NCBI GenBank assembly: GCA_015179125.1
Contig: WHVA01000529.1
Location: 1 to 64,000 of the forward strand
Reading direction: 5' to 3'
Length of the DNA stretch: 64,000 nt
Source: Gautieria morchelliformis
Lineage: Eukaryota; Basidiomycota; Agaricomycetes; Gomphales; Gomphaceae
Of the stretch, positions 1 through 64,000 are shown piece by piece. Under the pieces are notes generated by a model that searched no databases, was not told where the DNA came from, and saw only the letters and a list, made by a program, of their open reading frames with translations. Position 1 is the first letter of the stretch. Each line of letters begins with the position of its first letter. A program made the position numbers and the translations under genes.

Positions 1-1139
1 AAAATCAGTACTATACAAGTACTGAAATTTAGGTACAGGAAAAAATGCAAAGTCCAAATGATGAATGAGATTTTTTGTCTGATTTCCGGCGGAAGGTGAA
101 AGGCACAGGACCAGTCGGAGTACAACCTGGCTGACTAATGCAAGAACGAATGTATGCGCGCTCTTCATCCTTCACTCTTGCCATCGCCACCATGGTCAGC
201 CCCTCAACTCGCCTCGTCGTAGCGCACGTAGTATTCTTCTCCCATTCTCCTCCTTACACCCGTGTCCTGGTTGGGCAGAGTCTTGAACTCAGCCTGACCG
301 CACACGCGAGATTGACCCCTCCTGCACGGTTACCGGACCGCCTGCACGCTCAGCGGCAACCTGAGTGACCCCAGGTTCTCCACCACCGCACCAGGTAGCT
401 GTCCCAGCTGTTCTTCGTGGTGGAAGTTGTCGCACGATTTGATAGAGAGACTGATTGAGGCTGTGAAAAGGAAGATGGTGAGTTGGGCGTTCGCTCGACC
501 CATCCCCTGTGTACAACACATACATCAACGATCCCTCCTCCAATATTTCCGACAAGCATGTCAATGAGGTATGTTAGTATTTTGAGAACTAACAGAACGG
601 TCAGCAGCTTTCTGTGAAAGCCTATCGCGGGTGGGTGCGGTGTGGGCATGAGCTCAAACTCGGCACGCTCGGGCGCAACCGCGCTCACGACAACAACGTC
701 GAGCAGTGCGCTGATGCTGCGGATGTGGAGCTTGACATCGAGGAGTGCACACTGCACCTGGCGGTCGAGGAGACGTTTGAGGAGATCGGGTGGCGGTGGA
801 TGCTGTGGGCAGCGAACGGGCACGCGATACGTGTGGTGAGCTTATCCTGATTGTGGACTCGGACACATTGTACCGGAGGATTGCCTCAGGGCAGGGATGC
901 GATCGGGGTCTACCTACCATGCGCACGACGAGTTTACTGTTTAGTATAATCTCCAGGCTCCATGAGGAACGGGAAGCACCATGGAGATATCAGCCTCTGC
1001 ACCACGGCGCTCCGTCTATGGCGAGGGCGTGCATGTGCACGCTGCATCGACTACTCCTTTTTTCACCGCAAGCCCGCGGGCGAGGACGAGTCAATGACCC
1101 AGCCTGAGTCACGCCGCCATGCCAACCCTGAGCGTCACG
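1..1139. other. Unresolved sequence without a supported gene
   Basis: Several overlapping open frames of 60-185 codons exist on both strands, but none shows a family motif I recognise, a convincing exon chain or consistent codon use. A small inverted repeat (CAGTACT, 5-nt gap, AGTACTG) lies at about 7-25 and resembles hairpins seen near 4369. The stretch may be decayed repeat or the edge of an unrecognised gene; I cannot tell which. Confidence 0.4.
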
Positions 1140-2325
1140 CCGAGCATAGGCCGTCCTCTGCTCCGTGCAGCAAGCTTGATCTCATATGTGCTTGCCCCAC
1201 GCTGCCGCTGCCCCTGCGTGGACGAGGACAGCCTGCGATGGTCTGTGATGCGCCATGCACACACACACGCCTCAAGCCCAGCCAGACACTCCACGCGGTG
1301 TATGAGTCCTCAGTCTGCACCGACCCCACCGTACAAGACTACAAGACCATCGCACCTGCGGGCCGCGTCATCCAAGCTCGCGGATGTCCTCCCCCATCCA
1401 GGCCATGCTCTACCTCCCATAGTGTGGAAGTCCCCACAGCTCTGACAACAGATCACCACCCACCTGTGCCCCAAGCGCCATGGCGCATCGTCCAGACCCA
1501 CCTATACTCGTGCTAAACACCACGGGGTGCGCTACCCAACACCGTCCCCGTCAGCCCGTCACCGCACACACATGCATCCATGTGCCACGTGCAGCTCAAA
1601 TCCACCGCACCTGCACCAGGTCTCGACTCTGGTCAAAATTTCTCCGATGTGGTAAGTAACCTTCGTTACTGTACTCTCGCTTCTGTTGCACAAACTCATA
1701 ATACTCTGCCAGTGCCCCCCAATTCACATTTGACACTCACAGTCGGTGTAATGCTTGTTTCTATAGCGGACAAAAGCATGAGCGTCGTGCACCACCCGCC
1801 GCATCCCGAGGCTTGCATACTCATGCGTGTCCATGCACCGTGCTTTGCTCCGCTCGGGGCCAGACATGCAGCAGGCTCGATCCCATGCGTGCCCCGTGCT
1901 GCCGTTGCGTGGACGAGGACAGCCTGCGATGGCCTGCACACACACACACGCCTCTGGGATGTGCATTCGGCCCACGCAGCCAGAATCTCCGGGAGGTGTA
2001 CGGGTCCACACCGATGCCACCTACAAGACTACAAGACAGTCGCACCCGCGGGCCACGTCGTCCAAGCTTGCGGATATGGACCACCCCATGCCCATGCCCC
2101 ATATCCAGATCCCCGCCCATGCTCGTGCCAAAGACCACGGAGGTACTCTGTCTAAAATGTGACCGTCATGCAGGACAGCGCACACACATGCAACCATGTG
2201 CCATCTGGGGTCTCGACCCTCGTCAAAGTGTCTCCGATGTGGGAGGTAACCTTTATGACTGTAATCTCGCTCCTGTTGCACAAACTCATAATACACTGCC
2301 AGTCCCCCTCAATTCACGTTTGTAA
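1140..2325. repeat. Imperfect direct duplication of about 500-600 bp
   Basis: Roughly 1140-1735 recurs at about 1855-2325 in the same orientation. Shared landmarks include TGGACGAGGACAGCCTGCGA (near 1217 and 1910), AAGACTACAAGAC (near 1327 and 2023) and TTGCACAAACTCATAATAC (near 1686 and 2277). The offset falls from about 696 to about 591 bp along the pair, so indels have accumulated. Open frames that span it differ between copies, so I do not call a gene. An old tandem duplication of non-coding or repeat sequence is the simplest reading. Confidence 0.65.
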
Positions 2326-3764
2326 AGAGCATCGTTCCAAGAGGCCGACAAGTCCATTTACAAAGTTACCATCAGTGTTGCATGCATCACTGCGGCTTCT
2401 GTTCGCGATTGGCGGAATCCCCCAAGGTAGCGATCATTGAGCATGAGTCGGGTGTGTGCAGCCGACAGCGGGGGTTGCTAGCCGCGACTGATTCTGTTTT
2501 TCTTTTGGTACCAGCTATTATGCAGGTCGTCTACTTTTTCTCATGTCTTGCATTGCTCTCATGTCTTGCATCGCCAAGCACAGATGCACACCATTCCCAG
2601 ATGTCTGCTTGCAGTCTTCCATGCTCTTTAGCACACGCTCACCCATCCTAGAGGCCCCGAGTAGCCGGCCGATCCAGGTGAGTGTTGATTGATGTCACGT
2701 CGTGTTCACTGACTTAGGAAGCGGGTCACTGGTGACTGCCGTCTTTGCCCCCTTTCGGCTCCCAGCGCACTGTCACAGTACTGAAGCAGCCTGGTATGTG
2801 GTTCATGGATTCAATCACAGTTTTTCAGTGATTTTTACCTTAGGTTTCATCGCTATTCTGCCGCTCCACTGAAGTACCCTGGTATGGGTTTCACAGATTG
2901 GAAAGCGGTATTTCAGTGATTTTCACCTTATGTTTCATCCGTATTTTCCGCTGTATATATTGATTTATGACTTGAAATAATGAGGCATTCAGTTGCTGCA
3001 TCTCTGAACTGTGGTGATAGAACCACGGGATCGTAAGTGACTATCTCACGGAACCCAGTGGCCGTCGACTTGAAATGCCTGGGTCAATCCATTGGTCTTC
3101 CATTGTAGGATCCCTGAATACCCATGAGTCAACCCCTGAAACCAACTCATTGAAACGAAACTTTTTCCACTGATACCGATTCATTGAATTTTCAACGGGT
3201 TGTATTGGTATTTACACTAGCTATAATGGTTTATATACTGAATCTGTTGTAAATGGCGGGATACCGGATTTACTACTGTGTGAGCATGCGTTGCCACGCG
3301 CGCACATACATTTACCTCTAACCCTGAGCCAAACCCCGAGGCCGATCAAACTCGAGATCCGAGGCCTTTAGTTAAATGTATCGGCGTATTGTCAAGTGCC
3401 GGCGGTATCTACCATCATCATGACCCTTCTCCATGTCTAATCTAATGTAGCTGCGGTACATAGTTAAATAGCTAGTGATTCATGTAGATAACCTCAGGCA
3501 GTAAAACTCCAATTCTCCAGTGATTGTTCGGGCCCACTGAGGCCACTGATTTCTTTGACTCGAGGGTGTTATGAGTCGGTGTGTCCGTTGTTGTCACTGC
3601 GTGCGGTGTTAGCGCATACAACTGAAGTTGTTCTCCCATCTCTACCCTATCCACGTCTCTCTATGACCTTACGACTCCCCCACACATACGCAATCCCATC
3701 GCTCAAGCCTTTTTACAGAATCCTCAGTGGGTCCACCGAATAGGATTCATTGGGTTGACTACCC
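2326..3764. other. AT-rich spacer with a short two-copy repeat
   Basis: No gene is supported. Near 2782-2868 and 2870-2956 two diverged copies of an ~88-bp unit share CTGAAG..CCTGGTATG, TTTCAGTGATTTT and TTTCATC. The rest is AT-rich sequence with scattered short TCATTGAA/TTCACTGA-like words and nothing else I can identify. Confidence 0.5.
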
Positions 3765-4312
3765 ACAGTGTGACAGCGCCGGTACCAGCGGAAGCCTGCG
3801 CTGACAGCGACGTGCACCGGCGCACGCGTGCGCTGACAGCGCCGGCACCAGCGCACCCCTAGGCTGACAGTGCTGGGTACCAGCACAAACCTGCGCTGAC
3901 AACGACGTGCACCAGCGCACGCTGCGCTGACAGTGCCGGGTACAAGCGCACGCCTGCGCTGACAGCGCCGGTACCAGCGCCAGCCTGCGCTGACAGTGAC
4001 GTGCACCAGCGCACGCTGCGCTGACAGCGCCGGGTACCAGCGCACGCCTGCGCTGACAGCGAAGTGCACCAGCGCACGCTGTGCTGACAGCGGCGGTACC
4101 AGCGGAAGAGTGCACTGACTGCGACGTGCACCAGCACACGCGTGCCTTGACAGCGCCGGCACCAGCGCAAGCGTGCGCTGACAGCGCCGAGTAGCAGTGC
4201 ACGCCTGCACTGACAGTGACATGCACCAGCGCACGCTGCGCTGACAGCACCGGGTACCAGCGCACGCCTGCGCTGACAGCGCCAGGTACCAGCGCATGCC
4301 TGCACTGGAGAA
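3765..4312. repeat. GC-rich ~31-bp minisatellite, foldback-type end
   Basis: About 17 units alternate between two ~31-bp forms (a dimer of about 62 bp): TGCGCTGACAGCGCCGGTAC plus CAGCGCACGCC, and TGCGCTGACAGTGACGTGCA plus CCAGCGCACGC. The reverse complement of the same repeat borders the foldback element near 63391-63535 and the fragment at 56250-56295. Foldback transposons typically have termini built of such subrepeats, so this block is probably a relic of one. Long cysteine-rich minus-strand frames here are a by-product of the repeat. Confidence 0.85.
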
Positions 4313-4368
4313 AACTCTGACATTAGATTTTGGTACCTTTTACACAAACGGTAATATTCAGTACCTTT

Positions 4369-4390
4369 GAGCACTGACAAATCAGTGCTC
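4369..4390. other. Perfect 9-bp hairpin
   Basis: GAGCACTGA and TCAGTGCTC are separated by 4 nt, just outside the GC minisatellite. A related GAGCACTGAATTTCAG word lies at about 4430. It may mark the edge of the foldback relic; a role as terminator or protein site cannot be judged from sequence. Confidence 0.5.
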
Positions 4391-4578
4391 AAAATATCAT
4401 TAAATGAGCACCAAAAATAAGTGCTTTGGAGCACTGAATTTCAGATACTAAAAAACATGCAAGTATGTGAAAATTTTTTGAAACGTGATCGCCCTCTTCA
4501 CTCGGCCGTCATAGCCCCACTTAGACATCCATCCACAGAGGTTGTATATCGTGCAAGCCGAGTGATCATGCGCCATAG

Positions 4579-5115
4579 TGTTACGACTGTTCATTTCCGA
4601 CTTCCGACCCTCAGTTCCGCCACACCTTTCCGCCCCTCCGATATTTCCGCAACACATTCCGCCCCTCCGTTATTTCCGACATTCCGCCCTTGTACATTTC
4701 CCTTGTTCTTTCGACTCTATTACTCGGACCCACCGGACCCACCTTGCCGTCCATCAAGACCATATATCCGGCCACCCTTGTAGTTCATTGTCAGATATGT
4801 TTTCCCTGACCCCTTGTTCTTTGCCATTGTTCTACCTTACCCTGAACCCCCCTTGTAGTCCCATTGTTCCCAATAGTTAGTTCCCACGCATTGTCTACTC
4901 GACTTCCGCTTCCCCCGGATTTTGCTTAGTACCATCCCATTACCTGTTGTCTCAGCTCTTTGTATAAAAGCCTGTCATGTATGTCTGTTATTCTGCAATC
5001 AGATAATCGCCTTCGATACTTGATTTCCTTCGCTCCATCTCCTGTTCTTAGTACAGCGAGTCTAGCAAGATCTCAGTCTCTCCCCGCCTTCCGTCTTCCG
5101 CCTTCCGCTCAGGTC
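4579..5115 (-). mobile_element. LTR fragment, family B (minus orientation)
   Basis: Read on the minus strand this matches the LTR copies at 13165-14086 and 19380-19766: the GATTATCTGATTGCAG word, the TTTATACAAAGAGCTGAGAC segment and a 3' end in GTAACA. On the plus strand it starts with TGTTACGAC, the reverse complement of the LTR end. The other end is lost where the sequence joins the Helitron helicase stub. It is strongly enriched in TTCCG words and no coding region is attached. A fossil, old judging by divergence from the other copies. Confidence 0.7.
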
Positions 5116-5126
5116 CATGTGCAGGA

Positions 5127-5420
5127 AATATTGCTTTCATCCCCAGGATCATCATTAAGCCATCAGAGGGAGAGTTGCCATTTGTGCTGCAAAGGAGGCA
5201 GTTTCCGGTGTGTTTGGCATTTGCAATGACTATCAACAAGTCTCAGGGACAGTCTTTGGGTACGGTTGGGCTGGACCTGAGATATCCAGTGTTTGGACAT
5301 GGTCAGTTGTATGTTGGTGTATCAAGAGGGACCAATTGGAACAGAGTGAAGGTCTTGCTTGAGGAGGGTTTGGACACAACCAACATTGTATATAAAGATG
5401 TATTACTTAGAGCTGCTTGA
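5127..5420 (+). pseudogene. Helitron PIF1-like helicase, C-terminal stub
   Basis: 98 codons match the end of the helicase encoded at 26097-31065: [26 protein letters not shown] (conserved helicase motif), [14 protein letters not shown], ending [12 protein letters not shown] and a stop. About 1500 residues of replicase and helicase upstream are missing. A Helitron 3' terminus follows 170 bp downstream, so this is the 3' tail of a truncated autonomous Helitron. It is the first unit of the head-to-tail array. The amino-acid differences from 31065's copy show it belongs to a different Helitron family. Confidence 0.9.
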
Positions 5421-5593
5421 TTTTTTTATATCCACTTCTCTTGATATGGTTTATGTGTTTGACTTCATTTTACTTGATGCAAATTGATCACTTTGGTTTT
5501 CCCCAATGTACTTGACCTTACTGATATGTTAGACTTACCAATGTGTTAGACTTACTGATGCATTTGACCTTACCGAGGCGCTTGACCTACACC

Positions 5594-5621
5594 CCCGCGC
5601 GAAGCACAGGTACCCACCTAG
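5594..5621 (+). repeat. Helitron 3' terminus 1
   Basis: CCCGCGC-GAA-GCACAGG (decayed hairpin), then TACCCAC and CTAG at 5618-5621. Upstream lie TTGACCTTAC..ATG subterminal repeats shared with the other family-1 ends. A hairpin about 10 nt before CTRR is the hallmark of Helitron 3' ends. Confidence 0.85.
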
Positions 5622-5659
5622 TCTAAGAGTTAAACGCGCTCAGTGGGTTGTGGGCGCTG

Positions 5660-5890
5660 CTGACCAATGCTTGGTCACCAGTTTGTCAGTGGAGCGCGCG
5701 AGCGGCGCAGCCGCGAGCCCCTGGCCCTACCACTCGTTTACGCCGGTCTGCCGGCTCCAGGGCTCTCTCTTTAGGTCAGCTGCGAGCGGCGCAGCCGCGA
5801 GCATGAACGCTGGTCAGCGGTCACGTGACCCGTTCGCGACAGCGTATGAGCATGGTCCATGCACGACGTGCGCGCGGTATAAAGGCCGCA
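5660..5890 (+). promoter_or_regulatory. Predicted Helitron promoter (CACGTG, TATA)
   Basis: A GC-rich block contains GCGGCGCAGCCGC hairpins (twice), the palindrome GTCACGTGAC at about 5819-5828 and TATAAAG at 5878-5884. The same order recurs in the next three elements. A CACGTG box about 55 bp before a TATA box followed by a transcribed-looking leader suggests an RNA polymerase II promoter; the start site is inferred. Confidence 0.6.
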
Positions 5891-5936
5891 CGGTAAGGAG
5901 GGAACGCTAGGAACCTGCCCCACCGGCGATTCCTCT

Positions 5937-6040
5937 GTCCGCTGTCTGCTCTGTGCTCTGTCTGCTCTGTGCTCTGTCTGCTCTGTGCTCTGTGCTCTGT
6001 GCTCTGTCCGCTGTCTGCTCTGTGCTCTGTCTGCTGTCTC
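5937..6040 (+). repeat. CT-rich microsatellite
   Basis: Repeats of TCTGCTCTGTGC lie just downstream of the TATA box, in the presumed 5' leader. The copy at 10910-11005 has the same kind of repeat. Confidence 0.8.
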
Positions 6041-6079
6041 CTCCTTTAGCTGGCTGCCTGTCTATTGCTTGGCTGGCCC

Positions 6080-7465
6080 TCTATTGGTAGGTAATATGTT
6101 TTTTTTTATGCATTGCCATGTATTTTATTTTATTTGTAGTGGTAATTTTATTGTTTTTTTTTTCATCATAGTATTGTCACATGTGCATTATATTTTTATG
6201 ATTTTTTTCGAAAATAGTTTTAAATAACATCCAAAGACTGCTGAAAAAAATGTATTTTAATATCAATATTTTTCAGGGTTTTTTCGAAAATTGACATCAA
6301 TAAGTTTCCTCTAAAATCAATGACAATAGATTCTGCTTTTAAATGTGGTTTGTTTTATTGTTTTATTTACTGTAAAGCTGCTTACCAGGCACTCCTCTCT
6401 GGCTATACTGGTGGCTGGCTTACTATGGCTTTGGCTGGGCTCTGGGTTTGTCTGTCAGTCTCTGGGCTTCTCTGGCTTTGGCTGGGCATTAATAACAGCT
6501 TCTGCTTCAATGTACTGTACTTTTTTGACATTTTTTCGCAGATATATGTCAATAAATTATCCTGACTTTATGCAAATTGACAACAGCTCCAGCTTAAATG
6601 TACAGTGCATTTTTTTGACAGATTTCGAAAAATAGATAATCCTAACTTTGCTAAAATTAATAACAGCTTCAGCTTACATGTACTGGACAGTTTTTTGACA
6701 CGAAAAATAGATAATCCTATAATCCTGACTTTGCTAAAATTAATGAGCAGCTGCTTAAATATGGTTTCCTTTACTATTTTATTTATGTCTGTAAAATAGA
6801 TATTGATACATGTCCCTGAGTTTGCTAAAAGTTAATGATAAGTAAAAGCCTCTGCTTGCAATTATATCTCTAATATTCATTGTAAACCCTCTGTCATTCA
6901 CTTATTTTGCTTGCATATACAATAATTTCACTTTGAGGCCCTTGGGGATATGCTACACTTGGGGGATGCATGTTATTCATGGGGCACTACACATGGGGGA
7001 CAAGCTATACTCGGAGGACAAACAAGGGACATGCTACACACACTATACTTGAGGGATATGCTATGCACACTATACTTGGGGACACACTACATGTGAGGAC
7101 ATGCCATGTGTGAGGACACACCTTACATATCCTTTAAATTTTCGATATTTTTTCGCAAATAGACATCAATAAATAAAACTTGCTAACCTCAATAACACTT
7201 AAATATCCTGTACATTTTTTTGACATTTTTTCGAAATGGATCTCAGTAACTTCTTTGCTCAAGTTAATAACAACTTCTGTTTTAATGTAGTGTGTTTTTT
7301 TTTTATCTTTTTTTGAAAAATAAATATAGATATCAATGAATTATCCTGACTTTGCTAAAATTAATACCAGCTTCAGGTTACATGTACTGTACATTTTTTG
7401 ACATTTTTTTAAAAGGTAGATATCAATAAATTATCCAGGCTTTGCTAAAATTAATGACAACAGCT
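6080..7465 (+). repeat. Array of intron-like units in Helitron leader
   Basis: Starting from a GTAGGTAA donor-like site near 6090, units of roughly 65-80 bp recur. Each starts GTACTTTTTTG or GTGCATTTTT, contains TTTTTTCGCA or TTTCGAAAA, then TTGCTAAAATTAAT (branch-site-like) and AACAG. The pieces between them are about 16-18 nt, e.g. CTTCAGCTTACATGTACT. This reads as serial GT-AG introns separated by micro-exons. Some units have lost a consensus base. A diverged patch of GGGGACATGCTACAC words (about 6950-7125) interrupts the array. Confidence 0.6.
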
Positions 7466-7537
7466 GCTTAAATGTGGTTTCTTTTGCTATTTTATTTATG
7501 TCTATATATGTCACAAAATAGATACTGATACATGTCC

Positions 7538-7865
7538 CTGATATGTGTGAGGACATGTTACGTGTGAGGACATGTTACCTGTGAGGACATGTTACGTGTG
7601 AGGACACGCTACCTGTGGGGACACATTACATGTGAGGACACATTATGTGTGAGGACACGCTACCTGTGAGGACACGCTACGTGTGTGGACACGCTACCTG
7701 TAAGGACACGTTATGTGTGGAGACACGCTACCTGTGAGGACACACTACCTGTGAGGACATGTTACGTTTGGGGACACACTACCTGTGAGGACACGTTACG
7801 TGTGGGGACATGCTACCTGTGAGGACACGCTACCTGTGAGGACACGTTATGTGTGAGGACATGCT
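7538..7865 (+). repeat. 17-bp minisatellite, block 1
   Basis: About 19 units close to GTGAGGACACGTTACAT, with GTGGGGACACGCTACCT variants. It sits between the intron-like array and the conserved 340-bp segment, as in the other family-1 copies. Confidence 0.95.
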
Positions 7866-8205
7866 ATCCAACTGCACTTTGGGTCTTCCCCCATTTCTTA
7901 TTTTGGTATTGTTTCTGGTTCTGTGAGAGTGTCGTCATTGGAGGATCAGCTGGCATATCGATATAACCACATTGTCAAAATTCAGGATCCCCAAGATCAC
8001 TATTGGATCTATTTCACAATGCACAAGCTTTGAAACCTGTGGATTATGACAATAGGCGCAATCTTATAATCTCTGATGATTCAGTCAAGACTATTACCAC
8101 TTTCATGTCTAGAGTCGCTGGGAGGCCCATCCCAGAGGTCGAGAGAGAGCTCTGCATGTTTGGCTGTTCCATGGGTGCATACATGATTCATGATACTATA
8201 TGAAC
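7866..8205 (+). repeat. Conserved 340-bp Helitron segment, copy 1
   Basis: Nearly identical to 10129-10465 and 17057-17400. One frame reads EDQLAYRYNHIVKIQDPQDH then YWIYFTMHKL and a stop. A second frame (8003-8203) reads as 66 residues including RRNLIISDDSVKTITTFMSR and ELCMFGCSMGAYMIHD. I do not recognise either. It may be a captured piece of a host gene with two exons, or simply a conserved Helitron segment. Confidence 0.7.
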
Positions 8206-8292
8206 AGGGATATATTTTGCATGATGCTATTTACCCCAATGCACTTGACCTTACTGATCCATTTGACTTTACCGAGGTGTTTGATCTGCACC

Positions 8293-8320
8293 CCCGCGCG
8301 AAGCGCGGGTACCCACCTAG
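8293..8320 (+). repeat. Helitron 3' terminus 2
   Basis: Perfect 7-bp hairpin CCCGCGC-GAA-GCGCGGG (8293-8309), then TACCCAC and CTAG, directly followed by TCTAAAAG of the next element. Confidence 0.95.
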
Positions 8321-8399
8321 TCTAAAAGTTAAACGAGCACGGTGGGTTGTGGGCGTCGAGCCTGACAAATAATATTACAAATAATATTATGTAAAAGTT

Positions 8400-8560
8400 A
8401 GGTCAGCGGAGCGAGCGGCGCAGCCGTGAGCCCTAGGCCCCTGGCCCAGGCCAGACCATTGACGCTGCGCAGCAGCATCCCGGGTCACGTGACTGGTTCG
8501 CGTTCGTCGCGACCATACGCGAGGGTGGTCTGTGCACGACCCTTCGCTCGGTATAAAGAG
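8400..8560 (+). promoter_or_regulatory. Predicted Helitron promoter (CACGTG, TATA)
   Basis: GCGGCGCAGCCG hairpin, GTCACGTGAC at 8484-8493 and TATAAA at 8552-8557, spaced as in the sister copies. Confidence 0.6.
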
Positions 8561-8714
8561 AGCAATGCTGCAGAACTGCACTCCCCACTGGTGTCTTCCT
8601 GTGTTCTGGCTGTGCTGGTGGGCTTACCATTGCTTTGGCTGGGCTCTGGGTGTCTTTGTGTGTGTCTCTGGGTATCTCTGGGCTTCTCTGGCTGTGAATT
8701 GACACCAGCTTCTG

Positions 8715-9230
8715 CTTCAATGTCCTGTATATTTTTTTGATATTTTTTCGCAAATACATATCAATAAACCTAACTTATTAATAGCCAACTTAATTATCCT
8801 GTACATTTTTTTGATATTTTTCGCAAATAGACATCAATAAATCTAACTTGCTAACCTTAATCACTGCCAACTTAAATATCCTGTACATTTTTTTTATATT
8901 TTTTCGCAAGTAGACATCAATAAATCTAACATGCTAACCTTAATCACTGCCAACTTAAATATCCTGTACTTTTTTTGATATTTTTTCACAAGTAGATATC
9001 AATAACTTATTCTGACTTGGCTAAAGTTAATAACAACTTCTGTTTTAATGTAGTGTGTGTTCTTTTTATCTTTTTTTGAAAAATAAATATAGATATCAAT
9101 GAATTATCCTCACTTTGCTAAACTTAGTACCAGCTTCAGCTTAAATGTAGTGTACATTTTTTTGACATTTTTTCAAAAGGTAGATATCAATAAATTATCC
9201 TGACTTTGCTAAAATTAATGACAACAGCTG
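8715..9230 (+). repeat. Array of intron-like units in Helitron leader
   Basis: At least six units of 70-80 bp. The clearest start GTACATTTTTTTGATAT, contain TTTTTCGCAAATAGACATCA and TTGCTAACCTTAAT, and alternate with the 16-nt spacer CCAACTTAAATATCCT. Two units end CACTG where sisters have AACAG, so the 3' splice site seems lost there. Later units switch to the CTTCAGCTTAAATGTAGT spacer type. Confidence 0.65.
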
Positions 9231-9296
9231 CTTAAATGTGGTTTCTTTTGCTATTGTATATATGTCACAAAATAGATACTGATACATGTCCCTGAT

Positions 9297-10128
9297 ATGT
9301 GTGAGGACACGTTACGTTTGGGGACATGCTACCTGTGAGGACACGTTACGTGTGGGGACACGCTACCTGTGGGGACACATTACGTGTGGGGACATGCTAC
9401 CTGTGAGGGCACGCTACCTGTGGGGACACACTACCTGTGGGGACATGCTAACTGTGGGGACACATTACGTGTGGGGACATGCTACCTGTGAGGACACGTT
9501 ACGTGTGGGGACACGCTGCCTGTGAGGACACATTATGTGTGGGACATGTTATGTGTGGGGACACGCTACCGGTGGGGACATGCTACCGGTGGGGACACGC
9601 TACCTGTGGGGACACGTTACATGTGGGGACACATTACGTGTGGGGACATGCTACCTGTGAGGACACGCTACCTGTGGGGACACGTTACGTGTGGGGACAT
9701 GCTACCTGTGGGGACACGCTACCGGTGGGGACATGCTCCCTGTGAGGACATGTTACATGTGGGGACACCTTACATGTGGGGACACGTTACATGTGGGGAC
9801 ACGCTACCGGTGGGGACACGCTACCTGTGGGGACACGCTACCTGTGGGGACACATTATGTGTGGGGACACGTTACATGTGGGGACACGCTACCGGTGGGG
9901 ACACGCTACCTGTGGGGACACATTATGTGTGTGGACACATTACGTGTGGGGACATGCTACCTGTGAGGACACGCTACCTGTGGGGACACGTTACGTGTGG
10001 GGACACGCTACCTGTGAGGACACGTTACATGTGGGGACACGCTACCTGTGAGGACATGCTACCTGTGAGGACACGTTACATGTGGGGACACGCTACCTGT
10101 GAGGACACATTACGTGTGAGGACATGCT
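9297..10128 (+). repeat. 17-bp minisatellite, block 2
   Basis: About 49 units mixing GTGGGGACACGCTACCT, GTGAGGACACGTTACAT and GGTGGGGACATGCTACC variants. Long open frames here in all three forward phases follow from 17 not being a multiple of 3 and from the lack of stop codons in the unit; they are not genes. Confidence 0.97.
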
Positions 10129-10465
10129 ATCCAACTGCACTTTGGGTCTTCCCCCATTTCTGATTTTGGCATTGTTTCTGGTTCTGTGAGTGTCACCGGA
10201 GGATCAGCTGGCATATCGATATAACCACATTGTCAAAATTCAGGATCCCCAAGATCACTATTGGATCTATTTCACAATGCACAAGCTTTGAAACCTGTGG
10301 ATTATGACAATAGGCGCAATCTTATAATCTCTGATGATTCTGTCAAGACTATTACCACTTTCATGTCTAGAGTCGCTGGGAGGCCTATCCCAGAGGTCGA
10401 GAGAGAGCTCTGCATGTTCGGCTGTTCCATGGGTGCATACATGATTCATGATACTATGTGATCAG
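10129..10465 (+). repeat. Conserved 340-bp Helitron segment, copy 2
   Basis: Differs from the segment at 7866-8205 by only a handful of bases, and the same two frames stay open (10261-10461 for the 66-residue one). Confidence 0.7.
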
Positions 10466-10568
10466 GGATATATTTTGCATGATCCTATTTACCCCAATGC
10501 ACTTGACCTTACTGATTCACTTGACCTTACTGATGCATTTGACCTTACCAAGGCGCTTGACCTACACC

Positions 10569-10596
10569 CCCGCGCGAAGCGCGGGTACCCACCTAT
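10569..10596 (+). repeat. Helitron 3' terminus 3 (CTAT variant)
   Basis: Perfect CCCGCGC-GAA-GCGCGGG hairpin and TACCCAC, but the terminal four bases are CTAT rather than CTAG. The next element starts TACACTATATGAAAGCGG, so the junction has been altered relative to the others. Confidence 0.85.
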
Positions 10597-10679
10597 TACA
10601 CTATATGAAAGCGGCTCGGTGGGAGGTTGTGGGCACGCTGACCAATGCTGACCAATGCTTGGTCATTAGTTTGTTAGCG

Positions 10680-10860
10680 GAGCGCGCGAGCGGTGCAGCC
10701 ACGAGCCCCTCGCCCTATCACCGGTTTACGCTGGTCTGCCGGCTCCAGGTCTCTTTAGGTCAGCGGCGAGCGGCGCAGCCGTGAGAACACTGCGCAGCGG
10801 TCACGTGACCCGTTCGCGCGTGGTCCATGCACGACACGCGCAGGCGGTATATAAAGGCAG
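10680..10860 (+). promoter_or_regulatory. Predicted Helitron promoter (CACGTG, TATA)
   Basis: GTCACGTGAC at about 10799-10808, TATATAAAG at 10848-10856, then CT-rich TCTGCTGTCTGC repeats to about 11005. Same architecture as 5660-5890. Confidence 0.6.
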
Positions 10861-11088
10861 TTCGGTAGGATGGAACGCCAGGAATCTGCCTGACCGGCAA
10901 TTCCTCACTCTGCTGTCTGCTCTCTCTGCTGTGTGCTGTCTGCTGTGTCTGCTGTCTGCGGTGTCTGCTCTCTGCACTGTCTGCACTGTCTGCTGTCTGC
11001 TGCGCTCTCTGGTGTCTCCTCCTTTCGCTGGCTGGCTGTCTATGGCTTTGGTTGGCTGGCTATCTATTGGCTTGCCTGGCTTTCTATT

Positions 11089-11765
11089 GGTAAGTAATAT
11101 CTCTTTTTTAATGCATTCCCATGTATTTTATTTTATTTGTGTTTGTAATTTTATTGGTTCCATTTTTTTTTTCTTCACATTGTATTGTCACATGTGCTTT
11201 ATATTTTTGTGAATTTTTTTGAAAATAGATTTAAATAAAATCCCAAGACTGCTGAAAAAAAGTATTTTTATATATATATTTTTCAGGTTTTTTTTTTCAA
11301 AAATTGACAGTTTCCTCTAAAATTAATGACAATAGGTTCTACTTTTAAATGTGGTTTGTTTCGTTGTTTTATTTACTGTAAAGCTGCCAGGCACTCCTTC
11401 TCTGGCTTTACTGGTGGCTGGCTTACTATGGCTTTGGCTGGGCTCTGGGTTTCTCTGTCAGTCTCTGGGCTTCTCTGGCTTTGGATGGACATTAATAACA
11501 GCTTCTGCTTCAATGTACTGTACTTTTTTGACATTTTTTCGCAAATAGATATCAATAAATTATCCTGACTTTGTGACAATTGACAACAGCTCCAGGTTAT
11601 GTAAATGTACAGTGGATTTTTTTGACATTTTTCGAAAAATAGATAATCCTAACTTTGCTAAAATTAATAACAGCTTCAGCTTACATGTACTGGACAAATT
11701 CTTGACATTTTTTTCAAAAAATAGATAATCCTGACTTTGCTAAAAATTAATGACAGCAGCTGCTT
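11089..11765 (+). repeat. Array of intron-like units in Helitron leader
   Basis: Begins with a GTAAGTAATATC donor-like site near 11090 (its sister is near 6090). Units such as GTACTTTTTTGACATTTTTT followed by CGCAAATAGATATCAATAAA run to about 11760, with CTTCTGCTTCAATGTACT and CTTCAGCTTACATGTACT spacers. Confidence 0.6.
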
Positions 11766-11879
11766 AAATACGGTTTCCTTGACTATTTTATTTATGTCTG
11801 TATATGTGATACATGTCCCTGAGTTTGCTAAAAGTTAATAAGTAGTAACAGCCTCCGCTTGCTTCACTTTGAGGCCCTT

Positions 11880-12650
11880 GGGGATATGCTACACATACCA
11901 TTGGGACATGCTACGCATGCTATGCTTGAGGGGCATGCTACATACACTATGCATGGGGGCACGTATGTTATGCGTGGAGACACACATGTTATGCATGGAG
12001 ACATGCATGTTATGCGTGGGCACAGGCATGCTATACTTGGGGACACGCACGCTATGCTTGGGGACATGCACGCTATGCATGGGGACATGCACACTATGCA
12101 TGGGGACACACACGCTATGCATGGGGATGTGCACACTATATGTGGGGACACACTATGCTTGGGGGACACGGTACAAACCAGGGACACACTACAGGGGAAA
12201 ACACTACAAACAAGGGACATTCCATGCTATACTTGGGGGACACACTACAAACAAAGGGCATGCTATGCACACTACACTTGGGGGACATTTTATGCATTGG
12301 GGACACACTTTGCACACTATATTTGAGGGAGATGCTACACACACTACATGTAGGGACATGCTACACATGTGGACATTAATTTCAGGACATGCTACATTTG
12401 GGGACATGCTACAAGCCAGGGACATGCTACACACAAAATACTTGAGGGACATGTTATGCATGTGGGACATGCCATGCACACTGTACTGCATGTGGGGACA
12501 CACTACATATGGAGACATGCTACATGTGGAGACACACTACGCACACTATACTTGGGGACACACTACATGTGAGGACAGATAAAGTGTGATGACACACTAC
12601 AGGCAAGGACACACTACATGTGAGGACATGCTACATGTGAGGCAGGGGAC
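11880..12650 (+). repeat. 21-bp minisatellite, decaying at both ends
   Basis: The central part (about 11930-12160) has units near GGGGACATGCACGCTATGCAT. Outward the units blur into GGGGACACACTACAAAC-like words. It shares the GGGGACAYGCTAC core with the 17-bp arrays, so one probably derives from the other. Confidence 0.85.
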
Positions 12651-12684
12651 ATGAGACATGGGAGAAATGTGTAGAGTCATTACC

Positions 12685-14086
12685 TGTTATGTATCAGGTT
12701 TGGATCTAAAAGGACTGCAGCTTCAACTTATATGTTGCACCCCCAACTATCATCCTAAGTATTTTGGAGATCTGAGATTGGAAGTTGGAAGAGGTTGAGT
12801 ATTGTAACTGAAGTAGTAAGGGTTCAAAAATTGAGTTAAGTTGGATATGAGAAATCAAGTTGGAAGATGGAGCTCAGAGAGACAGAGGCCTTGCAGGTCT
12901 AAGAACTGGAGACAGTGCAAAGGGAGTCACGTATCAAAGTCGATTATCTGATTGCTGAACAGAGGCACACATGACTAGGTTTTATACAAAGAGCTGAGAC
13001 AACATGTCAGAAGGTAGAGGTAAGCAATTCCAGTGCGAGCAAAAGTAACTAGGATAAATGGAGTAAGTAACTAATACCGAACAAGAGGAACTACAAGGGG
13101 GTGCCGGGTAGAACTAAGAACAATCCATAGGCAAAAGAACAAGGGGAATATGGGTCTAATTGATTGTTACGTTTGGAATTCCCATAGGTCGGAACTGGAA
13201 AGGACAACGGCTTCAACTTATGTGTTGTGCCCCTGATGAACTACCGTCCTAAGTATTTCGGCATTGACTTGCGGATATCGGAGAAGGCAGAAGTCAGGAA
13301 CAGAGTACTGAGAGTCGAGGTTCGAGGGTCGGAGAACAAAGGTCGGAAGAGGTGGAAGAGGCACAGGACAGAGGGTCGAGAGCGGAAGGAGACAAGACTA
13401 GCAAAACTCCCTGTGCTAAGAACAGGAGACAGTGCAAAGGGAATCACGTATCGAAGTTGATTATCTGATTGCAGGAACGGAGACATACATGAGGGGGGTT
13501 TATACAAAGAGCTGAAGCAACAGGTAATGGTATGGTACTAAGCAAATTCCGGAGAGTGCAGGAATCGGATAGACATACGGGGCAAGTAACTAATGCGGAA
13601 CAATGGGATGACAAGGGGGGTGCAGGGTAGGGTAAGTACAATGGCAAAGAACAAGGCAAGTAAGTACAATAGGCCTCGGAAGAAATGGAATTATGGAAAT
13701 AGTATCTTGCTGTATTCAGGGTTGAGTACGGGGGCCGGTATCTGGAGGTGGCCAGGGGTACTGAAATCACAAGGGTCAAGGTAGAGGGTTGCGGATGGTG
13801 CAGATGTTGTGGAATAGAGTTGGAGGTGGTGCGGAGGATATGCAGATATGGCGGAGATGGTTGAGCGGAACAGTCGTAACATTGATAGTGGAACAAATGG
13901 ATCTCCTGATGCTCCGGACTTGCTATGCTAAGGGTCAAGTAGGGAAGGCCGGTGAATAGAGTCAAAAGGGGAAGTATGTGAATAGTAAAGAACAAGGGGA
14001 TCAAAAGGTCAAAGTGTGGACATTGCGGAATAGAGCCAGAGGAGGCATGGAGGTACCAGAGTTGGTCAAGCAGCATGGTCATAACA
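12685..14086 (+). mobile_element. LTR-LTR composite, family B, with target duplication
   Basis: The element begins TGTTATG and ends CATAACA, flanked by TTACC at 12680-12684 and 14087-14091. A second LTR start (TGTTACGTTTGG) lies at 13165, so a partial LTR of 480 bp is joined to a fuller one of 922 bp with no coding region between. The uninterrupted target is visible in related sequence near 19885 (CATTACCTACC). The two halves are well diverged, so it is an old, broken element. Family assignment beyond LTR retrotransposon is not possible. Confidence 0.75.
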
Positions 14087-14257
14087 TTACCTACCTTGAT
14101 GTGTTACTTAGAGCTACTGTCAATCAATAAGATGCATTTTACTTATCTGAATGAAATTTTCTTATCCGAATGTGTTTGACTTATCCGAAGTTTGATTTAC
14201 CCAAGGTGTTTGACCTTGCTGATGCGTTTGACCTTACCGAGGCGTTTGACTTGCACC

Positions 14258-14285
14258 CCCACGCGAAGCGCGGGTATCCACCTAG
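14258..14285 (+). repeat. Helitron 3' terminus 4
   Basis: CCCACGC-GAA-GCGCGGG hairpin with one mismatch, TATCCAC and CTAG, directly followed by TCTAAAAG. Confidence 0.93.
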
Positions 14286-14354
14286 TCTAAAAGTTAAACG
14301 AGCACGGTGGGTTGTGGGCGTTGAGGCTGACAAATAATATTACGTAAATATTAG

Positions 14355-14502
14355 GTCAGCGGAACGAGCGGCGCAGCAGTGAGCCCTAGGCCCCTGGCCC
14401 AGGCCAGACCATTGACGCTGCGCAGCAGCGTCCCAGGTCACGTGACCGGTTCGCGACCATACACGAGTGGTCCATGCACGACCCTTCGCTTGGTATAAAG
14501 AG
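14355..14502 (+). promoter_or_regulatory. Predicted Helitron promoter (CACGTG, TATA)
   Basis: GTCACGTGAC at 14437-14446 and TATAAAG at 14494-14500, downstream of a GCGGCGCAGCAG segment; nearly the same as 8400-8560. Confidence 0.6.
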
Positions 14503-14659
14503 AGCGATGCTGCAGAACCGCACTCCCCACTGGGGTCTTCCTGCGTTCTGGCTGTACTGTGGGCTTACTATTGCTTTGGCTGGGGTCTTGGTGTCTTTCT
14601 GTGTGTCTCTGGGTGCCTATGGGTGTCTCTGGGCTTCTTTGGCTGTTAATTGACACCAG

Positions 14660-15120
14660 CTTCTGCTTCAATGTCCTGTATATTTTTTGATATTTTTTTC
14701 GCAAATAGCTATCAATACACCTAACTTGCTAACCTTTATAATAGCCAACTTAAATATCCTGTACATTTTTTTGATATTTTTTCGCAAATAGACATCAATA
14801 AATCTAACTTCCTCACCTTAATAACAGCCAACTTACATATCCTGTACATTTTTTTGATATTTTTTCGCAAATAGATATCAATAACTTATTCTGACTTTGC
14901 TAAAGTTAATAACAACTTCTGTTTTAATGTAGTGTGTTTTTTTTTTCATCTTTTTTGGCAAAATAAATACAGATATCAATGAATTATCCTGACTTTGCTA
15001 AAATTAATACCAGCTTCAGCTTAAATGTACTGTACATTTTTTTGACATTTTTTCAAAAGGTAGATATCAATAAATTATCCTGACTTTGCTAAAATTAATG
15101 ACAACAGCTGCTTAAATGTG
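14660..15120 (+). repeat. Array of intron-like units in Helitron leader
   Basis: Six units. One clear example runs from GTACATTTTTTTGATAT near 14760 through TTTTTTCGCAAATAGACATC and CTAACTTCCTCACCTTAATA to ACAG, followed by CCAACTTACATATCCT. Confidence 0.65.
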
Positions 15121-15175
15121 GTTTCTTTTGCTATTTTATATATGTCACAAAATAGATACTGATACATGTCCCTGA

Positions 15176-15278
15176 TATGTGTGAGGACACATTACCTGTG
15201 AGGACATGTTACATGTGGGGACACCTTACATGTGGGGACACCTTACATGTGGGGACATGCTGCCTGTGAGGACACGTT
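15176..15278 (+). repeat. 17-bp minisatellite, block 3a
   Basis: About six units; interrupted by the LTR insertion and continued at 16555. The last five bases, ACGTT, form the target duplication. Confidence 0.9.
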
Positions 15279-16549
15279 TGTCATGACGCATTTATTTCTC
15301 ATATTCAGGTGCTCTGTCCTGCCATTTGTCACTCCATCTCCATGTTCGTTCTGATCGCCATTGTCATGTTCGGCAGCCAATTCTCGCTGTTCGCGCCAAT
15401 TACCATGGCTATGCCATCAACAAGCGATCAACATCTTTGGACTAACTTGGCAGTCATTGTTGGGCCTATCACCTCCTCTGCTCGACCCTCTTCCGATGGT
15501 GTTCTGACAATCGGATTGTCATGACCTGTGTATTTCCTGCACTTTGTTATCCCCATTTCCTCGTTCGCTACTCCTCCCCCATGTTCGCTCGGCTTCACCC
15601 TCCACCTCGACTTCTCCTTCCCTATTTTATCGCTGTTCGCCCTCCCTCGCATTTCGCCGAACCGCTATTCGCTGCTCGCACATTTTGCCAACAGGCACAC
15701 CATCAAATACGATCGATACCATTTACCCGGTGTGATGATTCATCACTAAACCCATCATCTTCTTAATCCAACCCCTTTGGGTTTTCATATGGCCAAAGTA
15801 TGTTCGCAGGGCGTTCCTTCCGTAGGCCATGTGGGATCAACCCAGTGGACGAAGAGTCCGTGCAGGGTGACATGTATGCGGGTCCCAAGACATGGTTTCG
15901 TACATAAGTACCTTCGCCACCTTTACTCTCCGTCGTTTCATGTTCGCACTCCTCCCTCACTCTATTGTATGTGTATTCCATCTCCTTAGTATCATGACTG
16001 CACACCCCTATCCAACCCTGCCTCGTGATGGCCTCTTCCCTATTCGCTGATACCTTATGAGCATTCGGTATAAGTAGTTTACATTCGCATGTACGTTCCC
16101 CAGTTCAATTATCATACGTCGTCCATCTTGTGCAAACCTGACCTCGCTGTGATCATCGTCTTGAGCCTCCTCTTGAAGATTTCTATCTTCAACCAGCAAA
16201 GGACTTAGGCATCACTGGTGAGTTCTCATACTTCATCTTCGTTACCTTAGCCTTCGAACTACTTTCTGTGCTGTTGGCGGAGGGCTCCAAAGGAGTACCT
16301 TCGCCAGCGAAGGGACCGTCGAAACTTAGACAGCCCTTTCGTGATATCTTGCACGTTACGTCGTCAAGTGCCACGGGCTATTTCGCTACAACTGTAGATA
16401 GGGCGAGCCCCGTTCGGGCAACCCTCTTGTTTCACGAACATTCATCGGTTGACTTATTCGCCGAACGGCATACTTATTCGCACAAGTTATTCGGGCATTC
16501 GCTGTGTTCACTAATACACGATATTAACGCCTAAAAACCAATCTTGACA
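15279..16549 (+). mobile_element. Solo-LTR-like element, family C, copy 1
   Basis: Starts TGTCATGAC, ends CTTGACA, and is flanked by the 5-bp duplication ACGTT (15274-15278 and 16550-16554). From an inner TGTCATGACC at 15517 to the end (1033 bp) it matches the reverse complement of 17454-18485. The first 238 bp are extra. TG..CA ends plus a 5-bp duplication and no coding capacity fit a solo LTR. An 80-codon frame shared by both copies has no recognisable motif. Confidence 0.7.
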
Positions 16550-16554
16550 ACGTT

Positions 16555-17056
16555 CCGTGTGAGGACACACTACCTGTGGGGACACATTACTTGTGAGGAC
16601 ACGTTACATGTGAGGACACGTTACATGTGAGGACACGTTACATGTGAGGACACGTTACATGTGAGGACACGTTACATGTGAGGACACGTTACATGTGAGG
16701 ACACGTTACATGTGAGGACACGTTACATGTGAGGACACGTTACATGTGAGGACACGTTACATGTGAGGACACGTTACATGTGAGGACACGTTACATGTGA
16801 GGACATCATGTGAGGACATGTTACATGTGGGGACACACTACCTGTGAGGACACGTTACATGTGAGGCCACACTACCTGTGGGGACACATTACGTGTGAGG
16901 ACACATTACGTGTGGGGACATGCTACCGATGGGGACACGTTACGTGTGAGGACACGCTACCTGTGGGGACATGTTACGTGTGAGGACATGTTACGTGTGA
17001 GGACACATTACATGTGGGGACACACTACCAGTGAGGACACGTTATGTGTGTGGACA
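16555..17056 (+). repeat. 17-bp minisatellite, block 3b
   Basis: Contains the most homogeneous stretch in the window: about a dozen consecutive near-perfect units of GTGAGGACACGTTACAT around 16590-16805, which implies recent expansion. Confidence 0.97.
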
Positions 17057-17400
17057 TGCTATCCAACTGCACTTTGGGTCTTCCCCCATTTCTGATTTTG
17101 GTATTGTTTCTGGTTCTGTGAGAGTGTCACCGGAGGATCAGCTGGCATATCGATATAACCACATTGTCAACATTCAGGATCCCCAAGATCACTATTGGAT
17201 CTATTTCACAATGCACAAGCTTTGAAACCTTTGTATTATGACAATAGGCGCAATCTTATAATCTCTGATGATTCAGTCAAGACCATTACTGCTTTCATGT
17301 CTAGAGTTGCTGGGAAGGCCATCCCAGAGGTCAAGAGGGAGGTCTGCATGTTCAGCTGTCCCAGGGGGGCATACATGATTCATGATAATATGTGAATAGG
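17057..17400 (+). repeat. Conserved 340-bp Helitron segment, copy 3
   Basis: Same segment as at 7866 and 10129. The frame ending FTMHKL reads upstream through SGSVRVSPEDQLAYRYNHIV, and the second frame at 17195-17395 has several substitutions relative to the other copies. Confidence 0.7.
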
Positions 17401-17453
17401 GATATAATTTGCATGATGCTTTTTATTTGCCACAATGCACTTGACCTTACTGA

Positions 17454-18485
17454 TGTCAAGATTGGTTTTTAGGCGTTAATATCGTGTATTAGTGAACACA
17501 GCGAATGCCCGAATAACTTGTGCGAATAAGTATGCCGTTCGGCGAATAAGTGAACCGATGAATGTTCACGAAACAAGAGGGTTGCCCAAACGGGGCCCGC
17601 CCTATCTACAGTTGTAGCGAAATAGCCCGTGGCACTTGACGACGTAACGTGCAAGATATCACGGAAGGGCTGTCTAAGTTTCGACGGTCCCTTCGCTGGC
17701 GAAGGTACTCCTTCGGAGCCCTTCACCAACAGCACAGAAAGTAGTTCGAAGGCTAAGGTAACGAAGATGAAGTATGAGAACTCACCAGTGATGCCTAAGT
17801 CCTTTGCTGGTTGAAGATAGAAATCTTCAAGAGGAGGCTCAAGACGATGATCACAGCGAGGTCAGGTTTGCACAAGATGGATGACGTATGAGAATTGAAC
17901 TGGGGAATGTACATGTGAATGTAAACTACTTATACCGAATGTTCGTAAGGTATCAGAGAATAGGGAAGAGGCCGTCACAAGTCAGGGTTGGATAGGGGTG
18001 TGCAGTCATGATACTAAGGAGATGGAATACACATACAATAGAGTGAGGGAGGAGTGCGAACATGAAACGACGGAGAGTAAAGGTGGCGAAGGTACTTATG
18101 TACGAAACCATGTCTTGGGACCCGCATACATGTCACCCTGCACGGACTCTTCGTCCACTGGGTTGATCCCACACGACCTATGGAAGGAACACCCCGCGAA
18201 CATACTTTGGCCATACGAAAACCCAAAGGGGTTGGATTAAGAAGATGATGGGGTTAGTGATGAATCATCATGCCGGGTAAATGGTATAGATCGTATTTTG
18301 ATGGCGTGCATGTTGGCGAAATGTGCGAGCAGCGAATAGCGGTTCGGAGAATGGGGCGAACAGCGAACAGAGCGGATGTAGAGGACGAGTGGTCGAAGGG
18401 TGAGGCGAACTATGGCAAAGGTGCTAGGGAGTGACGAGGGGGAACATAGAGGCAGTGGGGTAAGGAAAATAGTCAGGTCATGACA
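17454..18485 (-). mobile_element. Solo-LTR-like element, family C, copy 2 (inverted)
   Basis: 1032 bp starting TGTCAAG and ending TCATGACA, flanked by ACTGA on both sides (17449-17453 and 18486-18490). It is the reverse complement of the main part of copy 1, so the two form a long inverted repeat about 0.9 kb apart. They differ at scattered positions, so they are not a fresh duplication of each other. Confidence 0.75.
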
Positions 18486-18525
18486 ACTGATTCACTTGAC
18501 CTTACTGATGGGTTTGACCTACACC

Positions 18526-18553
18526 CCCGCGCGAAGCGCGGGTACCCACCTAG
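18526..18553 (+). repeat. Helitron 3' terminus 5
   Basis: Perfect CCCGCGC-GAA-GCGCGGG hairpin, TACCCAC, CTAG at 18550-18553, then TCTATAGTATAAAG of the next element. Confidence 0.95.
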
Positions 18554-18779
18554 TCTATAGTATAAAGTTGCTGGGGGGGCGGTTGTGGGTGTTTTACATA
18601 ATAATATTATCTAATTTTCTGAGTTTGAATGCAAGCAGCGCAGCCGCGAGCGACCAAGCAGCGTTTCTGGTCACATGACCAGTTCACGTCCACCGCTACT
18701 GCGCACGCACCCACCTTCCCTCAATCCTCCTGTTGGCATTTCCTTTGGCTCAACTGCTGGCAACCTCTAGCTCTCCTGC

Positions 18780-18985
18780 ACACTATCTCTGTGCATGCTG
18801 GATCTGTCTGTCTGCTGCTGGATCTGTTCTGCTGCTGGATCTCTGTGTCTGCTACTGGATCTCTCTGTCTGCTGCTGGATCTTTGTGTCTGCTGCTGGTT
18901 CTCTGTGTCTGCTACTAGCTCTCTCTGTGTCTGGCTCTCTCTGTGTCTGTTACTGGGGCTGTCTGCCTCTCTACAGCCCCCTCAG
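18780..18985 (+). repeat. Imperfect CTGCTGGATCTCTGTGT repeat
   Basis: About ten units of TGTCTGCTGCTGGATCTC in the leader of Helitron A, analogous in position to the CT-rich repeats of family 1. Confidence 0.8.
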
Positions 18986-19345
18986 GTAAATATTGTTAAT
19001 ATTTTCGCTTTTTTATCCTCTTTTGACTTCTTTTCAGCCTAGGCTGCTCCTCTCATTGCCTCCCACCTTTCTGGATGGTAATTACTGGCTCTGGTGAGTT
19101 TTTTCCTATCATATCTATCATTTCTTCCAATAATTTTCGCTTTTTTATCCTCTTTTTGTCTTCTTTTCCCCTCTCTCAATGCCTCCCACCTTGCCTGTCT
19201 GATATTGCTGCATCTGGTGTGTGTCTTGCTATCATGGTTTGATATTTTTTAGAATCAGCTGCTCTCCATGGTAAATATTGCTATTTCTTGCTATAATTTT
19301 CGCTTTTTTAATCTCTGTTTGACTCCTTTCAGCCTATGTTGCTCC
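18960..19345 (+). repeat. Intron-like leader array, Helitron A upstream part
   Basis: CCCCCTCAG is followed by GTAAATATTGTTAATATTTT, CGCTTTTTTATCCTC and ..CTTTTCAG, a textbook 55-nt GT-AG intron near 18986-19038. Two further segments carry the same TTTTCGCTTTTTT core (near 19137 and 19305), each followed by a TTTC..CAG-like end and a CTCATTGCCTCCCACCTT exon-like word. Confidence 0.6.
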
Positions 19346-19379
19346 TCTCATTGCCTCCCACCTTTCTTGATGAGAATAA

Positions 19380-19766
19380 TGACCATACATGAGGGGCTTT
19401 TATACAAAGAGCTGAGACAATATGTAATGGTGTGGTACTAAGCAAATTCTGGAGGGAGCAGAAGTCAGATAGACATACAGGATAACTAACTAATTGGGAA
19501 CAAGGGGACTACAAGGGGAGTGCATGGTAGGGTAGAACAATCGCAAAAGAACAAGGGGTCGGAAAGTATATCTGACATAAAGAAACAACGAGACTCCAAA
19601 GGGGCCAGACAGATGGTCTTGCTGTGCTGTGAGGCGAGTCTGGTGGGTTCGAGTAATAGAGTCAAAAGAACAAAGGAATAAAACAATGGGCAGAATGTTG
19701 GAATTATCGGAGGGTTGGAATGTGCATGGAACTGAGTGTTGGAAGTCGGAAATGCACAGTCATAAC
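19380..19766 (+). mobile_element. LTR fragment, family B
   Basis: Matches 13490-14086 in scattered blocks: ACATACATGAGGGG-like start, TTATACAAAGAGCTGAGACA, and the 3' end CAGTCATAACA. The 5' part is absent and no target duplication is visible. Old remnant. Confidence 0.65.
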
Positions 19767-20165
19767 ACATGCTACGCACACTATACTTTCAGGACACACT
19801 ACACTCTGGGAACACATGCCATACATAGGGACATGCTACCCATGAGGGGCACACAGACATGGGAGAAATGGGTGGAGACATTACCTACCCCGATGCATTA
19901 CTTAGAGCTACTTTCAATTGTGATAAGATGTGTTTTACTTATCCGAATAATTTTACTTATCCCAAGTTTTATTTACCCAATGTGTTTGACCTAGCCACAG
20001 GTATCCACCCTAGCAGTGGTCCCAGTGCATTCACATCCAATGGGTCCCCGGCAGTCCCTACCCAGCGCTGTGCCACATCTCCTGGTGTGCAGCACAGGGC
20101 CACAGTAGGAATTGACTTGTGATATGCAGTATTTTCACATGGACAGTTTTATGTTGCACTGATTG
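19767..20165 (+). other. Mosaic of Helitron scraps
   Basis: CATGCTACGCACACTATACT minisatellite-like sequence, then GACATTACCTACC (the empty counterpart of the insertion site at 12685) and GCATTACTTAGAGCTAC (helicase C-terminal codons). Next comes a blurred 3' end CCACAGGTATCCACCCTAG near 19997, and finally a short helicase piece (TVGIDL, FSHGQFYVAL) near 20100-20155. It shows at least two older, truncated Helitrons under the current one. Confidence 0.6.
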
Positions 20166-20243
20166 TTTTTTTATATCGCTTTTTCAGCCACAATTTGACT
20201 TCTTTATGCCAGATTTGTTCTTCAGTCTGTCATTCCTTAGGTA

Positions 20244-20741
20244 TGTAGAGGACAGGAATTATAGGCAGTAGGTATGGACTTGTTATTCAAAAGAATAGAC
20301 TAGAAATCAATTCACTCTCTCAGTGAATTTAGTGGTCACTATAAATATATTATACACTACCTAGAAATCAATTCACTACAGAGCATTTCTAGGTCAATAA
20401 ATGCAAAGACTACTAGACTAATTTACTTGCCTCTCTCAGTGAATTTAGTGGTCACTGAGAGAGGGGGAAATGTGTTCCACTGCGCATGTACTACTACCCG
20501 GCCCTTTAGCGCCCAAGAGCTCGCGCGTCGAAGTCATTTCAGACTCCGCTGGGTGCAGCCGCTTGTGAAAGTAGGAATAACAAGATGAAATAGAGGGATA
20601 AGGAATGAGTGGAAAATTTCGAAAATAACCAGAGAAATGGATGCATAATACAAGAACAATGTGAGAAGAACTTGGAAGGCCACACAACAAATTGGATATA
20701 TTATGCTTGATTTTGGTGCAGGAGCATAAATGCACCCAACA
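20244..20741 (-). repeat. Copia LTR (3' LTR of the element)
   Basis: 498 bp, TG..CA. Contains CTCTCAGTGA and TCACTGAGAG as inverted arms 9 bp apart, and a second GTGAATTTAGTGGTCACT word. Confidence 0.95.
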
Positions 20742-20754
20742 CGCCCCCTCAAGC

Positions 20755-23700
20755 TTAATATATTCCGATTTGCTCGTTGAGAATCTTCACTCTAGGACTA
20801 GGAAGTCCTTTAGTGAGGATATCTGCCAACATTTGTTCGGTTGGCAAATAAACGAGCTTGGCTTGTTGATTTTTGATTATATCTCGAAGGAAATATAACC
20901 TGATGTCGAAATGCTTGGTTCTCGTGTGTTGTTGGGTGCCATACGTGATGGCAATGGCTGATTGATTGTCTGAATAAACTTGGATGGGTCTGTTCAGTGG
21001 TTGGAATATTTCAGAAATAAAATGGCGCATCCAAAGAGCCTCTTTGCCCGCATGGGTCAGGGCGACGAATTCGGCTTCAGTTGATGAGAGGGCTACTATC
21101 GACTGTTTCTGGCAACTCCATGAAACAGTGCCTCCATCAATCTGAAATAAGTATGCCGAATACGAACGCCTATGACTCTGTGAACCCCAATCCGCATCTG
21201 AATACCCCATCAAGCCGTCTTGATTTCTTCCAAGTGTGAGCCTGTAATGCTTCGTGCCTTTCAAATATTTGAAGACACGTTTGACTGCATTCCAGTGTGT
21301 GCCACCTGGATTTTCAAGGAATTGCGAGAGTAATGACACCGCAAATGCAATGTCAGGTCGAGTGGCTACAGCCGCCCACATCAGTGATCCTATAGCTTGC
21401 CTGTATGGAAATTTCGACATGGCTTTCTTGCCTCTCTCTGTAGAAGGACATTGGTCTTTAGATAATTTTACGGCTGGATCAAGAGGCGTAGCATAAGTCT
21501 TTGCATCTTCGAGATTAAATTTTTTGATGATCTTCTCGATGTATGCAGGTTGTGAAATTGCAATGGTCTTCTTCAGCCAGTCTCTCTCGATTTTGAGATT
21601 CAATAGCCAATGAATCTCGCCTAGATCTTTCATACTGAAGACCTGAGCAAGATCTCGTTTGACTTCATCCAGGACTGATTGATTCTCAGCTGTGATGGTA
21701 AGGTCGTCCACAGCTGTTGCAATGATCACATGCCCCTTTTCGCCACGTCTATAAAATACAGCCCCGTCTGTGGCTGACGTAGTGAATCCTAACTTGTGGA
21801 ATTCACCACTTAGACGTTTGTACCATTCTCTTCCAGATTGCTTGAGGCCGTAGAGTGCTTTCTTCAAAAGTAGCACTTCGCCTTTGTCTCCTGACTCATA
21901 TCCATACGGCTGCTTCATGTAAATAGGTTCGGGCAACGTAGCATTGAGGTATGCATAGTCCACGTCCATTTGATGAATAGGCCAGTCATTCCTAGCAGCA
22001 ATGGCGCATATGATCCGTAGGGAGGATAACCGAGCAACAGGTGAGTATGTCTCATCATAGTCGATTCCAAACTTCTGCGTGAAGCCTTGGGCGACCATTC
22101 TCGATTTAGGTACTATTGGTTTCCCTTCTGGATTACGCTTCCAAAGGTAGACCCATTTGTTGCCGACAATATTGGCTCCAGGAGGTGGTTTGGCTCGTTC
22201 CCACACTCCCTTGTCGATTAGGGCCTCATACTCTTTGTCCATTGATTTCTTCCATATAGGATTATTCAGAGCTTCGTCTGCATTGCTAGGTTCAATTTGA
22301 CTCAAATCCGGCGCCTTGTTATTGTTTTGACCGTCGGTTAGAAACGCACTGATGGCACACTCATAGCTACTGATGCCATCAATCTCGGAGGATAATTCTT
22401 GGTCGAATAAAACTTCTTTATGGTCCTCAACGTCCTCGTAAACTAGCGTAGTCATATGTGCGCCAGCTTGTCTCTGGGTTTGAGATCTTGTTACGGGACC
22501 TGATGGGGCCGGCTGCACTTGTTGTTGACGGATCCTTTCGCTTCTCCTTATCGGTTCAGCTTCTCTAGGTCTGTCATCAACTCCCTGAATAGGTTGCAGC
22601 TTTTCAAGATATTCTTCCGGTGCACTTTCATCAATTTCTTCGATCTTTGCCTCTTCGCTGACTAAGCGACCGGGCACAGGCACTGATGCCGGAATGGCCT
22701 TCTTCTCTTCTTTAGACGTAGGTAGCTTGGATTCCTCAATAGAAATGATTGGGACTTTTCCCTTCTTCATCTCTGAATCAAACACAACGTTCCGCTCGAC
22801 AGAAACTTTGTGCGAGTCAGGCCAATAAACATAATGACCATGGCTCTGCGCAGAAATTCCTATCCACCGAGCTCTCTTGGCACGAGCTGCCAATTTATCT
22901 CCCTGAGTGATTTTAACGTAAATTTCAGTTCCCCACGCGTGAATGTCTTTGAGATTCGGTTTTTCATGGTGAATCATCTCGTAGGGCGTTTTATCTGGTA
23001 GAGCTCTTGTATGCGTCCTGTTCCTAAGATAATTGGCATGCTGTATCGCATAGCCCCATAATATCTTAGGAAGGCCTGATTCTAGCAGCATGGCACGAGT
23101 TCTCTCAGTGAGAGTTCGGTTCAGGCGTTCCGCAACACCATTGGACTCAGGTGTGTCGTGTACCGTCAACTGATGCTTCGTGCCTTGTTTGGCTAGATGC
23201 TGTTCGAATTCAGAGCTCGTATACTCGCCCCCTCGATCAGAAACAAGTGCCTTGATGTGCACATTTCTCTGTCGAAGCATTAAAGCTTCGTAGAGCTTGT
23301 ACTTTGAGAATGCTTCTGATTTGTTCGCCATGAGATAGATCACCGATTCTCTTGAGTAGTCATCGATAAAGGAGACATAATATGACTTCTTATCGATCGT
23401 GAGGTGTCTTGCAGGTCCCCAGACATCAGAATAAATTCTGTCACCGAATTTTGATGTTCGGTCTCTGGGTTCTCGAGGAAGAGGTTTGCGCGCAATCTTG
23501 GCCTGAATACACGCATCACAGACAATTCTATCGCCTGTGGAGCTCAGTTCAATGCCCAATATCATGCCATGATTTAATAGATGTTGTAGGGACTTCTGCG
23601 AGATGTGCCCCATCTTTTGATGAATTTCCATGGCAGATAAACACATATGGGCTTGAGCACTTGGTGACTGGAGGTCTAGTCGATATAAGCCATTGACCTT

Positions 23701-24997
23701 CGGTGCTTGCATCAATACTTTTCCAGCAGCATTAGATATTGTGCATTTCTGGCCACCGAGTCGAATGTCGTAGCCAGCATCATCGCACCGACCGATCGAG
23801 ACGAGGGTAGCAGCAATTTTGGGTGCATAGTATGTATCTTGCAACGTGACTTCTACTGTTCTATCTCCAACCTTATTGGATAATACGAGCAGTCCTGAGC
23901 CGAAGGCATCAAAGTACCTTTGTTGGCTGCTCGGATAGTCCTCGGCTGTGAGAATTGACAGTAGTTCCTCAATAAATTTTTGTGAGGAGTCATATGCGAT
24001 GTCGTTCCGGTGTCGAGTATGACTATAACTCCTGAGGATGTGCTCAAATTGAAATTAGAGCACTCGTCAAAATTGGTGAAGGCAAGATGCCCATCACCAC
24101 TTTCCTCAGAAGTAGACTCTTCTTCGGCAACATTCGCTTTTGCTTTACCCTTCTTCTTCTTCTTGCCTTTGGCTTTCTTCTTCTGACGTGGTCCTTGACC
24201 TTCTTTACCACCTCCTTTAGCCCAGCAATTTTCGATGGAATGTCCAGGCTTTTTGCAGTTGGTGCATACATGCGCCTTCTGCCCTTCTGGTCCTTTTTAG
24301 TAGATGAACCAATAAACACCTGCTCTTCTTGCGGGAGTGTCTTCTTCCTGTCATACTGAGCCTTTAGTACCCTAATAATATTATCAGGGACCAATGGCAT
24401 CCCGCATTCTTCAAGCGAAGTTGTAAGGGCATTCATGACTGCCTCATAGGATGGTGGAAGTGACGCAAGGATTATGTCCATGAATTCTTCTTCAGAAACT
24501 CTAGCTCCCATCTCATTAAGACGAGCATATAGGTCTTGGGCCTTGTCCAAGTGATCTCTCAAGTCTCCATCCTCAGGACATCTCATACTGCGGAGTTGTC
24601 TCTGCAGGCTGGTGAGGACCATCTTGGGCTTTTTGGTCATTTCATTGACCAGTGCATCCCAAGTCTCTTTTGCTGTCTTCTGCTTCTGTAGCATCAGGGC
24701 TAATGACTCTGACACTGAGACGATGATTTGGGTCTTGGCTTGTCCTTCTCTAGCAAGGTATCTCTCCAGCTTCTCCTCAGCCTTATCCATCTGAGTTTCC
24801 TCAGCTTCTGTTAGAATATGGCCTGGGGGCATGACTGGAGGATCAGGAGGTCGAGTGACTCTCCCTTCTACATGCTTGAGCAGATTTTTGGACTCGAAAT
24901 AGCTGATGAGAGTGGCTCGCCACAATGGCCAATTACTTCCATCAGTAGCAAGCTTCTCAACACCCAATAGCTTCTCAGAAGTGTCTCCGGGGCCCAT
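20755..24997 (-). pseudogene. Copia gag-pol coding region (fossil)
   Basis: Read on the minus strand the parts come in Copia order. First is a gag-like region starting MGPGDTSEKLLG with a zinc-knuckle CX2CX4HX4C-type stretch, then an aspartic protease (ILDTGTTSHMT). Integrase follows, with an HxxxGH..C..C finger and the D,D,E residues in FIDDYS, SDRGGEY and NGVAERLNR. Reverse transcriptase has QMDVDYAYLNA and AVDDL at the catalytic site, and RNase H has SDADWG, SSTEAEF and DNQSA. About two breaks interrupt it, so as read here it does not give one continuous polyprotein. Confidence 0.9.
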
Positions 24998-25002
24998 AAC
25001 CC

Positions 25003-25500
25003 TGTAGAGGACAGGAATTATAGGCAGTAGGTATGGACTTGTTATTCAAAAGAATAGACTAGAAATCAATTCACTCTCTCAGTGAATTTAGTGGTCACTA
25101 TAAATATATTATACACTACCTAGAAATCAATTCACTACAGAGCATTTCTAGGTCAATAAATGCAAAGACTACTAGACTAATTTACTTGCCTCTCTCAGTG
25201 AATTTAGTGGTCACTGAGAGAGGGGGAAATGTGTTCCACTGCGCATGTACTACTACCCGGCCCTTTAGCGCCCAAGAGCTCGCGCGTCGAAGTCATTTCA
25301 GACTCCGCTGGGTGCAGCCGCTTGTGAAAGTAGGAATAACAAGATGAAATAGAGGGATAAGGAATGAGTGGAAAATTTCGAAAATAACCAGAGAAATGGA
25401 TGCATAATACAAGAACAATGTGAGAAGAACTTGGAAGGCCACACAACAAATTGGATATATTATGCTTGATTTTGGTGCAGGAGCATAAATGCACCCAACA
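25003..25500 (-). repeat. Copia LTR (5' LTR of the element)
   Basis: Reads the same as 20244-20741 along its full 498 bp, by eye. Confidence 0.95.
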
Positions 25501-25505
25501 AGGTA

Positions 25506-26156
25506 TGGTCTTATTCTTATGGAACTTTGCCTTTTTGGGGCCTATTTGGGCTTGGTCCCTGACTGATTTGCTATTTCTTTCAGTCAAGCCCTGCAGCTAT
25601 TTGGTAAGGTTTTGCAATGCATATGTTGGATTTTCAAGCTAATGTTTTAGATTCTCTCCTTGGTTTTTGGCGTGCTCTGTGCTGTGCTAATCTCTGACCT
25701 TCCTAGAGCAGTTTGCGTGGTCAGTTGGTTGTATCGTGGACTGGCATACTCTACTGCATTGCAGTTTGATTCTGGACAGAGTTACAACTCCAGTGTGGTC
25801 TGTGGACTAGGATTGGTTTGGTGGTGCACATTGGAGTTAGGCGGTTTAAGTGGACATTGACCACCTTGCTGGTATCTGTAGTGGATTTGTTTGGTTGGGT
25901 GTTTGGTTGGATGGATTGTGCACTGGGAGCTTGCATTGCAGTTTGATTCTGGCCAGAGTTACAACTCTGTTAGCCAGTGTGGTCTGTGAACTGGGATTGG
26001 TTTGGTGCCACACATTGGATTTAGACGGTTTAGGTGGACATTGACTGCCTCCCTGGTATCCCCTATTGTTGGTCGTGAGCTACAGTCATTGTGAAAATGT
26101 GAGTATCCTTTATATATATATATTTTGGCTTGATTTGAAACTGACTGTAATCTAAG
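25506..26156 (+). repeat. Helitron A leader with introns and a ~180-bp duplication
   Basis: Intron-like stretches continue after the Copia insertion: GTATGGTCTTATTC..TTTCTTTCAG (to about 25582) and GTAAGGTTTTGC..GTTTTAG (about 25602-25648). Then two copies of an ~180-bp unit (about 25755-25930 and 25934-26080) share CATTGCAGTTTGATTCTGG, AGAGTTACAACTC and GATTGGTTTGGTG. The final intron, 26099-26156, splits the start codon of the replicase. Confidence 0.65.
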
Positions 26157-29100
26157 GGAACCCTCTACACCAGAGCGTGATATGCAGGAGGAGCGTGCTC
26201 TGGAGTGTCAGCGTCGGTTGCCAATGACGTCCCCTTCTGTGCGTCGTCGGGAGAGGGTTCTTGCTGCAGCTCAAGAACGTCTTCGAAATCCTGACCCTCC
26301 ACCTCCTCAGCCATTTCCTCGACCTCTACTCCCTCAGGACAATGCAATTCCTTGGCCTCCTGTGGCTGGACCTTCAAATGCCATTCCACCCGATCTAAGT
26401 CCTCGGGATGCTGTACGTGCCATACAAGAACAGTTAGCTGATATGCCTCTTGCACCTGTGCATCAAAGACAGGCCCAGGCAGCACCTCCTCCTCCTGTCC
26501 CTATAGGCTCTGCAGCTGTAGCTCTGTTGCGGGCCCAGGCTGCTAATCTCAATCCTATGCCTCTGCCACAACGAGGATGGCCACGACGACGTGCTCAGGC
26601 ATTGAATCCAAACCCTGAACCTCTCCCAGATCAAATGCCACTCCAGCAGCAGCCTGCACCACAACGACCTGTGCTTCCACAGCCTCCACATCCACCTGCT
26701 CATCCTCGGGCCCCTCCACTTCCACTGCCTCATCAGCCTGCTCCACAACAACCTGTGCCTCCTGTTGCCCCTGTGCCCCCTGTGCCTCCACACCCTCTGC
26801 ATCCACCTGCTGCTCCTCAGCCCCCTCCACTTCCACCGCCTCCACCAATGCCTTTAAGAAACCTTCCACTAGCACGTCGCCCTTTGATTGAACAACAGAT
26901 TGCACCTCATGACCTTGGTGCTATGGATGACAAATGTCCAAAATGTAAAGCATGGCATTGGAAGGCAGAGCGTCTGGCCGACTCTACCATTGCTGAGCCC
27001 AAATTTGGTATATGTTGCTCAAAGGGCCAGATACACCTTGAATTGTTGATGGAACCTCCAGAACCACTAAAGACTCTTTTGGCCAGCCAAGACAGGCATG
27101 GAAAACAGTTTAGGGAAAAGATTCGGAACTATAATGCTGCACTGGCATTTGTCTCTGTGGGAGTGAACATAGATGAAAATGTCGTGAATAGACCTGGGCC
27201 ATATGTCTTCAAAATTCAGGGAGGCCTCTATCATATTCATGGCGCTCTTCTTCCTACTCAGGGTCAGGATAGGCCACCCAGCTATGCGCAGCTCTACTTT
27301 TATGATCCAGCAGAGGCTTTGCGACGTAGGGAGGCCAATAACAGTTTTGATCCTTTGGATTCAGATGTTTTAAGTGACCTCCAGGAAATGATGCAGGCTC
27401 ACAATCCATTGGTTCCAATCTATCAGCAGGCGAGGGAAAGGCTTAGGAACCAGCCAGATAGGTTGACTGTGGAGGCCAGACTCACCTACAGAGCACATAC
27501 AGACCAGAGAAGATATAATATTCCTACAGTGGATGAGATTGCCATTGTGCTCCCTGGAGAAGGTGTGCCTGGAGGCACTAGAGACATTGTCATTCAGCTT
27601 AGAGGTGGAGAACTGCGACGAATTCAGGCCGAACATGCTTTGTATGCGCCACTACACTATGTCCTTCTCTTTCCCAGAGGTGAATCAGGCTGGGATTGGG
27701 ACATTCCACGGATAGACCAAGCTCTTCCACGACAAGGCCAGGAGGGGGAGGAGGAGGAGGACCCTTCAAGTGACAGGCGTGTGACCATGTCAAAATACTA
27801 TCGTTATCGTCTTTTTCCAAGGGAGGGTGAAGCTGAAACTCTCTTCCTGGCTGGCAAGCTCTTTCAGCAATACATTGTGGATGCTTGGGCAGCGACTGAA
27901 CAGCAGAAGCTAAATTGGATCAAATACCATCAACATGAGCTGCGAGCTGAGGTCTACAATCAGATGATTGATACATTTGGACCTGAGGACAATCAGGCCA
28001 ATCCAGATAACTTGGGACAAAAGGTCATCTTGCCTGCTACATTTACTGGGAGCGCCAGGGATATGAACGAGAATTTTCAAAATTCAATGGCAATCACTAG
28101 GAAGCATGGTCCAGCAGATGTCTTTGTGACAATGACAGCAAACCCCCAGTGGAAAGAAATCAAAGATGCTCTCAAGCCAGGCCAGACTCCCAGTGATCGT
28201 CCTGACTTGGTTGCAAGGGTTTTTCATCTCAAGAAGGAGCAATTGATCAAACGTATCATGAAGGATGGTATCCTTGGTCGCACAGTTGCACGTGTCCATG
28301 TGATCGAATTCCAGAAGCGGGGGCTCCCTCATATGCACCTTCTTATATGGTTTAAAGAGGAGGATAAGATCAGGACACCGGAAGCTGTGGATGCTTTGGT
28401 TTGGGCTGTCTTTCCTGATCAGCAAGAGCATCCAAGGCTCTACAAATTAGTTTGTGATCTAATGACTCATGGCCCCTGTGGACAAGCGCGTCCTCGGGCT
28501 TCTTGCATGACAGAGGGCAAGTGTTCCAAACATTTCCCAAAGGAATTTCGTGAGGTGACATCTGTCACTGAAGATGGCTATCCACAGTATCGCCGTCCTA
28601 ATGATGGCAGACAGCATAATGTCAGAGGCAACATCATGGACAACCGCGACGTGGTTCCCTATTGTCCCACCCTCCTCTTGGAATTTGAATGCCATATTAA
28701 TGTGGAACCTACTTTCAATGTGCGCTCTATCAAGTACATTCACAAGTATATGTACAAGGGGCCTGACAGGACCACAATGACCATTAATAAGGAGAGGGAT
28801 GAGGTTAAACAGTACCTCGATGCACGCTATGTCAGCTCACATGAAGGTGCTTGGAGACTGCTGGAATATAAAATGCATGTTCAGGTCCCTCCTGTCATGG
28901 CACTTCCAGTCCATTTGCCAGGCCAGCACAATGTGATATTTGATCCTCATATCGATCCCGGCATGGCTTTGCAGACGGCAGAGGATGCTAAGACCATGCT
29001 CATGGCCTATTTTGAAGCCAATAACAGATATCCTGAGGCACGTGAACTACTCTATGTGGAATTTCCTGAGCACTATGTTTGGAAAAAGCAAGCCAAGCGG

Positions 29101-31065
29101 TGGCAACCTCGCCAGCGGGGTTTCAGTCTCGGTCGCCTTCATTTTGCAAGTCCAGCCTCTGGAGAGCGCTTTTTCTTGCGAACCCTCCTTACAGTTGTCA
29201 GAGGCGCAACGTCATTTGAGGAGCTTAGATCATTTGATGGTGACCTTTGTCCTACTTACAAGGCTGCATGCCTGGCAAGGGGCCTGTTAGAAGATGATTC
29301 AGAGTGGACACAGTGTCTTCAGGAGGCTGCACATATACAAACAGGTTTCCAGCTCAGGAGGTTATTTGTCACTATTCTCCTTCGGTGTAACCCTGCTCGG
29401 CCTGCTCAAATCTGGGAGGAGTTTCGGGAGCGTATCTGTGATGACCTGGAGTATCAGCTTGAAAATAGGCATGGCATTCACCATCCTACCAATGATCAAA
29501 TCTATGACTTTGGTCTCTTTCTCATTGACAAGATCATACGTCAGGGGGGGAAGTCTCTGGATGAGTTCCCAGATATGCCACAGATAATGGGGCACTGGGA
29601 GGGATTGGTAGGGAACCGTTGGATAGCTGAGCAGCCGGACTATGACCCAGCTACAGAGCTGGAAAAAGCCGCCACCAATATTGACAAGCTTAATGCAGAA
29701 CAGAGGCGTGTCCATGATGAGATCCTCCATTCAGCCATAAATGGAGAGGGTCTTCTGTTCTTTGTCAATGGCCCTGGTGGTACAGGCAAAACTTTTACCT
29801 GGAACACCCTGGCTCATTCTATCAGAGGAAGGGGTCATATTGTCCTATGCATTGCATCTTCAGGAATTGCAGCATTGCTTCTGATTGGGGGCAGAACATC
29901 ACATGCTATGCTCAAGATTCCAATTCTGATTCATGAGGGTTCTCTATGTGACATCAAAAGAGGCTCACCATTGGCAGAACTTCTCAAGCAGGTCCATTTG
30001 ATCATATGGGATGAGGTGCCTATGCAGCATCGTCATGTAGTTGAAGCTGTCGACAGAACCTGCAGGGATGTCCTAGAGCGTCCAGATTGTCCATTTGGTG
30101 GTATTACTGTGGCTTGGGGTGGGGATTTCCAGCAAACTCTGCCTGTCGTTCCTCGAGGTAACAAGGAGGAGATCATGGGTGCTTCTATCCAAAGATCTCC
30201 TTTGTGGCATCATGTCAAGGTCCTCCATCTTACTCAAAATATGCGAGTCGACCCTCATGATCCCCAGAGTGAACAATTTGCTCAGTGGCTCTCTGATGTT
30301 GGTCAGGGAAAGGATCTCCCTTTGGACAATTCATTCACACTTCCTCAGCACATGATCTGTGGACCACAGGTGTCAGATCTCATTGCAGCTATCTATCCTA
30401 ACATTGGTACTGGGGAGGCACTCCAAGACAAATACTTTTTGGAACGTGCCATCCTTTGCCCTCGCAATATGGAAATGGATGAGATTAATGCTGAGGTGCT
30501 CAATGTATTCCCTGGGGAGGAGCGTCTCTATCCCAGTGCAGACTCAGTCAAAGGAAATGAAGATGGCAATGTGTATCCTGTGGAGTATCTCAACTCACTC
30601 AACATGGGTGGGCTTCCACCATCTCAACTCAGGCTTAAACCTGGAGTGGTACTCATGCTTCTTCAGAATATTGACCTTGGTCGTGGACTCTGCAATGGTA
30701 CAAGGTTGCGTCTCATCAATATGACCAACAGGGTACTCTTTGTGAGGATCATTTCAGGACCATTTTCAGGAGAGACTGCATTTATCCCTAGGATTACAAT
30801 GACACCCACCTCAGACCAATTGCCATTTGAGCTCCAGCATCGCCAGTTTCCTGTCAGGCTGGCCTTTGCCATGACTATCAACAAGTCTCAAGGGCAGTCT
30901 CTTGGCACGGTAGGCATAGACTTGCGATACGTGGTATTTTCACATGGACAGTTGTATGTTGCAGTGTCAAGAGGCACTAATTGGAACAGAGTCCATATTC
31001 TTTTAGGGGAGGGGAACAAAACTTCTAATATTGTATACAAAGAAGTGTTGCTGAAGCCTGATTAA
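26097..31065 (+). CDS. Helitron replicase/helicase (RepHel)
   Basis: This rolling-circle transposase is intact over about 1636 residues. I start it at a codon split by an intron: AT (26097-26098), GTGAGT..CTAAG (26099-26156), then GGAACCC, giving MEPSTPERDMQEERALE. The ATG at 26182 is in the same frame but is absent from copy B, whereas the split ATG is kept. A proline-rich N-terminus (residues ~30-240) leads to a CPKC..HW..CC finger (~259-285). The HUH endonuclease motif PHMHLL lies near 722 and the tyrosine pair in KYIHKYMYKG near 859. The PIF1-type helicase has Walker A GPGGTGKT (~1205), Walker B IIWDE (~1283), TQNMRV, and [21 protein letters not shown] (~1572 on). It should nick, unwind and transfer Helitron DNA in the nucleus, and could mobilise copy B. 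It may or may not serve the family-1 elements, whose 3' ends differ. Confidence 0.93.
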
Positions 31066-31163
31066 ATATGTATTTCCATTTGTATTTAATGTATGTAGTT
31101 GCATTTCACCAAATAATTCTTTGATTCTATTAACTACCCATGTGCAATGTTAACCCTAAATAA

Positions 31164-31193
31164 CCCAGTGCGAAGCACGGGTCTATTGGCTAG
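31164..31193 (+). repeat. Helitron 3' terminus 6 (family 2)
   Basis: CCCAGTGC-GAA-GCACGGG with a bulged base, then TCTATTGG and CTAG at 31190-31193. Different stem and tail from family 1, but the same GAA loop and CTAG end. Confidence 0.92.
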
Positions 31194-31399
31194 TAGTATA
31201 AAGATGGGTGAGGTTTTACGTAATCCTGACTAAGATGCAAACAAACCATGCATCCTGACTAAGATGCTGCGCACGACACGCGTTCTCTCCCTCTGCCATC
31301 ATCACGCTCTCCCACCATCCTCCCACCATGCTTCTTTCACATCTATTTCTGTCTCAGGCATGTTCTCACCTCCTGGATCAATTGACTGACCCTGATGAG

Positions 31400-32275
31400 G
31401 CATGCAGAAGCTTTTAATTCACTGGTGTGTCTCTCATTTAATTTTCGCTTTTTTAGCTCATTTTTGGCCCCTTTTTAGGCCAGATTACACCTCTCAGCTC
31501 CTCTTCACTCTACCTGTGGGTGTCTGCCTGCATTCTGGTGAGCATCCTGGCCCAATTTTCGCTTTTTTGGATGGTTTGCTCATGCCAACAGCTCTGCAGT
31601 GCCTTGAGTATGTTTTTCTCTTTTATTTTCGCTTTTTAAGGCTTATTTTGGCTTATCTTATGCCAGATCTACCCTCTCAGCCTCATATCTCTTAGGTATG
31701 ATCTCATGCTCAGAGAAATTTCCTTTTTCTGTGTTAATTTTCGCTTTTTTGACCCATTTTTTCCCCTTTTCAGGCCAGATTACTCCTCTCAGCTCCTCTT
31801 CACTCTACCTATGGGTGTCTTTCTGCATTCTGGTGAGCATCCTGCCCTCATTTTCGCTTTTTTGGATGGTTTGCTCATGCCAACAGCTCTGCAGTGCCTT
31901 GGGTATGTTTTTCTCTTTTATTTTCGCTTTTTAAGGCTTATTTTGGCCTATCTTATGCCAGATCTACCCTCTCAGCCTCATATCTCTTAGGTATGATTTC
32001 ATGCTCAGAGCAATTTCCCTTTTCTGTGTTAATTTTCGCTTTTTTGACCCATCTCCCCCCCTTTTCAGGCCATATTACACCTCTCAGCTCCTCTTCACTC
32101 TACCTGTGGGTGTCTGCCTGCATTCTGGTGAGCATCCTGCCCTTATTTTCGCTTTTTTGGGTGGTTTTCTCATGCTAGCAGCACTGCAGTGCCTTGGGTA
32201 TGTTTTTCTCTTTTGATTTTGCTTTTTAAAGTTTATTTGGCTTTTTTTTCAAGCTTACTTAGGTATGTTCCTATT
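31400..32275 (+). repeat. 296-bp tandem repeat made of GT-AG introns
   Basis: Three copies (starting about 31400, 31694 and 31990). Each contains three intron-like pieces: GTGAGCATCCTG..CCAACAG (about 54 nt), GTATGTTTTTCTC..ATGCCAG (about 59 nt) and GTATGATTTCATGC..CTTTTCAG (about 78 nt). The exons between are of about 16, 29 and 59 nt (CTCTGCAGTGCCTTGG is the 16-nt one). All nine introns carry ATTTTCGCTTTTT. Donor and acceptor bases are conserved while the repeat drifts elsewhere. Confidence 0.75.
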
Positions 32276-32454
32276 CTCATAGCAATTTTCCTTTTTGGCA
32301 CCAATTTTGGGTTTGACCATAACTGATCAGTTTGCTAATTCTTTTGGTCCCAGCTATTCAGTATGGTTTTGCCATTTGTATGTTGTATTTGTTGACTTGG
32401 CCATTAGTTTCCCTCCTTGGTTTTTGCTGGGCTCTGTGCAGTGCTAATCTCTCT

Positions 32455-32825
32455 GTCCTGCCTAGAGTGATTGAGGGGGTTGGTTGGTTGGATTGTGTGC
32501 AGTTTGATTCTGGCCAGAGTTACAACTCCAGTGTGGTCTGTGGACTAGGATTGGTTTGGTGGTGCACATTGGATTTAGGCGGATTAACCACCTCACTGGT
32601 ATCTGTGGTGGATTTGTTTGGTTGGGTGGTCGGTTGGTTGGATTGTGCAATGGGAGCTTGCATTGCAGTTTGATTCCGGCCAGAGTTACAACTCTGATAG
32701 CCAGTGTGGTCTGTGAACTGGGATTGGTTTGGTGCCACACATTGGATTTAGACGGTTTAGGTGGACATTGACTGCCTCCCTGGTATCCCCTATTGTTGGT
32801 CATGAGCTACAGTCATTGTGAAAAT
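32455..32825 (+). repeat. ~180-bp leader duplication in Helitron B
   Basis: Same pair of units as at 25755-26080: TTTGATTCTGGCCAGAGTTA and TTTGATTCCGGCCAGAGTTA (near 32502 and 32668), each followed by GATTGGTTTGGTG. Ends at the split start codon AT (32824-32825). Confidence 0.75.
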
Positions 32826-35800
32826 GTGAGTATCCTTTATATTATATATATATATATTGGCTTGATTTGAAACTGACTGTAATCCAAGGGAGCCCTCTAC
32901 ACCAGAGCATGATAGGCAGGAGGAGCGTGCTCTGGAGTGTCAGCGTCGGTTGCCAATGACGTCCCCTTCTGTGCGTCGTCGGGAGAGGGTTCTTGCTGCA
33001 GCTCAAGAACGTCTTCGAAATCCTGACCCTCCACCTCCTCAGCCATTTCCTCGACCTCTACTCCCTCAGGACAATGCAATTCCTTGGCCTCCTGTGGCTG
33101 GACCTTCAAATGCCATTCCACCCGATCTAAGTCCTCGGGATGCTGTACGTGCCATACAAGAACAGTTAGCTGATATGCCTCTTGCACCTGTGCATCAAAG
33201 ACAGGCCCAGGCAGCACCTCCTCCTCCTGTCCCTATAGGCTCTGCAGCTGTAGCTCTGTTGCGGGCCCAGGCTGCTAATCTCAATCCTATGCCTCTGCCA
33301 CAACGAGGATGGCCACGACGACGTGCTCAGGCATTGAATCCAAACCCTGAACCTCTCCCAGATCAAATGCCACTCCAGCATCAGCCTGCACCACAACAAC
33401 CTGTGCCTCTGCCTCCAGGGCCCCCTGTGCCTCCACAGCCTCTGCATCCACCTGCGCCTCCTCAGCCCCCTCCACTTCCACTGCCTCCACCAATGCCTTT
33501 AAGAAACCTTCCACTAGCACGTCACCCTTTGATTGAACAACAGATTGCACCTCATGACCTTGGTGCTATGGATAACAAATGTCCAAAATGTAAAGCATGG
33601 CATTGGAAGGCAGAGCGTCTGACCAAGTCTACTATTACCGAGCCCAAATTTGGTACATGTTGTTCAAAGGGCCAGATACACCTTGAATTGTTGATGGAAC
33701 CTCCAGAACCATTAAAGACTCTTTTGGCCAGCCAAGACTGGCATGGCAAACAGTTTAGGGACAATATTCGGAACTATAATACTGCACTGGCATTTGTCTC
33801 TGTGGGAGTGAACATAGATCACAAGGTCATGAATAGACCTGGGCCATATGTCTTCAAAATTCAGGGAGGCCTCTACCATATTCATGGCACTCTTCTTCCT
33901 GCTGAGGGTCAGGATAGGGAACCCAGCTATGCGCAGCTCTACTTTTATGATCCAGCAGAGGCTTTGCGATGTAGGGAGGTCAATAACAGATTTGATCCTT
34001 TGGATTCAGACGTTTTAAGTGACCTCCAGGAAATGATGCAGGCTCACAATCCATTGGTTCCAATCTATCAGCAGGCGAGGGAAAGGCTTAGGAACCAGCC
34101 AGATAGGTTCAATGTGGAGGCCAGACTCACCTACAGAGCGCATACAGACCAGAGAAGATATAATATTCCTACAGCGGATGAGATTGCCATTGTGCTCCCT
34201 GGAGAAGGTGTGCCTGGAGGCATAGAGACATTGTCCTTCAGCTTAGAGGTGGATAACTGCAACGAATTCAGGGCGAGCATGCTTTCTATGCGCCACTACA
34301 CTATGTCCTTCTCAAAGGAGCAATTGATCAAACGTATCATGAAGGATGGTATCCTTGGTCGCACAGTTGCACGTGTCCATGTGATCGAATTCCAGAACTG
34401 GGGGCTCCCTCATATGCACCTTCTTATATGGTTTAAAGAGGAGGATAAGATCAGGACACCGGAAGCTGTGGACTCTTTGGTTTGGGCCGTCTTTCCTGAT
34501 CAGCAAGAGCATCCAAGGCTCTACAAAATAGTTTGTGATCTAATGACTCACAGCCCCTGTGGACAAGCGCATCCTCAGGCTTCTTGCATGACAGAGGGCA
34601 AGTGTTCTAAACATTTCCCAAAGGAATTTCGTGAGGTGACATCTGTCAATGAGGATGGCTATCCACAGTATCAACATCCTAATGATGGCAGACAGCATAA
34701 TGTCAGAGGCAACTTCATGGACAACCGTGACGTGGTTCCCTATTGTCCCACCCTCCTCTTGGAATTTGAATGCCATATTAATGTGGAACCCACTTTCAAT
34801 GTGTGCTCTATCAAGTACATTCACAAGTATATGTACAAGGGGCCCAACAGGACCACAATGGCCATTAATAAGGAGAGGGATGAGGTTAAACAGTACCTCG
34901 ATGCATGCTATGTCAGCTCACATGAAGGTGCTTGGAGACTGATGTAACATAAAATGCATGTTCAGGTCCCTGCTGTTATGGCACTTCCAGTCCATTTGCC
35001 AGGCCAGCACAATGTGATGTTTGATCCTCATATGGATCCAGGCATGGCTTTGCAGAGGGAAGAGGGTGCTAAGACCATGCTCATGGCCTATTTTGAAGCC
35101 AATCACAGATATCCTGAGGCACGTGAACTACTCTATGTGGAATTTCCTGAGCACTATGTCTGGGAGAAGTTAGCCAAGCGGTGGAAACCTCACAAGCAGG
35201 GTTTCAGTCTCGGTCGCCTTCATTTTGCAAGTCCAGCCTCTGGAGAGTGCTTTTACTTGCAAACCCTCCTTACAGTTGTCAGAGGAGCAACGTCGTTTGA
35301 GGAGCTTAGATCATTTGATGGTGTCCTTTGTCCTACTTACAAGGCTGCATGCCTGGCAAGGGGCCTGTTAGAAGATGATTTAGAGTGGACACAGTGTCTT
35401 CAGGAGGCTGCACATATACAAACAGGTTTCCAGCTCAGGAGGTTATTTGTCACTATTCTCCTTCGGTGTAACCCTGCACAGCCTGCTCAAATCTGGGAGG
35501 AGTTTCAGGAGCGTATTTGTGATGACCTGGAGCATCAGCTTCAAAATAGGCATGGCATTTACCACCCTACCAATGATCAAATCTATGACTTTGGTCTCTT
35601 TCTCATTGACAACATCATACGTCAGGGGGGGAAGTCTCTGGATGAGTTCCCAGATATGCCACAGATAATGGGGCACTGGGAGGGATTGGTAGGGAACCAT
35701 TGGATAGCTGAGCAGCCGGACTATGACCCAGCTACAGAGCTGGAAAAATCCGCCACCAATATTGACAAGCTTAATGCGGAACAGAGGTGTGTCCATGATG

Positions 35801-36751
35801 AGATCCTCCATTCAGCCATAAATGGAGAGGGTCTTCTGTTCTTTGTCAATGGCCCTGGTGGTACAGGCAAAACTTTTACCTGGAACACCCTGGCTCATTC
35901 TATCAGAGGAAGGGGTCTTATTGTCCTATGCATTGCATCTTCAGGAATTGCAGCATTGCTTCTGATTGGGGGCAGAACCTCACATGCTATGCTCAAGATT
36001 CCAATTCTGATTCATGAGGGTTCTCTATGTGACATCAAAAGAGGCTCACCACTGGCAGAACTTCTCAAGCAGGTCCATTTGATCATATGGGATGAGGTGC
36101 CTATGCAGCATCGTCATGTAGTTGAAGCTGTCGATAGAACCTGCAGGGATGTCCTAGAGCGTCCAGATTGTCCATTTGGTGGTATTACTGTGGCTTGGGG
36201 TGGGGATTTCCAGCAAACTCTGCCTGTCGTTCCTCGAGGTAACAAGGAGGAGATTGTGGGTGCTTCTATCCAAAGATCTCCTTTGTGGCATCATGTCAAG
36301 GTCCTCCATCTTACTCAAAATATGCGGGTCGACCCTCATGATCCCCAGAGTGAACAATTTGCTCAGTGGCTCTCTGATGTTGGTCAGGGAAAGGATCTCC
36401 CTTTGGACAATTCATTGACACTTCCTCAGCACATGATCTGTGGACCACAGGTCTCAGATCTCATTGCAGCTATCTATCCTGCATTTATCCCTAGGATGAC
36501 AGTGACACCCACCTCAGACCAATTGCCATTTGAGCTCCAGCGTCGCCAGTTTCGCCATGACTATCAACAAGTCTCAAGGGCAGTCTCTTGGCACGGTAGG
36601 CATAGACTTGTGATATGTGGTATTTTCACATGGACAGTTGTATGTTGCAGTGTCAAGAGGCACTAATTGGAACAGAGTCCATGTTCTTTTAGGGGAGGGG
36701 AACAAAACTTCTAATATTGTATACAAGGAAGTGTTGCTGAAGCCTGATTAA
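32824..36751 (+). pseudogene. Helitron B replicase/helicase, deleted copy
   Basis: Starts like copy A: AT (32824-32825), a 63-nt intron, then GGAGCCC, giving MEPSTPEHDRQEERALECQR. Compared with copy A it has a shortened proline-rich region, a one-base loss near 34220 and a ~560-bp deletion near 34315 that removes sequence just before the HUH motif. It also has an in-frame stop near 34945 (LLEYK in A), a ~375-bp deletion near 36480 in the helicase and a short deletion near 36552. HUH (PHMHLL), KYIHKYMYKG and Walker A (GPGGTGKT) codons survive. It cannot encode a working full-length protein. Confidence 0.9.
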
Positions 36752-36849
36752 ATATGTATTTCCATTTGTATTTAATGTATGTAGTTGCATTTCACCAAAT
36801 AATTCTTTGATTCTATTAACTACCCATGTGCAATGTTAACCTTAACTAA

Positions 36850-36879
36850 CCCGGTGCAAAGCACGAGTCTATTGGCTAG
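36850..36879 (+). repeat. Helitron 3' terminus 7 (family 2)
   Basis: CCCGGTGC-AAA-GCACGAG, TCTATTGG, CTAG at 36876-36879, followed by T and then Copia-derived sequence. This is the right end of the whole Helitron array. Confidence 0.92.
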
Positions 36880-36881
36880 TG

Positions 36882-38010
36882 CAAGCTAAAGCGAGGGCTC
36901 TATGGACTAAAGCAAAGTGGACGGCTGTGGTATGAGTGGCTCGGATCGGCACTTGAGAACATGGGATTCACACACCTCCAATCTGACCGAAGTGTCTATA
37001 TTTGGACAAGCGAGACCGTCAAGGTCGTTATACCAGTCTTCATTGATGATCTCACCCTGGTATCAAACTCGAGACACAATCTTGACAGGGTCACAGGCCG
37101 TCTAGCTAAAGTCTTCAAATTGAAGGATTTGGGAGAAACAAAATCATTGCTAGGGGTGGAAGTACAGTATGATCACCTACAGAAGACGCTAAAACTCTCA
37201 CAAAAACAATATGTTGAGGAACTACTCGATTGATTCCACATGTCCGACTGCCGACCCGTATTCACGCCTATGAGCCCTGGATTAAACCTAAGCTCAGCAA
37301 TGGGACCATCTACACCGGAGGAGATAGCAGAAATGAAAAACCTGCCTTACTTGAATGCAGTTGGAGCATTGAACTATCTTGCCATCGCCACTTGCCCTGA
37401 CATTGCCTATGCCATTGGATGCCTCGCTTGATTCAACTCAAATCCTGGCCCAGCACACTGGGCAGCCGTAAAACACCTCCTGCATTCTTTGAAGGGGACG
37501 ATTGATCTAGCACTCACATTCGCACCAAATAATGCAGGCGAAACCTTTCGAACATGGACGGACACCGATCACGGAGGAAATCCAGACAACGGTCACTCGA
37601 TGTCTGGTTTCCTCATCAAGATTGGGACCGGAATGGTTAGCTGGGCCAGCAAGTTGCAAAACATAGTTACCTTATCGACAACAGAAGCCGAGTTTGTGGC
37701 AGCAACTCTCGCCGGTACTGAAATCATCTGGCTGCAAAGCCTATTTGACGAACTTGGTTCGAAGGTTGAGGAGCCATCTCATCTCTACATCAATATTCAA
37801 TCCGCACTCACCGTCGCCAAAAATCCAGAGCACCACAGGCGGATGAAGCATCTGGACCTCCGATACTTCTGGTTGCGGGAGAAGGTTGCTCAGAGAGCCA
37901 TCCAAGTCAGATACCTGCCCATGAAGGATATGCCAGCCGATTTATTGATGAAAGTGTTGCCTCGTGAATCGGTAGAACGGCACCGTCACGCTATGGGACT
38001 CTTCTGATCG
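36882..38010 (+). mobile_element. Copia RT/RNase H fragment (fossil)
   Basis: Begins inside reverse transcriptase at LYGLKQSGRLWYEWL and runs through FIDDLTLVS (catalytic DD), the RNase H motifs TDTDHGG and LSTTEAEFVAA, and ends ..HRHAMGLF. The 5' two-thirds of the element is absent, apparently cut off at the Helitron array's right edge. It has about two or three breaks. A different lineage from the Copia at 20244 by sequence. Confidence 0.9.
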
Positions 38011-38024
38011 CAGACTGACTGCAT

Positions 38025-38296
38025 CAAGGGGGTGTGTTGCGTCATGTGATACAGTCAGAGCATTAGTCAGCCGCTGGTGCTATACAGTAGTATGCAGCTG
38101 AGTTCGAAGGAAGAATCACACTTATCTTCCTCCGAACTCAGACATCACTGCGCTAACACAGGGATGTTCATTCACTGGGTGTTGATGTCTGGTGCGTAGA
38201 ATAAACAAATCATGAGAACATCCTCACAAAACCACTCCAGCCCCACAGCTCACTCACCTTCAATTTTCTGTTGGGTTGCATCCTGCTTAAGGGGGG
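38025..38296 (+). repeat. Copia 3' LTR piece with polypurine tract
   Basis: GCATCAAGGGGGTG (polypurine tract) precedes TGTTGCGTCATGTGATACAG, the likely start of the 3' LTR of the fragment upstream. A second tract, CTTAAGGGGGG, appears at about 38284-38296, so sequence of another LTR element is joined here. Confidence 0.6.
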
Positions 38297-38564
38297 TGTT
38301 AGAGTATTAGTAAGCTAGGATGCACGGACCAGGTAGTGATTATATAAGCCTCACTAGAATATTGACACACCTCAGTGAATGGGAGATTCACTGAGGTGAG
38401 TCTTACTTCCCATAGACAGACAGGTTACTTATCATTGTCACTCTGTAGTAACCTGTCTACCAGGCACTTACCTTATGCACAGTGAATCGCCCATTCACTG
38501 AGTAACCTGTCTACTAGCTGTGCTGAGTTGTTTCAGTATAGTCATCAATACAATAATATTTCAC
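38297..38564 (+). repeat. Second LTR, Copia-like
   Basis: Starts TGTTAGAGTATTAG right after a polypurine tract, contains TATATAAG and perfect inverted arms CCTCAGTGAAT / ATTCACTGAGG (38370-38396), and ends near AATATTTCA. The adjoining host gene begins within 25 bp. Confidence 0.6.
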
Positions 38565-38583
38565 ACTGTGGTTCAAAGCTGTC

Positions 38584-41500
38584 TTACGTTTGCCAGTGGC
38601 TGGCAGAATATGGTGATAATCGACCCTTCCACGATTGAAAGGAGCTGAGTGCACAGGAAGAGAACAGCATTGACATTGAGAGGATAGAAACAACGAAGTG
38701 CATGATCAATGCGCTCATGATGGGACGCTGGGAAAACGTACATGATCGACGCGGGAATGGATCCAGGATTAACACATAATGGCTGTTTCGTGTGTATAAT
38801 GTTATAAATTCTTCTCTTTTGTCCCTCCGTTCCTTGAAATGCTTCCAGGACCACAATTGGCGGCGGACTTGCGCTTTAACAGCGTTGATGGCATATACCC
38901 AGAGAGAACGTGCTTTGTTAGCTTCAATAGTTGCAGGCGCAGGACGGAACCTAAGAGCCTCGGGAGCGGTCCTTTTCAGAATAAAGGTTCCAAAATGTGC
39001 TGAAACCTCAGAGTCGGTACCCCACGTCCCCGTAATCGTTTCTGTAGCCACGTCGAACTGGCCATGCCAATACTGACTGGGATGATCGGACACAAATTCA
39101 CGTTTCATGGTGAAGTGGAAAGAATTGGCCGCTGCGTCCTGGCTGCATCTACCATAGAGCCTGAACTTGCCCAGATTGCTTCGTGAGGACCCTTCAAACC
39201 GTAGAGTCTGTTCTTTGCCAAGATCGCTACGTGAAGACCCATCAAACCGTAGAGTCTGTTCCTCCTTTGGTAGATGCAATGTCATGGACAGCATGCCTCG
39301 ACAAGGAAGAGTGGGTACGACATTCCGATACAAGAAGCCGTTCCAAGTCCCCAGCACGCTAGCGAGTGAAGCAGCTTCAGGCACTGGGGTGTGAAATGAC
39401 CCATGGTCATCAAGTAGGGAAGGTGGGGGATAGGCATCAATATCCACCAATGGCTGATCCACTCGAAATTTGAGGATGTCCTCGTCTTTGAGATCTTGTC
39501 TTTCCAAGTTGTCGTCGTAAGCGTAATCCAAAAATTCTTTTTTCCTGATTACCTCCCGCAAGCCCGCGTCGTTATCGAGGTATTTAAACTGGCCACAAAC
39601 TATTTCCTCAGTAGTCGGCTACGATATACGAGTGCTTACCATGCCATGTGCAAATGTTGCCAATTGCTGTGTCAGGTCCAATCTCTGTTGCCTGAAGACA
39701 GCTGCATCCGATACAAATATCAGCACCATTCATGTTGAAGGGATAACCACGAACATTTTAAGAGTTCAAAACGTTCCACGAATGCTTTCATTAGGCATCC
39801 GATGGATCTGGCGGCATCCTAATGCAACGTGTAGAATGAGGTTGTGACACCATTATATTGGAGTTGGGTATTACTCACCCAAAGCTCGTCAGGGTGGACA
39901 GGACGATGCTGGCATATTCGGAATATTTCAAAATGACGCTGTAGAAGCAGGTAGAAAAGCGCATGTGCGTACTACGCCATGAACATCGAGGCATTAACAT
40001 GCACACATACTGTTTTGAGTCGATTTAAGACACTTACTTTACCAATCCTTCCCGGTCCCGTAATCAAGGTGAGGGTGTCCAGATCGTCTATGTCATAACG
40101 CGCCATCTCCAGATTTTCCCTCAGTCTCTTCTCCTCGGATTCGATGTAAGGCTGAAATTTTCCCTGTAGAGCCTCATTGACGTGGCATGGATTGACAGCT
40201 GCCTCGATGGTGGTAACATTCCGATAGACCTCTGAAAGGTACTTGTTTACTGAAGCCTGATTGGAAACGTGGATCCGGGGCAATATAGCGAACATCTTTG
40301 CAAAAACTTCACGGATCTTTCCGTTATAGTAAGTGAGCGTTTGATGCCATCCTGAAGAATGAGCCATATTAACGGAATATAATTGTCCCAAGTGCATTCA
40401 ATTCTACCTATTGCCCAAAATGCTATCCAACGTGGTAGACTAGTCATTCTGTCAGCGAAGTCGGGGTATTCAATTCTGAGCATCTCGCTTACCTCCAGTT
40501 GAGTGGTCGTGCATTGGTGAAAGTATTGACTTCGCCCACAGTGATAAACCCAGATGCGTCGTCATCAAAGGATTCCCTGATTGGTTGTAACCAATGTATG
40601 TTCAAGTATGCCAAAGCCCATTCGTCCTTCGGATTGGCCGCCGAACCAGGTGCATCACCTTTTGTAACACCTTGATCTTCCGATCCTTTTTTGGCACCAT
40701 GAAATTCCGAACCTGACTTCTCTTGATGATGGTCGCGTAATCCCTTGACGAAATTTCGTGGTTTGATACTACCTCGCCAATCCTATGCAATTTCAGTTCA
40801 ATCCAAACGGGTACATCTTGTCACGTACCTTTCTTTTCTTAACAACTTGAACTTCCGAACCTTGAACTTCCGAGCCTTTTTTAGCAGCTTCAAATTCCGA
40901 ACCCCACTTCTCGTGAAAATGGTCGCGTAACCCCATGACGAAATATCGCGATTTGGTACTACCTCGCCAATCCTATGCAATTTCAGCTCAATCCGAACGG
41001 GTACATCTTGTCACGTACCATTCTTTTCCAGAGAGCACGGATGTCCTGCCATAACAAAGTGAAAGGTAAGCGTGGTGAGCAATGACATGGAACAAGGCAC
41101 TCACAGGGTCGTGAATTTCGTCGTGTGGTCCGGCTTTAATGGCATCAATAACGCGGTCACTTTCTCTGCTGACTATCGCCTCCATCTCCTCTCTTAAACG
41201 CTTCTCCTGCATGCTGATCTTCCGTGCAAAAGCCTCCTTGTTCTTTTGGATTGCCTCTTCAGGATCGGCACGAAGATCCTCACGGAGGTCCTCCAAAGTA
41301 TAAGATTTGGCATCTACCTTACTTCGATTTGTAATACTTGAAGACGCCCCTCTCAGTTCGCCCTTCGCCAGGCGGATGAGGAGTGCTTCGTTCTCCAGGA
41401 TATTCTCGTTGCCGGCTTCCTCCTTCAGCCGCTGTTCCTCGGGAGATACCGCGTGCTGGATTATCTTGAGCAACATATCCATTTTCTCGTTCATGGCTTG

Positions 41501-42663
41501 CACCGTGTCGTTGACATTGCCCAAAGTCCTGTTCGCAGTGTCCACGCCAGACGCAGTATGCATAGTTAAAGCAAATTGGAATTCTTCGCGACGGTCCTTG
41601 AAAACCACACCAACATTAACCAGTCGTGTCACCCAAACGCTGCTCTTAAAGAATTTGGCTAGCGTATATAATTTCTTGAGCAGGGTGAAACGTGGATATG
41701 TGACCGTTCACATACCTATAGCCTTCTCTTTAGCATAAGCGTTACAGACTTCTCCACAATGCTCGATGTCTTTCGCCGTGTCTTCTACAAGTGTCTGCAT
41801 GCGACCCTGGATTGTTTTACCCTCGCGATCAGTTTGCTCCGGATCCCGGATATCTTGAAGGCTAATCCACTGGTTGAAAAGCTGTGAGAGTTCGGATCCA
41901 AGCTCACGCACTGTGTGAGAACGCTCATCATATCGCTCATTTGCTCATGCAAAGCTTTGATCTTCTGGTTATTTTCTCTGTGATTCACCTCAAGTGTCCA
42001 GACGACCTTCGAAATACATCAACATGCAGTTTGACGGAGAAAACAAATGATCTCGAACCTTGAAGGCCATAACAGCGACTGATGCATCAGGGGTCGCATC
42101 AGTCTACTGGGGAGAGTCCCTACTACGACCTACCTCCGACAAACGGATGTAGCTTTGATACATCATCCAGAACATTCATCAAAATTGCACTCTTTTCCGC
42201 AAATGTGTCTATGTGCTGTGTAATGGCGTCTGTCCCGCCTGCACTAACTACCGCAGTCGACACGACGGACTTGACGACAGCGGCTCCATCCACTGGAGAA
42301 TGCTGTCACGACACACTTGTCATATATATAAACAGACTTACTGAACTTATCAACAATTGTATTTTCCCCGGGCGATTCCTGCGCATCACCGTTCCATGCC
42401 GCTGCTGCAACTTTCTCAACGGTTGCAAGCATGCCACGTCCTCTTTCATCCTGATTTGTAGGAGGGCCGTCTGCATCATACGACGGCGACGGCACTGGAA
42501 TGGGTCTCGGTATCGTCGGTAGAGCAGAAGGGACGAAAACGCCATTCCCGTCTACGGTGTGCGGTGTCACAGGTGAGGTGGTATCCGATGGCGACGTGCT
42601 TTGGTTGCCTGAATTGTCGGGTGCTTTACGAGACCATGTGCCCAGATACTTCAGCACTATCAT
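38584..42663 (-). CDS. Multi-domain EF-hand protein, basidiomycete type
   Basis: Multi-exon gene on the minus strand, ATG at 42663 with TATAAG about 45 bp upstream. Segments in order: a low-complexity start (SGNQSTSPSDTTSPVTPHTV); GTDAITQHIDTFAEKS and DDVSKLHPFVG; GRMQTLVEDTAKDIEHCGEV; VWVTRLVNVGVVF..REEFQFALTMHTASGVD; charged helices with EEDLR..EMEAIVSRESDRV; an EF-hand loop (DDDASGF..E) near 40530-40572 followed by SLPRWIAFWAIG; then VLGTWNGFLYR, the YWHGQFDVATETITGTWG sheet region, and ALRFRPAP..W.HFKERRDKREEF. I recall this order from basidiomycete proteins of unknown function; that is memory, not a search. Junctions are clear in places (57-nt intron near 41660; 46-nt introns at 40973-41018 and 40783-40828). 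Near 41905 a very short intron or a frameshift is needed. The 3' end meets an LTR, so the C-terminus may be truncated. Confidence 0.7.
40639..41018 (-). repeat. Tandem exon-plus-intron duplication, 190 bp
   Basis: Two units of 46-nt intron (GTACGTGACAAG..TTGCATAG) plus 144-nt exon lie end to end: introns 40973-41018 and 40783-40828, exons 40829-40972 and about 40639-40782. Exon phase is kept, so the protein gains a second 48-residue block (IGEVVPNRDISSWGYATIFT, then IGEVVSNHEISSRDYATIIK). Reading through the intron would hit a stop (FGLS*), so splicing is required. Confidence 0.75.
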
Positions 42664-42689
42664 CTTGAGTCGATGCCGAGAGAGAGGGT

Positions 42690-42720
42690 TGAAGTACCCT
42701 CTGGCTCACGGCTCCTACTT
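42690..42720 (-). promoter_or_regulatory. Possible TATA element of the EF-hand gene
   Basis: On the minus strand GGTATAAGTAGG lies about 45-60 bp before the ATG at 42663. Weak evidence, position only. Confidence 0.3.
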
Positions 42721-42784
42721 ATACCTACTGGAACCGCCAGGAATAACGGTAGACCCTCATGCATGTGATGAGCGTCTTCAATGA

Positions 42785-44422
42785 ATACATTCGCCTCTAA
42801 CGGTGGTGACCCATAGGGTTTGGCACTGATTTGCGCTCCACCGTGACAGGTAGCCGAAAATTGCCGATGGGAAAAGCTGACGACAGAAGCGGGCCAGTGC
42901 TTCGGCCGCTCAGGAACACATCGGAGGCAAACTAAGACCTCATGCGATTAGATGTGGACACATCAGACATCCGAGGGTCAAGTCGGTGGCCGGGCTTTCA
43001 TCCAACGGGGCCATGGCTTTCCGTAAACAAATACAACCACGGAACGGGCGTTTTTACTAAAACGTTTGTGCCAAGAGCGCAGCCAATCGGAGGTGGGATC
43101 TGCACATTTGCAAAGTGCACGTGACATACATACATCATATTTTTACGAGCGTTGTCAAAATCTACCAGGTTTATTCACGGCGAAACCATCATGGAGGGTA
43201 TTATTGACGATCTCAGAGGTCCATATATAATCTAGTGGCTTTCAGCATAGTCAGTCCCCGCTCTCGCTCAAAATTTTAAGCACGGCACTCCTTCCCAATA
43301 GCCCCGTATCAAAAATCATGCGGGACTTTGAGCCACAGACTTCATCCCCATCATATCAGCATTCCTCAAGCGTAAATTTCCAAAATATCATACAAGCGCA
43401 TGATCATTACACTCCAATCAATCCAGCGGATAGATAAGAGTACCATCCAAGGCACCATCCGCGTGAGGCCGGACAGCTGAGAAACCAGCCCAGTTTGACA
43501 CCGCACTCATCCATCATAACCAAAAGGCCGGCGCACTCGGTGAGCAAATCTACATTATCCAAGGCAAGCCAATACTCACGTCTACTAGGATATCGCGCTG
43601 CCGGCGTGGGCGCAATCTTTCGCCTTCCGCCGGAAATCGATTATCCTCACCCCGTTGCCTATGTTGAGTGGCATTCCGCCTTCCGCACCGGTCAGTGGCT
43701 CCGATATTGTACGCTGGACGTGTTGCCATTGTCAGCCTCAGCTCATTTCGGCGAAGTTGCCACTTGATACCGCGGTTCGGCCCTAAAATCGATAGAACGT
43801 TAGATACGAATAATTAACTGGATCGATGCGTGCAATTTTATGTTAGCGATTTCATAGATTTGTACACGTGCCAGTTTTTTAACGACTAGTTGCCGTCCTG
43901 TTGGTGTCCTGAGTGTGGCGACAGCTCGCCAAAGCGTATATTTTAATTTAGGCCCCGGCGATCGGCAACTACCGTGTTTCCTGATCTAGTAGTGTCAGTG
44001 ACTAACTCACAGACCAACACCAACTCACAGACCAACACTAACTCACAGACCAACACTAACTCACAGGCCAATGACCTTTTACTGTACTTATGTATGTTTT
44101 TACAAGGTCAGTGCCCCCTTCCTTATAACGAGTATCGAGAAATATTGAATGCTATTGTGAGTGCAGCGCAATAGATCAAAATCTACATTCCGTTACTGTA
44201 ATATGTAACCGTATTAAGTACTCCTGCTGACTCGGGGTTCAATCCCAATCGCCCTGATGCGGTCGGACGGCAAGCCGGCCTTTTATAACTCTTATACTGT
44301 GGAGAATTTCACGCCCACTTAGTGTCCCCCTGCTCGTAAGATAGTTCCCGGTGAGTGAAGGCTGGTCGCATTCTAGTATCACCCTCAGACCGACTCCTCA
44401 GGCTAAAGACGTTGATACTGGC
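42785..44422. other. Intergenic region with a possible transposon scrap
   Basis: No complete gene. At about 43590-43765 one plus frame reads VGAIFRLPPEIDYPHPVAYV then EWHSAFRTGQ, which resembles the C-terminal tail of KDZ-type basidiomycete transposases as I remember them (..LAYVEWFSPF..); weak. At 44001-44075 four units of an 18-bp repeat (CTCACAGACCAACACTAA) occur. The remainder shows nothing I can name. Confidence 0.4.
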
Positions 44423-46268
44423 ATGGAAAAACATGAGTTGGTGTTTGAAGTATCGTCAGTCAAGAGCGCGGCAATTGAGCCAATGGCTGAGGTCCATGAT
44501 GCGATGGAGCCTCCAGATGGCGGCTATGGGTGGGTTATTGTGGCATGTTCATTCATGCTGTCTGGTAAGCATCCTGATCGTTCCGGGTACGATCTGCCTC
44601 ATTAAAGCACACAGCGGTTACTTGGGGGTTTGAATAATCATCTCTCAGAGCATCGCGTGCCACTTACATGGTACAGGAACAACACAACGTTCGGCATTTT
44701 TTTGTGTTTCTATCGGCAGAATGCATGCATGTCACCACCTTTTTTTGATTCACTAACTGGCGAATAACCTCCCTGTCCAGTCTTTCCTGGAGCAACCGAC
44801 ATACACTTTGCGTTCATTGGCGGGCTTTCGGTGTCCATCTCAATGATCTGTGCACCCTTTGTCAATTACCTATCCAAGCGATTCAACTTTAAGGTCCCGC
44901 TTGTTATGGGTCTGCTCTTCCTAGTCACCTCCCAAATTTTCGCTGGTCTCAGCACCCGCATCTGGGCCTTGTTCCTCACCCAGGGAGTTTTGTTCGGCAT
45001 GGGCCTAGGCTTCGTAAGTCCTAAGCCCTTCTGGGGTGACCTTTCAGACAATTCCATCTGGGTGCATAGTTATGGATACCAGCATTCCCTCTCACGAACC
45101 AATGGTTCTCTAAGAGGCGCGCACTCGCCGGGGTAAGCTACTTGTTCGCTACGGGCTTCAACTTCCAATGACTCAGCTTCATATCGCCAGGGCGTATTTG
45201 CAGCAGGTATTATCTCCCTATACTTCGTAGCTTCTACCCATGGGTCATGCTCAACAGCGCCATAGGCTCAGGTGCAGGGGCCCTGACCTTGTCACTCACC
45301 ACGCAGGTGATAATCCAGCGTTTGGGTCTCAAATGGGCGTTCTTCATCAACGCGTTGATATCTCTGGTGATTCTAGTCCCCGTAATCTTTCTCCTAAAGA
45401 GTGCGTGAATATATATACTTTTATGTTTTGAACACTCCCATCCACAGGAGCCACAATGCGGCTCTGGAACGTGCATTCCTCCCAACTTGTGATTACTCGC
45501 ACCATTTTTCTCTCGTTTAGCATGTATCTTAATTCATCGTATTTACCTTGCACTCCAGGCAGGGTCCGCATAATCCAGGCCAAATTTGAGCCGATCCAGT
45601 ATCAGCTGCTCTCACACCCTGGGTTCTTGTACGTTTGGCTCTGGGGGTTCTTCATAAATCTCGGTTACATATTGGCGCTTTATACACTCGCTACATACTC
45701 GACATCCGGCCTCGGTTTTACCCAAGCCCAGGGATCAAGTCTGCAGGCGATTTTGGCTGTGGGGCAAATAGTGGGCCGTCCCATCGCAGGAACGGTTATG
45801 GATCGATTTGGAAGAATTAACGTGGCGGCGATTATAACCTTTATTTCCGGCCTGAGTTGTCTCGTCATCTGGATGTTTTCTACCACGTATGGGTTGCTTG
45901 CGTTCTTCGCAGTTGTGCAAGGTAGGACTTTGCTGGCTATTATAATCTGTGGCTGATCTTCTTCAGGTATGTTCGGTGGAATATTTTGGGGGGCGTCTGG
46001 TCCCATAACCACCGAAATCGTAGGACTCACAGGTCTTGGCTCCGCCCTTTCCATCCTTTGGCTTACGGTCGCTATTCCTTGCACGTTCGCCGAGCCTATC
46101 GCCGTATGGCTTCTTCATTACTCCCAAAACCACCTCCATAGGTCTGGAGCGGACGCGTTTCGGAGCTCAATTGGCTTTGCGGGAGCCTCATTTATCGTTG
46201 CGTCTCTGGTGTTACTAGGCGCGAAGCGATGGAAGCAGAAAAATTGGAAAGTCTTCGTTAAGACGTGA
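44423..46268 (+). CDS. MFS carrier, monocarboxylate-permease-like
   Basis: Start MEKHELVFEVSSVKSA at 44423. The PPDGGYGWVIV motif (residues ~31-41) at the first membrane segment is the signature of the monocarboxylate transporter (SLC16/MCH-like) family. Exon 1 ends at 44564 (GTAAGC). Small exons follow, including one coding PLTWYRNNTTF (~44665-44700), then SVFPGATDIHFAFIGGLSVS from 44781. Next come GLLFLVTSQIFAGLSTR, LWIPAFPLTNQWFSKRRALA, INALISLVILVPVIFLLK, LYTLATYSTSGLGFTQAQGS, VGRPIAGTVMDRFGR and MFGGIFWGASGPITTEIVGL, ending WKVFVKT at 46268. About twelve hydrophobic spans are expected. Plasma-membrane substrate/proton exchange is the family role, but the substrate cannot be read from sequence. 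In fungi some relatives do not carry monocarboxylates. Introns are mostly 45-66 nt; part of the exon chain between 45130 and 45560 is my estimate. Confidence 0.85.
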
Positions 46269-46536
46269 TTTAAGACGTGTATAGACCAGAGACTTGGCGC
46301 AAGATCAATGACATGTGGTGTACCTTTTCCTGTAAGCAACGCTTTGGAGCAACTTGGCTCAGATGTATAGCACAAGTATTGGTATCTCTAGACGACCAGC
46401 GTGCGTGGACCATGATCGCTCTCACTGTGCTCGTTACCTGCCGTAACAACGATGGACAATTCCGCGTGTATCGAGCTCTTACCTGGCGCGCAGCTCGGTG
46501 GTACGCCCCAACGGAAACCGGCCGGCATGCTAGGCA

Positions 46537-49500
46537 ATGAGTAAAGCGGCCACTGCTTATAAGTCTGGCAAGGTAGGCGAGGACAAAGATGAACAGCTCT
46601 TGCGCGACATCGTCGACAAGTATAGCAAACACGCTTCCTTCGCTGTTAACCGCACACCTACCGTCGCCATGGAAGGCCGCTTTCGGCATCAACCACTATG
46701 CAGGCAGCTGTTCCTACGATGCATCAAACTTCGTCGAGAAGATGCGGATACGCTCTATTCAGCGTTCGTGCCCCTCCTCCGGAATTCTACCGAGACATTC
46801 ATCGCCAAGCTTGTATCGGGCCCCTGGCCACCGAGATGCATTATCAGGACAAAACATTGTGGTGCAAGCACAGGTCTCCTCCCGGCCACTTCGTCAACCT
46901 ATACTCAGCGGCCCGATGATGCCGTTCTTCCGGACCCTTACAAGGTATAACCTGTTACGATGCAGCTTAATCTCAACACGCCTATGCATCCGTCCCAATG
47001 ATTCCATGTCACCCAATTCTTTCGACAAGCGGAGAGTAAAGGCACAACTCCGGTCCCTTCTGTTGCCCGACATGGTTGCGCGGCGTGCGACAGAGTATGT
47101 TGCGGATTATGAGCACGAGAAGTTCTGCGACCGCTATGTTCCCACCATGCGTGGAGACGTTCCGTTACGCATCCGGCAATGCGTACAGGCGAATGGGTTG
47201 CGGGAAGGCCAGGACTATGCCCTTGGGCACCGGTCGATTTGGTTGGCCTATGGTGCGTGGAAGATTATCGAGGACGGTTTGCGGGCAGTAGAGAAAGAGC
47301 GCCGAAAGGCAGGGTTAGGTGGTGATGATGAGAGCGTGGCGCACGACATTGGGGATGACGCTACGACCGATCACGAGGGTCCCACCTGGAAAGCTGGAGG
47401 TGGCGCGTTTGGCGAAAGTTCCGACAACCTCGTCCGAGGCATGCACCCCCAGTCTAATGTATTCCATAATGCTCCTGGAGGGTACGGCTCCGGAGGGCTC
47501 GCGACTCCCAGCCAGCAGGTGTATACCCATGGTCGGGACGAAAGTGGCTGGGGCTCCGAATGGGACGTGAAGCGAGGCATGTCGCCCCCGACGGACAAGG
47601 TTGCTGAATCGAAAGAGTCAGCGGGCTTAATCGTCAACGAAAAGCAGAACACAGTTGAAGAGATACCACAGACACGCTCGAGACGTTTTTGGATCGTTGT
47701 GGTATGGTTGTGTACATGGTGGATTCCATCGTTCCTCTTGCATCACGTCGGGCGTATGAAGCGCCCCGACGTCCGCTTTGCATGGCGTGAGAAGGTGACC
47801 ATCTGTTTTCTCATTTTATTCCTTTGTGGCATTGTCCTGTTCTACATTATCGTGTTCGGAGTACTGCTTTGCCCTAATTTCAACAAGGCATGGGCAAGCA
47901 ACGAAGTTGCTCAACACGCTGCAACAAATAATCTCTGGGTGTCCATTCAGGGCCAGGTCTACGATATCACGAACTTCCAGGGTGACCACAGCGACATACC
48001 AGCTGAGCCCGTCACCAGCGACGTATTGTTGCAGCTTGGCGGCCTCGATCTTACCCTTACTTTCCCCCGCCTCTCGTATCCGCTTGCAGCGGGCTTGTCT
48101 CGGATCCCCGCCTGGCCCTCAGAGCAAAAAACGTCACTATTATATCCCCCCAGGCTGTTCATACGTCAGGTGTTCAGCAGACAAATGTCGGTACGAAATT
48201 GGATCAATCAGATTGGTATACCAGTATTTTTCAGCCCAAGATCAATCAATACCACAAAGGTCCACTTGTTTGGGATACAGGAATGATCAAGTCAGAGGCC
48301 GACAACGGTGACAGGTACGCGTCTGTCATCATCATGCTCGTGTTTCTTTGCTGATAATGTTTTGCGACAGGGTCTGGGCCATTTGGAACCAGGGCATTTA
48401 CGATCTCACAGACTACTTCAACTCCATCACCGTCTTCCAAGGCGACAATTCGTTCTCTTTTTTGAATTCCAATATTACCGATATTTTCAAGCAGCAGCCA
48501 GGTCAAGACATCTCCAGTCAATTGAATAGTGTTCTTGGTCAAATGGACAGCAACACCAGAAATATGAACACGGCCTGCCTCCAGCGTATGTTTTATCTGG
48601 GTGAGACTGATTTCAGGAAGGGCGCCAGGTGTCAGGTGCAGAATTATCTCCTCATCATCTTCTCCAGTTTGATTGTGGCTACAATCGCTGCCAAATGTAT
48701 GTTCCCGTCTTTCATGTTACTGAGTTTTCTGCCTTCTTACCAAATCATTCGAACAGTCCTTGCCGCTCTCCAGCTAACCGGGAAGCGCTCACCCGAACTC
48801 CAAGATAAATTCATCATATGTCAGGTCCCTTGTTACACTGAAGGCGAAGAATCAATCCGCCGCACGATTGATTCATTGGCTGCTCTCAGATATGATGACA
48901 AACGCAAGTTGATGTTCTTCATTTGTGATGGAAATATCATCGGTAGTGGCAATGATCGCCCGACGCCTCGTATTGTACTCGACATCCTCGGCGTCGATCC
49001 CAAGCTGGATCCAGAGCCTTTGCTGTTCAAGTCTGTCGGCGAAGGGTCCAAGCAACTTAACTACGGAAAAGTCTACTCGGGCTTGTACGAGTTTGAAGGT
49101 CACGTGGTACCGTGAGTGTCATTGTCTTGACTTTGGTTTACTATTTCATTCATATCCTCCAGGTATATGGTGGTCGTTAAAGTCGGAAAGCCCAGTGAAC
49201 GCACAAAGCCTGGAAATCGTGGCAAACGTGATTCACAGATCTTGCTCATGCACTATCTCAACCGTGTTCATTTCGATGCGCCTATGACGCCCCTGGAGCT
49301 TGAGATCTACCATCAGATGCGCAATGTAATCGGTATTGATCCAGCGTTTTACGAGTACATTTTTATGGTGGACGCCGATACAGTGGGTTGTTACTCAACG
49401 GAGAGCTGAATTTATTACTTACACAAGTCCTTATAGACCGTAGAGCCTGATTCTCTGAACCGTCTTGTAGCATGTTGCGCCGACGACTCCCGTATCATCG

Positions 49501-51457
49501 GTATCTGTGGAGAAACAAAGCTGGACAACGAACAGATGTCATGGTGGACGATGATTCAGGTACGCCTAATTTTTATTGCGGGTCAGTGTACTTCAGTGTA
49601 CGCTTACGCAATAACTGTCAGGTCTATGAGTACTATATTTCGCATCACCTTGCAAAGGCATTCGAGAGCTTGTTTGGCTCTGTTACCTGTCTCCCCGGTT
49701 GCTTCAGTCTGTATCGCATTCGGACAGCCGACAAGGGACGACCCATCATCATTTCGAACCGCATCATCGACGAATACTCGGAGCCCAACGTCGACACCCT
49801 CCACAAGAAGAATCTGTTGTCGCTTGGGGAAGATCGTTTTCTGACGACGCTCATGATGAAACACTTCCCAACGTACAAGATGAAGTTCAGTCCGGATGCC
49901 GTCGCACATACCATTGCTCCCGATCGATGGAGTATCCTTCTGTCTCAGCGACGGCGATGGATAAACTCGACAGTGCATAATCTTTGCGAGCTGGTATTTC
50001 TACCTGAACTTTGCGGTTTCTGTTGTTTCTCCATGCGATTTATCGTTTTCATCGATCTGTTGGGAACGATCGTGAGTCTTATTCCTTATTTATAGGATTT
50101 TCATGCATCTGAAGTTTCCGTCTAAGATCCTGCCTGCTACCGCTGTTTACGTGAGTCTTTCCTGAGGCACACAACGAAATTCCTGAACTAATTGCGCTAT
50201 TAGTTGGTATACCTCATTATCATAGTAGCCACAGGCCAGGCACCCATCCCAATCATTTCATTGATTCTGATTGGCGCCGTGTACGGTCTTCAGGTATGAC
50301 ATATGCCATATATCCAGCCACACCTATTCACCCTACTCTGCAGGCGTTAATCTTCATTCTGAAGAGGGAGTTCATGTTGGTGGGCTGGATGGTAATTTAT
50401 CTCTTGTCGTATGTATCATCTCTCGTATCCTTTTGCAAACTTAACGTACTGATCATTCACGTGTCACAGTTACCCGATCTATAGCTTCTTCCTCCCGATT
50501 TATTCCTTCTGGTCCATGGATGACTTCAGTTGGGGTAATACTCGTCTGGTCATCGGCGAAGGCAATAGCAAGAAGGTTATGATCACTGACGACGAGAAAT
50601 TCGATGACTCGATGATTCCTCTTAAGAAGTTCAGCGAGTATGAAGCTGAAGCCTGGGAGACTGGCTCTGTTCGGTCTGGCCATACCGGTTTCAGTCAGCC
50701 TAGCGGCCAGCGGTCGATGCATACCCATCAGCCTCCGATGCCTCGTTCTGAATCTCCGCGAAGTTACGCCCAGGCCTCTCAGTCTGGGGATTTCTACCGC
50801 GATACCAACGTGACGTTCAACAACTCGTCTAATCCGAACCTGCGGCTCGGGCCAAATCAGCCGAGCAACGTCTCTATGTCTCAATACGGAGGCGCTCCTC
50901 CAGCACTCCCTCAGCAGCAGTTTGGCACGCCACAGATGCCTTTTCTACCGATGGGCGCAGGGCCAGGTTCAGTTCATGGGTCAGAGTATGGTGGGGTTCC
51001 TCAAATGGGCTTCCCGAACACCGCCAGCATGTATGGAATGGGCATGCCAATGGATCCAAGAAACACTGTCATGTCGAATCTCAACATGTTTGGTGGAGGC
51101 GGGTCGGGTAGTTTCAGTGGGGCACCACCATCTGCGATGCCCAATATCAACATGGGCCAGCAGCGGATGTCCACGTTCTCGATGGCGACATCTTTCAGTC
51201 CCTTTGCGAGCCCTAGTCAAAGCACAGACCCTACGGACGAGGAGCTATTGGGTGTTCTGAGGCACTACCTCAGCACGCAAGATCTGATGACTGTAACAAA
51301 GAAGTAAGTAGTTGGTTCCCCCAGATCGTACTCTGGCTGAACGATGTGCCACAGAACCGCTCGCGAGGCCGTGATGGCCCGTTTCCCCAATGCGGACTTG
51401 ACATCCCGCAAGGACTTCCTGAATCAATCCATAGATAGCATCTTGTCTGAAAGTTAG
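46537..51457 (+). CDS. Chitin synthase, class V type, damaged 5' region
   Basis: A membrane glycosyltransferase making chitin from UDP-GlcNAc. In order: a remnant of the myosin-like head ([58 protein letters not shown] to about 47330), membrane segments (~47690-47870), a cytochrome b5-like domain ([20 protein letters not shown]), then the catalytic part ([36 protein letters not shown], the DAD site near 49374, QRRRW at 49946-49960). C-terminal membrane spans follow, then a Ser/Met/Pro-rich linker and a DEK_C tail ([20 protein letters not shown]), ending at 51457. From about 46640 to 46960 the homologous residues switch frame about five times and a stretch before CIRPNDS is missing. Another one-base shift falls near 48060 (LTLTF to PPPLV). 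Homologues I know have several hundred more head residues upstream. So it is either a decaying gene, or the head region holds sequencing errors. From 48360 on the exons look intact. Confidence 0.88.
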
Positions 51458-52174
51458 ATCGAACACTCTTTGTCGCGCTGTCCCTCCAGACGTCTAACGC
51501 TCTTTATCTTTCCTGCGGACTATTCGGCTTTTCGTAACATCCCACATCGCACCTCTCTTTTGCATGTCACGGACCAAGGATTCTCTTTGCCTGACCAGTG
51601 TAATCCATTCATCATATTCATACCATATGGACAGCTACTTACTTTAACGTCGCTGAGGAGTCTCAGTTGACCGATACTACTATCAATAGAATGAGCTGTT
51701 AAATAACTTATATACAGGTACAGTAGTACCATCTTTCGCGTCCTCTGCACCCCGTTTAGATTTTTATTCTAAGGAGGGCGCTTCTTATGTCCTGCTATCC
51801 CTAGGGTATCTGCCCCTAGGAAGGTCCTGCCTCTCTGTGCTGTGAGCGATCCGTGTGGCACGTACACCTTTGGGTCACGTTCAATGGCCCAAGACAGGTC
51901 GACGCATAAGCTAAGCCACCTTTTGAGTTACTTTATAATAACACAATCACCCGAGCTCATCTCTTCACAGCAAGCGACGTCGGTCATGCACGGCGGGCAA
52001 TCCCGAATGGACGCTGCCGGCTGCGCCACGAGCAACATCGGAAGCCAGATACACAGGAGGTTACTAATCTCGGCCAAGACCGGACAAATTTACACGGGTA
52101 GACCATCTTGTCTATAAAGTCCCCATCATCGTATCGATGGTCGATGGCAACCCAGACCTGCACGCTCATCTACA
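51458..52174. other. Convergent intergenic region
   Basis: Lies between the 3' ends of the chitin synthase and the minus-strand gene. Open frames on both strands are short and motif-free. Contains a small TAGGGTATCTGCCCCTA inverted word near 51804. Presumably the two 3' UTRs. Confidence 0.5.
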
Positions 52175-53649
52175 TCAGATGGCATGGAGAATCCTCCACA
52201 CCGCTCCCTCATACATACTTCGAAACACCTCCTGGTCATATCGGACCAGCTCCGCCATCAGCTCATGAGCCACCTGCTTTGCTACTTCATAGCTCGGAGG
52301 TGGTATGCCTGGCCCGGCGCTGCAGGTTGTTAGGTGGTCAGCAAGGCCCTCTGGCCTATAGTAGGAGGCTCGCTTCCGGCACCGGGAGTGTGGGCAGGGT
52401 GTCCTGAATCTGCTGGCAACCAGCATTCTCGCCTCGGTGTTGATGATGGTCGCATGGGACATCTCCATCTCTCCTCCCTCTATCCTTACTATCTCCCGCA
52501 TCGCATGCAAGAGCCAATGCTTTGCGAGGCTTCCTCCAGTGCTCTGAGTGACGCCGCAGAGCACTCCTTCCGGAGAAAGATAGTTGCACTGGGTGCCAGC
52601 ATTGGCAATCATGTTGATTGGGCTGAGCAGCCGGTCAGGCCGAACGCGACGGCGTGGTGGCCTCGAGCGCACGGTGGTTTGCCGTGCCGGATGACGTCTG
52701 GGGCTCGGATCCGACTGCGCCAGGGCAGCAGTCCCGGCCGAGGAAATACACGTGGTATTCCACGTATTTCCACCGTCGTGATCTCTGTTGTTTACTTCGT
52801 AGTTGGAGGTTGATCTGCCAGGGCCGTCAATGTAGTCAATTTTAAACTCACTCTCCATGACTGCCACCATGTACTCACTGGTATGCCTCCTCATCTACGA
52901 TGTGCGCAGGTCCTTGGTCCGTCTGATACGGCCGATAGGCTGTTCCGGCCTCGTTGCTACCAGGCAGATGTGCCGCTAGCCGAGGTATGTCAGCCTTTAT
53001 CTCTCTGAGTACAGCGACAAGACTACGTACAGTTGATTGCATAAGGCATATATGTGTGCACCGGAACATTGGGCTCAGTCATCAACTCCTCATATTGGTG
53101 AACGGCTCCTCGGGCAGAGATGGCTGTTTCGACCGCACCATAATTGAGGGGGTCGCAGTATAACTGCCCTCCAACAAGATGCGTCTGACACGCATGACTG
53201 GAAATAGGCATGTTCTGTTGGGTAGGCTGCTGACATATGTAAACGACGCGTACCATTGTTGCTCTGTGGGTAGCAGCTGGGTATCCCGCGCCAACACCGT
53301 GGGGGAAGGTTGCGCCCCGCTATGTGACCCTTGCTCGAAGGCATCCTTGAATGGCCAGGGCGGTAGGTCATCTTGGTTGCCTGTCGGTAACAACACCTGG
53401 CCTGAAACGTTGGATGCCTCGTAGTAATCGGGTGCGGTGTTGTCCGCCGCACTGGTGCTTGCTTCCTGCAAGGGAAACAGCCCAATTTCATCCAGTTCGC
53501 CCGGGAAGGGCGCGTAGTATGCGTAGGATGGGTCGCTGTACACAGACCAGCCGGACTAGTTAGTATCTGTAGAAAGTAACTTGACATAAAGGAAAATACA
53601 TATACTTCTCCACAAAGGGCTGACCACACTCTTGGTGGAAAGCAGACAT
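52175..53649 (-). CDS. Putative zinc-finger-like protein
   Basis: Multi-exon, ATG at 53649 (MSAFHQECGQPFVEK), stop at 52175. Exon pieces: SDPSYAYYAPFPGELDEIGL..LLPTEQQW (acidic, Ser/Pro-rich); a short intron GTACGCGTC..GTCAG; QQPTQQNMPISSHACQTHLV..GGQLYCDPLNYGAVE; EAGTAYRPYQTDQGPAHIVD; and a last exon (joined through the 64-nt intron GTGAGTACATGG..CTGGCAG) starting STSNYEV. The last exon has an Arg-rich stretch (RPPRRRVRPDRLL) and two Cys/His clusters, CNYLSPEGVLCG..H..H and CPHSRCRK..H..C, that could each bind zinc. The disordered N-terminus plus paired C2H2/C2HC-like clusters suggests a DNA-binding regulator, but I recognise no exact family. Intron junctions are consistent in phase. Confidence 0.6.
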
Positions 53650-54416
53650 GGTTGGAAAGGTAGTAGAAAACGAACTTATAGTTATATATTATCGCAAATG
53701 CATTGGTTACATGTGACGCTGTCAACCTTATCGATTCCTTTGTTCGATCGGACTTAAGCGGGCTGATTGACGCGCGACGGCGCTAAATGTTTTACACCCG
53801 ATTAGCCTTAAGCTCATGAGCCATGTACCAGCATATATATTTAGGGGATAAGGACGACTAGATGTACGGCCGCGGTTGCTCCAGAAAGAAAGCAGAGATG
53901 GTTGCTAAGCTATTGCACAATACGCGGAGAAATCTCGGCAAAAGGTGTCGGATTTCAAATTCTCACATCCCAGTGCCCTTGGCGCTTGATTCAGTTGCGG
54001 GTAAGTACAGTCGCGGACAACCAAAATCCACCAACTTGGTAGCCAGTGACTGAGAGATTTGGGGGCTAATATGACTTCAGATTTGGACTTGGAAGGCAAA
54101 ATACGTCGAAAAACACTCCTTTGGCATTCTTCCCACGAGCTTTTTGGCCGGCCAAATTTTTAGACCAAAAAAAAAAAAAATTTAACATATAAAGGGTCAT
54201 TTATTCAGTGTCTGAGTATAATTGCATTGAGATGCATCATAGCACTGTATGAGACTGTACGATGGCCCTTTTGCTTTCTAACAGCCCATGCTGCTGCCTG
54301 CCCTGTCGGGCCAATCCGGTAAGCACTCATGAGCTGCCAGGCTCTGTTGATAAAATGTCAAGTGACATCCACTGGGCAAGCATTGAGAGCAGCATACACT
54401 GCTTTTTTTTGCATCA
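53650..54416. other. Intergenic region
   Basis: Upstream of the minus-strand gene. Contains TATATATATTTAGGGG near 53831 and a 14-base A run near 54167. A short plus-strand frame (53862-54053) has no recognisable motif. Nothing else is supported. Confidence 0.5.
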
Positions 54417-55440
54417 TTGAAGGTGCTCTTGGTGTGGCTATTATGTGCAGTAGCTAAGTCGATTGGCATCGACTTCATGGGGCCCCTACCCAAATCTAAT
54501 GACTGTGACTACCTAATGGTAGTCATTGACCGACTAACATCGCACGCCCACCTCGTCCCAACCACGACGAGCGTGTCAGCCAAGGGAGTAGCCTGGCTGT
54601 TTCTGAAAGAAATCGTTCGACTCCATGGAGTCCCAGACTCCATCGTCTCGGATAGAGACTCGAAGTTCATGTTGATCTTCTGGCGTGAACTACAGCAACT
54701 CATGGGGACTAAGCTCCTCATGTCAACTGCCTTCCATCCCCAAACGGATGGAGTGACTGAGCACGCAAACCGCTCGATCGGACAGATATTGCGCGCAGTC
54801 ATCAGGGACGATCAGAAGGCTTGGGCATTGAAATGCCCAATGGTTGAGGTCGCCCTCAACAGCAATGTCAGTGCAACCACAGGGTGCGCGCCCTTCGAGC
54901 TGAACCATGGCTATATGCCGCAGATAGATCTCCCCATAGCCGCGGACACCCCGTTTAAGGGGTTAACCCGGTTCGCATATCAGGCAAGATGGAACCTGAT
55001 GGCGGCACACAATGCAATCATTGAGCATTGGGTGACGCAAACGTTTCATGCAAACAAGAAACATATGGCGAGCGACATGTATGTGGCCAACGACTGCATC
55101 TACCTCTCGACCCAAAACCTATCTCTACTGAAAGGAAGAGCCAGAAAACTCGTTCCGCGGTACATTGGACCATACCGCGTTGTTGAGGCACATAACGACG
55201 CCTCGACGGTGACCCTTGAGCTTCCTGACGAGCTGAAAAGCCGTCGCATATCACCGGTCTTCCATTCAAGCCTCGTACGATGATACGAGGCTAACAACAA
55301 CGAATTGTTCCTCGTCGTGAGGCCAAGTCATTCTATGGCTTTGGAGCAAATGACGACGAGGAGTGGCTCATCGACTATATTATTGCACATTGATGGATAA
55401 ACTCGACAGACCTGGAGTTCCAGGTCCGCTGGACCCTAGG
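54417..55440 (+). mobile_element. Ty3/Gypsy integrase-chromodomain fragment (fossil)
   Basis: Reads SIGIDFMGPLP, IVSDRDSKFML and HPQTDGVTEHANR, the D,D,E core of a Gypsy integrase, then KLVPRYIGPYRVV and a chromodomain-like piece (EWLIDYIIAH, LEFQVRWTLG). Everything before the integrase core is missing and the chromodomain end is degraded, with at least one break. It belongs to a different lineage from the Gypsy element at 56296. Confidence 0.9.
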
Positions 55441-55462
55441 CGATGTGACATAGGAACCCATG

Positions 55463-55785
55463 TGTCAGGGGACACCCTGTTTTCCATTTCCAGTTCCGAC
55501 ACCACACCCAGTTCCGACTCCATTTCCGACTCTGGTTCCGGTTCCGATTCCATCTCTGCCTCCGCTTTCGGAAATGATTCCGCTTCTGGGAGAACTTCCA
55601 CCAATTCTGTTTGCCTTGCCAGTTCCGCTCCAATTTCCGACTTCCACTCTCGGAACAGTGTCGGAAATCAAGCGACTCGCGTAATAGGTGGCATCAAGGG
55701 TCGATCAAGGGTCAGGGAGATGCAGGGTTGATGGCGGGTGCCAAGTGTTGTCCCTTGCTGCGCAGCGCAGTATAATACACTGGAG
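55463..55785 (+). mobile_element. Truncated LTR of the Gypsy family (plus orientation)
   Basis: Starts TGTCAGGGGACACCCTG and is the reverse-complement relative of the LTRs at 56296 and 62052 up to GCGCAGTATAATAC, where it is cut off. Diverged at scattered positions, so older than the neighbouring element. No target duplication visible. Confidence 0.8.
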
Positions 55786-55789
55786 GCAT

Positions 55790-56215
55790 GGCAAAATTTC
55801 TCAAGTCAGGAAACCCCTTGAAAATTCTATGGAAATTCCACGTTTCTTGAGAGTTTCCTAGGATGGGAAATTTAGAGGAAATTTAATGTTTTACAAGGGT
55901 TTCCAAAGTTCAGGAAATTGTATAAAAATTGTAAAAATATGGTCCAGGAAATCGTGAGGAAACTGAGTCCAGAAACTGACAGTTTAACCATGATTTCCTG
56001 TCTAAAGAAATCATGAGTAAATTCTAAATTTCCTCAGAGTTTTTTGGTACAGGAAAATATTAGGAAATTCTGCAAATCTTGGCAGGAAATCTTGTGAAAA
56101 TTTTATATTTCTCTATGATTTCCTGACTCTGGAAATTATAGTAAATATTCAGTTTCTAGGAGGAGGAAATTCACAATATCTCAAAGATTTCCTGAGGATT
56201 TCCTGGGTTGGGGAA
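55790..56215. repeat. GGAAAT-rich degenerate array, both orientations
   Basis: About 25 occurrences of (A/C)AGGAAAT-like words and their complements ATTTCCTG fill ~430 bp with irregular spacing, alternating strands. No open frame. It may be a decayed minisatellite or part of the foldback element's left side. Confidence 0.6.
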
Positions 56216-56249
56216 TTGTCTAGAAATTGGAATAGTGTGTTGACCATGC

Positions 56250-56295
56250 GCTGGACGGTGGGCTGGTACCGGCGCTGCCAGTCGCTGGTACCCGG
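56250..56295. repeat. GC minisatellite, left piece of the foldback element
   Basis: GGGCTGGTACCGGCGCTGCC and TCGCTGGTACCCGG belong to the same repeat as 63391-63535. The Gypsy element at 56296 is inserted in it with duplication of CCCGG, so the repeat resumes at 62553. Confidence 0.75.
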
Positions 56296-56777
56296 TGTAA
56301 GGGCAACCCTGGCTAGTTGTGGAGATCACACTACCACACAACTGACAAGGGGAAATCCAAAGTCTGTATAAATGAACAGAGCATACAAGAGAGGGGATTC
56401 TCACCTGACAAGGGGAAATCCAAAGAGAAAAGTCTAAGGACCCCCAATGTCAGCGAGCCCGTATTATACTACGCTGCACAGCCAGGGACAACACTTGGCA
56501 CCCGCCATCAACCCTGCACCTCCCTGACCCTTGATCGACCCTTGATGTCACCTATTACGCGAGTCGCTTGATTTCCGACACTGTTCCGAGGGTGGAACTC
56601 GGAAATTGGAGTGGAACTCGGAAATTGGAGTGGAACTGGGAAGGCGAACAGAACTGGTGGAAGTTCTCCCAGAAGCGGAATCATTTCCGAGAGCGGAGGC
56701 GGAGATGGAATCGGAATCGGAAGCGGAGTCGGAAATGGAGTCGGAACTGGAAATGGAAAACAGGGTGTCCCCTGACA
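56296..56777 (-). repeat. Gypsy LTR (3' LTR of the element)
   Basis: 482 bp. Rich in CGGAA words; two copies of the 19-bp unit. Contains two AACTGACAAGGGGAAATCCA-type repeats (near 56340 and 56405). Confidence 0.93.
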
Positions 56778-59700
56778 TCACCCCCTCTCTAGCGTGCTGC
56801 GTCCTCGAAGCACGGGACACGAGGGATTGAAATGCCAGCGAGCGGATCCGGCGAGGGGCACCGGGATGTGTCCTATAGAACTCCCCGAGCTTGTCCGGGG
56901 CGGAAACATCTTGCTCCGGGACCCACGAATTCTCTTCGTACCCATACCCTTCCCATTTCACGAGGAATTGGAGTTGTCCTCGCACAAACCGGCTGTCCAG
57001 GATCCGTTCCACCACATAGTGCTCCTCCCCATCTACAATCTCTGGCAGAGGTGGCGGATGAGCCTTCCGACCTGGAATTGGGTCCTCAAGCATAGGGAGT
57101 AACTTCACCACGTTGAAGACGGGGTGGAGGCGGGACATGGACATCGGAAGTCGCAGGCGGTATGCATTCCGTCCAACCCTCCGCGTCACTGTGAAGGGCC
57201 CAAGGTAGCGGTGGGCAAGCTTCTGTGAAGGGCGTGTGGTGCGGATGTCACTTGCATCTAGATACACCTTGTCTCCAACTTGGTACTCTGGGGCAGGAAC
57301 CCGGCGTTGGTTGTAGTACCTCGCCATGTCATCCTTGGCCTTTGCGAGGGCCGACTTGGCTTCCGAAAGGGTGGAGTCCATGCGGTCTCGGAACTCATTG
57401 ACCGTCTCGAGTCGGGACTCAGCCTGGCGTGGTTCGAAGCCCATCCGCGGGTGTCGTCCGGAGTCGAGCATGAAGGGAGTCTGTTGTGTGGCGGAATGGA
57501 CATGGTTGTTGTATTGGAATTCCGCCAGCGGAAGTAATTCATCCCAGTCGTCCTGCCTCTCATTGACAAAGAGGCGGAGATATTGCTCCAACTCCTGATT
57601 GACCCGTTCCGTCTGTCCGTCACCCTGCGGATGGTACGCCGTGGTGGTAGCTAGCTTGATGCCGAGCAGGCGGTAGAGCTCCCGAGTCAGTTCCGCGACA
57701 AACTGCGGACCTCGGTCGGAAACAACTTGCTTCGGGAGCCCATGCAACTTCCAGACATGGGCAAGGAACAGGCGGGCCGCTCCGAGGGCTGTGATCGTCG
57801 TGTGCGTCGGAATGAAGTGGGACACCTTGCTTACCGAATCCACGACGTTCATGATCGCGTCGTAGCCATGAGACTCTGGGAGTTCAACAATGAAGTCGAC
57901 GCTGATGGTGTCCCAGCGGGATTCGGGAATCGGGAGCGGAACAAGTTCTCCGACGGGTGGATGTCGTTGCGCTTTGGTTCGGAGACAAAGGTCACATGTC
58001 TTCACGTACTGTCCAATGTAGCGGGACATCTGAGGCCACCAGTAATTCCGAGCCACTAACTCCAGCGTCTTCCACCTGCCAGCATGCCCAGCGACCCGTG
58101 TGTCATGGTGCTGGGACACGATGCGGCGGCGGAGGTCCGCCCCATCTGGAACGTAGACCTTGCCTCTGAAGTGGAGCAGCCCATCCCGTTCCGACCATTC
58201 CGCTGCCCGTACAGACTGTGAGTGCCCTTTCCGAAGTTCCTCCACTGCCTTCACCACCGACTCCTCCTTCTCTCCATTCCGATACTGTCTCCGGATGTCC
58301 CGGAGCATTTCCGCTTCCGCTCCAACTGCAGTCACTCCTTCTAGGGCGCGGATTGCAAAGAGACTTGGGCGGAGCAGTGTCATATCCGCATTGTCTCCGC
58401 TTCCGCTTCCATGATCCGCACGGCGGGATAGGGCATCGGGCTTGCCCATGGTGCGGCCGGGGCGGTGGTGGAGCATGAAGTCAAACCGGGACAGGTGTAG
58501 GGACCACCGTGCTTGTCGTCGGTTCAACTTCTTAGACGTGCGGAAATACTCAAGGTTCTTGTGGTCTGTCCAGATCTCAAATGGGCATAGAGCACCCTCG
58601 AGGAAGTGTCGCCACTCCTCCAGCGCTCGGATGATTGCCAGCATCTCCTTGTCATGGATCTCGTAGTTCCGCTCGACCGGACTGAGACTCTTAGAGAAGA
58701 AGGCAATCGGATGCCACCCCCACCTTCTTCCGATGACTGTTGCGACAAGACCGCTCCGGTAGCTGCGTCGGAAGAATCCGCCTCCACTCGGTAAGGGCGA
58801 GAGTCGTCGGGAAAGATCAGGACCGGGGCGGAAGTGATCAGCTCTTTGAGTTTGTCAAAGGAGGCCCGTTCCGGCTCTCCCCACCGCCATCCAACCTCCT
58901 TCTTGGTGAGGTCGAAGAGGGCACGGGCGTGGCAGGAGAAGTCCTTGATGAACCGCCGGTAGAAATTGACGAACCCAATGAAGGACTGGACTTCCTTCTT
59001 GTTCCGCGGCACCGGCCAATCCGACACACCGGAAACCTTGACGGGGTCCATTTCCACCTTTCCTTCCGACACGATCACCCCAAGATACTCTATCCGCGTC
59101 CGCTCAAATTCGCACTTTTCCGGCTTGAGACACAGGTTGTACTCCCGGAGTCGTTCCAGCACTCTCCGCATGACTTCCCGATGTTCGGACATTGTTTTTG
59201 TGAAGATGAGGATGTCATCGAGGTAGACGCAGACAACCCCTTCTGCTATCATGTCACGGAAAATGTCATTCATCATTGTCTGGAACGTGGCAGGACTGTT
59301 GGTGAGGCCAAAGAACATGACCTGTGGCTCAAAGAGTCCTCGGTTGGTGCGGAATGCGGCCTTCCACTCATCTCCCTCCCGGATCCGGACATTATTGAAG
59401 CCCCAGCGGACATCCAGCTTGGTGAAGTACTTCGCCCCGCGGAGTTGTGTGATCAATTCGGAAATGAGCGGAATGGGGTACCGGTTCTTGATCGTGATCG
59501 CATTCAAGGCCCGGTAATCCTGCACAAGTCTGAGCGAGCCGTCCTTCTTCTTGATGAAGAACACCGGAGATGCCATGGGTGACTTAGAGGGGCGGATCCT
59601 CCCTGTACGGAGATTTTCCGCAAGGAATGCATCGAGCTCTACCTGCTCCTTGGGTGACAGCGGGTAGACCTTGCAGTTGGTGGGCTTCGACCCAGGCTCC

Positions 59701-62062
59701 AACTCGATGGCATGGTCCCACAGTTTCCGCGGAGGCAGGGCATCAAACGACTCCTTGGAGAAGACGTCCTCAAACTCCCGCAGGTACTCCGGAATTTCCG
59801 CCTCCACTCTATCATACCTCTTAGAGGCTTCAGCCAGGCGTTGCGAAATATTTCCGGTGGCGCGGATGTGTTCCGCCTCCGGCGGAAGGTTTACGTACAG
59901 CAAGCGCTCCCCTTCCGCCAGAATGTCTTCCGGGCCGAGTCGGATGACGTCGGAATCGGAATCGGAATCGGAAGTGGAATCCGGTTCAAATTCCGCTTCC
60001 GAGTCTTCTTCTGCAAGCAGTGGATGGGGGCCAGAACGACATGTCTGTATGAGCCGTTCAGTCTTCCGCTGCTCCTGGTGCTCCTTCCGCACTTCCGACC
60101 GGCACATGTGACACTTGGCCGGACATCGACTCATCAGTACCTTCCGAGTCTGCCAATTGATCTCCGGGTTGTGCTCTTGAAGCCAGGTAAACCCAAGGAT
60201 GATGTCTTGCTTCCCCAGGCTGGTGACAGCGAAGGAAGTGCGTTCCGAGTGTCCATCGTAGCGGAGAATTGTGTCCACTATCTCCGTGATGGACCCTGCC
60301 TCATTGGGGCTTCCATCCACATTGAACACCGGGATTGCACGTTGCAACTTCCGCGTCGTCAGTCGGTTCCGTTCCACATAGTCCCGGTCCATAAACTGAC
60401 CAGTGGCCCCGCAATCGACAAGGGCAGGTCCGGATTTGACTTCCGCCGTATCTGTCGTCTGGATCTCTACCTTAATGACTAGTGACTTGGGGCCAGGGGT
60501 GGCAGCAACGACATAGCGCTTCGGAAGGCGTCTCTCCCAAGGGCGGATGCGGGATAGACGGGGTGTCGGATTTGGCTTTTGTGTGACTTTATCCGGTGGG
60601 TCTGTATGAAGTGAGGGGAGTCGGGGCTTTTCATTCTCTACTTCAAGACAGGCAAACCGGTTATGTACAGGCAGCAGGGGCACACATCTCACCCGCTGCG
60701 CGTCACAAAATCCGACGCATCTTCCGCTTCCGATGCGCCATGTTCCGCATTTTCGGAAACTCCTTCCGCAGTAGGCACTCTGCTTATGTCCGCAAGTGCG
60801 AGGAACTCTGGAAGGAGCTCGAGTTTCTCCTCTGTGGTCATAAGCCGGATGTCAAATGCTTGGGGGCACTCGCGGGCATAGTGGCCTGGTTGTTGACATC
60901 GGAAGCAGGTGATAGTTCCGCGGCCTTTTCCGCGCATGCGGTCAACATCCATCGGGGCAGGGCCACTCTTCGAGGGAGGAGGGCTATGGTTCCTAATAGG
61001 AGCGGGCGGAGAAGGCGTCGGAAATACTTTCCGCATGGGAATGAATGCGCTTCCGGATTTTGGCACAGGTGGAGTAGGACGAGTGGAACTGCGCGTCATA
61101 TTCCGGCTCGTCTCCACGAAGGCCTCATTTGCTTCCCTGTTCCGGGACACCCTCTGTGCAGCTTGGTACCACCCTTCCGGGTCATCAAAGTCCGGAGCTC
61201 CATCCCCAAGCAGCGCAACTTGGTTCTGGAGTGTCGGATCGAGTCCTCGTCGGAATTTGATGACGATCGTCTTGTCGTCATCATACTCCGCAAGGTCGAT
61301 GAGCTCCTGGAAGCGATCGATATAGTCATCGACTGGATCCTTGGCCTGGTACCAGCTGGTCCCCTCGAGCTTCGTAAGGGCTGTGAGCTGCTCATTTTTT
61401 GGGCAGAACTGGTCGGAAAATGTTTTCTCGAAGGCGTCCCAGTCTCGGAAGTAGTTCCCCTTGCCCTTTGCTTCATGTCGGATCACCTTGTTTGCAAAAC
61501 GGGATGCGCGGTCCGACTTGAAAAAGGACAATGCCCAGTGAATCCGGGCCTGGTCGTTCGGAAAGAGGCCTCCGACAATTGCGAAGTAGATGCTGCATGT
61601 GTTGAAGAATGCGCGTCCCTTCTCCCGATCTCCGTCAAAGTCCGCCGGAGTTGCGGGTTTGACCTTTGCTAACTTCGCGGACTTTCTCTCCTCCGCTAGT
61701 TCCGCTTTTCCGAAATCCGGATCATCCAACATTTCATTTCCACCACCTTGTGGAATATCTAACTTAGCCAAAATCGCTTGTAAGGCTGTTTCAATCGCGT
61801 CGGTCTTCATCCGGTTCCGCGTCAATTCCTCCTCCATATTCCGAAGACGATCGTCCGGATCCATGTCGGAAGGAGAAATGTGGGACGGGATTTCCGGGGT
61901 TGGGAGCTCGACGTAAGAAGAAGGGCTGTCGTACGCTGTGTGTGCGGAAGAGGTTGCGATCTCCGAGTCGCTGTCTCCGATTCCGAACGCACCTATGGCG
62001 GCTGCGACACGCAGTACGACCGCTGGTCCTCTATGGGAGAGACTTTTCTGCTGTAAGGGCAA
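56548..62062 (-). pseudogene. Gypsy gag-pol coding region (fossil)
   Basis: On the minus strand: gag of about 450 residues ending in a CFRCQQPGHYARECP zinc knuckle; aspartic protease (LVDCGATGQFMD); reverse transcriptase (FFIKKKDGSLRLVQDYRALN, VYLDDILIF); RNase H; an integrase with an HH-CC finger (HDTRVAGHAGRW..CDLC) and D,D,E residues (SVDFIVELP, VSDRGPQF, GDGQTERVNQ); and a chromodomain (QFLVKWEGYGYEENSWVPE). The chromodomain places it in the chromovirus branch. Codons are biased towards TTCCG/CGGAA across the region. Confidence 0.9.
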
Positions 62063-62552
62063 CCCTGGCTAGTTGTGGAGATCACACTACCACACAACTG
62101 ACAAGGGGAAATCCAAAGTCTGTATAAATGAACAGAGCATACAAGAGAGGGGATTCTCACCTGACAAGGGGAAATCCAAAGAGAAAAGTCTAAGGACCCC
62201 CAATGTCAGCGAGCCCGTATTATACTACGCTGCACAGCCAGGGACAACACTTGGCACCCGCCATCAACCCTGCACCTCCCTGACCCTTGATCGACCCTTG
62301 ATGTCACCTATTACGCGAGTCGCTTGATTTCCGACACTGTTCCGAGGGTGGAACTCGGAAATTGGAGTGGAACTCGGAAATTGGAGTGGAACTCGGAAAT
62401 TGGAGTGGAACTGGGAAGGCGAACAGAACTGGTGGAAGTTCTCCCAGAAGCGGAATCATTTCCGAGAGCGGAGGCGGAGATGGAATCGGAATCGGAAGCG
62501 GAGTCGGAAATGGAGTCGGAACTGGAAATGGAAAACAGGGTGTCCCCTGACA
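62052..62552 (-). repeat. Gypsy LTR (5' LTR of the element)
   Basis: 501 bp. Same as 56296-56777 apart from one additional 19-bp unit. Confidence 0.93.
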
Positions 62553-63395
62553 CCCGGCGCTTATGGCGGTCGGTTTGCACAAATATTATCCCGCACCCAT
62601 GCCAAAGGGAAAAACTCCCGTTCACGTGGCATTATTTTGCACGCACGTGCAATTCACCGCAAAGTGTTGCTGGTGCTTTCTGGCACAGTCATGTGACCTG
62701 GCCTTGTCTTAAATCATAGTTTGCTAGCCTTTGAAGGCATGGAATTTTATTTTTTTTGGCTAGTATGATGGATGGGTTCTGATCATCATTATTTTCAACA
62801 TTCGAGTCGTCGATCGGTTGTAACTGCGCAGGATGAGTCACCTTTTCCCAGGCTGAGGTGCAGTGAACTGCGGAGGTCATGTGATGTGTCTACAACCACC
62901 CATGTTGTGTAAGTATTTCCTACGTTGAGTTTGTTTGGACATCTATTTGGCTTTCACTGTAACTCAGCGTGGGAAATACTTACACAACATGGGTGGTTGT
63001 AGATGCATCACATGACCTCCACAGTTCACTGCACCTCAGCCTGGGAAAGGGTGACTCATCCTGTGGAGTTACAACCGATCGACGACTTGAATGTTGAAAA
63101 TAATGATGATCAGAGTCTTATGTAGGGCCAGAAAATCTACCTAGAATCATTTATAAGGGTCCCATCCATCATACTAACCAAAAAAAAAAAAAATTCCCTG
63201 CCTTCAAAGACTAGCAAATCATGATGTAAGAGGAGGGCAGGTCACGTGACTGTGCCAGAAAGCCCCAGCACGCGTGGGAACACTTTGTGGTGAATTGCAC
63301 GTGCGCGCAAAATGCAATGCCGCGCGAATGGGAATTTTTCCCTTTGGCGCGGAGTCGGGATAATATTTGTGCACACCGACCGCCGTAGGCGCTGT
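62553..63395. mobile_element. Foldback-like element with ~400-bp inverted arms
   Basis: Left arm about 62556-62929 and right arm about 62963-63395 are imperfect reverse complements with only ~33 bp between them. Matching landmarks include GGCGGTCGG/CCGACCGCC, GCACAAATATTATCCCG, GTGACTCATCCTG and its complement, and CTACAACCACCCATGTTGTG. The right arm holds a ~45-bp stretch near 63115-63160 that the left lacks. No coding capacity. Bordered by the GC minisatellite outside the arms, as in foldback transposons. Confidence 0.8.
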
Positions 63396-63535
63396 CAGCG
63401 CAGCGTGCGCTGGTGCACGTCGCTGTCAGCGCAGGCTTGCGCTGGTACTGGCGCTGTTAGCGCAGCATGCACTGGTGCACGTCGCTGTCAGCACACGTGT
63501 GTGCTGGTACCCGGCGCTGTCAGCGCAGGCACTGC
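63391..63535. repeat. GC-rich ~31-bp minisatellite, right border of foldback
   Basis: About five units such as GCGCTGTCAGCGCAGGCTTG and CGCTGGTGCACGTCGCTGTC, the reverse complement of the block at 3765-4312. Confidence 0.85.
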
Positions 63536-64000
63536 AGTAACTCGGAGCACTTGTTATAAGTACATTACGCACCAAATTTTCAGTTCCCAAGTTACTGATA
63601 ATAAGTAACCGGGGAGCGGATTTTTGACGCTTCCTCTCGATAAGCTGCGTACCGAAATCTAGTAGCTAGAATGTCCGCTTTCAGCGTCCTAGAACACTGG
63701 TTTTCCGCTCCTAAGTTACTTATAAATAGTACTCTAGAACACAATAAAACAGTACTTTCTATTACTGAAAAAGCACTTAGAGATACGTTGATTGAAAGCT
63801 AGTGTGAACAATGAAATGGACACATGCAGTTACAAACCATCATAGAAGAGACGAGAGCTGATGGCCGGTAGAGACAGGTGTGAGAGCGGAAGTGATATAT
63901 TGGGAGAGTGAGAGCAGCCGAGGGAACATATTGCGAGAGCGAGAGCTTGAGTGTAAGTGCAAGATCGAGTTTGAGCACAAGCAGAGCGAGGGCAGGAGCA
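63536..64000. other. Spacer with short hairpins; no gene seen
   Basis: Contains GTTACTGATAATAAGTAAC (inverted arms) near 63590 and, from about 63845, purine-rich GAGAGCGAGAGC-type sequence. No open frame with a recognisable motif reaches the window edge. Confidence 0.5.

Follow-up and report, generated by a model that had tools for sequence, protein, structure and literature searches.

Tandemly repeated predicted introns ahead of the RepHel gene of a Helitron in a most likely fungal DNA window

Two Helitrons in head-to-tail order

The window, i.e., the whole 64-kb stretch of DNA analysed here, carries two Helitrons in head-to-tail order, hereafter Helitron 1 and Helitron 2. It is most likely of fungal origin, given the pieces of chitin synthase (Pfam Chitin_synth_2) found at about 48.3-51.3 kb; a Pfam match to DEK_C lies below the curated cut-off. 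The style of the introns suggests a basidiomycete host.

Helitron 1 retains an intact RepHel open reading frame (26182-31065, plus strand, 1627 aa) that matches the Pfam profiles Helitron_like_N (3e-61) and PIF1 (1e-74). Its 3' end (31160-31193, plus strand) consists of a hairpin placed 11 nt before a CTAG terminus, followed by T, the hairpin having a folding energy of -6.5 kcal/mol and a z score of -2.7. Helitron 2 apparently starts at 31194 (TAGTATAAAG), directly after the CTAG of Helitron 1 and with no 5' TC, and its 3' end (36846-36879, plus strand) reads CTAG at 36879, again followed by T, with a weak hairpin (z -0.3). The CTRR end, the hairpin some 10-12 nt upstream and the T on the right by which Helitrons are recognized are thus found at this locus, and the RepHel domains (Helitron_like_N and PIF1) and the 3' ends support the Helitron context that had been proposed originally.

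The RepHel gene of Helitron 2 (32950-36666, plus strand) is defective. It is split into two separate frames and is missing parts of the Rep and 2B regions, with no equivalents of stretches 27669-28227 and 30399-30776 of Helitron 1; PIF1 is matched over its full length and the Rep domain only at profile positions 145-191 of 191. The repeat array that is the subject of this study, array A, stands at the head of this defective copy, a circumstance not mentioned in the original prediction. At its other end Helitron 2 interrupts a Copia-type reverse transcriptase gene (36880-38007), which starts in mid-sequence with its first match at 36886; the left half of that gene was not found within the window.

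Both elements resemble HELPO1 and HELPO2 of Pleurotus ostreatus, which also combine RepHel, a CT[A/T]G 3' end and a subterminal hairpin (PMC4289320). In contrast to the leader discussed below, the passages on HELPO1/HELPO2 consulted in that article describe no leader intron array, and the words 'tandem' and 'UTR' occur 0 times in its main text.

An array of intron-like segments

Array A (31438-32238, plus strand) is a tandem repeat with a period of 295, 2.7 copies and 92% matches according to Tandem Repeats Finder; three copies of a 296-bp unit had been described originally. A complete unit comprises three segments that begin with GT and end with AG (78, 54 and 59 nt), separated by spacers of 59, 16 and 29 nt. 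The block of high identity runs from the first to about the ninth copy of a shared core, ATTTTCGCTTTTT. Nine intron-like segments lie in the array and a tenth follows downstream, all on the plus strand.

Ahead of the array, the 5' region of Helitron 2 (31194-31424, plus strand) contains TATAAA at 31197 and a CT-rich tract, and is presumed from these features to represent the promoter and first exon. Predicted intron 1 (31425-31478, 54 nt) has a donor of its own, GTGTGT, and its core at 31441, with an alternative acceptor at 31483 that was the one taken by our chaining program. Intron 2 (31538-31591, 54 nt) combines the donor GTGAGC, a branch-like CTCAT and the acceptor CAACAG; intron 3 (31608-31666, 59 nt) has the donor GTATGT and the acceptor GCCAG; and intron 4 (31696-31773, 78 nt) has the donor GTATGA, a branch-like TTGAC and the acceptor TTTTCAG. 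Introns 5 (31833-31886, 54 nt), 6 (31903-31961, 59 nt) and 7 (31991-32068, 78 nt) were predicted by intron scoring, and intron 8 (32128-32181, 54 nt) by alignment with introns 2 and 5, the chaining program having taken a donor at 32106 instead (76 nt, score 8.4).

Towards its 3' side the array decays. Intron 9 (32198-32262) is degenerate, with an altered core and loss of the acceptor present in the other copies; it scores 6.7 with another acceptor, and the 29-nt exon that should follow it is mostly deleted. Predicted intron 10 (32263-32330) resembles the 78-nt intron in its 5' half and has a degenerate core and an uncertain 3' end, the acceptor used in Helitron 1 being absent from the aligned place in the Helitron 2 leader. 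Introns 1, 4, 7 and 10 seem to be of one type over all or part of their length; the 5' part of intron 1 does not align with the 78-nt intron, and intron 1 is not a whole-length copy of it. The segment and spacer lengths given in the original prediction are therefore accurate for the complete unit, but not for the array as a whole, where intron 1 is a 54-nt segment with its own donor and intron 9 has lost its acceptor. Further along the leader, another predicted intron (32378-32465, plus strand, 88 nt) scores 10.6, and a strong one stands immediately before the RepHel frame (32826-32905, plus strand, score 13.3, with a CTGAC branch), its counterpart in Helitron 1 being 26099-26173.

The core, said originally to be held by all nine introns, is exact in eight of the nine, and the ninth, at 32215, has decayed to GATTTTGCTTTTT. 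Across the 64 kb, exact cores number eight in array A and three in a second array, array B (see below), with none elsewhere; a single site, at 7138, carries the core with two mismatches, and degenerate cores lie at 32215 and 20172. This distribution gives no support to the suggestion that the array seeds new introns. A search of host introns for the core had also been proposed, and TTTTCGC occurs in none of four chitin-synthase introns picked by eye.

The splice signals were evaluated with a score that sums donor, branch and acceptor over lengths of 45-90 nt and builds a non-overlapping chain, with weights that were not trained on the host. Array A yields 9, 8, 8 and 3 chained introns at thresholds 6, 7, 8 and 9, respectively, and its minus strand yields 0. 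None of 300 shuffles of 31400-32275 reached these counts at any threshold from 6 to 9; at threshold 8 the eight introns found compare with a shuffle mean of 0.37, and at threshold 9 the summed score was reached by 3 of 300 shuffles. When 876-nt tiles on both strands were compared, the tile at 31537 on the plus strand ranked first of 290 at thresholds 7 and 8. Since the copies of an array are not independent, a single unit was also tested alone: it contains three introns. No shuffle out of 2000 had as many, and among 408 other tiles of 307 nt this number was reached by 3 at threshold 6, by 2 at threshold 7 and by 1 at threshold 8.

Scores are 8.4-9.9 for the eight introns of the threshold-8 chain and, under the same scheme, 9.6-11.9 for four segments within the intact RepHel reading frame, which indicates that the density of the signals is unusual while the strength of each single intron is ordinary. 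Short GT-AG segments with a branch-like CTNAY, as expected of fungal introns, are therefore present beyond chance under these weights. The intron reading of array A, with splicing as a prediction from its signals, is well supported.

What the units encode bears on a different origin, namely capture of part of a host gene by the Helitron, either a gene with many introns or a snoRNA host gene. Helitrons capture pieces of genes. Such captures have been described for fungal Helitrons (PMC4289320), and in mammals tandem introns host SNORD115/116 (PMC11608373). Against this origin, no Rfam match reaches the gathering score in 18500-37500, the nine introns contain no C-box or CTGA D-box motif, the spliced unit measures 104 nt and so is not divisible by three, every frame of the joined exons contains stops, and a homologous array lies elsewhere in the window. 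We regard capture as very improbable. Two specific candidates were rejected on the same observations: a snoRNA cluster, by the empty Rfam search of that interval and the missing C and CTGA boxes, and a protein-coding array, by the frame shift that each 104-nt unit would introduce and by the stops in three frames.

A diverged counterpart and the growth of the array

Array B (18986-19372, plus strand) consists of three core-bearing intron-like units, B1 to B3, and is a diverged homologue of array A. Unit 2 of array A aligns with it in order with a score of 96, reached by 0 of 300 shuffles, and for stretches lacking the core the scores were reached by 2 and 3 of 300 shuffles. Outside the signals, identity is limited to 57/111 in B1, 54/111 in B2 and 44/82 in B3. 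The core is kept at 14 of 14 positions in all three, in alignments that are anchored by the core and so favour agreement near it. B1 also keeps the acceptor (6/6) and the donor (5/5), with Fisher values of 0.0012 for the splice sites (11/11) and 0.0003 for the core; in B2 the acceptor is in part deleted (3/6) and the donor is kept at 4/5 (p 0.06), and in B3, which has no donor region, the acceptor is kept at 6/6 (p 0.03).

Within array A, the donor columns show no substitution across the three units (0/18), 5 of the 18 being gapped, as the donor of unit 1 differs. Substituted columns amount to 8/18 in acceptors, 3/39 in cores, 31/116 in the rest of the introns and 9/104 in exons; on our reading of the alignment, 5 of the 8 acceptor changes fall in the decayed intron 9. 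Conservation of GT and AG above their neighbours, which was to be expected of working introns, is thus found in B1 and in part in B2 and B3, whereas the acceptors vary within array A itself. The density of signals, together with the retention of core, donor and acceptor in B1 and partly in B2 and B3, supports the view that whole introns were duplicated in tandem.

The persistence of the core in B2, with its damaged acceptor, and in B3, with no donor region, points to conservation of the core not only within a working intron. In this regard, the cores could be repeated binding sites for a DNA-binding protein, either a cell-cycle type factor recognizing TTTTCGC, which we take to resemble E2F/SBF-type sites, or the Helitron Rep itself, with the splice-like signals being incidental. 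The core is indeed the best conserved part of the arrays, complete in B1, B2 and B3 alike. Binding sites would leave unexplained, however, why donors, acceptors and branch-like motifs stand at set places round the core and on one strand only, and why the exon edges are kept in B1, and we consider this explanation unlikely.

Array B lies 0.8 kb upstream of the preserved leader of Helitron 1 and is probably the front of that leader, broken by repeats and by a RepHel fragment. The front part that remains attached (20150-20243, plus strand) contains an intron-3-like segment whose donor is missing, GCCAG, a 28-nt exon and a GTATG donor that reads across an insertion. The insertion is a Copia-type element (20244-25500, minus strand) whose two 498-bp LTRs are identical. 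It is flanked on each side by AGGTA, a 5-bp duplication that straddles an exon-intron junction predicted in the leader. The rest of the leader (25501-26181, plus strand) contains predicted introns at 25503-25583 and 26099-26173. When the flanks of the Copia-type element are joined, the GCCAG, the 28-nt exon ending in CTTAG and the GTATG donor are arranged as in array A, and the joined leader agrees with units 1 and 2 of array A at 112/186 and 108/186 positions, respectively (about 60%). The missing donor of the intron-3-like segment and the differing aligned positions of the next intron's acceptor in the two leaders count against the intron reading.

Two side observations concern this region: with LTRs that are 100% identical, the Copia-type insertion looks very recent, and a 61-bp fragment resembling the 3' part of RepHel (20101-20161, 85-89% identical) is fused directly to the Helitron 1 leader.

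The leaders of the two elements are 73% identical over 25501-25708 versus 32261-32467, and the four longer matching blocks of the Helitrons are 93-97% identical. Leader and body therefore seem, from these identities, to have been exchanged between lineages. Along 25501-26674 versus 32261-33406, it was additionally observed that the 5' part is 73% identical and that identity rises to about 96% near and into the gene. Both leaders also contain an older-looking duplication of about 90-130 bp and about 84% identity (32498-32586/32664-32759 and 25755-25876/25932-26060). When 31194-31424 was compared with the sequence preceding array B, 10 of 300 shuffles scored as high, and homology of the two was not established.

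The edges of the recent block give an indication of how array A grew. Between units 1 and 2, identity rises from 5/12 to 12/12 at core 1; between units 2 and 3, it drops from 12/12 to 9/12 at core 9 and reaches 4/12 about 25 nt after the start of that core. On the left, the recent block thus begins at a core; on the right, it stops at a core or a short way past it. This argument was made post hoc from two edges only, and the right-hand edge is blurred. The block may have arisen by slippage or exchange from core to core, which would add whole introns each time.

This possibility can be extended to a model in which the shared cores serve as recombination points, and gain or loss of whole introns by unequal exchange provides the leader with a copy-number-variable control of expression, i.e., a rheostat. 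We hold this to be rather improbable, the more so as the right edge of the block is not sharp.

Possible function and relation to known systems

Our findings lead us to favour, as a probable though by no means certain reading of the signals, that array A belongs to the 5' untranslated leader of the RepHel transcript of a fungal Helitron and is a series of short spliceosomal introns alternating with small exons that do not code for protein. A block of introns and exons has been copied in tandem, the duplication itself being observed. We infer that the core would serve as a pyrimidine tract, a common feature of fungal introns; in fungi, such tracts are mainly located between donor and branch site, where the core sits (PMC5677156). 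Duplication from core to core would always pair a donor half with an acceptor half, and each new block would thereby be spliceable; in an untranslated leader, the reading frame would be irrelevant to the blocks added.

Splicing would, in addition, strip most upstream AUGs from the array stretch. In the array part, 1 ATG is found in 283 exon nucleotides versus 15 in 623 intron nucleotides (p 0.029), a depletion that is weak given that the copies are not independent; unit 2 alone has 1 exonic and 6 intronic ATGs. The region ahead of the array (31194-31424) contains 8 ATGs, and an AUG-poor leader would therefore require a late start site.

Splicing may also provide an intron-dependent boost to the RepHel transcript, as known in basidiomycetes. 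In Cryptococcus, mRNA level is set cumulatively by the number and position of introns, although for one gene the effect of the two outermost introns was negative (PMC3744415). Given that the RepHel of Helitron 2 is defective, a present function of the array is doubtful. If the array is spliced, it would amount to a naturally occurring range of intron counts within a single leader, in which the cumulative effect of introns on expression could be tested.

It is also quite possible, if somewhat less than probable, that the introns are real, now or once, and that the tandem expansion to three units was neutral, occurring in a dead copy of the element and leaving expression unaffected. The broken RepHel of Helitron 2 and the decay of one unit end are consistent with such an expansion, as are the many other tandem repeats in the window (65 entries, some overlapping) and the lack of a second copy with the 295-bp triplication there. 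Array B speaks against it, in that repeated core-bearing introns are found in the leaders of another, diverged lineage. Perhaps, and this is the most sober account, an intron-bearing Helitron leader has had its intron block duplicated neutrally.

The array may, moreover, bear on the recognition of transposon transcripts through splicing in fungi. By analogy with Cryptococcus, where poorly spliced transposon transcripts can feed RNAi and the SCANR complex has been described for such transcripts (PMC5851062), many introns of moderate strength could cause spliceosomes to stall, flagging the transcript for RNAi in the nucleus, in which case the array would be a liability under host defence. The moderate scores of the array introns are compatible with this scenario, which we nevertheless judge quite unlikely.

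In the open-licence literature searched, among the matches listed, we found no description of a tandem intron array in a transposon leader; tandem intron-exon units are known from elsewhere, namely polyomavirus leaders and the SNORD115/116 host transcript. Late mRNAs of mouse polyomavirus have repeated short non-coding leader exons, of 57 nt compared with 59 for the largest exon here, and splicing of that leader is linked to mRNA accumulation; the virus, however, has one genomic leader and multi-genome transcripts, whereas the repeats described here are in the DNA and their splicing is predicted only (PMC5086616). The SNORD115/116 host transcript likewise contains many consecutive intron-exon units, but its introns carry snoRNAs, and none were found in array A (PMC11608373).

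Array A also resembles introners and introner-like elements in having similar introns in several copies (PMC9860276, PMC4457414). Introners spread to unrelated genes, according to these sources, whereas the copies here are in tandem and the exact core is confined to arrays A and B within the window. In Zymoseptoria, non-introner intron duplications, including tandem ones within a gene, account for <1% of single intron gains (cited in PMC4457414). In intron gain by tandem genomic duplication, the duplication also yields an extra intron (PMC4974935); there, the new intron arises in a gene, while in array A, a block of entire introns within the leader of a transposon has been copied. If spliced, array A would show that introns can multiply when a block of them is duplicated within a transposon, a route distinct from introners.

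Relatives were also sought outside the window. For the RepHel protein, the viral contigs gave 1 stretch with the pattern and 0 confirmed relatives. Paired cores at array-like spacing occur in viral contigs in 1 stretch with a gap of 40-70 and in 0 with a gap of 90-120, and in prokaryote contigs in 9 stretches with a gap of 90-120, the only range searched there. None of these 10 loci matches the window by BLASTN (E 1e-3) or TBLASTX (E 1e-5), and as candidate relatives of the array they were rejected, being by eye unrelated repeats or coding sequence.

Other repeats were observed in the window. A 17-bp unit (TGTGGGGACACGCTACC, with variants) forms arrays of up to 49 copies at 7546-7866, 9300-10129 and 16550-17056; beside them are tandem 83-91-bp repeats (8784-9239 and 14660-15119), and repeats similar to this latter type occur at 6574-6719, 7253-7475 and 11554-11757. 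Finally, a Gypsy-type element with a chromodomain extends over 56296-62552, its flanking repeats (56296-56777 and 62052-62552) being 96% identical.
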